Both the position numbers and the translations under genes were made by a program. This document shows, piece by piece, positions 1-64,000 of a DNA stretch of 64,000 nt (the stretch's first letter is position 1; every line of letters starts with the position of its first letter). The stretch is from the NCBI GenBank assembly GCA_000200715.1, contig DP000238.1, positions 618,154 to 682,153 of the forward strand. Reading direction: 5' to 3'. Under the pieces are notes generated by a model. The model searched no databases. It saw only the letters and a program-made list of their open reading frames with translations, and had not been told where the DNA came from. Source of the DNA: Cenarchaeum symbiosum A (GTDB taxonomy: Archaea > Thermoproteota > Nitrososphaeria > Nitrososphaerales > Nitrosopumilaceae).

Positions 1-158
1 CATGTTTGTAGGATGATATCTTTTCTTTTGATGTAAGTGGGGGAGATCTCTTTTTCCGGTTGTGTTTTTTGCCAGCACTCTTCTTTTGGGTTGCTGCTCC
101 AACGCTTATGGGGCGACACCACCGTTATAACTCCTTTGAATTGTGCCGGTTTGCTCAC
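1..158 (-). CDS. possible partial CDS running off the left edge
   Basis: The minus strand is open from a GTG at 158-156 to the window edge (52 codons, beginning MSKPAQFKGV), and the same frame stays open upstream through the tandem repeat to a TAG at 267-269. The product is lysine-rich and I do not recognise it. An open stretch of this length in AT-rich DNA can arise by chance. The start sits only about 17 bases from a 10-bp tandem repeat, so repeat length could alter promoter spacing if the gene is real. Low confidence. Confidence 0.3.
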   Translation of the reverse strand, partial: MSKPAQFKGVITVVSPHKRWSSNPKEECWQKTQPEKEISPTYIKRKDIILQT

Positions 159-174
159 TTTGTGTTTGAAGTTG

Positions 175-244
175 GAGTGAGTAAGAGTGAGTAAGAGTGA
201 GTAAGAGTGAGTAAGAGTGAGTAAGAGTGAGTAAGAGTGAGTAA
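175..244. repeat. 10-bp tandem repeat, 7 perfect copies
   Basis: The unit GAGTGAGTAA is repeated seven times without a mismatch. Ten bases is not a multiple of three, so it is unlikely to be a coding repeat, and perfect copies suggest ongoing slippage. It lies in AT-rich DNA between a decayed gene and a possible minus-strand gene at the left edge. Confidence 0.95.
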
Positions 245-345
245 ATACCCGTTCATACGAACCGCTCTATTTTGAGCTCATAAAAACATTTTTACCGCGT
301 TTATAAGCTACTTTAGTCCTTTTCCGTGTCTCCGCCTATTCCCAG

Positions 346-1099
346 TCATGCCCTCGTCTGGCCCTCTTTTCCCCTTGGATATTCGTGATAGTACAAGAAT
401 CTGCTTCCAATCTGCTCCCTGCTTGTGTTATACCTAGACATGCCTGCCACCTTCCACGTACTCAAAATAATTATACATTTTTTGATGGTCTTTTGATCTA
501 GTTGCAGTTTGTTGACAAGACATATTCTTCCTTTGTAGTCCGCCCAAGCTCCTGCCGTATCTCCTTAACTCTCCACCGGCCTATGTCTATCCGCACCGCA
601 ACATACTCCAGCTCGAACCACAAGGACTACTTCCTGACCTGTATGCCTCCTGCAGACCCACAGTGTTTCTGGATCCTTTTGCCGTCCTAAAACACCACCG
701 TATTCCCTCTAGGTGTAAGGTGTTGCTATGTTGAACGTATAAGTGACATCAAGTACGCCACTCTCATTCCGACTCTCACCTTCCAGTGGGGCTGCCGCAA
801 ACTGTATTGCCCTATCAGGATCGTCTCTGTCTCTATCATTTTGTTCAAGATTCTGTATCCTGAATATCACAAGGTCACTATCTCCTACCCCGACCCATGT
901 AGGTCACAAAGCTTTCTGCTGTGTTGACACCGGTTATCCAAACATCTTTCATTTCAGCAATTCCTGTTTCTGAATCATGTTCAATGTTGGTACCGGCTAC
1001 ACAACTGCCGTCCAGTTTGAACAGTACTACCACATTACCAATTTCATTCTTGATCAGACTGTGTCCATATTTCTAGACACCATTCCGATCTCTCCACAT
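346..1099 (-). pseudogene. decayed minus-strand coding region with frameshifts and stops
   Basis: No intact gene is present, but successive minus-strand frames give protein-like stretches that join only if frames are changed. They start at an ATG just past the stop of the 1102-5559 gene (AVTMWRDRNGV, then stop). The next pieces are KNEIGNVVVLFKLDGS and DVWITGVNTAESFVTYMG. After a frame change come GDSDLVIFRIQNLEQ and IQFAAAPLEGESRNESG, then FELEYVAVRIDIGRW and KEIRQELGRTTKEEY, and finally LQLDQKTIKKC and REQIGSRFLYYHEY before TGA at 348-346. At least three frameshifts and several stops are needed. More than one ancestral gene may be represented. I cannot name the family. The 346-1099 stretch has no other gene. 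Confidence 0.5.
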
Positions 1100-1101
1100 T
1101 G

Positions 1102-4100
1102 TCACAGCCCCAGCAGTGATCTGAAGAACTCTGTTATTGCACCCATTATACCATGTTCCTGCCGGGATTCGGATTGTCCGGTTTCCACCTGCGTTGCTGC
1201 AGGAGTGGGGGCTTCAGGATCCTCAGCGCCGGTGGCCGTGTCTGATTCTTCATGCTCTGTGAGCGTGATCGATTCCACCTCCAGTTTAGACTCTGCGGAA
1301 ACGGTCTCGGGCTCTGGATCCATCTCGGGTTCTGGGACTGCCACCGGCTCTGGATCCATCTCAGGTTCCAGTACCACCTGTACCGGGATTATCACCTCCG
1401 GCGCGGGTCCCGTATCTGGTGCATTCACGGGTGCAGATGACGGGTTTATCCTGTATACTTTGTCATGGGAGGCAAGTATTATGCCGGAGTTGTCCCGGAG
1501 CTGCATGCTCATGGTTCCAGAGAACTCGCCTTCCAGGGGCACGGCAAGGCTCTCAAAGGAGCCGTCACTATCATCCCGGTATGACGCCCCGGAGGGGGAT
1601 ATCAGCGACTGCACGTCGCACGTGTACAGGCTGCCGGATGCGGCCGCATCCCCCTCGCATTCCCTGTCAAAGAACGCCCCTATCCTGTTATAGTATATCT
1701 TGGCCTGGCCGTCTTCACTGGATATGATGACCTCCATGTCGTATACGTCGAGGTCATCTGCTGACAGGGGGGATATCACCAGGGGCATGTTCGTCCCTAT
1801 GATTATCTCGGAGCTCCCCCTTGATGCGTCCTCTCCATCGGCCGTAAACTCCAGCGAGACATCGCGCCCTATGCTCGTTATACCGGTGGAGGTTCCGCCG
1901 CCACCGCCTCCTCCGCCGCCCCTGGGGCGGGGATCGGGCTGGGGATTGGGTTGGGAAACAGGCTGGGGATCAGGCTGGAGAGTGTTGGACGCAAAAGCAA
2001 TTTGATGGTCCATGGAAACTGTCTCAACCATGGCAGGCGCATCAGGACCCCTCATACCATTCCCGTCTTGCTCTACCGTTGGTTGTGGGATCTGCTCTTT
2101 TGGCTCGTACCGGCTTATGGAACTGTCCCCTGCCACAAAGAGCCCCGTGCCGTCAGCCGAGAAGGAAAGCCCGCTGGCCTCCTGCCTTCCGGTATAGAAC
2201 GAGCCCAGGTATTCCGCCTGATCCAGGTTGTATGCACTGCCAAGATCATGGCCGTATACGTGCCTGTACTGCGAGACAAACATGCGCATACCATCGGGCG
2301 AGAACTCCAGCCCTGAGGGCTGCCATATGTGCTCCTCCAGATCGTACGAGCCGGAAGGTACAGGGGAGGTGATGTTGTATGGAGAGGGGAGGCTGTAGCG
2401 GCGGATGGATTCCCCGGCAACCACAAAGACGTACATGCCCCCATCAGAAAAGGCAATGCCGCCCGTCCCGTGTACGCCCTCCAGTTCAAACGAGCCGGAG
2501 GCTGCTGGCTCGGGCAAGTAATACGGGGAGGACAGGCCGTAGCTGTGGACGGAGGCATTCTTGGCTTCCTGAACGTATTGGTTGCTGTTATATCCATACG
2601 AGTACTTGTATCCGCCGTGCCTGGTCACAAACATTGTGCTTCCGTCTGCCGAAAAGGCAATGCCAGCCGCGTCGTCATCGCCCCCCAGCCGGCCCATACC
2701 CACATACAGTGGACTAGTCGTGTTGTACGGCGAGGTGAGGTTGTAGCGGTACACAGCATCATGGCCCGCTATCCCCGCGAACATGGCCATGCCGTCGGCC
2801 GAGAAGGCCACGTCGTAGACACTTCCGGACGAATCCAAGCCGTTGCGCGAGGTTACAAGCCTAGACAAATCTATGGTAAATGGTATGGGTAATTCATATT
2901 CTTGCACATAGTCCTCCTGCAGTATGAACATCTTGGTACCATTGCCTGAGAATGCCAGTCCGGTCGCATCATTGTCCCGCAGGTCTACTGATCCTGATCT
3001 GTTCAGCGAGGACAGGTTGTACGGCTCGGCTAGGTCGTACTGATCCAGCATACTATACTCCATCAAGAACAACCTCGTTCCCTCCGGCGAGAAGACCATG
3101 CCTTGGATTGATGTCTGGGTTTCTTGCGTTGAGTTGTATTCCGCCGTGGATACATTATACGGCACAGCCAGCTTGTATGTCTGTATATTCCTGTAATCAG
3201 ATATGAACATCAGGTCCCCTGCCGTAGAGAAATAAATCCCTGACCGGTAGTAATATCTGGTATCTAAATTATGCGACCCGACCTGCAGCGGCGCGATGAT
3301 CTCATATGGTTCGGACAGGGAGTATGCGTGCACCGACGAGTGCCCGCTATTCACGTATGATAGTACGAACAGCATGGTGCCATTAGGCGAGAAGGAAAAG
3401 CCAATGGGACTGCCGTCTTCCGGACCTATGTATACGGAATCCACAAATGAGGAGTCGGTGGTATTGTACGGCTGCGACAGATCGTACCTGTACATGTGTT
3501 GGTCTCCTCTGCCCAGCATGAACATCTGGGTGCCGTCATCAGAGAAGGCTAGCCCCCTAAAATAATTATCTCGCCCTCCGGTATGAAATATTATATCACG
3601 TTCCGGAGCGGCAATGTCATACGTATGGGGCAGGTGATATTCTTGCACATAGTCCTCCTGCAGTATGAACATCTTGGTACCATTGCCTGAGAATGCCAGT
3701 CCGGTCGCATCATTGTCCCGCAGGTCTACTGATCCTGATCTGTTCAGCGAGGACAGGTTGTACGGCTCGGCTAGGTCGTACTGATCCAGCATACTATACT
3801 CCATCAAGAACAACCTCGTTCCCTCCGGCGAGAAGACCATGCCTTGGATTGATGTCTGGGTTTCTTGCGTTGAGTTGTATTCCGCCGTGGATACATTATA
3901 CGGCACAGCCAGCTTGTATGTCTGTATATTCCTGTAATCAGATATGAACATCAGGTCCCCTGCCGTAGAGAAATAAATCCCTGACCGGTAGTAATATCTG
4001 GTATCTAAATTATGCGACCCGACCTGCAGCGGCGCGATGATCTCATATGGTTCGGACAGGGAGTATGCGTGCACCGACGAGTGCCCGCTATTCACGTATG

Positions 4101-5559
4101 ATAGTACGAACAGCATGGTGCCATTAGGCGAGAAGGAAAAGCCAATGGGACTGCCGTCTTCCGGACCTATGTATACGGAATCCACAAATGAGGAGTCGGT
4201 GGTATTGTACGGCTGCGACAGATCGTACCTGTACATGTGTTGGTCTCCTCTGCCCAGCATGAACATCTGGGTGCCGTCATCAGAGAAGGCTAGCCCCCTA
4301 AAATAATTATCTCGCCCTCCGGTATCAAGTGCATCTGCATGCTCAAATCCTGTAAGCCTGGGAGATATGCCAAATAACTCTTCGCCATAGTCGGATAGAA
4401 CAGTAGGTCCAAAGTACAATAGTGGCTGTGCATACCTGATGACTTCTTGTCTGTTTTCCTCCGTGAGTCGGAATTTGACTGTTCCCGGGTTTTTCTCGTC
4501 TACAAGTTCCATTTCTGATAGTGTAATTCCAAGCGACGACACTGTATCATTTTTTATCTGGATCCCATCGGGCCGTATGGTGGTGATGTCAACCGTGTCA
4601 TCAAATACGATCTCTAACACGCCCGTCTGCCTATCTATAGCAGCATAAAGCACACTAGTTGTGTAATTCAACTCGCGTTCATCGCCGCTGTCATAACCGC
4701 GTTCATCGCCGCTGTCATAACCGCGTTCATCGCCGCTGTCATAACCGCGTTCATCGCCGCTGTCATAACCGCGTTCATCGCCGCTGTCATAACCGCGTTC
4801 ATCGCCGCTGTCATAACCGCGTTCATCGCCGCTGTCATAACCGCGTTCATCGCCGCTGTCATAACCGCGTTCATCGCCGCTGTCATAACCGCGTTCATCG
4901 CCGCTGTCATAACCGCGTTCATCGCCGCTGTCATAACCGCGTTCATCGCCGCTGTCATAACCGCGTTCATCGCCGCTGTCATAACCGCGTTCATCGCCGC
5001 TGTCATAACCGCGTTCATCGCCGCTGTCATAACCGCGTTCATCGCCGCTGTCATAACCGCGTTCATCGCCGCTGTCATAACCGCGTTCATCGCCGCTGTC
5101 ATAACCGCGTTCATCGCCGCTGTCATAACCGCGTTCATCGCCGCTGTCATAACCACTATCTCTATACCCTGCCACCGCCACAGTGATTATTCCTGTATGC
5201 CACGGGTGCACCGAGCAAAAGTAAGGATAGTCTCCTGGTCCTTCACGAAATATTCTGGTATATGTTTCCCCCATCTCCACACTGCCGCTGTCAAATAGGC
5301 CATCTTCCTCTCCTATACTTGCACCACTGGTCACCGTGTGGAAAAACTTACCTTCATTAATCCATGTTATACTGCCACCCTGCTCAATTGTAACATCACT
5401 TGGAATGTAGCATTCGTTGGCCTCTTCGCAACCTGGCATGTGTGAATCCTCTGACATTATGACTATTGTCTCGGGACGGTCTGCATATGCCGCGGTAGTG
5501 ACTGTTATGGCCGCAATGACAAAAAGCGTGAAAAACCAGCTAATATTCAGACCCTTCAT
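1102..5559 (-). CDS. secreted cupredoxin / repeat-linker / beta-propeller surface protein
   Basis: This 1485-residue protein has an N-terminal signal segment (about residues 5-27). It continues with a plastocyanin-type domain (about 30-130) with ligands His74, Cys115 and His118. The position of the usual axial Met, as in the motif C-x2-HPWM, is His121 here (C-x2-HPWH). A linker of 20 perfect GYDSGDER octapeptides follows (about 136-295). An Ig-like SwmB-type domain comes next (motif VLEIVFDDTVD). Several beta-propeller-type repeats of about 50 residues follow, each with FSxDGTxMF and a closing xxPYN motif. The tail has a Gly run, an Ig-like segment and a Pro/Glu-rich stretch. A 689-bp block is duplicated exactly inside the propeller. 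A TATA-like stretch lies about 25 bases before the ATG. Probably exported and surface-displayed; copper binding is inferred from the ligands. Confidence 0.85.
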   Translation of the reverse strand: MKGLNISWFFTLFVIAAITVTTAAYADRPETIVIMSEDSHMPGCEEANECYIPSDVTIEQGGSITWINEGKFFHTVTSGASIGEEDGLFDSGSVEMGETYTRIFREGPGDYPYFCSVHPWHTGIITVAVAGYRDSGYDSGDERGYDSGDERGYDSGDERGYDSGDERGYDSGDERGYDSGDERGYDSGDERGYDSGDERGYDSGDERGYDSGDERGYDSGDERGYDSGDERGYDSGDERGYDSGDERGYDSGDERGYDSGDERGYDSGDERGYDSGDERGYDSGDERGYDSGDERELNYTTSVLYAAIDRQTGVLEIVFDDTVDITTIRPDGIQIKNDTVSSLGITLSEMELVDEKNPGTVKFRLTEENRQEVIRYAQPLLYFGPTVLSDYGEELFGISPRLTGFEHADALDTGGRDNYFRGLAFSDDGTQMFMLGRGDQHMYRYDLSQPYNTTDSSFVDSVYIGPEDGSPIGFSFSPNGTMLFVLSYVNSGHSSVHAYSLSEPYEIIAPLQVGSHNLDTRYYYRSGIYFSTAGDLMFISDYRNIQTYKLAVPYNVSTAEYNSTQETQTSIQGMVFSPEGTRLFLMEYSMLDQYDLAEPYNLSSLNRSGSVDLRDNDATGLAFSGNGTKMFILQEDYVQEYHLPHTYDIAAPERDIIFHTGGRDNYFRGLAFSDDGTQMFMLGRGDQHMYRYDLSQPYNTTDSSFVDSVYIGPEDGSPIGFSFSPNGTMLFVLSYVNSGHSSVHAYSLSEPYEIIAPLQVGSHNLDTRYYYRSGIYFSTAGDLMFISDYRNIQTYKLAVPYNVSTAEYNSTQETQTSIQGMVFSPEGTRLFLMEYSMLDQYDLAEPYNLSSLNRSGSVDLRDNDATGLAFSGNGTKMFILQEDYVQEYELPIPFTIDLSRLVTSRNGLDSSGSVYDVAFSADGMAMFAGIAGHDAVYRYNLTSPYNTTSPLYVGMGRLGGDDDAAGIAFSADGSTMFVTRHGGYKYSYGYNSNQYVQEAKNASVHSYGLSSPYYLPEPAASGSFELEGVHGTGGIAFSDGGMYVFVVAGESIRRYSLPSPYNITSPVPSGSYDLEEHIWQPSGLEFSPDGMRMFVSQYRHVYGHDLGSAYNLDQAEYLGSFYTGRQEASGLSFSADGTGLFVAGDSSISRYEPKEQIPQPTVEQDGNGMRGPDAPAMVETVSMDHQIAFASNTLQPDPQPVSQPNPQPDPRPRGGGGGGGGGTSTGITSIGRDVSLEFTADGEDASRGSSEIIIGTNMPLVISPLSADDLDVYDMEVIISSEDGQAKIYYNRIGAFFDRECEGDAAASGSLYTCDVQSLISPSGASYRDDSDGSFESLAVPLEGEFSGTMSMQLRDNSGIILASHDKVYRINPSSAPVNAPDTGPAPEVIIPVQVVLEPEMDPEPVAVPEPEMDPEPETVSAESKLEVESITLTEHEESDTATGAEDPEAPTPAATQVETGQSESRQEHGIMGAITEFFRSLLGL
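2896..3584. repeat. 689-bp direct repeat, copy 1 (inside surface protein gene)
   Basis: This stretch recurs at 3637-4325 with a constant offset of 741 bases and no difference that I could see. Copies are separated by 52 unique bases. It codes about 230 residues of beta-propeller repeats in the 1102-5559 gene. The lack of silent changes implies a very recent duplication or gene conversion. Confidence 0.9.
3637..4325. repeat. 689-bp direct repeat, copy 2
   Basis: This is the second exact copy of 2896-3584. Identity ends at 3636/2895 on the left and at 4326/3585 on the right, where the sequences diverge at once. The reading frame is kept because the 741-base offset is 247 codons. Confidence 0.9.
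4674..5153. repeat. 24-bp tandem repeat, 20 perfect copies, coding GYDSGDER
   Basis: The 24-base unit is repeated 20 times without visible mismatch, and reads as the octapeptide GYDSGDER on the minus strand. It forms the hydrophilic, acid-rich linker between the cupredoxin and Ig-like domains of the surface protein. All three minus frames and at least one plus frame are open through it, which produces spurious long reading frames. Not a CRISPR: there are no spacers. Confidence 0.97.
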
Positions 5560-5907
5560 TCTGATTGCACCTTGCCGGTGGCATAAAAACCCACTTGAAT
5601 TTTCATGGGATAGTTTGGATTGGCGTCTGCGTAACCCCGATCCTCGGAATTAAACCACGGGATCGTGCTTTCTAGATGTTTTGGATTTATGGATCACGGC
5701 TACACGGGAACAACTGCACTGGACAGATTCTGCTGGGATTTCTGTTCAAAGGTATGTGGGAATATCCCAAAGGCGAGGTCCGGACCAGACAATCTTCGTC
5801 CGTGCCGTATATGCAGACGAAAACACTAAGAAACCTACTTTGGGGTCGGATCAACAGAGCAGTTATCACGGCCTCCTGCTAACCTGACTTGTCCTGACGC
5901 CACAGCG
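5560..5907. other. 348-bp intergenic stretch, no gene seen
   Basis: This lies between the start of the 1102-5559 gene and the stop of the 5908-6747 gene, both on the minus strand. Short open frames exist on both strands but none shows a promoter, protein-like composition or overlap with a neighbour. A TATA-like TTTTTATG at about 25 bases before the 5559 start is the only signal I would call. Confidence 0.5.
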
Positions 5908-6747
5908 TTACAAATGACAGACAGTACAAGGCGTCTTGTCATCATCATCATCCAGAGCGTCAGACAGCACGTCCACCAGCGGTACATTCTTTCTATTCTC
6001 CTTTGCCCTCTTGAGGCTCTTTTCATGGCTTGCCATGATGTCGTCCCTTCTATCTAACAACTGGGTCAGCGTCTCGCCCTGCGACCATGTATACTGGCCA
6101 CTCTTCATCCCCTGCGCGCCAAAGTCGGCATCGCCTGACACCCCTGCGTCCTTTAGCACCTTCTGCTCTATGGCGACTGCCTTTTTGAACAATTCCGGGT
6201 GGTTGTCCGCCAGGCCGACCCATTCAGCCTTTCTCTGAAAAAAGCAGAAATAACACCCAGAACGCGTCCGCCACTTGTAGTATTCCGGCAGGTTTATCCC
6301 TGCATTATCGAGTATCTTTATGACCCCGGCATGGTCTACCCCCTCGTCTACAAATGGAAATACAGTCTTGATGTTGGGCTTTGTGGATACGTGCCCCGTG
6401 CGGTTCTTTTCATCAGCCCGTATGGCCACATACGATACTACCTCCTCGTCCCCGAGCCAGTCCTCTAGGGGCTTTATCTTTAGCAGGTTTGTGCACCAGC
6501 GCATCTGTGGAGAAGGCAGTGCTCCCCTGAACACCTCGAAATAATGGTCAAAGCCGCGCGTCGAGTTGAGCCTGGTTATCTTGCTGCCCAGAACCACCTC
6601 GAGCTTTGCAAGATACGCGTACGTCTCGGGCAGCTCCGCCCCGGTATCGCAGAAAAAATACTCCATGTCTGATACCTTGTCACGCATGTATACAGCAAGC
6701 GCACTTGAATCCTTGCCGCCAGATATGCCGCAGACCTGCCTTACCAT
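5908..6747 (-). CDS. PAPS reductase-like PP-loop protein (DndC-like)
   Basis: This 279-residue protein has the PP-loop SGGKDS at residues 9-14 and the sequence CDTGAELPETY near residue 33. It has Cys85 in a MRWCTN motif, a CxxC at 165-168 in RSGCYFC and a C-terminal CxxC at 274-277. These features fit the phosphoadenosine phosphosulfate reductase-like family, whose DndC and SspD members transfer sulfur to DNA using an Fe-S cluster. It is the third gene of an operon led by a cysteine desulfurase and a DUF4007-like protein, 64 bases after the latter. No genes of assimilatory sulfate reduction are nearby, which favours nucleic-acid sulfur modification over sulfate assimilation. Substrate and role are inferred from context. 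Confidence 0.8.
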   Translation of the reverse strand: MVRQVCGISGGKDSSALAVYMRDKVSDMEYFFCDTGAELPETYAYLAKLEVVLGSKITRLNSTRGFDHYFEVFRGALPSPQMRWCTNLLKIKPLEDWLGDEEVVSYVAIRADEKNRTGHVSTKPNIKTVFPFVDEGVDHAGVIKILDNAGINLPEYYKWRTRSGCYFCFFQRKAEWVGLADNHPELFKKAVAIEQKVLKDAGVSGDADFGAQGMKSGQYTWSQGETLTQLLDRRDDIMASHEKSLKRAKENRKNVPLVDVLSDALDDDDDKTPCTVCHL

Positions 6748-6811
6748 GGGACCGCCATCCCCAGGCCCTGCAGGCAGGACGGCGCAATGCAGGCGTGTTC
6801 ACTGGTACTGT

Positions 6812-7756
6812 TCACTGTACCGTCCCCTTTGGCATCACAAAGCCCTTTTTGCCGTATGCCTGGCCGAGTACCGCCCCTGCCGCCTCCCCGGCATCCCCGT
6901 ACACCATGTGGTTTGAGCCGTTTACGTTCCTTATGCGTATTGCGTCTGATTTGGATGCCGCCTCATCTAGTAAGCCAGCAAGCTCCCTCTCGCCCAGCTT
7001 AAAGGCCTGCCCCGCTCCCCCGGCCTCCGTGGCCAGCCTGCTAACCGAGATGCTCTTTGCGGATAACTCCAGCCTGCTGGCATAATCCAGGCAGGCATAC
7101 GCCACGACAAGGGGCGTCAAGCCGTGTTTTGGTCCGTACACAAACCGGATGGTGTCGCGCTCGGCCTGCCTTACCAGATGGAGCCCCCTGAACGGGCAGT
7201 CGATATAGTCCTCCATGGAGAGCTTGCCCTGGTACGTGCTGTACGTGTGCAGGAATACATCTATGTCCTTTTTGAGCGACTTTGGTGAGGGGGTTTTCCA
7301 TGCGGCTGTATTCAGTACCCGCTGCGAGACAAACTCTGTCATATCGTCCACCCTGACGTTGGTGCCCGACAGCTCGTTCATTATTATCCACCATACGGGC
7401 ATGCGGCACGGGGGTGCAAGCAGCAGCCAGTGCAGCAGCCACATGGTCTGCGGGTGCTCTGTATACGGGTCAAGCCCGCCCCTGTTTCTGAATATGGCCC
7501 TGCCTACAGGGGTCGCCTGCAGCGCGGGATCCTTCCTGTCCCCGCTGGGCCTGAGCACTTTACACGAGACGGACCAAAAGCGCATCGATTTTACCATGTT
7601 CTTGCCTGTCCCCAGCGTTATGGTGGCATCCTGCCTGCCGAACACTCCCGGATCTTTTGCCACCGCGTCATAGGCCTTTTTGAGCCATGCATGCCTCAGA
7701 TGGAACGTCTCATGGTTTGCAAAGGTGGGCAGGGGCACCGCGTTTGTCAGCATCAT
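6812..7756 (-). CDS. DUF4007-like protein of a sulfur-modification operon
   Basis: This 314-residue protein begins at one of two adjacent ATGs (7756 or 7753), and its start overlaps the stop of the cysteine desulfurase by ATGA, so the two are translationally coupled. The N-terminal sequences ETFHLRHAWLKKAYDAV and DPGVFGRQDATITLGTGKNM, with the later DPYTEHPQTMWLLHW, match my memory of the DUF4007 family. That family often accompanies PAPS-reductase-like genes in DNA modification or defence loci. It has no membrane segment and no catalytic motif I recognise. The biochemical role is unknown; a part in target recognition or in holding the modification complex together is only a guess. Confidence 0.72.
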   Translation of the reverse strand: MMLTNAVPLPTFANHETFHLRHAWLKKAYDAVAKDPGVFGRQDATITLGTGKNMVKSMRFWSVSCKVLRPSGDRKDPALQATPVGRAIFRNRGGLDPYTEHPQTMWLLHWLLLAPPCRMPVWWIIMNELSGTNVRVDDMTEFVSQRVLNTAAWKTPSPKSLKKDIDVFLHTYSTYQGKLSMEDYIDCPFRGLHLVRQAERDTIRFVYGPKHGLTPLVVAYACLDYASRLELSAKSISVSRLATEAGGAGQAFKLGERELAGLLDEAASKSDAIRIRNVNGSNHMVYGDAGEAAGAVLGQAYGKKGFVMPKGTVQ

Positions 7757-8892
7757 AATGCCACGCCCCCTGCCATCTTCCCCCTGACAAACCGCGAGGC
7801 GCTAGCGAGCCCCGATACTGCGGCATCGATGTCCCTTTCTTTTGTGGGCCGGCCCAGGGATACTCTGATTGATTCTCCCGCCGCATCCCTGTCAAGCCCC
7901 ATGGCGGTCAGTACATGTGACGGCTCTATCGCAGATGACGAGCATGCGCTGCCCGTCGATACCTCGACACCCCGGGCGCCAACCATCACGGCGTCCGCAA
8001 GCGCCCCCCTTATCCTGATGTTTGACGTATTCGGGAGCCTTTTTGCGCCGCCTCCATTTACTATAACATCTCCGGCTTTCCGTTCCATCCCTTCTTCAAA
8101 CATATCCCGTAATGCCGCCTGCTTGGGCATGTCCGCCAATCCCTCGGCCGCGGCAATATCACATGCTATACCAAAGCCCACTATTGCCGGAACATTGGGC
8201 GTGCCGCTGCGCATACCCTCTTCCTGGCCCCCGCCGTGTATTATCGGCCTGAGCATTCCACGGGCTTCTCGGGTGGCTGCTATCGCACCGCACCCCTTTG
8301 GGCCGTATATCTTGTGGCTGCTCAGCGTCACCATGTCTACACAAAGACCATCCATGCCAAACGGTATCTTGCCTATGGCCTGCACTGCATCGCAGTGGAA
8401 AAGTGCCCCGCATTCGTGAACAATCCTTGCTATCTCGGCAACAGGCTGTATCACGCCAGTCTCGCTGTTTGCTGCCATTATCGAGACCAGGCCAACATCA
8501 TCATCAAGCATCCTTTCCAGGCCGTCCAGATCGGTTACACCGTCAGGGCCCACGGGTACATATCCTACACTTTTCTCCTTTACCGACCGGGCGGGCTCCA
8601 GGACCGAGCTGTGCTCGGTGGCCCCTACCAGGATGCCGCGGCCGCCCGTATCGAGCCCTGATACAGCCATGTTGTTGGCTTCTGTAGCCCCGGAAGTAAA
8701 CACTACATCGCGCGCCCTGCAGCCGATACACGAGGCGACTTGTGCCCGGGCGGCATCCATCATGTCCATTGCGGCAGAGCCGTGCCCGTGTGTGCTCGAC
8801 GGGTTTCCAAAATCGATCTCAAATGCGGGCATCATTGCATCTAGTACGCGCCTATCGACCGGGGTGGCCGCATTGTAATCTAGATATGGCAT
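7753..8892 (-). CDS. cysteine desulfurase (IscS/NifS/DndA type)
   Basis: A PLP enzyme that takes sulfur from L-cysteine and carries it as a persulfide. Starting from ATG 8892 (379 aa) the protein opens MPYLDYNAATPVD, as usual for the family; a TTG at 8916 would add eight residues and is less likely. The PLP lysine is Lys194 in SSHKIYGPKG and the persulfide cysteine is Cys317 in STGSACSSS. It is the first gene of the operon with the DUF4007-like and PAPS-reductase-like genes, so it most likely supplies their sulfur (a DndA/SspA role). A general Fe-S cluster or tRNA thiolation role remains possible because no other desulfurase is visible here. Confidence 0.88.
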   Translation of the reverse strand: MPYLDYNAATPVDRRVLDAMMPAFEIDFGNPSSTHGHGSAAMDMMDAARAQVASCIGCRARDVVFTSGATEANNMAVSGLDTGGRGILVGATEHSSVLEPARSVKEKSVGYVPVGPDGVTDLDGLERMLDDDVGLVSIMAANSETGVIQPVAEIARIVHECGALFHCDAVQAIGKIPFGMDGLCVDMVTLSSHKIYGPKGCGAIAATREARGMLRPIIHGGGQEEGMRSGTPNVPAIVGFGIACDIAAAEGLADMPKQAALRDMFEEGMERKAGDVIVNGGGAKRLPNTSNIRIRGALADAVMVGARGVEVSTGSACSSSAIEPSHVLTAMGLDRDAAGESIRVSLGRPTKERDIDAAVSGLASASRFVRGKMAGGVAL

Positions 8893-9087
8893 GACCTGTT
8901 CCCTGCTGGCGGGCAATTAATCCCTATGCATGCCGCCCCGTGCCCATGCCGGACTTTTGGAATCGGTTGCCTTCCACTTGTCTTTGCATTGACATCACGG
9001 GGCCCAAACCCCTGTAAATCCCCGGGCTGCAGAACCCGCCCAAAATACCGCTTTGATTTAAGCCTTTGATTAAAATGATCCATATCA

Positions 9088-9098
9088 TTTTTATACTA
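9088..9098 (+). promoter_or_regulatory. TATA-like box of first 368-aa gene
   Basis: The sequence TTTTTATACTA lies 30-40 bases before ATG 9128 and about 25 bases before an upstream ATG at 9120. The predicted transcript would start at or just before a three-codon reading frame (ATG CGG AAA TGA) whose stop overlaps the gene's ATG. The same arrangement is kept in copy B. Confidence 0.55.
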
Positions 9099-9127
9099 TA
9101 ACCGTACTTAACCGTTGTGATGCGGAA

Positions 9128-10234
9128 ATGATAGTACTCAGAAACGAGGATCTAATCATGCGGTATCCTGCAAAGATCAAGGGGTACGGCGACGGCGTGA
9201 TGTACATTACATCGACTAGGATCTGCTTTGAATCCGACAAAAAGGGGCTCTGCTTTGACCTCGACTACTCCCATCTCTTTGACTGGACGCCCAAGAAAAA
9301 ATCAATAGAGATAAGGTGGCAGGAGCTCGAGGTGGGCCAGGCCAGGCACGAGCGCAGCGACCACATATTCAAGGTAGAGATAGAGCTCAAGAAAAGAAGG
9401 GGCAAAAAAGTGGACCCGAAAGACGTCCACTATGTCCTGTATTACACGCATACCGACCGGTTCATACACAGCAGCAGGGGCGCCGGCTGGTACCTCAACG
9501 ATAAGGAGGAGCTCATGCAGAGGCTCTATTACACGCACAAGCCCCAGCCCGCAAATGTCCTAAGCGAGTATGACATAGTGAGGAGGGCCACCGAGAGCAT
9601 GCTGTTTGAGAAAAAGACCGGGATCGAGCTGAAAGGCGATGAGCTGTACGATGAATACATGGACAGGGTAGCCCGGGATTCCGGCAGCACGGTCCTCGAG
9701 CAGCTAATCTACAAGAGGAAGCTGATGCTGAAGGCCTGGAATAAGGACGGGACGTGGGACAACACGGACGGGCTTTACACCGAACAAGAGGCCAGAAAAT
9801 CAGGCAGAGCACAGATACACTCCTTGGAGAGGAGCATCACGCGCATGATGCCGCGCTGGATTAAAGAGGACGAGGACCTGATAAAGAGGCGCGAATCAGG
9901 GGAGGTAGACGACAGGCCTGTGGATGTAAAGCCCATAGCGTACAACGGAATCACCGTCTTTCAGGGGGGCACCGTATACGACAGGCTGGAGTGGTTCAAA
10001 AAGGCTCTAATCATAGAGCGGTGTATATACGAGATAATGAAGGACATGGAGTTCGAGTGCGGGGGCCAGGCCAAGAGGTACAAAGACGACCTCTTCTGCC
10101 ATCTTATAGAAAAGATGGACCGGGGGGAGGACATATCAAACTACACCCCGGTGGTAGAAAAGATCCCGTCTGCTACAATCGAGGCCAAAAAGAAGATAGC
10201 CGCGTACAGAAATAACCTCAAAGAAGTTCCCTGA
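9128..10234 (+). CDS. 368-aa protein with PH/GRAM-like N-terminus, copy A
   Basis: The first 70 residues (GYGDGVMYITSTRICFES, then a short FDLDYSHLF and a SIEIRW strand) have the look of a PH/GRAM-type domain, a fold that usually binds lipids or proteins. The rest is charged and probably alpha-helical, with SMLFEKKTGIELKGDELYDE and paired RWIKE...DLIKR segments. I do not know a function. It has no signal peptide or membrane segment, so it is probably cytoplasmic. A close paralogue of the same length is at 12515-13621, in the second copy of the duplication. The start ATGA overlaps a three-codon minigene. Confidence 0.75.
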   Translation: MIVLRNEDLIMRYPAKIKGYGDGVMYITSTRICFESDKKGLCFDLDYSHLFDWTPKKKSIEIRWQELEVGQARHERSDHIFKVEIELKKRRGKKVDPKDVHYVLYYTHTDRFIHSSRGAGWYLNDKEELMQRLYYTHKPQPANVLSEYDIVRRATESMLFEKKTGIELKGDELYDEYMDRVARDSGSTVLEQLIYKRKLMLKAWNKDGTWDNTDGLYTEQEARKSGRAQIHSLERSITRMMPRWIKEDEDLIKRRESGEVDDRPVDVKPIAYNGITVFQGGTVYDRLEWFKKALIIERCIYEIMKDMEFECGGQAKRYKDDLFCHLIEKMDRGEDISNYTPVVEKIPSATIEAKKKIAAYRNNLKEVP

Positions 10235-10296
10235 TCTGGACAATCACATCTTCCGAAAGAACAATCTGTAATGCACGCGGCAATGTTTGCCGCACA

Positions 10297-10551
10297 TCAT
10301 TGCTCCCCATCCGAGTTCTGTTTACGTTGGAGGCTTGTCCCCGACATCTCCCCCGTCGCATATCCTGGATGGTACTCGTTCTCCTTTAGCATGCCCTTGA
10401 TTTCGTCTGCACTGGCGCCGCGTGTCTCGACCATCTCGTCGTGTATTTTCTTTGTGAAATACTGCTCTGATATGCGCGCATCACCCCTTGCTTCATCCTT
10501 TACTGAAGTATCCACGTACTCCTTGACGTTGCCTTCTGCGGGACGCTCCAT
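10297..10551 (-). pseudogene. orphan C-terminal fragment of TrbL-like gene
   Basis: Eighty-four residues (from MERPAEGNVKEYVD to the end) match the last 85 residues of the TrbL-like protein at 13689-15731, with point differences throughout. The rest of that gene is absent here: similarity stops at 10570. It was carried along by the segmental duplication. It has an ATG and a stop, but nothing suggests it is expressed. Confidence 0.8.
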
Positions 10552-10713
10552 GTTCTTTAGTGCCCAGTCGCCCTCTCTTCAGATTGGCCGACTGCGTCCC
10601 GGGATATTCATATTCAAAACCCAAGGGTTCCCCACGGTGCCCAAACCTCTGCAAATCCCCGGGCGGTAGAACCCGCTCAAAATACCGCTTTGATTTAAGC
10701 CTTTGATCAAAAT

Positions 10714-10725
10714 GTGTGTGTTTAG
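10714..10725 (+). repeat. left terminal inverted repeat of IS66-type element
   Basis: GTGTGTGTTTAG pairs perfectly with CTAAACACACAC at 12445-12456. The target copy ATCAAAAT lies directly outside at 10706-10713. Confidence 0.9.
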
Positions 10726-10789
10726 GCTAGGCACAAAATAATCACCCGCAAACCGAAAGATCTATTGATTATGAGATCGCGGTATCTGT

Positions 10790-12448
10790 ATGGACTCCGA
10801 TAAGACGCTGCTACGCAAGGAGAACATCCGCATCATAGAGGAATTTCGGGCAGCTATTGACCAGATGGGGAAGCTCAAGGAGGAGCTGGCTGAGGAGAAG
10901 GCGGCCCGGGCCAGGGAGGCTGCGCAGAGCGCCTTGTGGAAGAAAAAGTACGAGGATGCAGTGGCGAAGAATTATGAGACGCGTTCGCTCCAGGGGCAGG
11001 CCCAGTCCGGCGGCCTTCCGGCGGACCACAGGGCACCCGCGGACATAACTGACGAGCTTGCAGACGCGGACGCCAGGCACGACCGGCGGGACAAGGAGCG
11101 CGGGGCCCTGATTGGCAGGCTGGAGGACGGTAGCATGCAGGATGGTGACGGGCGCATGGCGGCAGGGATACTCAGGGAGGATGAGGTTCTGATCTCGGAG
11201 CACATGGCGGGTGCCGCGGCCATTGCAGCAAGCAACGCGCGCCTCCGCGGCGAGCTGCGAAAATACGACAACGAGAACACGCCGAGCTCCCGGCGCCATC
11301 CCTGGTACAAGAAGACCGGCAAGAAAGATGACAAGAAACCCGCCAAAAAGTCCGGCAGAAAGCCGGGCCACCCGGGCGTATCCCGGAAGAACAAGGCGGA
11401 CAGGACCGAGCACCACAGGCCCGAACGCTGCGTCTGCGGCAGCCGCAACCTCAAGGATATAGGCAGCAGCGGCAAGATGATCACCGACATACCGTACATT
11501 CCGGCATGCGAGTTTGTATACCATGTATCGCACAAGTGCAAGTGCCTTGACTGTGGCGTGGAAAATGAGGGAAAAACGCCCGGAATCAGCCACACATCGC
11601 TTGGATCCAACCTGATGACGATGGCCGCGGGGATGTGGCATGCACACGCATCCATAAGGTCGATCTGCGAGTTTGTCTACAACCAGACGGGCCTGAAGAT
11701 CAGCGCCGGCGCGATGCAGAACGCCTTGGAGTCCCTTGGCGAGAAGGCAGAAGTGGTCAAGCAGGATCTGATCAAGGAGCTGGTGGCGGGCGGATCATGC
11801 AACGCGGACGAGACAGGATACCCGCTGAATGGGGATGACGGATGGGCGTGGGTGTACGTCACCCTGTACATAACGATAATTGACATGGCGGGCAGCCGGT
11901 CGAGCCTGGTGCCGTTGAAATACCTCCCGCTGGACATGATGATCGTCTGCGACGGGTACAGCGTATACATTCGGTTCCGCGTGAAGCAGCGCTGCTGGGC
12001 CCACATACTCCGGACGGCGGACAGTTTTGCCGACGAGGGCCCCGCGGAATCGGAGCTGTGCGGCATGCTGCACGACCTGTACCGCGACGTCGATGCGGCC
12101 TGGAAGGCCAAGCTGGGGGAGGCCGCGGCCAGGCGCCGCATGGCGGAGCTGGATGCAAGGCTGTCGGGGATAGTGGCCGCCTACGAGGGGGTGCAGTGTA
12201 CATTTGCCGGCACCTTGGGGAAGGCCGAGCCCGATCTGTTCAACTGCATACTATACCACGTCCTGACACCCACCAACAACGACGCGGAGCGGGCCGTCCG
12301 GTATGTGGTGGCTCACCGCAGGTGCAGGCAGCAGCTAAGGTCGGAAGGCGGCATGAAGATGTTCGGGGCCCTCTTGACATGCATCCTGACGTGGAAAAAG
12401 CGGGGCATATCGGTTCGGGAGGGTGTTTTATCCTTGATGGGGGGCTAA
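10790..12448 (+). CDS. IS66-family transposase (TnpC-like)
   Basis: This DDE transposase has 552 residues. The N-terminus is a long charged coiled coil (about 10-60). A basic stretch with PSSRRHPWYKK follows, then a zinc-finger-like region with CVCGSRN and KCKCLDCG (about 205-250). Catalytic motifs fit IS66: Asp in NADETGYPLN, Asp in IVCDGYSVY and Glu in NNDAERAVRY. The stop codon TAA lies inside the right terminal repeat. The frame is intact, so the element may be active. Confidence 0.93.
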   Translation: MDSDKTLLRKENIRIIEEFRAAIDQMGKLKEELAEEKAARAREAAQSALWKKKYEDAVAKNYETRSLQGQAQSGGLPADHRAPADITDELADADARHDRRDKERGALIGRLEDGSMQDGDGRMAAGILREDEVLISEHMAGAAAIAASNARLRGELRKYDNENTPSSRRHPWYKKTGKKDDKKPAKKSGRKPGHPGVSRKNKADRTEHHRPERCVCGSRNLKDIGSSGKMITDIPYIPACEFVYHVSHKCKCLDCGVENEGKTPGISHTSLGSNLMTMAAGMWHAHASIRSICEFVYNQTGLKISAGAMQNALESLGEKAEVVKQDLIKELVAGGSCNADETGYPLNGDDGWAWVYVTLYITIIDMAGSRSSLVPLKYLPLDMMIVCDGYSVYIRFRVKQRCWAHILRTADSFADEGPAESELCGMLHDLYRDVDAAWKAKLGEAAARRRMAELDARLSGIVAAYEGVQCTFAGTLGKAEPDLFNCILYHVLTPTNNDAERAVRYVVAHRRCRQQLRSEGGMKMFGALLTCILTWKKRGISVREGVLSLMGG

Positions 12449-12456
12449 ACACACAC
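12445..12456 (+). repeat. right terminal inverted repeat of IS66-type element
   Basis: CTAAACACACAC is the exact inverse of the left end and includes the transposase stop codon. The second target copy ATCAAAAT lies at 12457-12464. Confidence 0.9.
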
Positions 12457-12514
12457 ATCAAAATCATCCATTGTTTTATATATAAGAACGGTAATTAACT
12501 TTCGTGATGCGGAA

Positions 12515-13621
12515 ATGATAGTACTCAGAAACGAGGAATTGATAATGCGGTATCCTGCAAAGATCAAGGGGTACGGCGACGGCGTGATGTACATTACATC
12601 GACTAGGGTCTGCTTTGAATCCGACAGAAAGGGGCTCTGCTTTGACCTTGACTACTCCCATCTCTTTGACTGGACGCCCAAGAAAAAATCCATAGAGATA
12701 AGGTGGCAGGAGCTCGAGGTGGGCCAGGCCCGGCACGAGCGTGGCGACCACATATTCAAAGTAGAGATAGAGCTCAAGAAGAGAAGGGACAAAAAAGTGG
12801 ACCCAATCGACGTCCACTATGTCCTGTATTACACGCATACCGACCGGTTCATACACAGCAGCAGGGGCGCCGGCTGGTACCTCAACGATAATGAGGAGAT
12901 CATGCAGAGGTTCTATTACACGCACAAGCCCCAGATCGTACGCGTCGTAGGCGAGGATGATCTAGTGAGGAGGGCCACCGAGAGCATGCTGTTTGAGAAA
13001 AAGACGGGGATTGAGATGAACGGTGATGAGCTGTACGATGAATACATGGACAGGGTAGCCAGGGATTCCGGCAGCACGGTCCTCGAGCAGCTCATCTACA
13101 AGAGGAGGCTGATGCGGAAGGCCTGGGAAGCGGACGAGACGTGGGATTGTGAGAGCGGACTTTGTGATGAGCAAATGGCCAGAAAATTCAGCAAGGCCCA
13201 GATCCGTGTGCTGGAGCGGCATATCAGGCGCCGGCTACCGCGCTGGATAAAAGAGCACGAGGACCTGATAAAGGAATATGAATCCAAGAAGGACGAGCTT
13301 GAGCTGACAAACTTAAAGCCCATAGTATACAACGGGACTGCCGTCTTCAAGGGCGGCACCATCTACGACAAGCTGGAATGGTATCGAAAAGCACTGGTGG
13401 CATACAGCCGTGTATATGAAATAATGAAAGATATGGAGTTCGAATGCGGGGGCCAGGCCGACCGGTACGAGAAGGACCTCCTCTGCCATTTTATAGAGAA
13501 GCTGGACCGGGGAGAGGACATATCGGACTACACGCCGGTGGTGCAAAAAATTCCATCAGCCACAGTGGCGGCAAAAAAGAAGATAGCGGCGTACAGAAAT
13601 AACCTCAAAGAAGTTCCCTGA
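12515..13621 (+). CDS. 368-aa protein with PH/GRAM-like N-terminus, copy B
   Basis: This is a paralogue of 9128-10234 with the same length. The first 140 and the last 60 residues are nearly identical to copy A; the middle (about 200-280) has diverged most. A TATA-like TTTTATATATAAG remains at 12474-12486, downstream of the inserted IS element, so the core promoter may survive while anything further upstream has been moved 1.75 kb away. The same three-codon minigene (ATG CGG AAA TGA) overlaps the start. It is convergent with the TrbL-like gene. Function unknown. Confidence 0.75.
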   Translation: MIVLRNEELIMRYPAKIKGYGDGVMYITSTRVCFESDRKGLCFDLDYSHLFDWTPKKKSIEIRWQELEVGQARHERGDHIFKVEIELKKRRDKKVDPIDVHYVLYYTHTDRFIHSSRGAGWYLNDNEEIMQRFYYTHKPQIVRVVGEDDLVRRATESMLFEKKTGIEMNGDELYDEYMDRVARDSGSTVLEQLIYKRRLMRKAWEADETWDCESGLCDEQMARKFSKAQIRVLERHIRRRLPRWIKEHEDLIKEYESKKDELELTNLKPIVYNGTAVFKGGTIYDKLEWYRKALVAYSRVYEIMKDMEFECGGQADRYEKDLLCHFIEKLDRGEDISDYTPVVQKIPSATVAAKKKIAAYRNNLKEVP

Positions 13622-13688
13622 CTGGGATACTTTTGCATCTGCCAGGCGCACAACCATCTGCAGTGTGCTGGCGCATGCCTGTCGCACA

Positions 13689-15731
13689 TCACTCTTCTCC
13701 AAAGTCCTGCCTGTGACGCAGCCCCGCCTCCGACATCTCCCCCGTCGCATACCCTGGATGGTAATCGTTGTCCTTTAGCATGCCCTTGATTTCGTCTGCA
13801 CTGGCGCCGCGCATCTCGGCCATTTCATCGTGTATTCTTTTTGCAAAGTATTGCTCTGATATGCGCGCGTCTCCCCCTGCATCATCCTTTATCGAACTAT
13901 CCACGTACTCCTTGACGTTGCCGTCCGCAGGGCGCTCCATGTTCCTTAGTGCCCAGTCGTCGCCCCTCCATTTGTTTAACTGCTCGAGCTGCTCGGGGCT
14001 AATTCTGCCCTCATTGACGGCCCCGGCAAGCTCCTTGTTGATCTCGTTGCGATTCTCACTATCCGTCATGCTCTTGTCCCATTCATGTTCAACTGCCCCC
14101 GACCCGCGCAGCCCACTTGCATTCTCCTCCGTATGGCCCCGGTCCGCCTGAGCCGCCCTGATCCTCGCTATTGCAGCATCCTGCTCTGCAATCGAGCTGT
14201 ACTGTTCTCCATGCGGCATCTGCTGGTAGCCGCTAGCTATCTGGTGGCCAAGCGCGGCAGGGTTTAGAGCTACACCGCCAAGCGCTGGAACGGCGACCCC
14301 TCCATGGCCGTGCAAGAGCCCGCGGCCCATCCCCTGCATGCCGCCCATCATCATTGCAGCCCTGCCACCCCCAGTCTTTGCGGCATTCTTCATGCCCCCG
14401 GCAAAGCCTGCCGCGGCCATCCCCGTGACCATCGCGCTAGTCTGCACTGCAGATCCCACCACCTGGGTAGTCATTGTCACTGCCCCCTGCAGCATCGGAA
14501 CCAGCATTACAGGCAACGATATCGAGAAAAACACCACCCCTAGCGCCGTAATCCAGACGTATATGTGCCCAAGGCCCGCGCCCCGGGGCTCTTGCACTAT
14601 AGTCTGGTTCCCAAATGCATCCTCCGTTATGGATATGGCAGGCTCTGAATGCTCGGCTGCCTGGACTACAGCACCCGCCCCGACAGAGAGCACTATCGCA
14701 GATAACAGGGGAAGAAGCAGCAGCGCCGGGAGCGCGTCGATAAACCTGCCCGCCACCTGGTCTATCTTTGGGACAAGTGTCAGCATTGCAAAGACAGGAA
14801 ACGCCGCTATCACCATAGACGTGAACATATCAGTCATCACGCCTATCAAAAGGGAGAGTATCAGCACCTGTATCGACACAAGGGCCTTTGTCAGCCCCAG
14901 AAACGCGTTGGTAAACGCGCCCTCTATCCCCTTTGCAACATCATTTTGCAGCTCCCCTATCCAGTCGGATGTTCCAAGGTCTATTCCCGCATTCTCCCGA
15001 AGGTCCGCCACCTCTGTAGGCCGTATCATGTTCCCAAAGACATACGAGACTTTCAGCCTGTACTCGCAGACTGCCTCATATTTGGTCACAGGCGCGCCCC
15101 TCTCCCCCACCTGTTCTATGATGCCATCCCCGGACCACGGGACGGCATCCCCGGGATCCACCTTATCGAGCACCAGCCGGGCCTGAACCTTGTCCCTCTC
15201 CGGTACATACGGGGACGATACGTATTCCTCTAGTATCCTCTCTGGATCATCATACCATTGTATAGGGCACGGAGAGCCCTCATCGTACGAGTACAACGGG
15301 TTTAGAACCCACAGGGAGAGGCCGTCAACTGACTCGCTTATCCCGTCCCACATGGGCGGGAATACAAGGAATATCAGCAGGAATATCAGCGATCTAGAGA
15401 TTACCTTGTTCGATGTGCCCGGAGCGAGCCCCATCTCTGCATTCTCAAGAACCCTCGATATGGCAGCCCAGACGAATACCCCTGCTAAAAGCCCTACCGC
15501 CACATACCTCATTTGTACAAACGCATCAAATGACGCATTTCCGTGCTCGCCTCCCCCGTCAAAATAATACCCAAAGCCCGGCGTCCCAAAGGCAAGCGTC
15601 ATGTACGTATCCTCTATCACCCCGGACAGCGATATGACCAGGCCCACTAGCGCAAATATCATCACCATGACGCCCGCAAGAAGTATGATCGAGCCTATCG
15701 CGGGGCTCCGGCGCCGCCGTGTATCCCTCAC
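13689..15731 (-). CDS. TrbL/VirB6-like polytopic membrane protein
   Basis: This 680-residue protein has hydrophobic segments near residues 10-35, 70-90, 110-130 and a dense cluster at about 275-435. A long Gly/Ala/Met-rich then hydrophilic, charged tail follows (about 450-680). The extracellular-looking loop at about 150-240 carries paired cysteines. This layout is that of TrbL/VirB6 inner-membrane channel parts of type IV secretion systems. A shorter paralogue is at 52419-53633, sharing the loop features NPxYxxG...CPxxW and the hydrophobic core. It is the last gene of an operon with an actin-like and a VirB11-like ATPase, and overlaps the 101-aa gene by 4 bases. The family call is by architecture and context. 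Confidence 0.65.
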   Translation of the reverse strand: MRDTRRRRSPAIGSIILLAGVMVMIFALVGLVISLSGVIEDTYMTLAFGTPGFGYYFDGGGEHGNASFDAFVQMRYVAVGLLAGVFVWAAISRVLENAEMGLAPGTSNKVISRSLIFLLIFLVFPPMWDGISESVDGLSLWVLNPLYSYDEGSPCPIQWYDDPERILEEYVSSPYVPERDKVQARLVLDKVDPGDAVPWSGDGIIEQVGERGAPVTKYEAVCEYRLKVSYVFGNMIRPTEVADLRENAGIDLGTSDWIGELQNDVAKGIEGAFTNAFLGLTKALVSIQVLILSLLIGVMTDMFTSMVIAAFPVFAMLTLVPKIDQVAGRFIDALPALLLLPLLSAIVLSVGAGAVVQAAEHSEPAISITEDAFGNQTIVQEPRGAGLGHIYVWITALGVVFFSISLPVMLVPMLQGAVTMTTQVVGSAVQTSAMVTGMAAAGFAGGMKNAAKTGGGRAAMMMGGMQGMGRGLLHGHGGVAVPALGGVALNPAALGHQIASGYQQMPHGEQYSSIAEQDAAIARIRAAQADRGHTEENASGLRGSGAVEHEWDKSMTDSENRNEINKELAGAVNEGRISPEQLEQLNKWRGDDWALRNMERPADGNVKEYVDSSIKDDAGGDARISEQYFAKRIHDEMAEMRGASADEIKGMLKDNDYHPGYATGEMSEAGLRHRQDFGEE

Positions 15732-16033
15732 GCCCTTCTAGTCCCGGTGTATGCCCTGCGTTCCAGGCGCGTCCCCCGGGCAAGGTCCGCAAACCGGAGC
15801 ATCCTTGTCGCGCGGCCCAGGGCAATGTAGGATTCTGCCACCTCGCGCAAGGTGGGCTGGACAGAATCCAACACAGATATGCATGATTCTGCGTTTTTCT
15901 GCCTGGATGCCCGGGATACGTCGTATATCCCGCCTAGAACAATGGATATGCACGACGCATGCGCTATCTCGTTTATCCTGTCATTCAGGCCGCGCTCTGA
16001 GAGGTATTCCCTGCAGAAATAGCACCTGTTCAT
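15728..16033 (-). CDS. 101-aa protein in type IV secretion-like operon
   Basis: This small soluble-looking protein starts MNRCYFCREYL, with a CxxC close to the N-terminus and two more cysteines (HASC, ESC). The rest is helical, ending in an Arg-rich tail. It overlaps both neighbours by 4 bases (actin-like gene upstream, TrbL-like gene downstream), which is strong evidence that it is translated as part of the operon. I do not recognise the family. The cysteines might bind a metal. Confidence 0.7.
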   Translation of the reverse strand: MNRCYFCREYLSERGLNDRINEIAHASCISIVLGGIYDVSRASRQKNAESCISVLDSVQPTLREVAESYIALGRATRMLRFADLARGTRLERRAYTGTRRA

Positions 16034-17019
16034 GGGGCATCCCCGGCGCGCCGTATCTCGCCCCGGGGCTCCCCTGTCTCCTGCCGGGGCTCCTTGGCCT
16101 CGCCCGGGGGCTCACCCTCCTGCTTGGGCTCCCTCTTGGGCTCCCTCCTCTCGCGTTCCGTAGGTATCCCCTGGATTGTAGCCGCCATCTTTTCAAGGCC
16201 TATCGCATTTGAGAATACAGGATCCTCCGGAATGGTCATCTTTATTCCCAGCATGCCCTCGAGAGTCTCCCTCATGGTGGGCATCAGCGAGCCGCCCCCT
16301 GCTAGTATCACCCCTGTCGAGAGGTTCATCCTTGATGCCTCGTCTGCTATGTGCCGGGCCAGCATGCCCACCAGCCTTTCTGTCGCATGCGGGTCGGCTT
16401 TTAGCAGGGTGCCATATTCGACATAGGCGGCCCTCTTTGACCTGCTGGAGAGCTGCCCCGTCACAAATTCCGACGCCTTTTGCACCGATGTGCCGTCTAT
16501 CCTGCCCCTCAGTATCGACATGATCTCGGTGGTGCCGTGGCCCACGTTTATCACGCAGCCTTCGGTCCTGCCGCAGCTCACCAGCGTCCCGTATGCCTGC
16601 GGGAGCACAAGGCAGGATGCAGGCGACAGCTTTGAGGTTATCATCCTTTTTACGGTCCGGAGGTTCTCCCTTGAATCAAACGGAACGCCTGCTACAACTG
16701 CCGCGCGCGAAGACTCCACTCCTGTCCTCCTCAGGGCCTCCTGTGCCAGCATTCCATAGCCCCTTTCATCGCAGGGGGCGCCGTGCATTACCGGCCGGAT
16801 AAGTATCCCGTCCCTGCCCCCTCCCATCAAGGCAGCCTCCTCGCCGACAGCCTCGTCGAGAGCCCTGCGGTTTGTCGGAAGGTCTGTGATCAGCTTTCTT
16901 GCGTTGGAGTACGTGCAGGAGTATAATGATGGAAATCTGACCTTCATGCCCCTTGCATAAGCCTTGACAAAGCCCGTCCCGATGTCGAGCCCGACTGGTA
17001 TGGTATCCACGGCACGCAA
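16030..17019 (-). CDS. actin-like ATPase (ParM/Ta0583/PilM-like)
   Basis: This 329-residue protein has the actin-fold motifs in order. They are phosphate-1 VGLDIGTGFVKAY (about 9-21), phosphate-2 VINVGHGTTEIMSI (about 156-169) and the adenosine motif GVILAGGGSLMPTM (about 240-253). The length fits archaeal ParM/Ta0583-like proteins and also PilM, the actin-like part of type IV pilus assembly. The last 50 residues are a Pro/Glu/Arg-rich tail. It sits between a VirB11/TadA-like ATPase (10-base gap) and a 101-aa gene (4-base overlap), so a role in the pilus or secretion machine is more likely than plasmid segregation. Assignment to one subfamily is not possible by eye. Confidence 0.8.
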   Translation of the reverse strand: MRAVDTIPVGLDIGTGFVKAYARGMKVRFPSLYSCTYSNARKLITDLPTNRRALDEAVGEEAALMGGGRDGILIRPVMHGAPCDERGYGMLAQEALRRTGVESSRAAVVAGVPFDSRENLRTVKRMITSKLSPASCLVLPQAYGTLVSCGRTEGCVINVGHGTTEIMSILRGRIDGTSVQKASEFVTGQLSSRSKRAAYVEYGTLLKADPHATERLVGMLARHIADEASRMNLSTGVILAGGGSLMPTMRETLEGMLGIKMTIPEDPVFSNAIGLEKMAATIQGIPTERERREPKREPKQEGEPPGEAKEPRQETGEPRGEIRRAGDAP

Positions 17020-17028
17020 TGTGTATCG

Positions 17029-18501
17029 CTATTTAAGCGAGTAATATTCACTCAGTATCCCAAATACGGCTTTTATATTGAGCGCCTTTTTCTCCATGCA
17101 TTTTTCCAGCAATCCAATTCTTTTCTCCATGTCCGCGCCGGGGTCGTCTATCCCGCAGATATCTAGCGCCTCGGCGTACCTTTTGTGCGATGTTATATCT
17201 CCATGCAATACAAACCCGTCGGACCTTCTATCGTATGTATACACGGGCTCTGTGCGGACGGTCCCGTGTACGCCCGGTATTACCTCTGATATCGAGGTCA
17301 CCCTGCGCACGCTTTTGCCCGAGCGGCGTATCACGCCAGAGCGGGCGGCAAACCACAACAGGCCAAGCTCGCCGTCGGATATTTTGTTCCCGCGCATTCT
17401 CGTCAGCGCGCCTTCTGCCGATGATGCATGAAAGGAGGTAAGGCCGCCGTGGCCCGTCCCCACGCTCTGGAATAGAGCATCCATGTCGTTGAGCCTTATC
17501 TCGCCTACTATCTCATAGTCGGGCTTTTGCGTGAGGGATATGTCTATCAAATGGCGTATCGTCACGTCGAATTTGTCAGATAACATGCCATAGCTTCTCC
17601 TTGTATTCAGGCGGACCCAGTCCTCGTGGGGTATCTGCAATTCGAGCGTATCTTCTATGGTAAGTATCCTCCATCTTGGGTTGAGCATGGATATTAGAGA
17701 GGCCAAGAGGGTCGTCTTGCCGGAGCCGGTAGCCCCTATTACCAGGCCGACAGCCTTTGCATCGAGCAAAGTCCACAGGTAGGCGGCCATGGGGGCTGTC
17801 AATGTGCCCGAGTATAGCATGTGGGTTATGGTGAATGGCTCTGATGGAAACTTGCGTATGGATATGGACGGCCCGGGCTTTGATACCTGGCTTCCATAGG
17901 TAGATGATATCCTCGAGCCGTCGTCCATGTATGTGACGCTCATCGGCCGCGCGTCTGTCGGCTCTGTGCCCGTCCTTCCGTATATCCTCTGTATGAACCG
18001 CTCCATGTCGTCTTCGCCCTCAAAGCGGACGTTTGTGCAAAGCGTGTGAAACCTCCCCGAATACCTCTTGTGGACCACCCGGACGTCCCTCTGGTATGCA
18101 GAGCATAGTATGTCCTCTATGTCGGGGTCGCGCATCAGCGGGTCGAGTATTCCATAGCCGATTATCTCGCGCCGTATGTAGTATTTTAAATCGGGAAAGA
18201 TCTCTTTTGCCTCGCCGAGTTTTTTCAGGCGCCCTGCAGTATCCCAGAATGCCTCTTCGAGCCTTGCAGCTAGCACGCCGGAATCCGGGCCGTCATCGCC
18301 AAGGTCGACCCCTGAGCTTATCCTTTTTAGAATGGTATCGTACAGGGCAGACGCGCCGTCCCCAACTGGGGGCTCGCGGACCATGTACCTTCCGTCCGTT
18401 GTAATGTATACCTTGACGGGCCCCATGGAATACTCTTCTATGACATCGAGCCCTGCGGGGTCGACATCCATCGAGCATATCTTGTACCTGGGGGCGGGCA
18501 C
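17029..18501 (-). CDS. VirB11/TadA/FlaI-type secretion ATPase
   Basis: This 490-residue hexameric traffic-ATPase homologue starts at GTG 18501; ATG 18471 is an alternative. The N-terminal domain includes GYGILDPLMRDPDIEDILCS, typical of archaeal GspE/FlaI/TadA proteins. Walker A is GATGSGKTT (about 256-264), the Asp box region is ILTIEDTLELQ, and the His box is GHGGLTSFHA. It energises assembly of a pilus or secretion system at the inner face of the membrane. It is the first gene of the operon that continues with the actin-like and TrbL-like genes. A TadC/FlaJ-like partner lies at 40324-42174. Confidence 0.88.
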   Translation of the reverse strand: MPAPRYKICSMDVDPAGLDVIEEYSMGPVKVYITTDGRYMVREPPVGDGASALYDTILKRISSGVDLGDDGPDSGVLAARLEEAFWDTAGRLKKLGEAKEIFPDLKYYIRREIIGYGILDPLMRDPDIEDILCSAYQRDVRVVHKRYSGRFHTLCTNVRFEGEDDMERFIQRIYGRTGTEPTDARPMSVTYMDDGSRISSTYGSQVSKPGPSISIRKFPSEPFTITHMLYSGTLTAPMAAYLWTLLDAKAVGLVIGATGSGKTTLLASLISMLNPRWRILTIEDTLELQIPHEDWVRLNTRRSYGMLSDKFDVTIRHLIDISLTQKPDYEIVGEIRLNDMDALFQSVGTGHGGLTSFHASSAEGALTRMRGNKISDGELGLLWFAARSGVIRRSGKSVRRVTSISEVIPGVHGTVRTEPVYTYDRRSDGFVLHGDITSHKRYAEALDICGIDDPGADMEKRIGLLEKCMEKKALNIKAVFGILSEYYSLK

Positions 18502-18594
18502 CGGTGTTTATCGTGTGGGGGGATTTAAGGGCCGCATGGGTGCCCTGCGCCTGCATGGGACAGTCCTGGGCGCCTGGCCGCGGCTATCCGCGGC

Positions 18595-18918
18595 TTATGC
18601 GGCCCATCTCTGCATGAGCCTTGCCGGCCAGACTATGCAGCGGGCCATGGCAAGCCATGTGCCGTAATGGACGCATATCGCAAGAAATCCAAACAACATG
18701 TGCTGGCCGGCCATCTCCCCCAGGCCGTATCCGACAAAGAACGTGGGCCACAGCGGGGGCGGGAGCACGGCTGTAAGCAGGGCCGAACTTCCTATCACGG
18801 GGAAGAGTGCTGCCAGCAAAAAGAACAGGGTCCCGTATGTGGGCAGTACCGGGTAGACCAGCCTTATCCTGTTGCCCCTGCCAAAGAAACTCGTCATCCC
18901 GCCTGCAATGCCTGTCAT
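18595..18918 (-). CDS. small multi-pass membrane protein
   Basis: About 107 residues from ATG 18918 (ATG 18897 also possible) with three or four hydrophobic segments. GNRIRLVYPVLPTYG and GTWLAMARCIVWPARL resemble NDRIRLLYLVLPAWG and GAWLAAARLIVWLAGL of the protein at 22486-23007, so the two are paralogues. It lies in the divergent region between the VirB11-like and VirB4-like genes. Function unknown. A longer frame extends upstream into the VirB4 promoter and is rejected. Confidence 0.55.
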   Translation of the reverse strand: MTGIAGGMTSFFGRGNRIRLVYPVLPTYGTLFFLLAALFPVIGSSALLTAVLPPPLWPTFFVGYGLGEMAGQHMLFGFLAICVHYGTWLAMARCIVWPARLMQRWAA

Positions 18919-19030
18919 GCCGGGGCAGCCAGGCCGCAGCCGGATATGCCTTGCGTGCGTTGGAACGGGCTGATGATGCGCGCGGCATCTGCCGGATTTG
19001 CCAAAGCCGGCCGCCCCCGCCGGCCGGGGC

Positions 19031-19038
19031 CTTTTATA
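19031..19038 (+). promoter_or_regulatory. TATA-like box of VirB4-like gene
   Basis: CTTTTATA lies 20-27 bases before ATG 19058, in the usual place for a leaderless archaeal transcript. This decides for 19058 rather than the earlier in-frame starts at 18998 or 19040. Confidence 0.6.
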
Positions 19039-19057
19039 CATGCACGCGTTATGCCGC

Positions 19058-20944
19058 ATGTTCGGATCAGAGGCCCGCAAGCCTGGAGCACGCGGCCCCG
19101 CCAGGAGGCCCGCCGTCTCCTACCAGATATCTCCTACCAACTATCTGATACTGTCCGAGGGTGAAAGAGACGAGGTGCTGCGACGCTTCGTCCGGATAAT
19201 GGCCGGAGTGGAGAAAAAGCTCCGCGTTACGATACGGAACCAGTCAGTGCAGGCCTCGTATGCAGGCAGGCCGTACAGGTATACAGAAAAGATGGTCTAC
19301 TTTACGTCCCGGCAGGACCTTGGGCCCGCCATAATGGCGGGCGGCTTCAAGAGCACGCGCCTCGACGAGCCCGTATCTGATGAGATATCCCGGGAGCGCC
19401 TGCACCATATGGATATGGCCGACGGCACTCTATGCAGGGCATATACAGTATATGATCATGCGCGCTCTATCTCTCCTGCGTGGATAAACGGGATAGCCTC
19501 GCTCTCTGATATACTGAATATAGATGTCTCCCCCGTCAGCCCGCATGCGGCCCGCAGGATGCTAGTATCCCATGCCAACACGCTTGATTCTTCTGCAAAC
19601 AGGCGGGCTAGGGAAGAGGCAGAAGAGGCCCGCCACGTAAACGACCTGGTCCAAAAGCAGGAGACTGTCATATACGAATGCGGGCTGACCGCGATGGTCA
19701 CCGCCCGGGATGCATCCTCGCTTGCAAAAAAGTGCGCCGAGTTTGAGCGCCAGGCGCGGTGGTCGCAGATCAGGCTGCTCTCCGTCCGGGGCAGGCAAAA
19801 GGCCACCCTAGACGGCTGGGGCCACCGGTTTCTCTACGAGGGCTCCGGCATGGCCGCATTCTACCCCTTTGAGAGCAGCGACATGATAGAGGCCGACGGG
19901 GCGGGCGGCGTGTACATTGGCAGCAACGAGCTTACCGGCACCCCCGTCATATACGACTACCTCCGGCGCTCCAATTATAACATGACCATACTCGGCTCGT
20001 CGGGCGCGGGAAAGTCTGTCGCCGCCAAGACCTACATAGACAACTTTCGCCGCATGCTGTCTGAAAAGTACGGCGCATCCCAGCCGTACAAGGCCTACAT
20101 ACTGGACCTGCACGGAGAATACGCGCAGCTGGCAGAATACCTGGAAATGAACGTGCTAAATATCATGGATAGGACGGAGCTTGGCCTCGACCCGTTCCAC
20201 CTTCTTGATACGGGCGACCAGGCAGTTGATATGCTGGCTACCGTCTCCGAGATGCCTGCAAACCTGCGCAGCTTGGCCATATCGCGCGCGCAGGGCGCGG
20301 GCTCTGTTGCTGATCTTGTCCAGATACTTCAAAATGACAAGACAGGCCATGCAGAGGACTGTCGACGGGCGGCCACGTACCTTTTGGAATTTGCCGAAGG
20401 CGAGCTTGCCGGGATGTTCCGCGGGGACCTGCCCCTGCACGGGAGGACCGTCGTCACCCTGAGAAACGCCGACAAGTCAAAAATAAACGCGATGCTGATC
20501 TCGCTCATCCTGCAAAGAATCTGGAACGACATACGAAGGACGGAACGGCATGTGCCCAAGCTGCTAGTCATAGAGGAGGCGTGGTTTGTGCTGTCCATGC
20601 CGTCGACAGCCCGGATCATAGACGATATCGCCCGCTCGGGAAGAAAAGAGAACCTCCACTGTTTAGTAATGACGCAGGATATAGACGAGATGATAACGAG
20701 CCCGGCAGGCGCGGCAGTGATAAAAAACTCTGCCACCATGATGATGCTGCGGCTGGTCAAAGAGACTGCCGTAAAGCTGCAGGGCGTACTTGCCCTCTCC
20801 GACAAGGAAAGAGACGAGATCACCATGCTTGATACGGGCCAGGCCATGGTGCGCGCAGACAACAACCGCATAAAGCTAAAGGTGCGCCCGACCCCCGCCC
20901 AGCTCAAGAAATTCGACACCTCGGCTGGCGGCTTTACTGCATAG
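19058..20944 (+). CDS. VirB4/TraC-like secretion ATPase
   Basis: This 628-residue protein has Walker A GSSGAGKSVAAK (about 313-324) after an N-terminal domain of about 300 residues. Then follow AYILDLHGEY, a Walker B-like KLLVIEEAWFVL, and the C-terminal motifs RSGRKENLHCLVMTQ and NSATMMMLRL. These are hallmarks of the VirB4 family, which powers substrate transfer or pilus biogenesis in type IV secretion. It is monocistronic, with its own TATA box, divergent from the VirB11-like operon and convergent with amoC. A conjugation-type role is inferred from the family, with partners at 13689-18501 and 42176-44827. Confidence 0.9.
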   Translation: MFGSEARKPGARGPARRPAVSYQISPTNYLILSEGERDEVLRRFVRIMAGVEKKLRVTIRNQSVQASYAGRPYRYTEKMVYFTSRQDLGPAIMAGGFKSTRLDEPVSDEISRERLHHMDMADGTLCRAYTVYDHARSISPAWINGIASLSDILNIDVSPVSPHAARRMLVSHANTLDSSANRRAREEAEEARHVNDLVQKQETVIYECGLTAMVTARDASSLAKKCAEFERQARWSQIRLLSVRGRQKATLDGWGHRFLYEGSGMAAFYPFESSDMIEADGAGGVYIGSNELTGTPVIYDYLRRSNYNMTILGSSGAGKSVAAKTYIDNFRRMLSEKYGASQPYKAYILDLHGEYAQLAEYLEMNVLNIMDRTELGLDPFHLLDTGDQAVDMLATVSEMPANLRSLAISRAQGAGSVADLVQILQNDKTGHAEDCRRAATYLLEFAEGELAGMFRGDLPLHGRTVVTLRNADKSKINAMLISLILQRIWNDIRRTERHVPKLLVIEEAWFVLSMPSTARIIDDIARSGRKENLHCLVMTQDIDEMITSPAGAAVIKNSATMMMLRLVKETAVKLQGVLALSDKERDEITMLDTGQAMVRADNNRIKLKVRPTPAQLKKFDTSAGGFTA

Positions 20945-20953
20945 TCTCATCGA

Positions 20954-20971
20954 TATATGCCGCGGCATATA
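20954..20971. terminator. 18-bp perfect palindrome between convergent genes
   Basis: TATATGCCGCGGCATATA is a perfect palindrome between the VirB4-like stop (20944) and the amoC stop (21006). On the minus strand, amoC is followed by a T-rich run (about 20975-21003) of the type that ends archaeal transcripts. The palindrome could back it up for both directions. Confidence 0.55.
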
Positions 20972-21005
20972 CCTTGAAAATTAAAAGATAAAAAAGAAGA
21001 AATGA

Positions 21006-21569
21006 CTACGGTATCGATCTGCTGTACAATTTACCTTCCAGGGCCATCTTGTACATTTCGGCGACATACGGGTTCTCACCCGGCGTCTCCGCACCCAGCT
21101 CTATGAGCCTTGCATATACCCTGACCACGTAAGCCAGCGCACCCATAAACGCCACTACAACGCCCATGTTGAACATCCAGTGGTTGGGGACTGCAAAGAT
21201 CTCTTCTACGAACCAGAAGTGCCACATCTCGTTTACCCCGATTGTAAACATGGTGGCCAGATAACCTAGAATGGTCATCTTGAGCCCCGTGTTCATGGAG
21301 TTGTTGGGGCCGCGAAGTGTGGGAACCCTGCGGTCATAGATGGCTACTGAACCCCATCCGAGTGGCAGAGCCACAAAGTGGGAGTATAGCCACCAGTGTG
21401 CAGGAGTAAACGCACTGTCCCGGATGGACGTCTGGTGTAGAGAGCCGTCAACGAAGTTGTCGACCTCGACCGATGCCGCAACTGAACCCATGGCAATCAT
21501 AATCATCCAGATCTTCTTTAGACGCTGGATCTCGACTTCCTTTGGGATTAGAGCGGGCATCTGTGCCAT
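21006..21569 (-). CDS. amoC: ammonia monooxygenase subunit C
   Basis: This 187-residue membrane protein matches the thaumarchaeal AmoC sequence as I remember it: DSAFTPAHWWLYSHFVALPL, MWHFWFVEEIFAVPNHWMFN and a C-terminal helix with YVVRVYARLIELG. The length is that of the archaeal subunit, shorter than bacterial AmoC. It is part of the membrane-bound copper enzyme that oxidises ammonia to hydroxylamine. The conserved Asp/Glu/His residues of the first and fourth motifs are present. No amoA, amoB or amoX is seen in this window, so the gene stands alone with its own strong TATA promoter. Confidence 0.95.
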   Translation of the reverse strand: MAQMPALIPKEVEIQRLKKIWMIMIAMGSVAASVEVDNFVDGSLHQTSIRDSAFTPAHWWLYSHFVALPLGWGSVAIYDRRVPTLRGPNNSMNTGLKMTILGYLATMFTIGVNEMWHFWFVEEIFAVPNHWMFNMGVVVAFMGALAYVVRVYARLIELGAETPGENPYVAEMYKMALEGKLYSRSIP

Positions 21570-21590
21570 GAGTACACTATTCCATTATAC

Positions 21591-21600
21591 GATATAAAAA
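21591..21600 (-). promoter_or_regulatory. amoC TATA box
   Basis: Read on the minus strand, TTTTTATATC lies 22-31 bases before the amoC ATG. This spacing predicts a transcript with almost no leader. It is the clearest promoter in the window. Confidence 0.75.
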
Positions 21601-21604
21601 GCGG

Positions 21605-21663
21605 TATGGAATTGGGTGGAATTTTATGTTATAATCATATAAAATAAACAGTTTAATTCCATA
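21605..21663. promoter_or_regulatory. inverted repeat in AT-rich region upstream of amoC
   Basis: TATGGAATT (21605-21613) and AATTCCATA (21655-21663) form a 9-bp inverted repeat, and a third ATTCCAT lies at 21579-21585, on the gene side of the TATA box. The surrounding 21601-21750 is markedly AT-rich compared with the window. A regulator binding site is possible; it may also be chance in AT-rich DNA. Confidence 0.35.
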
Positions 21664-21770
21664 TTGTATAATAATATTGTTCATATCCTGCATATATTGG
21701 AACACATTGTATACGCCTTGCAATGTTATACATAGATGTTCAACACAAGAGCCGGCTGGTACGGGACCGG

Positions 21771-22388
21771 CTATTCGTTGAACCGGCGTATTACATCCAG
21801 GAGGTCCCGCGTATAGTCAGACCGGGAGGCTTGGAGAACCTGCGGGGTATCGTCCCAGACGCCTATTATGATGCAGAGGTCGTCTATTCTCTCGCCGGTC
21901 TGCTCCTCCCACATGTGTGAGTATGCCGCTGCCTGAAGATAGTACGGGTAGGCATATTCCTCCGTCTTGGGCCGCCTCGAGTTCTTGAAGTCTATTACGC
22001 AGGGGGAGCCGTCAAAGTCCGCTATGCAGTCGGTTGTCCCTGCCACCCCGAGGCCGCTTGAATACATGGGCAGCTCAAGCGCGCGGATGTTGCCTATCCT
22101 GTCGAGGTCCGGCATCATGCCGTCTAGCAGGCGCACGGCGCGGCCGTCTTCTTCATCGGATGGAGAGCCTGCTTGCTTGGACTGCAGATGCTCCTCTATC
22201 CGCCGGTGGAGGTGCCTGCCCACTTTGAGTGATTCCGATGATATGCGGTTGGCCTCGGCTTCTCCGACGCGCGCCCGCCAGCGCATGATGGCATCTTTGT
22301 TCAGTATCGAGAGGACGGTAGTGATGGACGGGTACTTTTTGCCATCATGGGTATAGTACCGCCTGCCGCCCTTTGAGGTGATCTTCAC
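21771..22388 (-). CDS. PD-(D/E)XK nuclease of RecB/MGME1 type
   Basis: This 205-residue protein opens with KKYPSITTVLSILN, as in phage-type and MGME1-like exonucleases. Catalytic residues fit PD-(D/E)XK: Glu105 (ALELP), Asp120 (GTTDCIADF), Asp133-x-Lys135 (VIDFK) and a Gln152-x3-Tyr156 motif (LQAAAY). It probably trims or resects DNA. The GTG start at 22388 lies 24-33 bases after a TATA-like TTATTTAG. It is a single gene with no recombination partner nearby; it lies close to the amoC upstream region. Confidence 0.8.
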   Translation of the reverse strand: MKITSKGGRRYYTHDGKKYPSITTVLSILNKDAIMRWRARVGEAEANRISSESLKVGRHLHRRIEEHLQSKQAGSPSDEEDGRAVRLLDGMMPDLDRIGNIRALELPMYSSGLGVAGTTDCIADFDGSPCVIDFKNSRRPKTEEYAYPYYLQAAAYSHMWEEQTGERIDDLCIIIGVWDDTPQVLQASRSDYTRDLLDVIRRFNE

Positions 22389-22485
22389 AGGTGCCCCTGG
22401 AATGGGGCGGCTAAATAATCATACCGCGGTCAGTGAATCCGCCGGCAGAACATTCGGTAGGCCCGCGGGTCTTGCTCCCCGCGCA

Positions 22486-23007
22486 TCACGGGCGCCGCCC
22501 CCGGATGCGGCGGTACTCGTCGCGCGCCAGCTTGTACGCCATAAAGTACGGGGGAGGTATTATCAGCAGGAGGACGGCGATCATCTGGAACACGGCCAAA
22601 AGGTCTGCTTCTGCCGGCAGGGGCATGCCGCGCCGGAACTGCAGCAGAACAAACAGGGCCGCGGCAGCCGACAGCATGTATATCAGAAGGCATTTTGTTC
22701 CCGCGGACGGGTACCAGCGCATGCCTCTCCGCATCCTGCGGAGCCCTGCCAGCCAGACTATGAGGCGGGCCGCGGCCAGCCAGGCGCCTGCGATGGTGAA
22801 CAGGATCAGGGCGTGCATGGGCGTCCCGCCGCCGACCACCGGCCTTGCCGAAGTGTGGACGACCAATGCCAGCAAAGAGGAATGTATCGACGAGTGGAAC
22901 AACAGGATATCTGCCCAGCCAATGTGGAAGTGCGATGCAACCAGCGTCGTGGCCAGGCCCCATGCGGGAAGCACCAGGTACAGCAGCCTTATCCTGTCGT
23001 TCATCAT
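22486..23007 (-). CDS. multi-pass membrane protein, paralogue of 18595-18918
   Basis: About 173 residues from ATG 23007 (ATG 23004 equally possible), with four or five hydrophobic segments. The segments NDRIRLLYLVLPAWG and GAWLAAARLIVWLAGL match the protein near the VirB4-like gene. The last 20 residues are basic (ARDEYRRIRGRRP), probably cytoplasmic. Function unknown. A 270-residue frame on the opposite strand is a shadow. Confidence 0.65.
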   Translation of the reverse strand: MMNDRIRLLYLVLPAWGLATTLVASHFHIGWADILLFHSSIHSSLLALVVHTSARPVVGGGTPMHALILFTIAGAWLAAARLIVWLAGLRRMRRGMRWYPSAGTKCLLIYMLSAAAALFVLLQFRRGMPLPAEADLLAVFQMIAVLLLIIPPPYFMAYKLARDEYRRIRGRRP

Positions 23008-23158
23008 ACAACGGACCTGATGGCACCGGAATTTTTGCAGCATGCGGCAGCCGGCGCCCCCGTGATGCCGCTCATCGCCGTCGGCGGTACTGCGGCCATA
23101 CTTAAACCGGGCGGGGCCCGGCGGCTGTGCCTGCGAAAAATGCGGCGCACAACGGGCG

Positions 23159-23560
23159 CTATGTCCGGCGCAGCAGGCGCCGGTTCATAGAATATCCTGT
23201 ACAGTGTATGGCCCCCATTATCAGCAGGGCAGCCCCGGTTACTGCCGCCGACATGGAATACACTGCGAAATACGGCACGGCCAGAACAGCAAGGAAGAGC
23301 TCCAATATGCACTGCACGGCGATGGCTCCGCGCAGGCCGTGCCTTGCAGCCCAGGAAAACACCGGCGACGACTCCATTGAACAGACTGTTCTGCGCCCAA
23401 AACGCACTGTAGACCGCACGTCGAGTGTAGCAAACATGCAGTATGCGGCGGCCCCCGCGGCCAGCATGTAGTGCTCCGACCATGCAGGCGCGCGCAGGGC
23501 CGCATACAGGATGAGCGCCGAGAGCGGCGCGAGGAGAAAAAAAATAGGAATTTTCAGCAC
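23159..23560 (-). CDS. small integral membrane protein (about 4 segments)
   Basis: 133 residues, beginning MLKIPIFFLLAPLSALIL, with hydrophobic segments near 5-25, 30-45, 75-95 and 97-117 and an Arg-rich end. It overlaps the preceding gene (23554-23853) by 7 bases, so they are probably co-transcribed. No known family recognised. Confidence 0.65.
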   Translation of the reverse strand: MLKIPIFFLLAPLSALILYAALRAPAWSEHYMLAAGAAAYCMFATLDVRSTVRFGRRTVCSMESSPVFSWAARHGLRGAIAVQCILELFLAVLAVPYFAVYSMSAAVTGAALLIMGAIHCTGYSMNRRLLRRT

Positions 23561-23853
23561 GGGTCTGCCCGCTTGGGGTCCACCCGGAGCATCACCACCG
23601 CCACTATTACCGCAAACAGCAGGACTATCCGGGCAAACCAGAGGACCGTCTGGAAGAGCTCGTCTATGTTGGTGGCCACCTCCTCGGGGACCAGCGTTCC
23701 CGTGCTGTTGAAGAGGGAGTTGCTATCGGATCCGCTGAGCGCCGGTATGAGAAGCGGCGCCACCCAGATTATTATCGCGGCTATGACGACCGAGGTGACT
23801 ATCCCCTGGTATTTCCCGACTGATTCAGAGTCCTCTTTGCGCTTTTCCAGCAT
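23554..23853 (-). CDS. small membrane protein with two segments
   Basis: 99 residues from ATG 23853; ATG 23862 would leave too little room after the TATA-like CTTAAATA at 23875-23882. After a charged start (MLEKRKEDSESVGKYQG) come two hydrophobic segments near 20-40 and 73-90, joined by a polar loop. It is the first gene of a two-gene operon and divergent from the TBP gene. Function unknown. Confidence 0.65.
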   Translation of the reverse strand: MLEKRKEDSESVGKYQGIVTSVVIAAIIIWVAPLLIPALSGSDSNSLFNSTGTLVPEEVATNIDELFQTVLWFARIVLLFAVIVAVVMLRVDPKRADPC

Positions 23854-23909
23854 GGCCGGCAATGATGTTCACTATTTAAGCCCGCTTTTATCCCCGAGCC
23901 GTATGTCCA

Positions 23910-24452
23910 GTGTTGGCCCCGGTTATCCTGTACGTGGAGAACGTGACGGCAGTCTCCCACTGCGGAAAAAGGATGGATGTCGACGGGCTGGCGGTTACAA
24001 AGGGCGCGCTAAAAGAGCACGGCTTCCGGTCGGCGCAGTTCCGCTATGAGAGGGGAGTCGCATCAAGATGCGGGGCCTTTGTTACAGTGCATGTATTCTC
24101 GTCGGGGGCTATCACGTGCGTGGGCTCAAAGAGCGTGCCGCGGGCTATATCGTGCATGCGGGATGCGATGAAAAAGATCGGCGTGACAGAAAAGCCGCCC
24201 ATAACAGTTAGGCAGCTGCTAGTCTGCGGGGTGATCAGGACAGGCTGGCATCCCGTCATGGAGGGGCTGCAGGACAGGTACGAGGTGAGAAGGGAGGCTG
24301 CATTTCCAGGGGTTATGGTAAGAGGGCACGGAACGCTTGCGCGGCTATACCTGGCGGATCCCGTAAAGATCACCTGCATGGGGCCTGACATGGGCGGGAT
24401 AACCCGACTTGCCGCCGAGATATACCGGGCGATACGGCCCGGCCCGCCTTAA
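23910..24452 (+). CDS. divergent TATA-binding protein
   Basis: 180 residues, the usual archaeal TBP length, with the two-fold saddle. The first half has VENVTAV and VFSSGAITCVGSKS, which match the TBP motifs VENVVAS and IFSSGKMVCTGAKS. The second half has LLVCGVI and KITCMGP at the equivalent places. Several normally constant positions differ (for example PGVMVRGHG in place of PGLVYR), so it is a diverged paralogue. GTG 23910 lies 17-26 bases after CTTTTATCC. It would recruit TFB and RNA polymerase to a subset of promoters; a TFB paralogue is at 49233-49943. Promoter choice is inference. Confidence 0.85.
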   Translation: MLAPVILYVENVTAVSHCGKRMDVDGLAVTKGALKEHGFRSAQFRYERGVASRCGAFVTVHVFSSGAITCVGSKSVPRAISCMRDAMKKIGVTEKPPITVRQLLVCGVIRTGWHPVMEGLQDRYEVRREAAFPGVMVRGHGTLARLYLADPVKITCMGPDMGGITRLAAEIYRAIRPGPP

Positions 24453-24456
24453 ATAG
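24448..24456 (+). promoter_or_regulatory. TATA-like box of pilin-like gene
   Basis: CTTAAATAG lies 21-29 bases before ATG 24477, directly after the TBP gene's stop. Confidence 0.55.
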
Positions 24457-24476
24457 AATAGCCCATTTCTGTTCCA

Positions 24477-25097
24477 ATGACAGGCAAATCGGCGGGTCTA
24501 TCCGCCATATTCGGAATGATAATCGGCCTCGGAATAACGGGGGCGGCAGCAGGCGGCCTCTACTATACGTTTACGTCGCAAGTTGATCCGTTCACATCCG
24601 CGTCGTCTATAGACGTGAGGAACCTCAACGCGATACGCGACGGCGATGAGCTCATAATCACCGCGACGATAAAGAACACGGGGACGACCTCCATATCGGA
24701 GGTGCTAATCGAGGACATCCGCGTCTCTGATCTTGCGATAAGCCAGGACGGGGACAGGAGGATCATGGTCTCCGACGGCGCGGGCACAAGGTTCTTTTGC
24801 ACGGGCCTTGCGTCAGGCACCTGCGGGGCGGGCACAGTCACGGGGAATTCCACCGAGCTGACGGATGCGGACCACGACGGCATATCGATACTGAACGCGG
24901 ATGAAGACGAGGCGAACAGGTCGGTGCTTGAAGGGGGCAGGAGCAACGCCTTCAAGATCTCGATAGACAGCGACATGGCGCCGGCCATAGGCGAGTCTGT
25001 GCGCATCTCCGACAGGCTGACCCTGACGCTGCGCTTTGCATCGGGCGACGACACCCTGGTCTCCGACGCGTTTAGCACCCGGGTAAAGCCGGGCTAG
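24477..25097 (+). CDS. archaeal type IV pilin-like protein
   Basis: 206 residues. A short basic start (MTGKSAG) leads directly into a hydrophobic helix, LSAIFGMIIGLGITGAAAGG, the layout of a class III (prepilin) signal. Cleavage would come after the Gly of KSAG. The rest is a beta-rich extracellular domain with NTGTTSISEVLIEDI and one Cys pair (FFCTGLASGTCG). A prepilin peptidase is encoded at 51760. The helix resembles that of the protein at 44852-45556. Probably a pilus subunit or pseudopilin. Confidence 0.72.
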   Translation: MTGKSAGLSAIFGMIIGLGITGAAAGGLYYTFTSQVDPFTSASSIDVRNLNAIRDGDELIITATIKNTGTTSISEVLIEDIRVSDLAISQDGDRRIMVSDGAGTRFFCTGLASGTCGAGTVTGNSTELTDADHDGISILNADEDEANRSVLEGGRSNAFKISIDSDMAPAIGESVRISDRLTLTLRFASGDDTLVSDAFSTRVKPG

Positions 25098-25104
25098 GAC
25101 ATGA

Positions 25105-25127
25105 TCTCTTTTTTTATTTTGCTTTTT
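25105..25127 (+). terminator. T-rich terminator after pilin-like gene
   Basis: A run rich in T (with TTTTTTTATTTT) follows the stop at 25097 and fits intrinsic archaeal termination. A 26-codon frame (ATG 25101 to TAG 25181) crosses it but is probably fortuitous. Confidence 0.55.
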
Positions 25128-25184
25128 GCGGCGCTTGTGCCGCGCGCAAGGCTGCTGCTGGGCAGGCCCCGGGGTGGCTAGGTT

Positions 25185-25580
25185 ATGCAGGCATTCATGC
25201 ATGCGGATATAACGGACCCCGGCGAGCGCCGGGATGTATCCAGGATGGCGCCGTACCTTGATGCTGGCGAGCGCGTCCTGTTGGTGGCAAGGCAGTCGAG
25301 GTTCCTGCCTGGGGGCTCGCCTGTTGCGCCGGATGTAATCCTTGCGACAGATACCAAGCTGATAGTGTGCAGGACCGTGTACCCGGGAGGAAGACGCGTG
25401 GACTATTACCCGTATTCGCGCATTACCTCGGCGAGGCTGCACAACGGCCGCCTCTCGTCGTCGATGATGGTTGCAGCGCCCGGGACGGGCAGGCATGACC
25501 GTGGGGACGGGATGATAAGGGCCATCCCCCGGGGCAAGGCGGAGAGAATTGCGGGGCTGGCGCGCCCCCGGGGCATCTAG
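25185..25580 (+). CDS. small PH-like domain protein
   Basis: 131 residues with a core of alternating strands (ERVLLVARQSRF, DVILATDTKLIVCRTVY, VDYYPYSRITSARLHNG). This is the pattern of bacterial PH-like domains, which are usually adaptor modules at the membrane. It ends in a helix. No membrane segment. It follows the pilin-like gene after a terminator. Function unknown. Confidence 0.65.
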   Translation: MQAFMHADITDPGERRDVSRMAPYLDAGERVLLVARQSRFLPGGSPVAPDVILATDTKLIVCRTVYPGGRRVDYYPYSRITSARLHNGRLSSSMMVAAPGTGRHDRGDGMIRAIPRGKAERIAGLARPRGI

Positions 25581-25610
25581 GGCCTTTTATGCGGAATATG
25601 CTTGGCGCGC

Positions 25611-25826
25611 ATGGAAAGGCGGGACCCCTCAAGATGGTGGTATGTCGGGCATGTATTCTGCTGGGTGGCAAGCGGCCTTGCATGCTATGTGCTGTACAAG
25701 GGGGAAAATCCGGCCATGGCGCGCAGGCACCTTGTTGCATCTGTGTGGATGCCTATTGTGGTGTGGGGGGTGATATCCATGGCCTCTGTATTTCTCATCC
25801 CCGACGGGGCCGTGTACCATCCCTGA
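25611..25826 (+). CDS. small two-segment membrane protein
   Basis: 71 residues from ATG 25611, which lies about 22-28 bases after CTTTTATG; the frame is open a little further up but lacks a promoter there. Two hydrophobic segments (WYVGHVFCWVASGLACYVLY and VWMPIVVWGVISMASVFLI) are joined by a basic loop. Function unknown. Confidence 0.6.
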   Translation: MERRDPSRWWYVGHVFCWVASGLACYVLYKGENPAMARRHLVASVWMPIVVWGVISMASVFLIPDGAVYHP

Positions 25827-25984
25827 TACTTTTAGAAGGCACATATGTTGAACGCATTCTGCCTGTATGCGCGATTGGTTCTGCCCTGATGCGGAGATGA
25901 TTGCCGTTATACGCTCACTCTTCGATATCTCGCTTGCCACCCCATGGGCAATCTTATAAACAGCATTGCTCCCTGATAACACTG

Positions 25985-26284
25985 ATGCTAACAGATGAAA
26001 AGCAGAGGGAAATCCTTGCCGAGATTGACGAATTTGAGCCAATAATCGACAAAAGCGTTGAAGAGGCGATCGGTGTCTTTAAAAGATTAGATGAAGACGG
26101 TCAGAAACTCGAAAAGATTCAAACTGATATTCAAAAACCAATGGATAAAATCCAAGAGATAATGGATAATGTTGACCCAAAAGATCCAAAAAATGCTGCT
26201 ATCCGGGAAAGAATGCTAGCCATAATGGTCAAGATTAGCCGCATCAAGAAATATGTTGATGAACTAGAACATCTCCCAATATAG
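25985..26284 (+). CDS. 99-aa coiled protein, tandem paralogue 1
   Basis: Charged and probably fully alpha-helical, beginning MLTDEKQREILAEIDEFEP. Conserved with the two following paralogues are EEAI, EDGQKLEKIQ, KIQEIMDNVDPKDPKNAAIR and the C-terminal KISRIKKYVDEL. A TATA box CTTATAAA at 25953-25960 is 25-32 bases before ATG 25985, which excludes the longer frame from 25901. No known family recognised; the heptad-like helix suggests it forms oligomers. Confidence 0.72.
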   Translation: MLTDEKQREILAEIDEFEPIIDKSVEEAIGVFKRLDEDGQKLEKIQTDIQKPMDKIQEIMDNVDPKDPKNAAIRERMLAIMVKISRIKKYVDELEHLPI

Positions 26285-26685
26285 GATTCACGCATGCTGA
26301 AATCTGGCCGGCATCATTAGACTCTATGCATATCTGTCGGCGCCTCCTTGTCTCCGGCATGTCTCCTATCAGATGGCACATCCTCGGGCCGTCGGCCAAG
26401 ATCCCGCTCCTACACGGGGCAAAGCTGCAAGTACAATGGACAGGAATTATACACCATGAAATGTCGAATAGAGGCCGGAGGGCGGCAAGACACTACATGA
26501 TGCAAGCAGATAATGCGGCGCGTTATCTCTACAAAAATCACCATTCTGGAATAATCCGCCCTGTGTGCACGATTGGAACCGCGCGGGCACAGGGATGATT
26601 GCCGCCCGTTATACACGGGCTTTTATACATCTGCATGGCATCTCGCGGATAATTTTATAAACAATACCGCCTGCTGATAACACTG

Positions 26686-26985
26686 ATGGTAACAGATGAA
26701 AAGCGGAGGGAAATTCTTGCCGAGATTGACGAATTTGTGCCAATAATTGACAAAAGCGTTGAAGAGGCGATCAGTGTCATGGCAAAATTAAATGAAGGGG
26801 GTCAGAAACTTGATAAGATTCAAACCGACCTTCAGAAACCAGTAGAGAAAATCTGTGAGATAATGGATAATGTTGACTCAAAAGATCCAAAAAATGCTGC
26901 TATCCGGGAAAGAATACTAACCATAATGACCAGGATTGGCCGCATCAAGAAGTATGCTGATGAACTAGATCAGCCTGCAATATAG
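26686..26985 (+). CDS. 99-aa coiled protein, tandem paralogue 2
   Basis: Closest to paralogue 1, with MVTDEKRREILAEIDEF and the NVDSKDPKNAAIRERIL segment nearly unchanged. TATA TTTTATAA at 26653-26660 is 26-33 bases before the ATG. The 26285-26685 stretch before it holds duplicated flanking sequence and no convincing gene on either strand. Confidence 0.72.
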   Translation: MVTDEKRREILAEIDEFVPIIDKSVEEAISVMAKLNEGGQKLDKIQTDLQKPVEKICEIMDNVDSKDPKNAAIRERILTIMTRIGRIKKYADELDQPAI

Positions 26986-27199
26986 GATTCATGCATGCCG
27001 ATATCTGACCGACATCATTAAACATCATACATATCAGTCTGGGCCTACTCGTCTACGGCATGTGTCCTGCCAGATGTATGCACGATTGGATCTGTCCGAA
27101 CACTGCTATGATTACTGTCCGTTATACACCGACCTTTAGACATCTTACATAGCATCCCACGGGTAATTTTATAAGCAATACCGCCCGCTGACAACACTG

Positions 27200-27499
27200 A
27201 TGCTCACAGGTGAAAAGCGGAGGGAAATCCTCGCCAGGACTGACGAACTTGAGCCCATAATCAATAGAAACATCGAGGAGATGATCCGCATTCTAAAAAG
27301 GCTGAATGAAGACGGCCAGAAACTTGCAAAGATCAACCTTGATCTCCAAGAACCCGTGAAAAAAATCCAGGAGATAATGGAAAGCGTGGACCCAAAAGAT
27401 CCGGAAAACTCTGTCATCCGGGAGAGAATGCTTACCATAATGGCAAAGATTAACAGCACCAAAAAGCATGCCGACGGGCTAAAAGAGCTGGGATTGTAA
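27200..27499 (+). CDS. 99-aa coiled protein, tandem paralogue 3
   Basis: The most diverged of the three (MLTGEKRREILARTDELEP; EDGQKLAKINLDLQEPVKK) but of the same length and with the same VDPKDPENSVIRERMLTIM segment. TATA TTTTATAAG at 27167-27175 is 25-33 bases before the ATG. It is convergent with the methyltransferase gene. Confidence 0.72.
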   Translation: MLTGEKRREILARTDELEPIINRNIEEMIRILKRLNEDGQKLAKINLDLQEPVKKIQEIMESVDPKDPENSVIRERMLTIMAKINSTKKHADGLKELGL

Positions 27500-27679
27500 A
27501 GCTCCACGCATGCTGAAATCCGGCTGGCGTCATGCATATCTGACAGGCAATGCCGTGCAGCTGCACTGCCTGGCAGGGCCCCTGCAAAGATGAATGCCGG
27601 CAGCGGGCACTCGCCGGGCAGAACAGGTCCGGCGGCAGGAATTTCCAAACCGTGACATGATATTTTGGCGGCACGCCAT

Positions 27680-29203
27680 TCAGCGCCGCTGAACTTTTGC
27701 GCCCTGCCGGCGCGCACGGAAAGTACCGTCGACGCATCTTCCAAGGTTCCGCCTGAACCGCTCATACCCCTGCCTGTCCAGGCCCCGGCCGTCAAAGCCG
27801 CGGTCCCTCCATACTTTGCGGATCTCTGCAAACCCCGTACCGGCTGCAGCCCTGCGCAGGTCCAGCCGCTCCAGCACGGCCTTTGTGTACTGTCTTTTGG
27901 AGCCGGCAAAGGACAGCGACCGGAGAAGGCCGGCAGAGGCGCCGGTGCCGAGCACAGAGGCTGCAAATACGGCATCGTCCCTTTCCTTGAACCCCAGGAA
28001 ATAGCACGTATCATCTAGCATTGCAGGGCGGCCCCCCGCCGGGGCGCACACAGAAAAGACGGGCCCGCCGCGCATGCCGCAGACTGCCACCTTGTACGGC
28101 ATAAACGAGTACTCTCCAACTCCAAACATGGAGAACCGGCGCCTCCCATAGACTGCGGACTTGCGCCCGTTCATGGCCTTTTCATGTGACAGCAGGTACC
28201 GCCAGGTCCGGGGTAGGGCGGCAAGCCTGCCTGTCTCCTCCGAGGGGTGCCTCTGCGTGACCAGCAGCCTCCCCGGTGTACTCTCAATGCACATCTTTCC
28301 TATCATGGATCCCTTGACCAGCGGGTAGATGCAGTCCCCCTCGATGTCGACGCGCCCGCCCAGCCCGTTGTATATGCGCCCGCCCTTTGAGGCCATCTCC
28401 AGGACCGGGGCACAGTCGTGCTTTATGCCGCTCCTCCACTCTAGGTGCGAGCGCCCGTCAAGATGAGAGTATCTGGAGTATGCTGATACATCTGAGACGA
28501 ACCTGCCCCGCACCCAGCCGAAGCTGCCGGCAGTCCTGGGGGATTCGAGGCCTACCACCCTGCATGTGTGCCTCGGGGGCCTCTTTCCCAGCCTGCACGC
28601 AAACAGCACAGCATCGACGCTCCTGCCAAACTCTTTCCGGGCATCCACCGGGGCGACCTGGAGGTCGTGCGCGAGATAGCCCGAGGCGGGCAGGTCCCGC
28701 ACTATGTTCCTGGCTACGGTGCGCTTGCATAGCATCGCCAGCATTCCTTGCATGTGCGAGAAGGCGCCCAGCAGCCCGGAGATTATCCCCTCGGATATGT
28801 CAAAGTTGCTCGCCCCGGTGAGGGCGTCAATCCCGGAGAGTCCGCGGAAGTTGGACTTGGGAGGCACGTTGTCCGATTTTATGGATGAGAGCTCTGAGTT
28901 TGTAACCCACGGCGGGTTTCCCAGTATCAGCAGGTTCTCTACGGCAAAAAAGCCCGGATCAAAGCCGTGCCTGAATATGTCCCCCCTGTGGAGGCGCACC
29001 TCCGGCGGCCTTGCGTATGCGGCAAGCCTCTGTGTAAGCGCCGCCTTTGCAGTCCAGTCGTACTCTTTGTGGTATTCCACGCCGTAGATCTTTTTGAGGC
29101 GCGAAAACGCATCTATTCCAGCAAGTAGGAATCCGCCGGACCCGTATGTAGGCTCGAGCACAGCATCAGGCTCGAAGCCCTGCCGGGATACAAACCTGCA
29201 CAC
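27680..29203 (-). CDS. N6-adenine DNA methyltransferase, main body
   Basis: 507 residues from GTG 29203, but homology begins earlier. The sequence GDIQTPRALADK, typical of the N-terminus of such enzymes, lies directly upstream in frame, after a TGA at 29240-29242. Motif I is LEPTYGSGGFL and motif IV is NPPW (LILGNPPWVTN), as in gamma-class adenine methyltransferases of the Eco57I kind. The C-terminal half would hold the target recognition domain (FLGFKERDDAVFAASVLG). No restriction endonuclease is seen beside it. Because of the in-frame stop the gene may be inactive, or translated only from GTG 29203. Confidence 0.8.
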   Translation of the reverse strand: MCRFVSRQGFEPDAVLEPTYGSGGFLLAGIDAFSRLKKIYGVEYHKEYDWTAKAALTQRLAAYARPPEVRLHRGDIFRHGFDPGFFAVENLLILGNPPWVTNSELSSIKSDNVPPKSNFRGLSGIDALTGASNFDISEGIISGLLGAFSHMQGMLAMLCKRTVARNIVRDLPASGYLAHDLQVAPVDARKEFGRSVDAVLFACRLGKRPPRHTCRVVGLESPRTAGSFGWVRGRFVSDVSAYSRYSHLDGRSHLEWRSGIKHDCAPVLEMASKGGRIYNGLGGRVDIEGDCIYPLVKGSMIGKMCIESTPGRLLVTQRHPSEETGRLAALPRTWRYLLSHEKAMNGRKSAVYGRRRFSMFGVGEYSFMPYKVAVCGMRGGPVFSVCAPAGGRPAMLDDTCYFLGFKERDDAVFAASVLGTGASAGLLRSLSFAGSKRQYTKAVLERLDLRRAAAGTGFAEIRKVWRDRGFDGRGLDRQGYERFRRNLGRCVDGTFRARRQGAKVQRR

Positions 29204-29239
29204 TTTGTCTGCCAGGGCCCGCGGCGTCTGTATGTCTCC

Positions 29240-29479
29240 TCACTGCCTGCCATGGGAGCCTGGATCACCGCCCTCCATGAACCTGCAGAATCCTTGGTGG
29301 TCCTGGACGGAGGAAAAACAGTCCTTGATCCCGGTCGTCCTGTGTATCATGTCGTTCATGGCGCCAAGCCCCCTCCGGGTGCGGGGGATTGCATTGATCC
29401 CTGCGGTTGTGCGGTTTTTTTCACACTTTTGGCCCGCTGCTCTTGGCGGCGCCGGGATCTGCTGGGGACCTGCATGCAT
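29240..29479 (-). pseudogene. N-terminal piece of methyltransferase, cut off by in-frame TGA
   Basis: 79 codons from ATG 29479 end at TGA 29242-29240, and the same frame then continues without further stop through GDIQTPRALADK into the methyltransferase. The total is exactly 600 codons (27680-29479). A TATA box CTTTATATCC sits 22-31 bases before ATG 29479, so this is the natural start. The simplest reading is a single nonsense mutation (or sequencing error) in a 598-residue enzyme. Confidence 0.7.
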
Positions 29480-29500
29480 GGGGTGTCGTGCCGCCCGGCC

Positions 29501-29510
29501 GGATATAAAG
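29501..29510 (-). promoter_or_regulatory. TATA box of methyltransferase gene
   Basis: On the minus strand CTTTATATCC lies 22-31 bases before ATG 29479. It supports transcription from upstream of the in-frame stop. Confidence 0.6.
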
Positions 29511-29562
29511 AACCATCCGCGCCTTGTCTACCTGCCGACTGCACTGACTCTTATCAGTTGAT

Positions 29563-29793
29563 ATGCTTAAATGGGATCTGGGGCTTAACCATGGCATGTT
29601 AAAGTGGCCTTTTAGATGGTACCACTTGAAGACCGGCATATGCCAGATTATAAAACATCGCATAAGCGCCAAGGACATAGAGCGCCTAAAACACGAAGAT
29701 GGGAAGATCTCGATCCATTGCGATCGGTGCCGGTACCCTCTATACATATGGATCGACCCCGACAGCCCTACCCATTTCTTTGTAAGGGAGTGA
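29563..29793 (+). CDS. small protein with CDRCRYPLYI motif
   Basis: 76 residues from ATG 29563, or 65 from ATG 29596 (MLKWPFRWYHLKTG), which lies about 25 bases after CTTAAATG and may be the true start. It contains ICQIIKHRISAKDIERL and a CxxC (HCDRCRYPLYIWIDPD) near the end. Composition is protein-like and unlike the shadow frames. I do not know a function. Confidence 0.5.
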   Translation: MLKWDLGLNHGMLKWPFRWYHLKTGICQIIKHRISAKDIERLKHEDGKISIHCDRCRYPLYIWIDPDSPTHFFVRE

Positions 29794-29854
29794 CACTAGG
29801 CATTTGTCGTCGCTGCACGACAGCCTGGGCCGCGCGTATTTCCATACCTGAGCG

Positions 29855-30454
29855 GTGCATTTTCTCTTTGCAATTCTAGTTGGATACGGCCTTGCCGGAA
29901 CAGGGGAAATCCTGATTCTCATACAGGATGCATTCTCCGACGGAAGTCTCCAAAAATCCCTGCCTCTGCTCCTGTCAAATGTGATGATACTATCGAGCTG
30001 GGCGGGCTACGCCCGTTCCAAGACTGCCATACAAGACGAGGACAACCTCCGGGGCGCTATGGGGTTCATTGTAGATCTCGCCATACTCTTCAAGTACTTT
30101 TACCTGCTGATCATCTCTACGACCCGGTACTTTGAGGCTCAGTTCCACGTGGTCATTATAGCCATATCTGTCACATATATCATATGGGATTTGATAAGAT
30201 ACCGCGAGTATGCGGTTTCGCCGTCGGATAGGAAAAAATTAACAGCCCGCACAGTCTTTACATTTCTATTTATGACAGGGTGTCTCGGTCTGGGCATGCT
30301 CTATCATCTGATATTCATTGAAGAGATAGCTGACTTCGGTGTGCCGATCGATGAGAACACTCCTATGTACTTTATGTTCGGCATGATTTTGCTTATACTG
30401 TCCTACCGTGCATTCAAATGGAAAATAACTATAGAAAGCAGGATCCGCGAATAG
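29855..30454 (+). CDS. polytopic membrane protein (about 6 segments)
   Basis: 199 residues from GTG 29855, which follows an in-frame TGA. Hydrophobic segments lie near 3-24, 37-50, 70-88, 97-112, 132-153 and 170-187. Charged cytoplasmic-looking loops include RYREYAVSPSDRKKL and the end is KWKITIESRIRE. No known family recognised. Confidence 0.65.
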   Translation: MHFLFAILVGYGLAGTGEILILIQDAFSDGSLQKSLPLLLSNVMILSSWAGYARSKTAIQDEDNLRGAMGFIVDLAILFKYFYLLIISTTRYFEAQFHVVIIAISVTYIIWDLIRYREYAVSPSDRKKLTARTVFTFLFMTGCLGLGMLYHLIFIEEIADFGVPIDENTPMYFMFGMILLILSYRAFKWKITIESRIRE

Positions 30455-30561
30455 CAAGAACGCTGGACTATAAGTGCGACTCCGGGTCCCCTGATGCCTG
30501 CTGCCTGGGGCGCGCACCGGGGACACGCAGGGGCTTTTAAGCGGTGGCGCCTTGGCGCGGC

Positions 30562-31203
30562 ATGAGCTACAGCACGTCTAGAATGCTCTGGTTCCACAAG
30601 AAAGGCGCCCTCTCTTCTGCCATGTTCACGCTGCCCGTCCTGGGCTACATCACGGGGTACCAGGCGGCAGTCATAAGCGCCGGGTTTCTGCTGTTCTTTA
30701 TGGTGATGAACCTGACAGGAAGCATAGGCCACGGGGCAATACCGCTTGCTGCAGCCTTTGTCTTTGCGATGGTCCGCCCGCCAGTCATATCCTACGAGGG
30801 CAGATTGTACCATGTAATCCGGTTTTACCTTGCCGGCGGATACTCCGGGAGGGCGCCCCGCAGGAGCTCGTCTGTTTTGTGTGCAGCCGGGGAGGGCCAC
30901 CCGCCTGCCGCTCCACAGGGGAGGCAGGGGGCACTGCCTGTCACCGTGCACCCCGGGGATCCCGCCGAGGTATCAATGATTTTGAGGGACCGCAACGGGG
31001 CGCCCGCCGCGTCGAGAAAAGTCCGCATACTGCTAGAAGGCGAGACCGTAAAGACTGATGTCTCTTCTAGCGCGGGAAGAATAACCGTGCTGCTCCTCCC
31101 GGAAGACTGTACCGGAAAAAAATCAATATCCGTATGTGCGATAAAAGACGACGGGACCACCGGGGACGTGCTGCTCTGGCGCGAGCTGGAGTTTAGAGCA
31201 TGA
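30562..31203 (+). CDS. membrane protein with C-terminal Ig-like domain
   Basis: 213 residues from ATG 30562, which is 22-30 bases after CTTTTAAG; the GTG at 30544 is too close to that box. The N-terminal 90 residues hold two or three membrane segments. The region from about 120 reads as one Ig-like beta domain (DPAEVSMILRDRNGAPAASR, GRITVLLLPEDC). The membrane part has the size of VirB3/PrgI-type proteins, but the resemblance is weak. It overlaps the next gene by 4 bases (ATGA). Confidence 0.6.
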   Translation: MSYSTSRMLWFHKKGALSSAMFTLPVLGYITGYQAAVISAGFLLFFMVMNLTGSIGHGAIPLAAAFVFAMVRPPVISYEGRLYHVIRFYLAGGYSGRAPRRSSSVLCAAGEGHPPAAPQGRQGALPVTVHPGDPAEVSMILRDRNGAPAASRKVRILLEGETVKTDVSSSAGRITVLLLPEDCTGKKSISVCAIKDDGTTGDVLLWRELEFRA

Positions 31204-33113
31204 TGCGTTTGCTGCTCTTGCTGGCACTGCTTCCGTTACTGTACGTGCAGTATGCGGATGCCAGTCTTGCCGACGAGGCGCTATCCAGGCAGCAGAGGTG
31301 GCACCTTGGAGAGGGGCTTGCAGAAGGCGATGCGTTCTCTTATGTGATATGCCGCGCCGGCGCCGGGGGCACGTGCAGCGACGTATCCCTGGAGTTTGCC
31401 CGGATAGACCCTGGATACTGGCTGGTGGAAGCAGAAGTGCGGCACCTGCTGGGCCACCATACGGCAGAAGGACGGGCCTTTGCGGGGCCCGACATCGTCC
31501 CGACGGGGGATCCCCGTGCCGACATCCGGAACATCGAGTATGTCGGGGCCGGGGGCGCATCCGCCCCTATCTCGCTGGCCCTCCGCGTGGATGAAAGGTG
31601 GGGCGCAGAGCCGATTGCATACTCTGGCGAATCTGCCGAGCTTGCCGCCATTCTCCAGGATACAATATTTCTTCTCGGCGGGGGCATCAGGACCGGGAGC
31701 GGCCCGGTGCCAGCCGGCCACGCCATCCTGTCCGTCGGGGAGCAGTGGGCCCGCCCCGGCAGCGATACAGACGTGATGGTGACATCATCCCGCACCGCCT
31801 ACGAGTTTGGCGGCGCCCGCATGGAGGGCGGCATATACAGGGTAGAGTACTCGACAAACGGGCCCGCCCTGTATGCGCTGGTCATGGACGGCTTTCCGCT
31901 GCCGCTGTACGGCGAGGTGGTATCTGACGACCTTGTGCGGGACCCGCACATATCAAGAAAGTTCTGGTTTGCCCTTGTGCCCGGGGGAATGAATAGCTCT
32001 GTGGAGGGCCCCTCTGCATACGCTACTGGACAGGATGCCGTCACAGAGGCTTCCCCGGGTCCCGCGCCTGAGTCCCCCGCGCAGGGCACACTGGGGGACA
32101 TAACGGATGCCGCCGAAGGCATACCGGCGCGCCTCTATGAGCTGTTTCTAGAGTTTCTTGGAACGATAACCGATTCACAGGAGCCGCTTACCATATCCGG
32201 CGAGGCCACATATGCAGAGGATGAGCAGATAGCCCTCTCCGGCAGGGCGGCAGGGCCCGCAGAGGTCCGCCTGTATTCGGGCGGCGCCCCCGTGGCATCA
32301 GTCCCCGCGGATGTGCAGGATGGAAAATACGAGCTCTCCCTCCCCCCGGGCATGCTACCCCTGGGGGTCATAGAGGCCGAGGTCATACACGGCGAGGACT
32401 CTGCGCGCACATCATTCGAGGTGGTGGCCGTGCAGCATGACCCTGCTGCAAATCCGCACGGTGAGGACGTCTCGTATAATGCACTCAACAGGGATATCCT
32501 TGATTATACCGTATACTCGGATTCTGTCATATTCCACCTTGATGACGGCGGGGCGGGGGTGCTTACCGTCACCATACCGGGCAGGGTCTTTGATGCATCA
32601 GAGTACGACGTGTACGCAGATGGCGCTGCAGCAGCACACGGAGCCTCCGGTACAGACCCCGCCGTGCTCACCATACCTGTAGCCCCCGGGGCTGCAGCAG
32701 TGGAGATAATACCGCTGGTCCCAGCGGGAATACTCGTACCGGAGTGCATGGGCTCTGCCGAATGTATAACATCCGAGGTGGTGCGCGTAATAGACGGCGA
32801 TACGATAAAGATAGGGGGGAACCGCAACATACGGCTGGCACTATCCTCTGCGCCAGAGCTGTCCGAGCCCGGGGGAACAGAGGCAAAGGCATTCGCAGAG
32901 ATGCTCTGCCCCGCGGGCGCCGCCGTTCTAGTGGATGGCGACGACGGCCAGACGGAAGGCTCGTACGGCAGGACCATCGGAATGGTATACTGCAATGGAT
33001 CAAGCCTCAATGAAGAGCTTCTGGACTCGGGGCACGGCACGCTGTCCGGACGGTTCTGTGCGGATAGCGAGTTTGCCGGCATGCCGTGGGCCCGGAGGCA
33101 CGGCTGCCAGTGA
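31200..33113 (+). CDS. secreted protein with C-terminal thermonuclease (SNase) domain
   Basis: 637 residues with a signal peptide (MMRLLLLLALLPLLYVQYADA). About 500 residues of mostly beta-strand extracellular sequence follow, including an Ig-like domain with LTISGEATYAEDEQIALSG. From about 523 there is a staphylococcal nuclease-like domain: VVRVIDGDTIKI, then RLALSSAPEL and YGRTIGMVY. These supply the equivalents of catalytic Arg35, Glu43 and Arg87. It probably cleaves extracellular nucleic acid near the cell surface. It is coupled to its neighbours by a 4-base overlap upstream and a GTGA overlap downstream, in a cluster with secretion parts. Confidence 0.8.
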   Translation: MMRLLLLLALLPLLYVQYADASLADEALSRQQRWHLGEGLAEGDAFSYVICRAGAGGTCSDVSLEFARIDPGYWLVEAEVRHLLGHHTAEGRAFAGPDIVPTGDPRADIRNIEYVGAGGASAPISLALRVDERWGAEPIAYSGESAELAAILQDTIFLLGGGIRTGSGPVPAGHAILSVGEQWARPGSDTDVMVTSSRTAYEFGGARMEGGIYRVEYSTNGPALYALVMDGFPLPLYGEVVSDDLVRDPHISRKFWFALVPGGMNSSVEGPSAYATGQDAVTEASPGPAPESPAQGTLGDITDAAEGIPARLYELFLEFLGTITDSQEPLTISGEATYAEDEQIALSGRAAGPAEVRLYSGGAPVASVPADVQDGKYELSLPPGMLPLGVIEAEVIHGEDSARTSFEVVAVQHDPAANPHGEDVSYNALNRDILDYTVYSDSVIFHLDDGGAGVLTVTIPGRVFDASEYDVYADGAAAAHGASGTDPAVLTIPVAPGAAAVEIIPLVPAGILVPECMGSAECITSEVVRVIDGDTIKIGGNRNIRLALSSAPELSEPGGTEAKAFAEMLCPAGAAVLVDGDDGQTEGSYGRTIGMVYCNGSSLNEELLDSGHGTLSGRFCADSEFAGMPWARRHGCQ

Positions 33114-33952
33114 AACATTCATGGAACGAGCTGCGCCCGTTCCGGGTCGGCGAGGATTCCCGGGTCAGCAGGGGCGATGCCAACATGCACCGCATACTAG
33201 ACCACATAGAGAGGTTCCTGCTTGTCATATCCCGGGATTCCGGCGGCAAGGTGCGTGTTCACATCAGGGCGGGGCCGCGCCACCGGTCCACACTCGACGG
33301 CCTCGAGGGAATGGAGGCAGTCCCGTGCAAAAGCTTTGACTTTGCAGGCTATACAGTATACTCTCGGTATTCCCTGAGGCGGCACTGCTCAGTCCCCATA
33401 GCGCACAGGGAGGCGCAAAGAACCTCGCTATACAGGACACTCGGCCTCGGGGTCCCGAGCCCCGCCTACCTTGCTATCTATGCAAGAAAGATGGACACTT
33501 CATCGGCGATAACTGCCTACATACGCTGCATAGAGAGGGGCCTTCCCCCCGAGGGGATACTGCGGCATATATCCGCTGGTTCTGCACGGGCAAAGGTCTC
33601 GTCCCGGGGGCGGGCCCGCATAAAAGACGCACAAGAGAAGCTCGCAGGCAGATTGCTGTTCTGCAAGATGAGCACGGGGGCATCTTCTGCATCCGAGGAG
33701 GGCGCCATACAGGGGGTGCTCCCGGCGAGGGCGTTTGCGGCAAAGAGGTCCGGATACAGGGCGGTATCGGGCGCCCACTCGGGCAGGCTCTCGCCTCCGT
33801 GGCTTGGCGGCTCAAAGAGCATCATACTATCCGATGTAGAACTGCTCTCGTTTCTGTCGATGCCCGATGATTCCGACATGGAGAACATCAACTTTGAGTT
33901 CGGCAGGCTGCAGTCGGGGAGCGCGGGCCTGCGGGACGGCTCCATACGGTAA
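33110..33952 (+). CDS. possible detached N-terminal domain of VirD4/TraG-like ATPase
   Basis: 280 residues from GTG 33110, which overlaps the stop of the nuclease gene (GTGA). It is alpha/beta and soluble, with no Walker motif. The order of elements resembles the N-terminal domain before the ATPase core of VirD4/TraG-type proteins. These are a conserved helix (SSAITAYIRCIE), a helical section with a basic patch, and ILSDVELLSFLSMP near the end. Such a module is missing from the VirD4-like protein at 42176-44827, which begins almost at Walker A. The relation is inference; otherwise the protein is unknown. Confidence 0.6.
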   Translation: MKHSWNELRPFRVGEDSRVSRGDANMHRILDHIERFLLVISRDSGGKVRVHIRAGPRHRSTLDGLEGMEAVPCKSFDFAGYTVYSRYSLRRHCSVPIAHREAQRTSLYRTLGLGVPSPAYLAIYARKMDTSSAITAYIRCIERGLPPEGILRHISAGSARAKVSSRGRARIKDAQEKLAGRLLFCKMSTGASSASEEGAIQGVLPARAFAAKRSGYRAVSGAHSGRLSPPWLGGSKSIILSDVELLSFLSMPDDSDMENINFEFGRLQSGSAGLRDGSIR

Positions 33953-34089
33953 AGGATCACCCGGTGCCCCGCACCGCGGTTATTCTGCTTATATTGGAGC
34001 GGGGCACCCCGTGCACATTGAAGAGCGCAAGATCCGCGCCGCAGGGTTTCGCGGGGCGCAAAAAAACAGGTGATGCGGCCCGGAGCGCC

Positions 34090-35358
34090 ATGGAACAGCC
34101 AAAGGGAGCAATAGAAAACTATGGCTCGTTCAGGGATTCGCTGCGCGAGCCCATACACAGGTGGTTTGCATATCCCGCGGGGTACTCGTTTAAGATGGTC
34201 GGCGCAAAGATCCGCGAGTACGGCCTTGATACAGAATCACTCATAGTTGATCCGTTTCTGGGCTCCGGCACTACGTCGCTTGCGGCAATGAACCTTGGAA
34301 TAGATTCAATAGGAATAGAGGCGCACCGGTTTGTATCCGGGATAGCCCGCACAAAGTGCTTTAGGTATGAAAAGCACCATGCAGAGCTATCTAGCGAATA
34401 CAAATCACTGACGGAACGCATTGCCTCCGCCGATATACCAGATACGGGTGCACTCCCGACGCTTTTACACAGGTGCTTTGAGAAAGGCAACCTGGCGCGG
34501 CTTGTACGGATCAGGGATAAGGTAAGTACCCTGCGGGGTTTCAAAAAGGGCTTCTTTCAGCTCGCCCTTGTCTCTGCTCTAAGACACGCCAGCACCGCGG
34601 GCACAGGGTGGCCGTACATAGCACCGAGCAAATACGCAGAGAAGAAAGGGGACGATGCGGATGCTGCATTTGCAAACAGGTGCAAGCTCATGCTCGATGA
34701 CATATCGCTGCTGAACAGGCCTGCATCACAGACAAAAATACATGCAGGCGATTCCCGGAAACTCCTTGACTATGTGCCCCGGGGCTCAGCCGACCTTGTA
34801 ATAACCTCGCCACCCTATCTTAACAACTATGACTATGCGGACAGGACGCGCCTCGAGACCTACTTTTTAGGCCTGTATGGGAGCTGGCGCGACATAAGCA
34901 TCAACGTGCGGGACAAGCTCATGATGGCGGCTACAACCCAGGTGACAAAAGACAGCATGCAAGGGCGGACAGGGATGCCTACCGTCCGCGAACTCTCCCC
35001 AAGGATACACGGCGAGCTCTCATCGAGCATAGAGAAGATGGGCGCCAAAAAGGCGGTAAAGCCCGGCAAAAAAAGCTATGATATGATGACTGCCGGCTAC
35101 TTTGAGGACATCTCAAAGGTCCTAGCGGGGGCGGCAGAAGCGACCGCCAAGGGCGGGCACTTTGTCCTGGTGCTCGGCGATTCTGCCCCCTACGGGGTCT
35201 ATGTGCCAACCGACCGGATAATAGGCGAGCTCGGCGTATCTGCCGGCTTTGAATCATACGGTATACAGGTGATACGTAGCAGGGGTGACAAGTGGAGGGA
35301 CAACCCCCAGAGGCACGGTGTAAAGCTGCACGAGAGCATTCTAAGCATGGTGCGGTAG
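34090..35358 (+). CDS. DNA methyltransferase (TSPPY type)
   Basis: 422 residues from ATG 34090. Motif I is VDPFLGSGTTSLAAMN (about 51-66) and the catalytic motif is ITSPPYLNNYDY (about 237-248). TSPPY is typical of cytosine-N4 enzymes and some adenine-N6 ones. The order motif I before motif IV is that of the permuted group. The C-terminus has GGHFVLVLGDSAPYG and DKWRDNPQRHGVKLHE. No cognate endonuclease is adjacent. It interrupts a run of surface and secretion genes, so lateral gain is plausible. Confidence 0.85.
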   Translation: MEQPKGAIENYGSFRDSLREPIHRWFAYPAGYSFKMVGAKIREYGLDTESLIVDPFLGSGTTSLAAMNLGIDSIGIEAHRFVSGIARTKCFRYEKHHAELSSEYKSLTERIASADIPDTGALPTLLHRCFEKGNLARLVRIRDKVSTLRGFKKGFFQLALVSALRHASTAGTGWPYIAPSKYAEKKGDDADAAFANRCKLMLDDISLLNRPASQTKIHAGDSRKLLDYVPRGSADLVITSPPYLNNYDYADRTRLETYFLGLYGSWRDISINVRDKLMMAATTQVTKDSMQGRTGMPTVRELSPRIHGELSSSIEKMGAKKAVKPGKKSYDMMTAGYFEDISKVLAGAAEATAKGGHFVLVLGDSAPYGVYVPTDRIIGELGVSAGFESYGIQVIRSRGDKWRDNPQRHGVKLHESILSMVR

Positions 35359-35433
35359 GACCCACTGGCTTTATCCCGGGGATGACCCGCGGGCGCCATT
35401 TTCCCGCTTTATAATGAATATGCCTTGAACGGC

Positions 35434-35760
35434 ATGATAATCGTGGCCGTCGGGATAACCGCGATGGCCATAGTGATACTCGGCACGTTTGTAGCGTATA
35501 ATGCGGATAGGGACCGCGTCCACCAGGTACAGGAGGCCTCCAACAGAATAGTCAACGAGAGGATAAAGGAGGATGTCGAGGCCGGCCTCGACGGGAAAAA
35601 CCTGACCATCCGGGACAGGTGGGGCGGGACATCAGAGATAACGGGCCTCCTTGTACAGTGCGACGACGGCCGGCTGCTGACTGTTAATGCAACGCGGGGG
35701 GAGCTCGAGGGGCCCCGGGGCGCCGGGATTGTGGCGGGGCTGGCGGAACAGTGCGGTTGA
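35434..35760 (+). CDS. small single-pass membrane protein, possibly pilin-like
   Basis: 108 residues from ATG 35434, 19-26 bases after TTTATAAT. A hydrophobic N-terminal helix (MIIVAVGITAMAIVILGTFV) is followed by a charged helix (DRDRVHQVQEASNRIVNERI) and a small beta section. This resembles a minor pilin or anchor subunit. The TGA stop overlaps the ATG of the next gene, so the two are coupled. Confidence 0.6.
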   Translation: MIIVAVGITAMAIVILGTFVAYNADRDRVHQVQEASNRIVNERIKEDVEAGLDGKNLTIRDRWGGTSEITGLLVQCDDGRLLTVNATRGELEGPRGAGIVAGLAEQCG

Positions 35761-38594
35761 TGCTTGCCCTGCTGATGGCAGTAATGATCTCGGCCCAGGC
35801 CCATATCTGGGCGCAAGAGGCAGGGCACGGCGGGATACACCTGTACATGCCGGACAGGATGATAGCAGGCGAGGAATACGAGGCAATGATTCTCGTATCA
35901 GAGCCGCGGCCCTATTCTTTTTCTATACAGCTTGCGGCAAATGCGCGCTCGCTTGAGCTGCCCGGGATATTGGAGGTGCCCCCCGGGGCAAACCATGTGA
36001 TATTCCCCCTTGTGCCCGGCAGGGCTCTCGACGGCGGCATCATGGTCCATGTTATATCATCCCGCGGCGAGACTGCAACTGCATCAGCCGAGGTAAACGA
36101 CATAGCGTCCAGGCCTACCGCCCTTGCGATAGCCGCACCCGGGTCTGACCTGCCGCCGCGGCCCCCCTACTCCGGGACACTAGAGACGTCCGCCCGCGTA
36201 TCGCCGGCAAAGGTATACCTGATGGACAACCACGGCACGCCTGTTCCATCATCAGGGGGAATAGAGGTCTCGCTTGGCGCCTCGTCGCCGGTGCGATTCA
36301 TAACAGGCGGGGCCGCGCAGGAGGCCGGCACTGCATACATCGAGGACGGCCTGTACAGCGCGGAGATACTCTTGGGCATAAGCGGGGACGGCATAGTGCA
36401 TGCATCCGCGCCAGGCCTTGAGCATGCAACGCTTGATGTATCGTATGAATCAGGTGGGACAACAGTTGGCCTTGGCGTGGCACCCAACCCCGCGCGCGCA
36501 AACTCGATGGCCCACTATTACGTATGGCTTGAAAGGGACGGGAGGGTCTACTCCCCGGACGGCGTGCTCGATGTATACCTGTCGAGCAGCAACCGGGATG
36601 CCGCGCGCTTTGGGGCCGGCCGGGACGGCGGCACTGACCATGCAAGGCTGGTAGACGGCATATCCCGGGGCACACTGTACACGCTGGAAGGGGACGCGGT
36701 AATCACCGCTGATATACCGGGGATAGGCGGCGGTTCCGCGGATATAACGGTGATGGCGCCGCGGCACGACGGGCCGGATCCCGAAAACGGCACCACCTCG
36801 TCTCCGGTACAGGGCGATAACTTGCAGATGTGGGTCTATCCCGGGACGCCCGCGGGCGAGGCCTGGGCTGTTGTGGGCTCGTACAGCGGGGGGAGCCCCG
36901 TGTACATGCAGGCAGGCGAGATTACAATATCTGGCGACGGCGGCCTGGGGCACGACCATGTTGTAGATGCTGCCCTGTCCGGGGGATCAGCGCTTGCCGC
37001 CTCTTCAGTGGAGGTGCCCCTGAAGGTATCCCGGGTCGGGGGGCACCTGCTTACTGCCGCAATGCCTGGAATGGCGGGAACCTCTGTTCAGTTTGAGTCC
37101 CTTCCCGCTTATGGCTCGGGCCATTCACTGGAGATAACGCCCCTGCCTGCAGCACTGGGCACGCACGGCGATATTGCGTATCTCTCTACAGTGGAGGGCG
37201 GCCGCATCACAGACGTAGGGGGAGCTGCGGGGCCCCCGTCGGTCTCGCAGGTGGGGGAGGCGCTATCGGACCTGTCCGTGGGTGAATCGTGGACCGGTGG
37301 GACTGCCACAATCCGCGGCACATACATCTCTGAAGGCGCCCGGGTCTTTGCGTCTGTTCCGGGAATAGGCTCGGATTCCGCCCCGCTCTCGCCGTCGGGC
37401 GTGCAGCACGGGATATCCGCGTGGCTTCCCCCGAGGGCCAACGTCCACGAAGAGTTCCCCGTCGCGATACACGCAGTGGATTCCTCGGGCACGCCGGTCG
37501 GGCTCATCCGGGATATAGACGGGCTCGCCATATTATCCGATGATATCTCGGCGCACAATGCAGGGGGCCACGTGCGGTTTGTCGCAGAGAACGGCGGTAC
37601 CGCGGAGATCCGCATCATATCAGATGGAAGGTACATCACGGGGGGGAATATTGCGGCATTTGAGAACGATGCGGCCCCGCAGGTCTCTATTCTATCAGAG
37701 AGTCCTGGTACAGTAAGGCTCGGCTCTGAGATTATCCTGGACGTGCTGACAGGCTCGCTTGAGAACCCGCAAGTGGAGATAACGGGGCTTGACTTTGAGG
37801 GGGACGGGAGCAGGTATTCTGCCACCCCGGGGCACCCAGGCGCATACGATGTGCGCGTCATGGTAAGCGGCAAGGGCTATGCCGATCATTTGGAGGAGTT
37901 TGAGTATGTGATAGAGAGGATGGTAGATGTCTCGTTTTACGCAATAGCGGATGACGGCGTCTCTGTTCCAGCAGGCATGAGCCTCGAATCACCTGGCGGG
38001 ATGGAGACTGTCCGCAACGGCCTGCATGCACCGGTAAAGCCCGGAATATACGAAGTTGGCATACCCTCCCTGTTAGAACTTGGAAGCGACAGGATATACG
38101 CCGTGCAGTCGGTAGAGTTCAACGGCGAGCCCGTTGTGCATGCAGAGCCGTTTACCCATGAGATAACATCGGAGACGGAGGTATCTGCAGTATACAGGAG
38201 GGAGATTACTGTCGATTATGCCGCGTTTATCGATACGGAAGAGGGCGCGGAGATATCAGGCAACGGCATGTACAGGTACGGCGATACAGTCTCACTGCAC
38301 GCGCCGCCCGTGCATGAATTGTACGGGCTGGTCTGGCATGTCCCGGTCGAATGGTCCGGCCTGCCGCGCGGGGCTGTGGTATCGCAGGATCTGTCGGGGG
38401 CGACATTCGAGGCGACGGATTCCGCCTCCGGATATGCAACCTACGAGAGGACGCATACCGTGCTGATAGCCGCAATGGCCGCCTCGGTTATGGCTCCTGC
38501 CGTGATAATATGGAAGAGGGCGCCCGATTATCTGCTGGATATCTCGGAGCTTGCATCCCGCCTGAGGCCGCGGATCCCGCGGAGGAGAAAATGA
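35760..38594 (+). CDS. large secreted Ig-like repeat surface protein with C-terminal anchor
   Basis: 944 residues from ATG 35760. It has a signal peptide (MLALLMAVMISAQAHIWA), many beta-strand Ig-like modules with repeated phrases (PSSGGIEVSLGASSPV; GDAVITADIPGIGG; ARVFASVPGIGS), and a transmembrane helix near the end (VLIAAMAASVMAPAVIIW). A basic cytoplasmic tail (RLRPRIPRRRK) follows. Probably an S-layer-associated or adhesin-like protein. It overlaps both neighbours (TGATG upstream; ATGA downstream). Confidence 0.72.
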   Translation: MLALLMAVMISAQAHIWAQEAGHGGIHLYMPDRMIAGEEYEAMILVSEPRPYSFSIQLAANARSLELPGILEVPPGANHVIFPLVPGRALDGGIMVHVISSRGETATASAEVNDIASRPTALAIAAPGSDLPPRPPYSGTLETSARVSPAKVYLMDNHGTPVPSSGGIEVSLGASSPVRFITGGAAQEAGTAYIEDGLYSAEILLGISGDGIVHASAPGLEHATLDVSYESGGTTVGLGVAPNPARANSMAHYYVWLERDGRVYSPDGVLDVYLSSSNRDAARFGAGRDGGTDHARLVDGISRGTLYTLEGDAVITADIPGIGGGSADITVMAPRHDGPDPENGTTSSPVQGDNLQMWVYPGTPAGEAWAVVGSYSGGSPVYMQAGEITISGDGGLGHDHVVDAALSGGSALAASSVEVPLKVSRVGGHLLTAAMPGMAGTSVQFESLPAYGSGHSLEITPLPAALGTHGDIAYLSTVEGGRITDVGGAAGPPSVSQVGEALSDLSVGESWTGGTATIRGTYISEGARVFASVPGIGSDSAPLSPSGVQHGISAWLPPRANVHEEFPVAIHAVDSSGTPVGLIRDIDGLAILSDDISAHNAGGHVRFVAENGGTAEIRIISDGRYITGGNIAAFENDAAPQVSILSESPGTVRLGSEIILDVLTGSLENPQVEITGLDFEGDGSRYSATPGHPGAYDVRVMVSGKGYADHLEEFEYVIERMVDVSFYAIADDGVSVPAGMSLESPGGMETVRNGLHAPVKPGIYEVGIPSLLELGSDRIYAVQSVEFNGEPVVHAEPFTHEITSETEVSAVYRREITVDYAAFIDTEEGAEISGNGMYRYGDTVSLHAPPVHELYGLVWHVPVEWSGLPRGAVVSQDLSGATFEATDSASGYATYERTHTVLIAAMAASVMAPAVIIWKRAPDYLLDISELASRLRPRIPRRRK

Positions 38595-40327
38595 ACAGGA
38601 TTGTAATGCTTGCATTGTTGGCCGTGCCTATTTTTGCATACGCGCACGGCTCGTGCGGGACCGTCAACGAGTGCATGCGCGCGGATATCGAGGGGGATCC
38701 CGGGCCGCGGATAACTGTCCCCGGCGAGGTGGAGATGCGCCGCGGCGTGCCAGAACAGGTCCCCATATACGGCAGGCTCCCGCCGGGAACAGGCGCGGCA
38801 GAGGTTGTAATAGGGGTGACGGGCCCCGGCGGATATACAGGGCATGCAGTGCTGTCCACCAAAGAAGGAGTCTTTGGAACATATCATACGATACCCGGGT
38901 CCAGGGATTCGGGCGGCACGTACACTGTAAGCGTGTCATACAAGATAGTCACGTACAGCTCAGAGCATAGAACAGAGACAGGCGAGGAGAGGACACTCGG
39001 GACTGCATCATTTGCCGCGCGCCTGCATGATCCGGATGCCGCCGATGTGACCGTTCTCATTCTGTCTGGCGCCTCGGAGGGCTGCCCCGACGGCTGCTAC
39101 AGCAGGACTGCGGCGGTTCTTGGCGCCGGGGATTCAATAGAGTGGAGAAACGAAGACGCTACGGCCCACCGTATTCAGCCGGTGGCGCTCGGGTACGGCG
39201 ATGATCCCGTGGAACCCGTGGATGAAACCTCCGGGGGTAACAGCTTCAAGTCGGACGTGCTAGCCCCGGGCGCCTCTGATACTGTGATACTATCTCGAGC
39301 GGGCGGCATACTGTATTCGTGCCTGTTCCATCCGTGGATGGAGGGGACCATAAGGGTGACGGCCCCGGATGTGCGGCCGCCGCCCATCCCGGAGACCATA
39401 ACGGAGCTGCTCCCGGAGCCCGCACCGGAGATACTGCTGTACCCCGAAAAGAGATCGTACGGGACAGGCGAGGAGGTATCCGTGGGCTTTGAGCACCCCG
39501 GAATGGTATCTGTCATTCTGGCGGGGCCCAACGGCACTATAGATGAAACAGAGTTGTCGGCTGAGGGCCGCGGCACATACCGGGCCATCACGCAGCCCTG
39601 GTGGCCTGGCGGCTGGTATACTGTATCATTCGAGGCGGCAGAACAGTCGGAGGCTGCCGCATTCCGGTACTCTGCAGGGTATTCCTGCACAGGCTCTCAG
39701 GATCCCGCGGACTGTTTTGCGGGAATAGTGGGCGGCACATACGGGAATAACACACTGGGGATAGGCGGGGCCCCCGTGGTGCTCTCTGTTATAACGCACA
39801 TCAACGGCACAAATGCGGCAGGTGCCATCAGAGAAGAGTGCCCCGCAAACTCGATAGCCGTCTTTGATGCCGACGGTTCGGGCCGCACGGGCGCCGCATA
39901 CTGCACAGACAGGACAAGGTCGGTAAACCAGATGCTCATGGATGCGGGGTTTGCCAGAGCAGGGGGCGCCGGGTGCTCGTCCGGCGAGTTTTCCGGGTGG
40001 GACCAGTGCGATTATGCGCCAAGGCCCGTGATTCCCGCAGAACCCGTACGGGATCCCGTGGAGCCGGAGCCTGCTGCACCCGAGCCCGGCGGCGACTGCC
40101 CCGTGGCGCTGCTAGTCCACGGTACAATCCTTGCAGAAAAGGCCCAGAGGCTCCGCGAATACAGAAGCACGATGGATCCTGACCTGCTGCATACAGTACA
40201 CTCTGCATACTATGTGGTGGCGCCATACGCGGCAGATATCCTCCGGGAGAATCCGGGCCTGCAGGGGCCCGCGCGGACGGGCCTAGGCCATACGCTGGAC
40301 CTGCTGTTATACATGGGGGGACGATGA
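38591..40327 (+). CDS. secreted cupredoxin-domain surface protein
   Basis: 578 residues with a signal peptide (MNRIVMLALLAVPIFAYA). An Ig-like domain is followed by a plastocyanin-type domain (about 150-255) with a full type-1 copper set: His193, Cys244, His247 and Met250 (YSCLFHPWMEG). A second Ig-like domain follows, then a region (about 380-480) with paired Cys that faintly recalls the end of the nuclease domain at 31200-33113 but lacks its catalytic start. The C-terminus is a helical segment. ATGA overlaps link it to both neighbours. It may carry electrons or bind copper at the cell surface. Confidence 0.78.
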   Translation: MNRIVMLALLAVPIFAYAHGSCGTVNECMRADIEGDPGPRITVPGEVEMRRGVPEQVPIYGRLPPGTGAAEVVIGVTGPGGYTGHAVLSTKEGVFGTYHTIPGSRDSGGTYTVSVSYKIVTYSSEHRTETGEERTLGTASFAARLHDPDAADVTVLILSGASEGCPDGCYSRTAAVLGAGDSIEWRNEDATAHRIQPVALGYGDDPVEPVDETSGGNSFKSDVLAPGASDTVILSRAGGILYSCLFHPWMEGTIRVTAPDVRPPPIPETITELLPEPAPEILLYPEKRSYGTGEEVSVGFEHPGMVSVILAGPNGTIDETELSAEGRGTYRAITQPWWPGGWYTVSFEAAEQSEAAAFRYSAGYSCTGSQDPADCFAGIVGGTYGNNTLGIGGAPVVLSVITHINGTNAAGAIREECPANSIAVFDADGSGRTGAAYCTDRTRSVNQMLMDAGFARAGGAGCSSGEFSGWDQCDYAPRPVIPAEPVRDPVEPEPAAPEPGGDCPVALLVHGTILAEKAQRLREYRSTMDPDLLHTVHSAYYVVAPYAADILRENPGLQGPARTGLGHTLDLLLYMGGR

Positions 40328-42174
40328 GGGCGGGACTGGCGCTTGCGGCCCTCTTTGCATCCATGTGGGGGATAGTCTTGCTCTCAGACGGGGGCGCCGA
40401 ATACGTGACACTTGTACTGGCATTTCTTGCAGCATGCATTGTATTGCTTGCATACCCGCTTATACCCCGGGGATATTCTGCGAGAACAAGAGACGGCGAC
40501 CTGAGCGTCAGGAGGTTCCGCTTTCCCACTGTATCGTCTATATTTGCTGCAGCCGAGGGCCGCATCCCCCCGCTCCGCAGGATCAGGGAATACAATGAAT
40601 CGCTTCTTTCAGGGCTGGCGCCGGCATCTGGCAGGATATACGATTCAGAGAGGCTCGCCACAACATCTACAAGGATTGCCGCGGCATCCGCGCCGCCTGC
40701 GGCAGCACTTGCGATAATACTCGGCGTATACGCGGATCCCCTCTTTGTATCTGCAGCGGCAGCGCCTGCCGCTCCCTACTTTGCGCCGTACCTGCAGCTC
40801 CGCAGCATGGTCGGCGAGAGGAGGGCGCGCGTAGAAGAGGAGATGGCGTACTTTCTCTGCTATGCCAATATAATGGAGAGCATCGGCTTTGGGCTGTACC
40901 AGTCGTTTGAGATGATACGCGGCAGGAGGATATTTCCTGGAATGGAGAGGGATGCAGGCGAGGTCGTAAAGAGGGTAAAGGCGCTCGGCATGACGCCGAG
41001 GGCATCGCTTGCAATATACGGCGAGAGCCACCCCTCGGGGCTCTTTCGCGACTTTGTGGCGGGGTATCTTGCAAAGGTGACCGCCACGGGGGGCATACCC
41101 CGGTATGTCGAGGAGAAGGCCAGGTATTTTTTCGACGAGTATCTTTCCGCATGGAACAGGTATGAGAAGGGCGCCCAGGAGATATTCTCGGGGATAATGA
41201 TGGTGACGATAGTGCTCCCCATGATGATAATGTTCTCGTCCATGATTGGGACGCCGGAGGCCTCTGGGGTGATGCTGCTTGCCGGCACTGCAGTATCCCC
41301 GTTTATCGCGGTGATAATGGTGGTGATGCTCAACTCTTCGCAGCCCGTCACGGGAAATACAATAAGGACGCCGTACGCCGGCCTGGCGGCAGGCCCGCTG
41401 CTCGGCCTTGTATTGTTTGCAGCAGGAGCCGGCGCGGCAACCGCGGTATCTGCGGGCTTTCTGGCGGGCGGCGTTGCCCATTACATCGGGACTGTGCGGC
41501 GCATATCTGCGATAAAAGAGATGGATGCGATGCTCCCCGAATGGATGCGCGATGTGACAGAGCTCTCAAAGACCGGCTCCAACATAGCCCAGATTGTATC
41601 CCGTCAGGCAGGCCTGCACACGTACAGGGGCGAGTTTGGAAGGATCATAGCCGAGATAGGCGGCAGGGTGGCCGCAGGTGTCCCCTTTGCAGAGGCTGTC
41701 CGGGATATAGGGGGCGCGTCTGTCCACGTCCGGTTCATCATGTTTCTGCTGTCCCGGATATACTCGACGGGCGGCGGGAGCACCGACATTCTAAACGGGA
41801 TAACAGAGTTTGTCACCCGAGTACACCAGGCAAAGGAGAATGTCTCAAAGTCGCTCCGGCCACTCTCCCTGATAGTGTATGCAGCCCCGTTTCTGATGCT
41901 GGGCATAGCCCACATGATGATAGCGATGTTTTCGGGGACGGGCCTGCCGGAGGGCGCGCAGGATGTGCCGTTTACCGGTATAGGCTCTGTGGACCCCGCG
42001 TATATCGACGGGATAGGAGTGATGGCTGCATTATCCTCCATACCGACGGGCCTTGTGGCGGCAAAGATATCGTCGTATACCATCCATGATACTCTGCCCC
42101 TGATCATAGTATCCGGGACCACGCTTGCAGCACTGCACCTGCTGCCAGTTGCCGTGCCGCTGCTGGGGTTTTGA
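40324..42174 (+). CDS. TadC/FlaJ-like membrane platform protein
   Basis: 616 residues with two GspF-type cytoplasmic domains. The first (about 155-290) is followed by two or three membrane helices (IFSGIMMVTIVLPMMIMFSS). The second has EWMRDVTELSKTGSNIAQIV and AEIGGRVAAGVPFAEAVRDI and ends in more helices. There are two N-terminal segments as well. This is the layout of archaeal FlaJ/TadC proteins, the membrane base of type IV pili. The likely ATPase partner is at 17029-18501. It is coupled by ATGA upstream, and the VirD4-like gene begins 1 base after its stop. Confidence 0.85.
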   Translation: MRAGLALAALFASMWGIVLLSDGGAEYVTLVLAFLAACIVLLAYPLIPRGYSARTRDGDLSVRRFRFPTVSSIFAAAEGRIPPLRRIREYNESLLSGLAPASGRIYDSERLATTSTRIAAASAPPAAALAIILGVYADPLFVSAAAAPAAPYFAPYLQLRSMVGERRARVEEEMAYFLCYANIMESIGFGLYQSFEMIRGRRIFPGMERDAGEVVKRVKALGMTPRASLAIYGESHPSGLFRDFVAGYLAKVTATGGIPRYVEEKARYFFDEYLSAWNRYEKGAQEIFSGIMMVTIVLPMMIMFSSMIGTPEASGVMLLAGTAVSPFIAVIMVVMLNSSQPVTGNTIRTPYAGLAAGPLLGLVLFAAGAGAATAVSAGFLAGGVAHYIGTVRRISAIKEMDAMLPEWMRDVTELSKTGSNIAQIVSRQAGLHTYRGEFGRIIAEIGGRVAAGVPFAEAVRDIGGASVHVRFIMFLLSRIYSTGGGSTDILNGITEFVTRVHQAKENVSKSLRPLSLIVYAAPFLMLGIAHMMIAMFSGTGLPEGAQDVPFTGIGSVDPAYIDGIGVMAALSSIPTGLVAAKISSYTIHDTLPLIIVSGTTLAALHLLPVAVPLLGF

Positions 42175-42175
42175 A

Positions 42176-44827
42176 TTGTTTGGCAAAAAAAGCCCCGCGC
42201 AGGAGCCCAAAGTAGAGCCCGACACCGACTATGTGGGGTTCAGATACGGCAGCAAATCAGAGGCGCCGCCGGGGCAGGAGGACAGGGCGTACGGCCTGAC
42301 AGCCTCCGAGAGGGTCCACATGGCGATATTCGGGCTGCCGGGCTGCGGCAAGTCATCAATACTAAAGCTGCTCTGCTACCAGAATATACAAAAAAACCAG
42401 GGCTTTACCGTGATAGACCCGCACGGGGAGCTGGCCCGGGATGTAATGGGCATGGTGCCGCCGGAAAGGCAGGGTGATATAATTTACGTAAACCCGGGCG
42501 CATTGTACAGGTTCGGCCGGTGCATCCAGATAAACCCGCTAGACGCCCGGCATGAGAATGAAAGGTATGTCGTGGTCATGGCGTTTGTAAACGTCCTGTA
42601 CAACCTGTACAGGGATTCGTGGGGGCCGCGCCTTGAGACTGTATTAAGAAACGCGGCAAACGCCCTGGTAGAATCGCCCGGGCACAACTCCCTTGGGAAC
42701 ATATCTGCGATGATAACCGACGAGGGGGCACGCCGCGAGATACTCCGCAGGGTCGCATCAAAGAGCGTGAGGCACTTTTGGACCGAGATATTTGCAAAAC
42801 AGTACTCTAGAGACGCGGGGTCTGCGGCATACAACAAGATAGACAAGATACTGGCAACGCCCACCGTAGCCGCCATGTTCGACTGCACGGAATCAAGCGT
42901 GGATGTGGCAGATATAATACGGAACAAAAGAATGCTGATTGTCGACCTGTCGACAGGCGCGAGCGACGACATAGCCCGGTTCCTGGGGTCGATATTTCTC
43001 AACGCGATATATGTAGAGGCCAAAAAAAGGATAGACTCCGGCGGGGATCTTGCCGAGGCGCGCAGCAACCCGCACTATGTGTACATAGACGAGGCCCACA
43101 TGTTCTCAAACCATACAATGTCCGAGATGCTCCGCACGCTGAGAAAGTTCGGCGTCAAGGTGGCGCTAGCCACGCAGACGTGCAACGCATACGAGCGCGA
43201 GTTTGCCGACGAGATACCCGGCGTCTGCAAGACGCTCATAACGGGAAAATGCGACTTTAACACGGCACGGCTTCTCCGCAGCGTCATGCCGGCTGGAACA
43301 GAGGAGATGCAGAGGCTCCCAAACCATACGTTTGTGATGAGCACAGACGAGGGGGGCGTCCCGGCTAGCGCCACGTTCCGTGCCCGGCCCGTGCCGTTTG
43401 CCGGAAGCGATGTACACGACTGGGCCGATGCGGCAAGAAAATCAGTTGAAAAGTGGGGCGTCGAGGCGGATATAGAAAAGTACGCGCCGACAAAATCATC
43501 AGGCGTGCTCTTCGAGCCCGTAGAGGCGCTGATTGTACACCTGCTCCACTTTGATGCGCGGGACTGGTTCCGGGAGCAGCTAATAGAGGCCGCAGGCATG
43601 GTGTTTCCGGGGATACGGCAGAGGTCTGTCTCGCTTGCCGCAGAGAGGCTCGCCCGGGAGGGGTACGTTGCAGTAAGGTATCCAGACGCCGGGGGGCACT
43701 CGCTGAAAAAAAGATACGTGATAGCGGAAAAGGCGTATTCGCTGTACCTTACGCAGGCAGCAGGGGGGAGGCGCGGCGGGGGCGACGACCATCAGGATGT
43801 TGTAAACAGGATAATGGACAGGAACATGAAGAGACACAGGTACTGCATACCGGATCTCGGCGAGGGCGGCCCCAACATGGCGGACCTGTCGGTAGTCGAG
43901 CCGGCCATAACCCGGGATGCAGACGGGGGGCTCTCGTATGATCCCCACAGGTGGTCAGAAAGGTCGCTTGCCGTCGAGGTAGAGACTGCGCCAAAAAAGC
44001 ACATGGCCCATTCGGTAAAAAATTATACAAAGAGCGCAGGGCCCGGAAGATTCGTCTGGTTTGTCTGCTTTGAGTCAGACGGGCGCCGGCGCCTGGAAAG
44101 GGAGATTAGAAGAAAGCACCCGGAACCCGCGGGACTGCTCATGGATGTTATAGAGTACCCGGAGGTGGCTCTGGGCACACAGGAGATACCGTGCACAGAA
44201 GAGGGCGCGTTTACTGATACAGGGGCACCGGGCATACAAGAGATATGCCGGATGATAGCTGATTCTGAGGCGCTATCCCACGGGAGGGGCAGCCTTGCAG
44301 AGCAGGCGGCAGACGCGCATAAATCGTCCAAAAAGAACATCGAGGGGACGCCTGTCCCCGGGACGGGAGGGCACAAGGGCGTCTCGCATGTCACTGCGGC
44401 AGGCAGGGTGCGCATGACCTCGCTAGAGTATTCGGTGTATTCAGTGGTCAGGGCTCACGGGGGGTTTGCGGCAGATACCAAAAAAATAGCGGAAAAGCTC
44501 GGGGGCAATGTATCGGTCCGGGGGATATACGGGGCGATACGCGGGCTTGTAGACAAGGGGGTGCTGGTCTGGGGCGAGGCCTCGTACCGGCATGAGGAGG
44601 GCTCGCTTGATGGCCGCGGGACCAAGCGCTCTACGCGGATGAAAAAGACGCTGGAGCTTGCAGAGCAAAAGCCCTGGCCGCCCCGGGATGGGCCCGGTGA
44701 TTCAGGCGGGGCGCCCCTGGACCTCTCCTCGATGGACAGCGGCATGCTCGCCTTTGCGCTGGCGGACCCTGCCGTAGGGGAGGAGCAGCGCGCCCGGGTA
44801 AGGGAAGAGCTGGCCCGGAGGGGTTGA
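42176..44827 (+). CDS. VirD4/TraG-like coupling ATPase
   Basis: 883 residues from TTG 42176, directly after the TadC stop. Walker A is GLPGCGKSS (about 48-56), followed by FTVIDPHGELARDVM and IIYVNPG, which match the DPHGDL signature of VirD4/TraG/HerA-like ATPases. Walker B is VYIDEAHMF (about 301-309), followed by a sensor ATQT. The C-terminal third is charged and contains a winged-helix-like stretch (SLEYSVYSVVRAHGG). There is no N-terminal membrane anchor, unlike classical VirD4; a candidate missing domain is at 33110-33952. It would select or pump DNA or protein through a type IV channel. Confidence 0.85.
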   Translation: MFGKKSPAQEPKVEPDTDYVGFRYGSKSEAPPGQEDRAYGLTASERVHMAIFGLPGCGKSSILKLLCYQNIQKNQGFTVIDPHGELARDVMGMVPPERQGDIIYVNPGALYRFGRCIQINPLDARHENERYVVVMAFVNVLYNLYRDSWGPRLETVLRNAANALVESPGHNSLGNISAMITDEGARREILRRVASKSVRHFWTEIFAKQYSRDAGSAAYNKIDKILATPTVAAMFDCTESSVDVADIIRNKRMLIVDLSTGASDDIARFLGSIFLNAIYVEAKKRIDSGGDLAEARSNPHYVYIDEAHMFSNHTMSEMLRTLRKFGVKVALATQTCNAYEREFADEIPGVCKTLITGKCDFNTARLLRSVMPAGTEEMQRLPNHTFVMSTDEGGVPASATFRARPVPFAGSDVHDWADAARKSVEKWGVEADIEKYAPTKSSGVLFEPVEALIVHLLHFDARDWFREQLIEAAGMVFPGIRQRSVSLAAERLAREGYVAVRYPDAGGHSLKKRYVIAEKAYSLYLTQAAGGRRGGGDDHQDVVNRIMDRNMKRHRYCIPDLGEGGPNMADLSVVEPAITRDADGGLSYDPHRWSERSLAVEVETAPKKHMAHSVKNYTKSAGPGRFVWFVCFESDGRRRLEREIRRKHPEPAGLLMDVIEYPEVALGTQEIPCTEEGAFTDTGAPGIQEICRMIADSEALSHGRGSLAEQAADAHKSSKKNIEGTPVPGTGGHKGVSHVTAAGRVRMTSLEYSVYSVVRAHGGFAADTKKIAEKLGGNVSVRGIYGAIRGLVDKGVLVWGEASYRHEEGSLDGRGTKRSTRMKKTLELAEQKPWPPRDGPGDSGGAPLDLSSMDSGMLAFALADPAVGEEQRARVREELARRG

Positions 44828-44851
44828 AATACCCCGCCCGCTTTGGCCCGC

Positions 44852-45556
44852 ATGAACAGGTGGACCCGCGAATACAGGTGCCTGCTCCGCATCTGCGAGG
44901 TGACGGGCATGGCGGAGAAGGATGCCGCAAGGTGCATCCGGGATGCGGCAGGCGGGGACGTAGGAATCCGCGTGGGGAAGGGCGCGGATGCGTACCTGCT
45001 GGCGGCGGCCCCGTCGGGAAGCGGCCGGTATCTGGCAGAACTGTACGCGGTCCGCGACAGGAGGCTCGTCCTGCGGTATCATGTGCGGCTGTCGGATCCG
45101 TTTCCCGGCAGGGGGCCGGCGCTTGCGGCAATATTTGGGACCATCCTATTGATGGGGATTGCAGGTGCTGCAGCCGGCGCCTTTTACTTTACGGCTGTAC
45201 AGCATGCGGAAGATGACAGCCCGCGGATAGATGTTCACCGGATGCAGCTTATCGCCGTACACGATGGCTCTACAGAGCCGTACATGGAGATGCTGATAGT
45301 CACCTCCGAGCCTTCACTGCGCGTATCGGTGGGGGAGGGGGGCATGGTGGATATGATGGATGACGGCAGGCTTGATGGTTCGCTTGACGGGATACCGCCG
45401 GACCCGCCGGATCCCGCCTCAAAGTCCGGGTATATGGTAAGGTACGACGGGCTGTTTTCCGCGGCTGTTCCGCTATCAGAGGGTGACAACACGATAGTAT
45501 ACGTGGAATATGGGGGCGCATCTGCCGCATATCCTGTGAGGGTGGGGGGCCCGTGA
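44852..45556 (+). CDS. pilin-like membrane protein with N-terminal cytoplasmic domain
   Basis: 234 residues from ATG 44852. A soluble domain of about 85 residues (NRWTREYRCLLRICEVTG...) precedes a helix (PALAAIFGTILLMGIAGAAA) that closely resembles the pilin helix at 24477 (LSAIFGMIIGLGITGAAAGG). A beta-rich extracellular domain follows. This is therefore a pilin-type helix used internally, perhaps with the N-terminal part as a long prepeptide or as a fused domain. Its stop overlaps a 25-aa peptide gene. Confidence 0.65.
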   Translation: MNRWTREYRCLLRICEVTGMAEKDAARCIRDAAGGDVGIRVGKGADAYLLAAAPSGSGRYLAELYAVRDRRLVLRYHVRLSDPFPGRGPALAAIFGTILLMGIAGAAAGAFYFTAVQHAEDDSPRIDVHRMQLIAVHDGSTEPYMEMLIVTSEPSLRVSVGEGGMVDMMDDGRLDGSLDGIPPDPPDPASKSGYMVRYDGLFSAAVPLSEGDNTIVYVEYGGASAAYPVRVGGP

Positions 45557-45633
45557 TGCTGCCGTACCATTTGATGTACGGGGGCATAATGATCCTGTGT
45601 GTGGCGGCATTTGCCGCGGTTCTGTGGTACTAA
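45556..45633 (+). CDS. 25-aa hydrophobic peptide
   Basis: ATG 45556 shares its A with the TGA stop of the preceding gene (TGATG), and the frame reads 25 residues ending at TAA 45633. The peptide is one membrane segment (GGIMILCVAAFAAVLWY). The coupling overlap is the main support; it may be a subunit of the same membrane complex. Its end crosses the end of a decayed minus-strand gene. Confidence 0.4.
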   Translation: MLPYHLMYGGIMILCVAAFAAVLWY

Positions 45634-45821
45634 GCCCGGCCGCCGGCGCTAGCCGCTGCATGAGGGGCCCCCGGCATCCTGACAATGCCTGCTGACTCTA
45701 GAACCTCCAGTATTCCGGTCACATAATCCGCCGGATATGACTCCAAACCGTTCTCCGTAAACCAATCGGTGACCGAACGGACATGTTCCACCAGCTCGCC
45801 TGCTTGATGGAATGAGGATAA
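45630..45821 (-). pseudogene. C-terminal part of YwgA-like gene beyond an in-frame TAG
   Basis: After the TAG of the 45822-46175 frame, the same frame stays open to TAG 45632-45630. It reads as protein (QAGELVEHVRSVTDWFTENG; DYVTGILEVLESAGIVRM), just what the family would need to finish its domain. One substitution would restore a single gene of about 180 residues. Confidence 0.6.
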
Positions 45822-46175
45822 CTAGTAAAGAAAGGACGCCACGTACAGCCAGATGGCATCTCTTCCGCCAACAAGTTCCAGGAACTCGCCCTCCCTGAAT
45901 GACTCGTTTACATGTGCATCCACGGAGTCGTACAACTCGGACCGATTCTCTGCAATGTCATAAAGCTCCTCGGCAAAGGAGGAGGACGGGCCGCCAAGAT
46001 ATCTGTCAAAAGCGTAATGCATGTCCAGCCCGAACTGTTGTGCAAACAGCACGCGTTTTTCTATCATCAGGTAGTTGTGTAACGCCCTATCAGAGTCACC
46101 CAGCACGTCAAACTTGGCCAGTCCCTTGCTTTCCAGATACTTTATGAAGTGGGCCAGACGGTAGTCCTTGCCCAT
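45822..46175 (-). CDS. YwgA-like protein, truncated by in-frame TAG
   Basis: 117 residues. The order IEKRVLFAQQFGLDMHYAFD, RYLGGPSSSFAEELYDI and GGRDAIWLYVASFLY recalls the YwgA family, where a GPYS-type motif follows a predicted F-rich strand. In that family the domain continues past the last motif, but here TAG 45824-45822 intervenes and matching sequence follows in frame. The gene is probably a young pseudogene, or the site is a sequence error. Family assignment is from memory. Confidence 0.6.
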   Translation of the reverse strand: MGKDYRLAHFIKYLESKGLAKFDVLGDSDRALHNYLMIEKRVLFAQQFGLDMHYAFDRYLGGPSSSFAEELYDIAENRSELYDSVDAHVNESFREGEFLELVGGRDAIWLYVASFLY

Positions 46176-46221
46176 GCGGATATTCCATTAAAGCATGCCC
46201 CTCCGGAGCCGCGCCGGCCCT

Positions 46222-46228
46222 CTTATAC
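46222..46228 (+). promoter_or_regulatory. TATA-like box of second pilin-like gene
   Basis: CTTATAC lies 20-26 bases before ATG 46248, which fixes that start over the earlier in-frame codons. Confidence 0.55.
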
Positions 46229-46247
46229 CGGGCCCGCACCGTGTACC

Positions 46248-46724
46248 ATGGCATCAAGGCGCGCCCCCGCGCTCTCCGAGATAGTATCCGTGATAGCAAT
46301 CACCGGGGTGATGGCTGCAGCCGTGGCCATATCGCTTGCCGTCTTTGGCGAGCGCACAGAAGATGCGCGGCAGGCAATGGAGGATGAAGCCGCAAGGAGC
46401 GGCATGCGGGCGGCCGAGCTTTTGGCCGCGGGCCATATATCCTGTACAGGGGGCACAATCCAATTCATACTGCACAACTTTGCCCCGCATACGGCAAATC
46501 CGGATTCCATCCGGGTGATGGTGGCGGGCCCGGACAATACAGTCGAGTCACGTGAGCGCAAAGATGTATCGTACACCTGGCTCAACGGGACGCAAGTGCC
46601 CGCGGGCGGCCTTGTAGAGCACGGCAGCAGCGTCACCGTATCTGCTGCATTCCCATGTGAAGCGCACGGCGCGCAACTCCTGCTGCGCACGCCCGCGGGC
46701 GGGTTCCTGGCGGTGGAACCTTGA
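46248..46724 (+). CDS. archaeal pilin/flagellin-like protein
   Basis: 158 residues. A basic start (MASRRAPA) is followed by LSEIVSVIAITGVMAAAVAISL, the arrangement of archaeal class III signal plus pilin helix. Cleavage probably comes before LSEI. The remainder is a small beta domain with two cysteines (HISCTGG, FPCEAHG). The stop overlaps the TTG start of the next, large surface protein, suggesting the two are made together and may form one appendage. Confidence 0.7.
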   Translation: MASRRAPALSEIVSVIAITGVMAAAVAISLAVFGERTEDARQAMEDEAARSGMRAAELLAAGHISCTGGTIQFILHNFAPHTANPDSIRVMVAGPDNTVESRERKDVSYTWLNGTQVPAGGLVEHGSSVTVSAAFPCEAHGAQLLLRTPAGGFLAVEP

Positions 46725-49153
46725 GATATGAGCTGCTCCTACTGGCCGCCTGCATCTACATCCCCCTGGCAGAGGCGGGCGACGCCCCCTGCCGGCCCTG
46801 GGTGGAAGGCAGGGCTGTATACGATGTTACAATAGGCGGCCTGCCCCGGAACAACCCCGACAATACGGTATACCCCGGGGACGCCCTGCGGTATGTGTTC
46901 AATTACGGCTTTGAAGGGCAGTGCTATTCTACCAGGGTGCACCCTGTTGTATTTTCTGGCGCCCACTCGTATGGCGGCGGAGAGCAGGGGGGCAGCAATT
47001 CAGGCGGCGGCGTCCTGTCGGGAATATCCGAGATACTGATACATCAGGCAAACGGCTGCCACGGCGGGGGCCCCGGGGGAATAAACAGCTGGGATACCTC
47101 CTGGGGCGAGGCCATATCCTGCGGGTCCATATCCCTTACCGTATCGGCAGTCGAGATCCACTGTGTATGCGGCGCAGGCGGGTGCAAGTGCACCTCGTTT
47201 GTCCGGACCAGGACCGCTACAATAACCCCGGAGAGCATACTGGCACCGATAGTAGAGCTGGACTTGCAGCAGCATACGCTCACCGACCCTCTCGGGTACA
47301 TGGCGTCAAACCACGACTGGACTGCGTACCCGTGGGATCCCTTGACCCTTGAGCATATTGCAAAGTTTGAGCACCGCGACGACAGGGAGGGGACGATAAC
47401 ATTCCGGTACGACCGCACCTTTGCCCCGCTTGAAGAAGAAGGCGGGTACGAATGCGACAGAATATGCCGGCAGACCCTCGAGGAGGGGATTGTAAAGGTA
47501 CCTGATGGCGCGTATCCCGTGGATATAACAGGCACAGGCTTTGAAGAATACCCTTGGGAGTCGGAGAACGGGGGCGGCATGTACGCGTATACCGCGCCAG
47601 ACAGGAAAGATGCCGGCCTGCACCATATAGAATACGATATGTCCGTGCTCAACCTGGGCAGGGTAATCAACACAAACTCAAACTGGACCGACCGGCTCTT
47701 TGCGGAATACAGCCCCGTGTATGCCCACTATGATTATACGGTCTTATCCGACGGCGAAAAGTACGCATACGACGACAGGCACGGCGTTCTGCTCTATTAT
47801 GCGGGATCCAACGGGACGGGGCCCGGTGATGAGCCCGGCATGCATGAGGCGCGCAGAAGCAGGCTCGACTCGTACGATCCTATCACTACAATGTACTCTG
47901 AAGGCTTTGCGTCCCCGGGGGGCGCGCCGCCCATCTTGATAACCCCGGGGATGGCGGCACGATACGGCTCGTCTGCTGTACAGTGGGATTCCATCGGGTG
48001 GATAAACGGGACCAACCAGACGGGCTGGAACAGCACCGGGGATCACGCCATGTTCGAGGACGAAGGGTACGGCCTGGTCCGCTTCTCCCAGAACATATCG
48101 GGGATAATACTGGATCCCATACACTGGGACCGGTGGTACTATAACACCACAATATACAACAAGCTCGGATCCGACGGCTGGGCCGGATACGAGCATATAC
48201 GTCCGGTAAACTATACCTACCAGTATCCGCATACGCCGTTTGCCGCATGGTTCAACATGACTTTATACTCTGGAGCAGGCGGCCTTGCAGCCGATGCGGC
48301 CCCGCGGAACATAACCCACGATTCCTCTACCATAACCATTCACACGGATGAAGACCGCATATCGATGATGCTCGACGAATACCTGTACGCAAAGACTCTC
48401 CACGATACCGGCGATGAGAACTTTTCCCGCGGGATAGTAGATGAAGCGTACACAATGGATAATGCAGCATCAGGGGACCGTTCCCTCTCCATGTGGATGA
48501 ACAAGACTGCGCTCGAATGGCACGGAGGCTTTGATGCGCACGGGGCCGTTCTATATGAAGAGCCCGTGATATTTGGCAGTACCCAAGAAGATATCACTCC
48601 ATCACTCCGGGCGGTTCCCCTAGGTGCGGTAGTGCTGGATTCTCCAAGATATGCATCGCTTGATTCTGACGCCCCCATGGGGATAAACATGTCCGCCGGG
48701 GATGCATCCCGCACGATATACCTGCTGCGCGAGTTTCACCTGCCGCATACAGAACACGTGACTGCCGGAGAGGGAGCACTGTACACGGCAAGGGCCGCAG
48801 ATACGTCGACCATCCGCTTCTGGACTGATCATACCTTTGGGGATATCCAGCACGCCAGCCTTGACGGCAGATACATAGATGTCGAGACCGCGTGCGATCA
48901 TGCCTGCACGATAACCTCGCATGAAGGGGGCGCCATACTGGTCACAAACGCCTGGGGGGGAACAGCCTCTCACGTGATCGAGCAGGCAGAGCCCCGCGTT
49001 CCACCTGATGCCTACGGCACGATCAGTGAGAACATATGGGCGATCGCTTATGTGGCCGCAGCAGGAATAGCCATGTACGTGATAATCAAGGCGGCAGCCC
49101 GCGCGGCCCGGGATGTATCGGACGCAGAACCCGCGGAGCAGGGCCGCGGCTGA
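46721..49153 (+). CDS. large secreted surface protein with C-terminal anchor
   Basis: 810 residues from TTG 46721 (overlaps the pilin-like stop). Signal peptide MRYELLLLAACIYIPLAEA; a Gly-rich then Cys-rich N-terminal part (HCVCGAGGCKCTSF); long beta-rich middle with many Asn-x-Thr/Ser sites (possible N-glycosylation); a transmembrane helix near the end (IWAIAYVAAAGIAMYVIIKA). Probably exposed on the cell. No family recognised. Confidence 0.68.
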   Translation: MRYELLLLAACIYIPLAEAGDAPCRPWVEGRAVYDVTIGGLPRNNPDNTVYPGDALRYVFNYGFEGQCYSTRVHPVVFSGAHSYGGGEQGGSNSGGGVLSGISEILIHQANGCHGGGPGGINSWDTSWGEAISCGSISLTVSAVEIHCVCGAGGCKCTSFVRTRTATITPESILAPIVELDLQQHTLTDPLGYMASNHDWTAYPWDPLTLEHIAKFEHRDDREGTITFRYDRTFAPLEEEGGYECDRICRQTLEEGIVKVPDGAYPVDITGTGFEEYPWESENGGGMYAYTAPDRKDAGLHHIEYDMSVLNLGRVINTNSNWTDRLFAEYSPVYAHYDYTVLSDGEKYAYDDRHGVLLYYAGSNGTGPGDEPGMHEARRSRLDSYDPITTMYSEGFASPGGAPPILITPGMAARYGSSAVQWDSIGWINGTNQTGWNSTGDHAMFEDEGYGLVRFSQNISGIILDPIHWDRWYYNTTIYNKLGSDGWAGYEHIRPVNYTYQYPHTPFAAWFNMTLYSGAGGLAADAAPRNITHDSSTITIHTDEDRISMMLDEYLYAKTLHDTGDENFSRGIVDEAYTMDNAASGDRSLSMWMNKTALEWHGGFDAHGAVLYEEPVIFGSTQEDITPSLRAVPLGAVVLDSPRYASLDSDAPMGINMSAGDASRTIYLLREFHLPHTEHVTAGEGALYTARAADTSTIRFWTDHTFGDIQHASLDGRYIDVETACDHACTITSHEGGAILVTNAWGGTASHVIEQAEPRVPPDAYGTISENIWAIAYVAAAGIAMYVIIKAAARAARDVSDAEPAEQGRG

Positions 49154-49202
49154 GCAGTCGCGTGCGGGTTTTCCGCCAGCTTTTGCCCCCGATACCGACA
49201 AT

Positions 49203-49210
49203 ATCTTATA
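49203..49210 (+). promoter_or_regulatory. TATA-like box of TFB gene
   Basis: ATCTTATA lies 23-30 bases before ATG 49233. It selects this start rather than an upstream codon in the same frame. Confidence 0.55.
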
Positions 49211-49232
49211 TTACCGTACTAAACCGTTATAC

Positions 49233-49943
49233 ATGAAAGGCCCGTCCTGCAGGCATGAAAAAACCATAGAGGCCGACGCAGAGACTGTCTGCACATCCTG
49301 CGGGATGGTCCTAGGCGAGACAGAAGAGCGCGAGGAGCCCACAAGGTCGCGCCTCAACTTGTACGAGTCAAAGAGCATAGGATCCCTTGATGATGTTCCA
49401 AAGACCGCCCAGAACGCCCCGCTCCGGTCGTACTTTAGGGGCGGGATCCGCCCTGATTCGCAAAAGCGTCGGGCGCAGGCGCTCAGCCGCTTCTCCAACG
49501 CATGCGAAAGACTCCGGCTGCCTGCGGCCCAGGCCGAATATGCGTACAGGATATTTCGCAGGACTTTACCAAAGAGGTCCGCCCGCAAGGCAGCAGAGAC
49601 TGCCTGGTGGTCGATACACAGGTCGTGTATAATGCATGACAACGCGCTGCTCCCCGACGAGACTGCGCAGGCGGTAATGGACGCCTTTGGGCGGTCCAAG
49701 ATGCAGAGCACCCTGTCGATACTGTACGAGAACATGGAGGAGATGCCGCGCGTGGAATGCACCGACGGGTACCACTTTGATCTTGCCATGAGGAGGGTGC
49801 TAGCTGGGAGGAGCTTTACAGGCCCCGACTATGCCGAGCTCAAGAAATGGGCGTGGCACCTGTACCGCGAGGTGTTCACCCGGGGGACCGGCAGGGTGAG
49901 GGCGCGGCAGGCAGTCGAGCACGCCTTTGGGGAGTGCGCATGA
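49233..49943 (+). CDS. diverged transcription factor B
   Basis: 236 residues, shorter than the usual 300. The N-terminal zinc ribbon is present (Cys6, His8, Cys20, Cys23; ending CGMVLGE). A linker with RLNLYESKSIG follows, and then cyclin-like helices (AQALSRFSNACERLRLP, ARKAAETAWWSIHRSC). The second cyclin repeat is shortened and hard to trace. It would bridge TBP and RNA polymerase at promoters. It overlaps the ParB-like gene by 4 bases. With the TBP paralogue at 23910 it could form an alternative pair; this is inference. Confidence 0.8.
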   Translation: MKGPSCRHEKTIEADAETVCTSCGMVLGETEEREEPTRSRLNLYESKSIGSLDDVPKTAQNAPLRSYFRGGIRPDSQKRRAQALSRFSNACERLRLPAAQAEYAYRIFRRTLPKRSARKAAETAWWSIHRSCIMHDNALLPDETAQAVMDAFGRSKMQSTLSILYENMEEMPRVECTDGYHFDLAMRRVLAGRSFTGPDYAELKKWAWHLYREVFTRGTGRVRARQAVEHAFGECA

Positions 49944-50596
49944 TGTCAGGACAGGTTCCCGCCGAGGCCGGGATGCTAAAGCTCTCGGAACTGCAGGATC
50001 CGCCGTATGCGGCAGTCATCCAGTCGGGGCCCCGAATAGACCAGCTGCTATATGAGATAAGAAGGGGCAAATGCATACTGACGGTTATAGTGGCCCGCAA
50101 GGACGGACTGCATTATCCGGTGGGGGGCCTGGACGTGCTGGAGGCCCACAGGGTAAACTCGTCAGAGCTTGTTCCATGCATGATAACCGATACGGACGAC
50201 CTGCTGGGCGCCCACATGGTCCATACAAGGGGGGAGGCGGCGGATCCGGTGAGGGTGCTCGAATACATGTCATCTGTGCGCGATTCCGGAGGGAGCTTGC
50301 GCACATTTCCCAGCGAATATGTGAACATGGGCGATGTTCGCCTGGCAGAAGGCATGCGCGCAAGGCTCTCGTCGTATATCCGGGGGCTCGCAGAAAGGCA
50401 CGACGAGGCCCCGTCAACATTTCACATACTGCCGGCGCTCTCCCGGCTGGAGGGCGCAGAACAGGAGGCCGCGCTGGATGCGATAATAGGATACTCGGCC
50501 CTCGGCGGCTTTCCCCCGGACAGGATGGCGCTAAAAAAAATAGTCAGCGCCCACCGGAAGGGCGGGGTGGTGATACCCCGCGTGGCGGAGGCATAG
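49940..50596 (+). CDS. ParB-like N-terminal domain protein
   Basis: 218 residues from ATG 49940, coupled to TFB by ATGA. The segment from about 28 to 110 follows the ParB/Srx-like pattern: IDQLLYEIRRGKCILTVIV, then YPVGGLDVLEAHRVNSSELV and ITDTDDLLGAHMVHTRGEA. A helical C-terminal part follows. The family includes DNA-binding and nucleotide-using proteins. Whether it binds DNA here is unknown; association with a transcription factor suggests regulation. Confidence 0.65.
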   Translation: MMSGQVPAEAGMLKLSELQDPPYAAVIQSGPRIDQLLYEIRRGKCILTVIVARKDGLHYPVGGLDVLEAHRVNSSELVPCMITDTDDLLGAHMVHTRGEAADPVRVLEYMSSVRDSGGSLRTFPSEYVNMGDVRLAEGMRARLSSYIRGLAERHDEAPSTFHILPALSRLEGAEQEAALDAIIGYSALGGFPPDRMALKKIVSAHRKGGVVIPRVAEA

Positions 50597-50599
50597 CAC

Positions 50600-50965
50600 T
50601 TGGCTGTACAAAACGGCGGGGAGGGCCCCGTCCCGGGGATGGCTGTCCACGACTGTTCCTGCGGCAGAAGGTACGTGATGGCAAAAAACGGGACCATACG
50701 GGAGGCAGGCGATGCAAAAGGGGACGTGCTGGTGCTCGATGGCGACCACGGCGAGCCGGTATATGCTGTGCCGCGGCAGGCGGCATCATACCTGGGGCTC
50801 GGGGAGCGGCCCAGGGTGTACTATCATAACATGGGCGGGGAGGGCGGGTCCGCCATGGCGACCAGGGATGTGCACCCGCCGGAGGTGCTCCGGTATGTGG
50901 CCATGCTGCTAGACCCGGGGAGAAGGGATGCCCTGCTAGGGCATCTTGGGCGCACGGGATCCTAG
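50600..50965 (+). CDS. 121-aa protein with CSCGRRYVM motif
   Basis: 121 residues from TTG 50600, 3 bases after the ParB-like stop; ATG 50639 is an alternative. The sequence HDCSCGRRYVMAKNGTI may be half a zinc ribbon. A beta section (DVLVLDGDHGEPVYAVP) and a helical end (EVLRYVAMLLDPGRRDALLG) follow. Likely the third gene of the TFB operon. Function unknown. Confidence 0.6.
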   Translation: MAVQNGGEGPVPGMAVHDCSCGRRYVMAKNGTIREAGDAKGDVLVLDGDHGEPVYAVPRQAASYLGLGERPRVYYHNMGGEGGSAMATRDVHPPEVLRYVAMLLDPGRRDALLGHLGRTGS

Positions 50966-51069
50966 GGCAGGGGCGCGCGGGGCCATTCCAAACACCCTTC
51001 TTGCAAAAGCACGGACTCCGAGTTATCCTGCGTGCCCAAAGTCATCCCGTAAAGCACTTCAGCGTGATC

Positions 51070-51495
51070 TTAGGGGCGGGTCTCCCACTCTATCTCGTAT
51101 TTTTCATGGTCCGGTGTGCATATTATAGACGAGGGGTTTGGCTTACCGGGTGCAATCTGCCGGGTTATCATTTTGTCCCCTATCTGGGCCAGTATGTGCA
51201 CAGCATCAGATATGTTGTCCACTTCTTGATAGTTCCTGTCTACCAATATTATGGATTCATACTCTGACAAGATGTGCCGGTCCCCCGTATTGTTCTATTA
51301 CACGCACAGGAGCATCCCCTGATCTGTGCTCAGCGCAGGAAATACGCACTAACCCTGCATGGAATTCGCTAGCATGGTGCCAATCAGCATTTGGTTTCAT
51401 CAAGTTAATGCCTTGCTGTGCCTTGCCTCCGGCAACATAGTCCTCGGCAAGTCCCGCTATGTCCTTTAAACACTCCAAGCTTGCTCTAGTTCCAT
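51070..51495 (-). pseudogene. frameshifted small gene
   Basis: Two overlapping minus-strand frames read as parts of one protein. MELEQA (ATG 51495) joins LECLKDIAGLAEDYVAGGKA after one frame change. Near 51290 the frame changes again into TGDRHILSEYESIILVDRN and ends EYEIEWETRP at 51070. Composition is protein-like throughout and unlike a shadow. The two 66- and 73-residue frames could instead be two small genes overlapping by 14 bases. No family recognised. The rest of 50966-51759 holds no gene I can support. Confidence 0.45.
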
Positions 51496-51759
51496 TCCGC
51501 CCTCATAATTATTCGTCACTGCCTGCCGAATATCTTTTTGAACCCTGCAAACACCCTCTCCACGGGCGTTCCGCGGCCGCATCCTTGTTCCGCTTGCAGC
51601 ACGGGCCCGCCCGGGCCTTGACCACGGGCTGCCTGGCGCGGCAGCCCGTGCATAGCGTTGAAAGCCCGCATGATTCTTTGCGTGCCCCCTGGCCGGGCAT
51701 TTTGTACCCTGCATGCCGGAGGTCTCTTCTACCTTAAATCCCGGCGTGCAGCACCGTGC

Positions 51760-52413
51760 GTGGACGAGTACCTGCGCGCGGCCCTTCTTGTATCCCTGAT
51801 GGCCCCGATGGCCATATCGGACCTGCGGGAGAGGACCATCTCCAATGATACAATGTATGCGGCAGCGGCAGCTGCAGCATGCCTGTTCGCATACGACCTG
51901 CTCACGGGCGCGTGGGCGGCAGACATAGTAATGCCAAACGTGCTGGCTGCCGCCGCCGGCTGCGCCGTAATAGCAGCATCCCGTAGAGGCCTTGTGGGCC
52001 TGCCTGATGGCATCCTGATACTGGTCATAACGCTCATGCTCCCGCAGGTGCACGGGATACCCGTCGCCCTATGGATAATACTTGCCGCCTATATCCTGGG
52101 CGCGGCATACTCGGCGCTCTATTCTATACACAGGAACATCTCCGACTGGATGCACGGCAGAGACTATTCTAGGAATATAGTGCTCACCCACGTAAAGAAA
52201 AAAGGCGAAAGGTTTGCCATGAGGCCAGGCGCCCGGATAGGCGCAGTCGAAGAGGACACGGTAAGGTCCTCCGACGGGGAAGACCTGTTCATCGATGAAG
52301 ATGCAGAAGGAGAAGAGGCGGCCACCGCTGTTCCAATGGTCACAGCATACCTTGCGGGCACATGCATAGTACTGTGTGTAATCCTGGGTGCGGCGCTCGC
52401 CGGCTGGCACTGA
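51760..52413 (+). CDS. archaeal prepilin peptidase (A24 family)
   Basis: 217 residues from GTG 51760, 22-30 bases after CTTAAAT. Membrane aspartyl protease that removes the class III signal from pilins. The first catalytic Asp is Asp21 (PMAISDLRERTIS) and the second is Asp83 (GLVGLPDG), at the places expected for FlaK/PibD-like enzymes. About six hydrophobic segments, then a charged loop and one last helix near the C-terminus. It would process the pilin-like proteins at 24477 and 46248. Confidence 0.85.
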   Translation: MDEYLRAALLVSLMAPMAISDLRERTISNDTMYAAAAAAACLFAYDLLTGAWAADIVMPNVLAAAAGCAVIAASRRGLVGLPDGILILVITLMLPQVHGIPVALWIILAAYILGAAYSALYSIHRNISDWMHGRDYSRNIVLTHVKKKGERFAMRPGARIGAVEEDTVRSSDGEDLFIDEDAEGEEAATAVPMVTAYLAGTCIVLCVILGAALAGWH

Positions 52414-52418
52414 CCATA

Positions 52419-53633
52419 TCATTCATCTTCGTCATCACCTTCGCCAAGGCTTCCCGCGTGGCCCCCCACCACTCCTGATGCAAGCCCCCTTGCGGCCCCG
52501 CCCCATCCGCCGGAGGCGCCGCCCCGCACAGCCCCAAGCGCGCTTGCCGCAGTGACGACCGCCCCCGCCTGAACCGCGGCAGTCACCACCTGCGTGGCGG
52601 CGCCCGTGGCCTTTTGGAGCAGCGGCACTGCCATCACCGGAAGAGACACCGCAAGAAAGAGCACGGCAGCGGCAGGAATCCACCCGAGCCCCGGGGCCGG
52701 CACGCCCGGGGATTCTGCGACAAACGCGGCACCAGCATGTATGACCACGCCGGAGAGCAGCGGGACAATATACAGCGCGGGCAGGGCCTCTAAAAACTTG
52801 AGCGGCACCTTGGATACCGACGGTATCATGGTCAATACCACCAGGAGTGGCAATGCTGCCAGGATCATCCCCGTGAGCAGGTCTGCCATTATTCCTATTA
52901 CCAGAGATAACATGAACAGGTTTATCAGGACAAGCGACTTTGCAATGGACAGGAACACGTCGGTGATCACCCCTGTAAACACAAGGGCTATCTGCGTGGT
53001 GATCCAATCAAACGGATCCAGGTCCGCGGGAAGAGAGTACCCTGTACCCCCGGATATTCTGGACACCAGGTACTCTACCCTGAATGAGGGCTCGCAGACG
53101 GCCTCTGCATCCTGCAGTATTCTCTTGTACGGGGACGCATCGTGCACATCTTGTATCGTGTTTACATCCCATTCTGCAGGGCAGGGTCCCCCCGGGGTAT
53201 AGTATGGGTTTAGCACCCAGGCAGCGCCTGATTCCATGCCCAATGCAAGCGGGTCCCATGCTATAGGGAACAGCAGTATGAGCAGGCCGGCGAGTGCCGC
53301 CTTGCGGAGGGCGTCATCCGAGTGGCGGCGCAGGGAAGAATCCTGCGAGGCCCGCACCGCGCCTGCTAGCACGATAATACACAATATCAGCACGCCTGCT
53401 GCAAGCCTCATCTGTGCGTATATATCGAACAGGTGGTTGCCCTGTTCCTGGCCGTCAAGCGAATACCCGAAAGAGGGGATGGATACTAAAAGGTCTGTGT
53501 AATGGCCGCCAAATATTCCGCCGAGCAGCGCAGCTATCCCGGAGAACGCGGCCTGGAACAGTATCACGCCGAGTATCACCATTATTCCGTCTATGGCCTC
53601 TAGCACAAAGCTGACCACGCCGGGCGACTTCAC
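52419..53633 (-). CDS. TrbL/VirB6-like membrane protein, second copy
   Basis: About 404 residues from GTG 53633; the frame continues to ATG 53690, but that start would overlap the divergent gene, while 53633 lies 18-27 bases after a TATA-like CTTTTAACGG. It resembles the protein at 13689-15731 over the membrane core. Shared features are GYSLDGQEQGNHLFDIYAQM versus GYYFDGGGEHGNASFDAFVQ, the NPYYTPGGPCPAEW loop, and the helices around VITDVFLSIAKSLVLINLF. It lacks the long hydrophilic tail of that protein and ends GEGDDEDE. Confidence 0.65.
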   Translation of the reverse strand: MKSPGVVSFVLEAIDGIMVILGVILFQAAFSGIAALLGGIFGGHYTDLLVSIPSFGYSLDGQEQGNHLFDIYAQMRLAAGVLILCIIVLAGAVRASQDSSLRRHSDDALRKAALAGLLILLFPIAWDPLALGMESGAAWVLNPYYTPGGPCPAEWDVNTIQDVHDASPYKRILQDAEAVCEPSFRVEYLVSRISGGTGYSLPADLDPFDWITTQIALVFTGVITDVFLSIAKSLVLINLFMLSLVIGIMADLLTGMILAALPLLVVLTMIPSVSKVPLKFLEALPALYIVPLLSGVVIHAGAAFVAESPGVPAPGLGWIPAAAVLFLAVSLPVMAVPLLQKATGAATQVVTAAVQAGAVVTAASALGAVRGGASGGWGGAARGLASGVVGGHAGSLGEGDDEDE

Positions 53634-53649
53634 GGGGCACACTGTGCGC

Positions 53650-53660
53650 CCCGTTAAAAG
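53650..53660. promoter_or_regulatory. shared divergent TATA-like element
   Basis: CCCGTTAAAAG lies 21-31 bases before ATG 53681 on the plus strand. On the minus strand it reads CTTTTAACGGG, 18-27 bases before GTG 53633. One short AT-rich core thus seems to serve two divergent genes. Confidence 0.45.
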
Positions 53661-53680
53661 CCGTCCTGCCGTGTTATACA

Positions 53681-53932
53681 ATGGAATCATTTGACGTCAG
53701 GTATGGCGGGAGCAGGGGCATCCTGTACGTGTCAGAAGACGGCCTCCGGGTGTCCATACCGGGGGGAGATGTATCCGTGCCGTACACTGTTCTGCTCTCT
53801 TGTTCCGTATACGGGCGGCACAGGCTGTCGATAGTGTATACTGCGGACGGGGGCCGCTCTTGCATCATTCTGAGGATAACGGGGGCGCCTGCAGCCCGGG
53901 CGGCAGAGGGAATACTGGGGGCCGCATCATGA
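53681..53932 (+). CDS. small PH-like beta protein
   Basis: 83 residues of alternating strands (SRGILYVSEDGLRVSIPG, VSVPYTVLLSCSVYG, HRLSIVYTADG) ending in a helix, similar in plan to the PH-like protein at 25185-25580. The stop overlaps the start of the next gene (ATGA). It may act on the membrane side of the large secreted protein or its exporter. Function unknown. Confidence 0.6.
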   Translation: MESFDVRYGGSRGILYVSEDGLRVSIPGGDVSVPYTVLLSCSVYGRHRLSIVYTADGGRSCIILRITGAPAARAAEGILGAAS

Positions 53933-56900
53933 ATGGCGCGGCACATCTTGCTGTTCTGCTCGCCGGTACGGCCATTTTGACGGCTGCCGCCCAGGCAGAC
54001 ATGTACGTAGTGACGGATCTTGGCAATACCTTCCCCCTGGATAACTGGGAGGGCGCTTCAGATGATATCGAGCGCGCCGACGAGAGCGGAGTGGCGCTGT
54101 TCTCTGGAGCACCTAGGATAGTAGAGAGGGACAATGCGGGAAGGATATTTACCGACGGGAACGGGCGGTTTGAGCTCAGGCCTGCGGGGACATACATGGG
54201 CATGGACGGCGTGGACGTGGTGGCGGCAGTCTACGAGAGGACTGCATACATGGACATCCCCGTGGGAAAGCTTGGCGCAAAATGGCACTATAACGGGACC
54301 TCGCTTGAATACCTCTTATCGACAACGCCGAGCACCATCGAATACGAGCACAGGGGAATACCCGCGCCGGGATACGGGGGCACTATAATCTCTGATTCCT
54401 CCCAGGGCGTGACAATATCCGGGGACGGATATGCCATAATATCGCTCAAGGGGATAACCGGCGGGCTGCACCTGCACGGCGAGGGCGCCGGCAGAAACGC
54501 AGAGATTACGTTTATAGAATCAGAGGATTACCTGTTCAACGGGACTGTCTCTGATGATGATCTGCTGGATGCCGCCGTGCCGTCTGTTATCGAGTTTGTA
54601 CCTGTATCCATGGCGCCCGGGGACTACGGCGCCGGCGTGCCGGAGGATATTGCCGGGCCTCTCAATGTGTACGGGTCCAGGCTGCCTGTCGGCGCCGACT
54701 TTGCCCTCCACCCGGAGGAGCCGCTCCCCTCGGCAGTGCGGGATGATGACACAGTATGGTCGTATACGGAAGAGGACGGCAACCCGTGGGATCCGTTCTT
54801 TCTGCCGACGTACCGGATGGCTGCAGCCGGCGGCCCGTATGCGGGGCTGCATTATTCGGAGGATGGCGCATGCAGGGTCTTTGATGTCTATGAATACGAG
54901 GGCGCATACGTGCTAGCTACGGTGGCGGGCGCGTACCTGCATATAGTGCACACGGACTCTATGGAACAATATACAGTGGATATCTCCCCGCACGGCTTTG
55001 TGCCATCTGCCGGCATATTTGCAGATGCCGGGGATTATGCGCCGTGGCCTGGGGAAATACACCCGCCGTGGGGCGAGCAGAGCCGGGCCGCCTATCCTGT
55101 GATAGCCTACGAGGTATCGGCCTCGCAGATTTCAGAGAATGCGACGTTCTCGCCGGACAGGCTGGGCCGGATAATAGAATCACGCGGCAGCCTCGACGGC
55201 ATATCTCTCGAGCCACCCGGGTATGAGATAACGGACAGTGGCATCTCTGTATCCTATGGTTCTGTGGGCACAGGCGGCCCCGCATCATGCGGTATCGGCG
55301 GCCTGCAGAACCACTCTATACTGTTAGAGTACCTGCAGGGCGGGGTGTTTGTACACGGGGATGCCGCATACCCGGGACAGTACTCGAGGATTGACTATGC
55401 GGAGAGAACAGATGTTCTGCTCCTGGTCAGGATGGATGGGGGCAGCCTTACGTTCTTCAACGGGGCTCCGGCAGATGATCCCGGGATATATGACGCGCCT
55501 GCAAATGATGTGCCCGGGGAAGAAGAGGGCGCAGACCTGCCTCCTGAGCCGCCGCTTGCCAGGGCGCTATACTTTGTGCCGGAATATTCCCCGGGATACT
55601 ATCTCGACCTTGTGCCGGGGGACGGCTGCTATGTGCAGCTCAACGATACTGAACGCTGCATAATACGGCACGACCGCGGCTCTCTGTATTATGCGGGGGA
55701 CGACGGGTGGAAGACGCCCGACGGGCGCATACTGAGCAGAAATGGCCCGTCTGATGTGCCCCGTCCAGAAGATCTTGGCAGGATAGTATACGACTGGCAC
55801 CTTCCGTGGGACAAAGGCCTGTGGTACTTTGCAATCCCTGAATACCCGGGCAGGTACTTTAACCCGCTGCCTCACGAATACGCCGTTCTTGGCACAGAAT
55901 ACCGCTGCTATACCGGCATGCTGCCAGGCGATATCGAGGATGGCATATGCAGGATAGAGTGGAACTCTGACACGCTTGGCGGCTGCTGGGCCGTCCGGAC
56001 GGACAATCAGTGCATGGATGGTATCGATAACGGGCGCAATGAGCTGCCCACTCTTGAGCAGCTAGGGGCAGAAGGCGTGTACTGGCCGGGGCCAGAAGGG
56101 TACATTCACGGGGGCAACCCGGCAGAGTTCTCACATCCTGCGGCCCCCGGCCATACAATGGACGGGACGCCGCATACTTATTCCCGCGGGGCGATACAGT
56201 ACCAGTGTTATGTATCGCCGGGCCATTCGGGCCAGGGGGGTGAAGAATGCGTGATACTATCCAACTATGAAAAAGAGCACTGCTGGCGGCATGTATCGCT
56301 TGACGCGCCCGCCCACTGTGTATCGTCGAATCCCCCCGGCGTGATACCCTCTGTCATCGAGCTTGCCGGCGATGCGTTTGCGGCAGGCGGCGCGCCTGCT
56401 GCTATATTCTCGGTGACGGGACTGCCTGATGCGCCGTACGAGCTGCTAGCCGGGATACCCGAGGTAAGGGACCACTTTGTAGTCCCCGGAACAGAGATAC
56501 CGCTTGCATTCGAGCCGTACTATTACGACCACCGGTATTCCTACCGGGACTATTACTGTTACAGGGGGGCAGAGGATTCCGGCCGCGAGGGGGAATGTGT
56601 GATACGGTATGCCCGGTCTGCCGGAGGCCCCGTCTGCTGGGTGCACGCGGAGCTGCCCGGTACATGCCTCTCGGGAAACGCAAAGCTCAACCCGCCGGGA
56701 TGGCGCGAGCTTGCGGGAGGAGCACCGGGCACGGTAACCACGGGGATATCTGCCGGGATATCCGGCGGGACGGTCCGCGGCGAGTTCTCTGCGGCAGGCG
56801 AGCATTACCCGTACGACTATACGCTGAGGATGTACACGGGGGCGCTATACCACGACTTTGCTGGCGACCCGGAGGACAGGCTTGTAATATTCGACAAGCA

Positions 56901-58113
56901 AAACGACGCGGCCATGCTGTCCGTTATGCCGCTTGAGCCGCCCCGCCGCATACTGTACAATGCGGGCACATACGTGCAGGTCCCGTTTCCAGGCGATGTG
57001 CACCTGGAGAACGTCACCATAGGGCACAATGGGACAGGCGGCACCAACGGTACAGGCGGCTGCCCCGGCTGCGGTATATTCCCGACGGGGATATCCGGCG
57101 GATACCTCGAAGGCGAGCGCGCGTACATCCCGGTTGTTCCCGCACACAATACAGTCCGCATGGAGATAGACGGGGAGGGGACGCGGTTTGATTATTCAGA
57201 TGTGGCGTCGCCAACTGGAATACGCATACCGGATAGAACATCGTCGCATACGTCAGAAGAATCAGACGGGCCGATACTCTTGGCCGGCACCCGGGCATCT
57301 GCGCACGCATCGGCCGTGGCACCGTCTGGCGGCACAATGAAGGTGCTAGTCTCGGGGACTGCCGACGGGAACATCCTGATAGGGAACAACTGGGTGGGCA
57401 CAGAGGTGGACTATCAGTGTGTATTCAAGCCGAAAGTAAAGTTCGGGCGCCCGATAAACCAGTGCACGGACATGAACTCAGACGGGTCGCACTGCTGGGA
57501 CAGGTCCAGCGGGAGAAAGTACGGGCACCATGGATGCTCTGCCGGAGGCGAGCGCCGGCTCTGGCTGGACCTGAGTGAGGCCCCGTCGTCTATAACGGCT
57601 GTATTAAAGACGTACGTAAACGGGGAGCTGCGCGGCGAAGATGTTATAGCGCAGGCGGCAGGCAAGTATGCCAACGGCGCAGAAGCCCTTGACCACCGGC
57701 CGGAGGTCTCATGCCGGCAGGGATTCAAGACAGTATTCGGGAGCAGCGGGCCGCACACCACCCCGCTGGGGGTGGCCTGCTCGCTTGAAGATATGCGCGC
57801 AGAGGGCTTTGAGAGGAGCTCTACAAAATACTCGAAAAGCTTTGGGTCCCATGTGACAGGGTACGAAAGGCACGTGAGCCCTGAGCTTGCCGGGTACTAT
57901 TTTGAAGGGGTCCAGGTGACCGGCTCTGCATCTGTAGATGTGGGGGCGGGCGACTTTGTAGAGTTCGAGCTGATAGTCGAGGCATCGGCCGAGGCAGATG
58001 CGCAGGAGTTTCTGGGGGTTAAACTGAGAGGCCAGGAGACTGGCCTGCGGGGCTCGGGATACTCTGATGCCGAGCTGGAACTGGGATCGCTCTCGTTTAT
58101 AACGGCCCTGTAG
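53929..58113 (+). CDS. very large secreted protein with repeated Cys modules
   Basis: 1394 residues from ATG 53929. Signal peptide (AHLAVLLAGTAILTAAAQA), then about 500 residues of beta-rich sequence. Four or five modules then share a plan: YxCY (or equivalent), about 8-16 residues, C-(V/I)-I, about 10 residues, CW, about 6-8 residues, C. Examples: YRCYTG...GICRIEW...GGCWAVRTDNQC, YQCYVS...EECVILS...HCWRHVSLDAPAHC, and YYCYRG...GECVIRY...VCWVHAELPGTC. A later VDYQCVF...QCTDMN...HCWDRSSG is related. No membrane anchor is seen at the end. Likely extracellular and disulfide-stabilised. Confidence 0.68.
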   Translation: MNGAAHLAVLLAGTAILTAAAQADMYVVTDLGNTFPLDNWEGASDDIERADESGVALFSGAPRIVERDNAGRIFTDGNGRFELRPAGTYMGMDGVDVVAAVYERTAYMDIPVGKLGAKWHYNGTSLEYLLSTTPSTIEYEHRGIPAPGYGGTIISDSSQGVTISGDGYAIISLKGITGGLHLHGEGAGRNAEITFIESEDYLFNGTVSDDDLLDAAVPSVIEFVPVSMAPGDYGAGVPEDIAGPLNVYGSRLPVGADFALHPEEPLPSAVRDDDTVWSYTEEDGNPWDPFFLPTYRMAAAGGPYAGLHYSEDGACRVFDVYEYEGAYVLATVAGAYLHIVHTDSMEQYTVDISPHGFVPSAGIFADAGDYAPWPGEIHPPWGEQSRAAYPVIAYEVSASQISENATFSPDRLGRIIESRGSLDGISLEPPGYEITDSGISVSYGSVGTGGPASCGIGGLQNHSILLEYLQGGVFVHGDAAYPGQYSRIDYAERTDVLLLVRMDGGSLTFFNGAPADDPGIYDAPANDVPGEEEGADLPPEPPLARALYFVPEYSPGYYLDLVPGDGCYVQLNDTERCIIRHDRGSLYYAGDDGWKTPDGRILSRNGPSDVPRPEDLGRIVYDWHLPWDKGLWYFAIPEYPGRYFNPLPHEYAVLGTEYRCYTGMLPGDIEDGICRIEWNSDTLGGCWAVRTDNQCMDGIDNGRNELPTLEQLGAEGVYWPGPEGYIHGGNPAEFSHPAAPGHTMDGTPHTYSRGAIQYQCYVSPGHSGQGGEECVILSNYEKEHCWRHVSLDAPAHCVSSNPPGVIPSVIELAGDAFAAGGAPAAIFSVTGLPDAPYELLAGIPEVRDHFVVPGTEIPLAFEPYYYDHRYSYRDYYCYRGAEDSGREGECVIRYARSAGGPVCWVHAELPGTCLSGNAKLNPPGWRELAGGAPGTVTTGISAGISGGTVRGEFSAAGEHYPYDYTLRMYTGALYHDFAGDPEDRLVIFDKQNDAAMLSVMPLEPPRRILYNAGTYVQVPFPGDVHLENVTIGHNGTGGTNGTGGCPGCGIFPTGISGGYLEGERAYIPVVPAHNTVRMEIDGEGTRFDYSDVASPTGIRIPDRTSSHTSEESDGPILLAGTRASAHASAVAPSGGTMKVLVSGTADGNILIGNNWVGTEVDYQCVFKPKVKFGRPINQCTDMNSDGSHCWDRSSGRKYGHHGCSAGGERRLWLDLSEAPSSITAVLKTYVNGELRGEDVIAQAAGKYANGAEALDHRPEVSCRQGFKTVFGSSGPHTTPLGVACSLEDMRAEGFERSSTKYSKSFGSHVTGYERHVSPELAGYYFEGVQVTGSASVDVGAGDFVEFELIVEASAEADAQEFLGVKLRGQETGLRGSGYSDAELELGSLSFITAL

Positions 58114-58171
58114 ACAGGGCGGAATGGCCTGCCTGCCCCGTGCGTAATGCCCTCAGGGCGGGAAAATAGTG

Positions 58172-58179
58172 TTTAATAT
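58172..58179 (+). promoter_or_regulatory. TATA-like box before last gene
   Basis: TTTAATAT lies 24-31 bases before ATG 58203. This spacing points to a transcript beginning at or near a short leader frame, not at the ATG of the large gene. Confidence 0.5.
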
Positions 58180-58202
58180 GGCCCTCTGCGGGGGCAGAGC
58201 AG

Positions 58203-58283
58203 ATGAGTGCGGTTTTACGCGGGCCGTCCGCGAGGGTGGATCCATGCGGCTTTCAGGTGCCCGCCCGCAGGTGGTCCCTATGA
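58203..58283 (+). CDS. possible 26-aa leader peptide
   Basis: ATG 58203 opens a 26-codon frame whose TGA (58281-58283) overlaps ATG 58280 of the large gene as ATGA. Because the TATA box predicts transcription from about 58203, ribosomes may translate this frame first and restart at 58280. The peptide (begins MSAVLRGPSARV) has no recognised motif. It could also be chance. Confidence 0.3.
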   Translation: MSAVLRGPSARVDPCGFQVPARRWSL

Positions 58284-61200
58284 TGCCCTCCGCCGGAATC
58301 CGTATTGCGGTGATAACCGCAGCGCTATTCGTCACTGTGGGATTTGCCGTGGAGCAGGCTCATGCCCAGCAGCTAGTCGCGGCTACCCTTGATGACAACA
58401 TACTGGAGATATTCTTTGACGGGCCTGTAAACGCATCCAATGTAAACAGCAGGCTGATTACATTTACCGACGGGATATCGGTAGCCACGGGCACTGTCCT
58501 GAGGAATAACGATCTTGACAAGAGTCTCACCGGGAACAAGCTGCGCTATGCGCTAAACGACGTCAGGTTGAACCTCATAACCGGGTACGGGGATCCCAGA
58601 TTGCGGGTTGACGTTAACGCGCTTGGGCCCGGCCTGCCGGATGTGGCATACGGGCTACCCGGCCCGGACTATGCATATCCGCACATTTTGGACAGGGGAT
58701 CGTTTACTGCCACCGAGGGATCTCCGCAGGGGCTCGCAGTCTCGCCTGACGGCAGCCTGATATTTGTAACCGGATCCCAGAGAGATGAGGTCCTCCGGTA
58801 TGTGCTGAGCGCGCCCTACAATCTGGACTCGCCGGTGCTGGACGGATCATACAATGTACAATCCGAGGAGGGCGAACCCCGCGGAGTTGCATTCTCTGAT
58901 GACGGCACGAGGATGTTTGTTACCGGAGACTCGGATTCTGTATACCAGTATTCCTTGGGCACGCCGTTTGCATTTGATGGAGCAGTATCGTTAGAGGCCA
59001 GCTATGATGCCAGCAGCCAGGACAACCAGATGTCGGGCATTGATTTCTCATTAGGGGGCAGCAGGATGTACCTTGTGGGGGACGGCGGCAATAATGTATA
59101 CCATTACAATCTTGAGAATCCGTATAATATAGCCGCGGGTGTAGCGCATGTCGGGACCTTTGATGTGACGGATGCGGACGCGGGGCCCCGCGGTGTGGTA
59201 GTCTCGGCGGACGGCCGTACAATGCTGGTGCTGGGGCAGTCGAGCGACAGAGTGCACAGGTACGACATGGACGAGCCGTACAATGTAACCACCTCATTCT
59301 ACGCGGGATCCATGGATGTAAGTGATCAGGGAAGCAACCTCAGGGGACTTGCAGCATCGGCAGACGGGAGGCGAATTTTTGTATCCAACACTGATGGAGC
59401 AGGCTCCATCCACCGGTACGACCTTGGCTCGCCGTACGATGCGGCCATCGAGGGCGTGGGGGCGGGCCCCAACCTGGATGTGTCGGTCCAAGAGAGCAAC
59501 CCCTCCGGAGTGGCGTTCTCCGCCGACGGCACGCGCATGTTCGTAACCGGGTCCGGCGCCAGGAATGCAGACATACACGAGTACTCCCTGGACGGCCCGT
59601 ACGATGTATCATCGGCTACATTTGTGCAAAGTGCGCCCGCCTTTGTGCTCAGAAACGGGAGCGAGGGTTTTGAATTACTGCCACTGCGCATAATGAGAGA
59701 TACGGGCACTCTGATAAGTGAAGATTCTGCCCAGGATGTGGACTTTTCAGCGAACGGCAGGAAGATGTATGTCGTCGGCATTCGAAGCGGGTTTCTATAC
59801 CAGTATGCACTAGACTCCGCCTATGCGATAAACACGGCGCGGCTGGAGGAAGCATACAACGTATCCCAGCTCCACGGCGACAGCTTCACGGTTCGCGGGG
59901 AGCGGTCCCCGACGAGCATAGTGTTCAACCCGGCCGGGACCGTAATGCTGGTCACCGGGCGCGACTCAAACGACGTACACGAGTATTTTCTGGACGAACC
60001 GTTTAACCTGGACGGGAGGACCGAGAATAATAGGAACCTCCGCATAAACAACGTGGCTGATGTCCCGACGGGCCTCGCATATTCGTCTGACGGGAACAGG
60101 CTCTTTATCTCGACTGTCGCAGGGCTGGTCATCAGGTACGACCTTCCAAACCCCTACAGCCTGAGTGGTGCAAAATACGTGGACTCGCGGAATATACTGG
60201 ATGACGACAGGAGCATGCAGGACGTGGCATTTACCGCCGACGGCAGGAAGATGTTCGCCGTCGGGAGGATAAGCGACCAGATATTCACGTACAATCTGAC
60301 CGCCCCGTTTGATATAGCCGCATCCGGACAGGACCTGCGGCTGCGCTTTTCTGGCGACAACCTTGTCGCCGATGTATCCTTTGGCGACGCGGGCAGGGAG
60401 CTCTTCGTGCTAGAGGCCGAGAGCGAGACCGTACTACGGTACAGCCTGGGAATTCCGTACGACATGGTCACGGCCGTGCAGCAGGACAGCTCCCCCGCCC
60501 TGGGCGATGCCTCGCTGCGCGCCCTGGAGTTCTCGCCCAACGGTACGTTGATGTTCGCAGCCGGATGGGTCAACCTCCGCATAGACGCATACAACATGAG
60601 CACCCCGTTTGACGTATCCGCGATACAGCCTACCGGGGACAGCTTTGATCCAGATGATGCGGCAAACAAGCCCCCTGATGATGTAAACCGCCCCACCGCG
60701 CTGAGGTTCTCGTCAGACGGGACGATGTTATTCGTGCTGGACCAGACCGTCAGAAAGCTGTTCCAGTATGATCTTGAAAGCCCGTACTCTATAGACGGTA
60801 CGCCGCGGTTTGTAAGATCACTTGATGTGGTCAGTCAGCTGACCGCCCCACAGGGGTTTGCATTCTCTGCCGACGGCACATGGCTGCATATCACAGGTGC
60901 CAGTAACGACCGCATAGCCCGGTATGCATTGGGCACCGCGTACGACCTTTCAACGGCAAGCCATGTTGGATCGCAAAGCATAGCGGATTTGGAAGATTCC
61001 CCATCCGGAATTGCATTCAACGGTGACGGCACAAGGATGTTTGTTTCCGGCAGCAACAGTGAGCTTGCCGACAGCGAGGACAACGTATACGCGTTTGCCC
61101 TGTCGCCTTCCGTCCCGATCACCCCTCCCCCTTCTTTGATCACGACGCGCCTGCTCTCGGGTGTCCTCGACGGCACGGAGCTTACCTTGGAGTTTGACAA

Positions 61201-64000
61201 TCCGGTGGATGCCACAAGTGTTGTGCCCGGCAGGATACACGTCCGAGACGGCCATGGGATGACAGTCGGGGGCGTCACACCGGGAAGCTTTTCAGTCTCA
61301 GGGATGACCGTCTCGTCAACGCTGTCTGCCGATGATGCTGCCGAGATATCCCGATATGCAGACCCGGTGGTGCAGTTTGAGGGCTCCGCCCTGTCCGGCG
61401 CGTCCGGGGACTCGTTCCCCGCTTTTGACGTGGAGAGCCTGCACCCTATAATCAACAGGTTTGCAGTATCGGGCGACCCGCGAATCGGGGTTGCGGGCTC
61501 GTTCCGCGTGAACACTGAATCTAACAATCCCGAGGGGCTTGACTTTAACCCCGACGGGACCATCATGTTTGTGCTCGATACCAACGGGGAGAGGCTGCTG
61601 GCATACAACCTGTCCGTCCCGTACGAGGCGAGCACGGCCGTACTTAATGCAACAGCAGACATAGAAGCGGGCGGGCTCTCGCCCCGCGGGCTCCACGTCA
61701 GTACAGACGGCACCAGGTTCTATACGGTGGCATTCGACAACCTGGTCCGGCTGTTTGAGATGTCTATTCCGTTTGATATAACCAGTGCTGTCAACTCGAG
61801 CACAACGCTCAATGTAAGCCGGGCCAACACCGCCGGGCGGATCAACGGGGTGGAGCTCTCCCCGGATGGCACGCACTTGTTCACGGTGGGCGAGTTTGAC
61901 GACCGGGTGCACCGGTTTGACATGTCAACTGCAAACGACATAAGCACCGCTGTATACCACTCACAGTTTAATCTCGGGCAGCGCGTGCCGTCAGCCGAGG
62001 ACGTGACGTTCTCTCCTGACGGCCTGACCATGCTGTTAAGCGATACTGCCAGTGATACTGTGGTAAAGTACACCCTAGATGAGCCATATGGGATAGCCGG
62101 CGCCGTTTATGCGGAATCTATATACATCGGCGACAGGGCCAGCACCTTGGGAGCCCTGTCGTTTACCCCCGACGGCCTCAGGATGACGGTGGCAGATATA
62201 CGTGGCGTTAGAATAATCCAGTACGACCTGCCGGGCCCGTACGAGCTGTCGTGGCCCGGGCAGCCCGTTACAGGGGGGCTGGTCGTGATCCCGAGGGATA
62301 ACCTTCCAGGGGGCGCCACGTTTGTGCCGGACGGGGAGACGCTGCTATACGTAGGTGCCACAAATGACGAGCTGTACGCCTGCAGGCTGGGAATCCCGTA
62401 TGATGTCAGTACGCTCTTCTGCGATGATGGAGGGGAGATTCCCGGCATGGTGAACCGTCCAACCGGCGTGGTCTTTGCGGATGACGGCCTTTCCGTGTTC
62501 ATATCCAGCAAGGTTGGCAGCGGCAGCAACGATCCCGACGGCGCGATATACCAGTTCGGGCTGATGCATGCGTTTGCCCGTGAATCGGCTTTCAACCATA
62601 ATCTTGAATTCACAGGTGAGACGACGCTTGACGTGTCGGGCACGGCCAACAATACAGAAGGCCTGGCGTTAAGCGGTGACGGCAATACGCTGTTTGTTCT
62701 GGGAAACGTCGGGGTCGCATCGTCGAATATCTCATACGGCATACAGACGTACAACCTTCCTACATCGTTTGAGCTGGCCGGCGCAGTGCAGGGGGAGAGC
62801 GTGGAACTGGGGCTGGTTGAGCCGACGGGCTTGGCATTTACCAGCGACGGGATGCGATTATACATTGTAGACAAGGGGACAGGGCTGCTCTGGTGGTACG
62901 ACCTGTCGCTCCCCTACAGCATACTGGGGATCAGCGCCTCGGGATACCTCGATGTGGGGTCGGTTGATACTGCGATAGAGGATGTCATATTACACAGCAG
63001 AGATTCGGCCGTATACCTGCTGGGCTCCGGCAGGGACGCAGTATACGGGTACGGCCTCGGCATAGACGGCCTTGCAAGCTATGCATTGATCACCCCCGAC
63101 CGGCCGGAGCTTGGGATAGAATCCGCCGTGTACGACAGCGGAACAGGTGCCCTAAGGGTGGTGTTTACGGACGATATAGAGGGAGGGTCGCTGGACCCGG
63201 CTGGCCTTCGCATGACAAACGGGACCGAGGATGATGTTCTACTGTCCCGCGCGGACGGGCCTGTTCTAGACGGCCGCACGGCCAGCTTTGAGCTGGGCAC
63301 AGAGAGGAACTTTACCGAGCCGAGTCTCGGGTTTGACACGCTTGCCGTGCATGGGACGGACGGGGGGGTATTCCCGTCGCAGTTTGCATTCCCGGAGGAG
63401 CCGCTGGAGTATGCGGGCGAGTTTGTCCCCCCCGTCGGTGATGGGGTTTCGGGTGTGGCGTTCTCGACAGACGGGTCAAAGATGTTCGCATCGCTGGAGG
63501 TTATTCCATCGCATGTCATAGCCCAGTACCCCCTGACGGAACCCTTTAACAGCTCGAATGCCTCTACTGCGTCCAGCCGCCCCGTGGGCGGGTCGGCATC
63601 GGGGGCAGAACAGAGCGAGACTGGGGAGCCATCCGGCGTGGCATTCTCGCCCGGCGGTGCAGAGATGTTCGTCTCTAGCCACGAGACAGGGACGGTGGCC
63701 CGGTACCATCTGGTATCGGAGTTTGAGATAGACGGGGCGGTCTATCTCTCAAACCTGGATACCACCAGTCAGGATCCAAACCCCACGGGGCTGGCGGTAT
63801 CGGCGGACGGGGGCACCCTGTTTATCTCCGGGAATGAGACAGACTCGATATACAGCTATGAATTATCCCTGCTTGATGTCGAGGGCGCCAGACACAGGGG
63901 CACGCTGGACGTCTCTGGGAATACAACAGATCCCACAGGTGTCTCGCTCTCCGGGGACGGCCTGGAGCTGTTCCTTACGGCGGGCGAGACCGGGGAGATA
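58280..64000 (+). CDS. giant secreted beta-propeller/Ig-like surface protein, 3' end missing
   Basis: Open for 1907 codons from ATG 58280 to the window edge; ATG 58244 is an alternative start. A signal peptide (VITAALFVTVGFAVEQAHA) leads into an Ig-like SwmB-type domain (LDDNILEIFFDGPVNASNV). Many repeats of about 50 residues follow, with FSxDGTxMFVTG and a closing xxPYD/N element, as in beta-propellers. More SwmB-type domains lie near nt 61150-61450 (LDGTELTLEFDNPVDATSV) and nt 63120-63400 (GALRVVFTDDIEGGSLDPAG), separating propeller blocks. It shares this plan with the protein at 1102-5559 but has no cupredoxin in the visible part. Probably an exposed adhesin or S-layer-associated protein. 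Confidence 0.85.
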   Translation, partial: MMPSAGIRIAVITAALFVTVGFAVEQAHAQQLVAATLDDNILEIFFDGPVNASNVNSRLITFTDGISVATGTVLRNNDLDKSLTGNKLRYALNDVRLNLITGYGDPRLRVDVNALGPGLPDVAYGLPGPDYAYPHILDRGSFTATEGSPQGLAVSPDGSLIFVTGSQRDEVLRYVLSAPYNLDSPVLDGSYNVQSEEGEPRGVAFSDDGTRMFVTGDSDSVYQYSLGTPFAFDGAVSLEASYDASSQDNQMSGIDFSLGGSRMYLVGDGGNNVYHYNLENPYNIAAGVAHVGTFDVTDADAGPRGVVVSADGRTMLVLGQSSDRVHRYDMDEPYNVTTSFYAGSMDVSDQGSNLRGLAASADGRRIFVSNTDGAGSIHRYDLGSPYDAAIEGVGAGPNLDVSVQESNPSGVAFSADGTRMFVTGSGARNADIHEYSLDGPYDVSSATFVQSAPAFVLRNGSEGFELLPLRIMRDTGTLISEDSAQDVDFSANGRKMYVVGIRSGFLYQYALDSAYAINTARLEEAYNVSQLHGDSFTVRGERSPTSIVFNPAGTVMLVTGRDSNDVHEYFLDEPFNLDGRTENNRNLRINNVADVPTGLAYSSDGNRLFISTVAGLVIRYDLPNPYSLSGAKYVDSRNILDDDRSMQDVAFTADGRKMFAVGRISDQIFTYNLTAPFDIAASGQDLRLRFSGDNLVADVSFGDAGRELFVLEAESETVLRYSLGIPYDMVTAVQQDSSPALGDASLRALEFSPNGTLMFAAGWVNLRIDAYNMSTPFDVSAIQPTGDSFDPDDAANKPPDDVNRPTALRFSSDGTMLFVLDQTVRKLFQYDLESPYSIDGTPRFVRSLDVVSQLTAPQGFAFSADGTWLHITGASNDRIARYALGTAYDLSTASHVGSQSIADLEDSPSGIAFNGDGTRMFVSGSNSELADSEDNVYAFALSPSVPITPPPSLITTRLLSGVLDGTELTLEFDNPVDATSVVPGRIHVRDGHGMTVGGVTPGSFSVSGMTVSSTLSADDAAEISRYADPVVQFEGSALSGASGDSFPAFDVESLHPIINRFAVSGDPRIGVAGSFRVNTESNNPEGLDFNPDGTIMFVLDTNGERLLAYNLSVPYEASTAVLNATADIEAGGLSPRGLHVSTDGTRFYTVAFDNLVRLFEMSIPFDITSAVNSSTTLNVSRANTAGRINGVELSPDGTHLFTVGEFDDRVHRFDMSTANDISTAVYHSQFNLGQRVPSAEDVTFSPDGLTMLLSDTASDTVVKYTLDEPYGIAGAVYAESIYIGDRASTLGALSFTPDGLRMTVADIRGVRIIQYDLPGPYELSWPGQPVTGGLVVIPRDNLPGGATFVPDGETLLYVGATNDELYACRLGIPYDVSTLFCDDGGEIPGMVNRPTGVVFADDGLSVFISSKVGSGSNDPDGAIYQFGLMHAFARESAFNHNLEFTGETTLDVSGTANNTEGLALSGDGNTLFVLGNVGVASSNISYGIQTYNLPTSFELAGAVQGESVELGLVEPTGLAFTSDGMRLYIVDKGTGLLWWYDLSLPYSILGISASGYLDVGSVDTAIEDVILHSRDSAVYLLGSGRDAVYGYGLGIDGLASYALITPDRPELGIESAVYDSGTGALRVVFTDDIEGGSLDPAGLRMTNGTEDDVLLSRADGPVLDGRTASFELGTERNFTEPSLGFDTLAVHGTDGGVFPSQFAFPEEPLEYAGEFVPPVGDGVSGVAFSTDGSKMFASLEVIPSHVIAQYPLTEPFNSSNASTASSRPVGGSASGAEQSETGEPSGVAFSPGGAEMFVSSHETGTVARYHLVSEFEIDGAVYLSNLDTTSQDPNPTGLAVSADGGTLFISGNETDSIYSYELSLLDVEGARHRGTLDVSGNTTDPTGVSLSGDGLELFLTAGETGEI

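Follow-up and report, generated by a model that had tools for sequence, protein, structure and literature searches.

A predicted Ssp-type phosphorothioation operon without SspC in the ammonia-oxidising archaeon Cenarchaeum symbiosum A

Three intact open reading frames on the minus strand of the Cenarchaeum symbiosum A genome encode a cysteine desulfurase, a DUF4007 protein, and a PAPS-reductase-like sulfurtransferase. They are located in the window, which is the whole 64,000-nucleotide stretch of DNA that was analysed (G000:C1:618154-682153). The genome is a single closed contig of 2,045,086 bp and is 99.9% complete. The operon and its surroundings comprise the following features, given in window coordinates; locus 2 is a second site in the genome described below.

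7753..8892, minus strand: sspA, cysteine desulfurase, with an ATG start (to 8916 with an upstream TTG start); PADLOC SspA E=2.7e-126
6812..7756, minus strand: sspB, DUF4007 protein, the DNA-binding/nicking component of Ssp; PF13182 E=5e-84, PADLOC SspB E=7e-85, 6juf E=4e-45
6748..6811, minus strand: 64-bp spacer between sspB and sspD; relatives have an SspC gene of about 3.4 kb at the same place
5908..6747, minus strand: sspD copy 1, ATP-pyrophosphatase/PAPS-reductase-like sulfurtransferase; PADLOC SspD E=3.5e-106
5665..5876, plus strand: 5' end of a PLD-nuclease gene, a frameshifted remnant; tblastn with the intact locus-2 PLD as query, residues 1-72 in three frames, E=5e-8
1102..5559, minus strand: beta-propeller-type surface protein gene flanking the operon; 82% protein identity to L023:1-3231

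A sequence-only reading had described a three-gene operon with the first two genes coupled by ATGA, and this is the organization of the locus: sspA and sspB overlap by 4 bases (7753-7756). The three products match the Pfam families Aminotran_5 (E=2e-69), DUF4007 (E=5e-84), and PAPS_reduct (E=9e-10). Among PADLOC models, the desulfurase matches SspA with E=3e-126 and DndA close behind with 3e-124; because the two models score nearly alike, the protein has been named SspA from its context. It keeps 38 of the 39 columns conserved in comparison with 37 other Ssp-linked desulfurases, including the catalytic-loop cysteine, the PLP lysine, and the substrate-binding asparagine and arginine (C325, K202, N150, and R351, in TTG-start numbering). 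The DUF4007 protein resembles the solved structure 6juf, which is an SspB. Therefore, it is not the distinct new partner that the sequence-only reading had considered, and the statement that SspB and SspC are not seen in the window is wrong for SspB, whereas it holds for SspC and extends to the whole genome.

The third protein had been called DndC-like; however, it is SspD. Its PADLOC match to SspD has E=4e-106, as opposed to 3e-5 for DndC, and it scores 15.2 bits against the DndC model TIGR03183, which has a cut-off of 290. Against the sulfate-assimilation reductase model NF002537, the score is 21 bits with a cut-off of 154. In a tree made of SspD proteins only, it nests inside the family, alongside those of other ammonia-oxidising archaea. 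The affiliation with sulfate-assimilation enzymes or tRNA thiolases that had been named as speaking against a role in DNA modification is thus not what these scores and the position within the SspD-only tree indicate. The assignment to the DNA-phosphorothioation family with a part missing has held for both the family, through the SspA, SspB, and SspD profile matches, and the missing part, which is SspC, but not for the DndC label.

The operon shares SspA, SspB, and SspD orthologues, the order A-B-...-D, and overlapping genes with the SspABCD systems of Vibrio cyclitrophicus FF75 and E. coli 3234/A. By contrast, C. symbiosum lacks SspC and has a second SspD elsewhere. BREX type 4 has the SspD/BrxP PAPS-reductase and DUF4007 (SspB) families in common with it (PMC12839542); however, C. 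symbiosum has no BrxC/SspC, its operon encodes its own desulfurase, and no PglZ was found in the genome, for which reason an assignment to BREX type 4 has been rejected. DndABCDE and archaeal DndCDEA-PbeABCD systems also combine a desulfurase with a PAPS-reductase-like sulfurtransferase, and the helicase of locus 2 is similar to the helicase portion of PbeA. However, the PAPS protein of C. symbiosum is SspD and not DndC, and the PLD protein and helicase are encoded by separate genes. The Dnd assignment has been rejected on the PADLOC and TIGR03183 results and because the DndD ATPase was not found in the genome.

Phosphorothioation genes in ammonia-oxidising archaea are already known, contrary to the supposition of the sequence-only reading that no example had been described. 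The dndABCDE genes have been reported from Ca. N. ianthellae, CcThau, Ca. Nitrosomarinus catalina, and Ca. Nitrosopumilus salaria, and dnd-like genes with low similarity from C. symbiosum (PMC6790972); the latter was repeated and more cases were added in PMC7848895. The sponge symbionts C. symbiosum and two others have also been reported to contain dndB-like genes with DUF262/DUF1524 (PMC6790972). In the accessible parts of PMC6790972 and PMC7848895, neither the Ssp type nor the missing SspC is identified.

SspC was not found in genome-wide searches with single proteins and the PADLOC profile, nor among the large window proteins scanned against PADLOC. A profile of six archaeal SspC proteins gives no more than 12 bits over 25 Walker-A positions in the genome; as a positive control, it recovers a full-length SspC at more than 1360 bits in each of six relatives, the same six that were used to build the profile. 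The junction of sspB and sspD is a clean 64-bp spacer in which no SspC sequence is recognisable, and the flanking genes are open. In a sample of 400 genomes from the class and 250 from the family, seven genomes carry DUF4007, the source genome included. In all six of the other DUF4007-bearing ammonia-oxidising archaea, an SspC of 1076-1145 residues is encoded directly downstream of SspB. SspC follows SspB in 77 of 80 further bacterial and archaeal loci drawn from a collection of public genomes; one of these loci is that of a congener already present among the six. In the other three, the contig ends (L082), SspC is truncated (L087), or no SspC is detectable (L091). Many genomes share the order A-B-(C)-D; therefore, the arrangement of the operon is not due to chance. 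Judged by its gene content, the locus is predicted to be an Ssp phosphorothioation operon that lacks only SspC. Ssp islands do decay in this group, since in the ammonia-oxidising archaeon G101 two stop codons interrupt sspD, whereas the adjacent sspABC genes are intact. The same genome has, on a different contig, a second fragment of the SspC C-terminus; these features are at L017:3752-4459 and L047:9688-10494.

A second sspD is positioned at locus 2, about 28 kb upstream. Its product is 92% identical to that of copy 1, and the two are sisters in the tree with support of 99/98. Beside sspD2 are intact genes for an SF2 helicase, a GHKL ATPase (HATPase_c_3), and a PLD-type protein with an HxKxxxxD motif, in the order PLD-GHKL-helicase-SspD2, together with a GmrSD restriction-type gene. 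SspC is missing from locus 2 as it is from the window locus. The helicase-GHKL-PLD trio has the following position.

L023:3338-7755 (G000 about 591337-595754): helicase-GHKL-PLD trio of the source genome

Window DNA at 5010-5878 is homologous to L023:2688-3555, including 217 bp of the PLD gene, and the DNA of the flanking surface protein gene is 88% identical to that of its locus-2 paralogue over 2.7 kb. The presence of this paralogue next to locus 2 marks the duplicated segment. Together with the PLD remnant, the homology of the two flanks shows that one Ssp island was duplicated and that pieces were then lost from both copies. The PLD remnant is what was left behind when an effector module was deleted at the window copy. 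In the congener Cenarchaeum sp. (G132, OY282369.1), A-B-C is followed about 9 kb further on by D-helicase-GHKL in the locus-2 order, and the gap between them contains repeated, inserted-looking genes. What the island contained before it was duplicated can be reconstructed tentatively: it may have comprised the propeller gene, PLD, GHKL ATPase, helicase, SspD, SspC, SspB, and SspA. After its duplication in this lineage, the window copy would have lost PLD, GHKL, helicase, and SspC, and the locus-2 copy would have kept PLD, GHKL, helicase, and SspD but lost SspA, SspB, and SspC. Losses of SspC before and after the duplication require equal numbers of events.

The two loci differ by 12-15% at the DNA level, which is roughly the divergence of population types a and b in C. 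symbiosum, and the genome was assembled from environmental fosmids that sampled a mixed sponge population. SspC might accordingly be encoded in the organism and yet be absent from the assembly, if a cloned insert had suffered a deletion, if the consensus combined several strains, or if sister strains were arranged differently. This is quite improbable, given that the assembly is one closed contig with 99.9% completeness, that the spacer is clean and bordered by open genes, and that SspC is gone from both loci.

The coding sequences of sspA, sspB, and sspD show no sign of decay. All 66 conserved columns of SspD are kept. Between the two sspD copies there are 126 differences in 837 sites; 98 of these are at third positions, and dN/dS is 0.03-0.05 at a dS of about 1. 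Where replacements can be polarised, four occurred in one copy and four in the other. With all replacement differences assumed to be neutral and to fall on one branch, the low dN/dS leaves room for neutral evolution over less than about a tenth of the SspD branch. SspB keeps 25 of 27 conserved columns, with changes at the near-invariant positions V50T and P248A. These changes are not informative about relaxed selection, because two archaeal relatives whose SspC is intact show departures at three.

A desulfurase and an ATP-pyrophosphatase sulfurtransferase are in principle sufficient for thiolations other than that of DNA. The constraint that persists without SspC could thus reflect the repurposing of A-B-D as a sulfur relay for another substrate, such as RNA or a cofactor. 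This is very improbable: the operon retains the DNA-binding SspB, SspD does not depart from its own family and does not resemble sulfate-assimilation models, and the second SspD adjoins a helicase, an ATPase, and a nuclease.

Twelve of the 80 loci have both the helicase and the GHKL gene next to Ssp genes; PLD is in view in seven of the 12, and at several loci the two genes directly follow sspD. Eight of nine plasmid records with a GHKL homologue have an SspD-type reductase within 9 kb. The conserved helicase-GHKL-PLD trio repeatedly accompanies SspABCD in archaea, bacteria, and plasmids, at the following loci.

L056, L057, L065, L066, L070, L092, L108: trio beside SspABCD
L128-L133, L135, L136: trio beside SspABCD, plasmid loci

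The trio looks like a further Ssp effector module and is a candidate for this role. Its proteins have only partial matches in PADLOC, to PbeA and MzaB. No name for an Ssp-linked helicase-ATPase-PLD system was found in the open-access papers searched. The putative effector of C. symbiosum is the trio together with the GmrSD protein rather than the SspE or SspFGH of other SspABCD systems. The latter scores higher against HEC-06/Orf5 models than against SspE, and none of the window or locus-2 proteins tested match SspF, SspG, or SspH. Two more GmrSD-type (DUF262/DUF1524) proteins of 704-713 residues, 33% identical to each other, are encoded away from the ssp genes in the source genome (L025:9289-11403 and L026:9142-11283).

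That the effectors are intact although phosphorothioation may be lacking points either to an effector that depends on phosphorothioation or to continued formation of the modification. The system may work without SspC, with SspA, SspB, and SspD, and the second SspD, modifying DNA, an unrelated host ATPase or nothing at all replacing SspC, and the trio serving as a phosphorothioation-dependent effector. The three operon genes are intact with conserved catalytic residues, both SspD copies have been under strong purifying selection over a dS of about 1, and the effector genes of locus 2 are intact. SspFGH harms cells without phosphorothioation (PMC8092258), and the retention of intact effectors, if they were of this kind, thus fits continued modification. 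By contrast, effectors of the SspE and PbeABCD types are harmless without phosphorothioation and act only in its presence (PMC8092258, PMC6459918); therefore, intact effectors do not require the modification. Furthermore, no other convincing system without SspC exists among the 80 loci, and no candidate replacement ATPase was found. An SspC-independent working system is thus unlikely. It is rather unlikely that C. symbiosum provides a natural example of phosphorothioation by SspA, SspB, and SspD only, with SspC dispensable or replaceable, paired with a helicase-GHKL-PLD effector outside the described Ssp effectors that were found.

The explanation that we favour over a working variant without SspC and over an artefact of assembly or population is that of a recently disabled Ssp system, in which the SspA-SspB-SspD modification arm remains and SspC has been lost; we consider it moderately probable. 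In the Ssp literature, SspC is described as a requirement for phosphorothioation; this Orc/Cdc6-type AAA+ ATPase probably drives the complex on DNA or positions it there. According to the known pathway, SspA would take sulfur from cysteine onto its own active-site cysteine, SspD would accept the sulfur and use ATP to activate the DNA phosphate, and SspB would bind and nick the target DNA. Sulfur transfer from SspA to SspD and single-stranded phosphorothioation via SspB nicking have been described (PMC7188994). In C. symbiosum A, canonical phosphorothioation is most likely off now, with the A-to-D sulfur relay and the effector genes still intact. If the last loss of SspC killed the system, it would have been recent, because the remaining genes are intact and without decay. 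Three observations speak against a disabled system: the intact effector genes are odd for a dead one, SspA, SspB, and SspD have not decayed, and the low dN/dS leaves little room for a neutral phase of SspD.

What SspC does in phosphorothioation is still in part an inference. The genome represents a natural knockout, in which SspC alone has been lost, whereas the genes of the sulfur relay and the DNA-binding subunit have been kept along with intact effectors. This makes it testable whether phosphorothioation can proceed without SspC, and whether a helicase-GHKL-PLD effector is harmless in its absence. The same comparison exposes the trio as a recurrent partner of SspABCD from archaea to plasmids.

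Within the large surface protein gene at 1102-5559, a 24-bp unit that encodes RGYDSGDE is repeated in tandem about 20 times (window 4674-5154); the gene also has an internal repeat, about 0.7 kb long (2896-3590 and 3637-4328). On the other side of the operon, the window contains an IS66-type transposase gene (10790-12448, PF03050 E=6e-28); zero IS-like transposons have been counted in C. symbiosum A (PMC6563490). The gene is flanked by two very similar 368-residue GRAM-domain genes (9128-10234 and 12515-13621) and by a fragment (10297-10551) of a 680-residue gene (13689-15731). Coupling-protein-like, TraG/HerA-like, and secretion ATPase/T2SSF-like genes of the window (42125-44827, 18998-20944, 17029-18501, and 40324-42174) are possibly parts of an integrated conjugation-like element.
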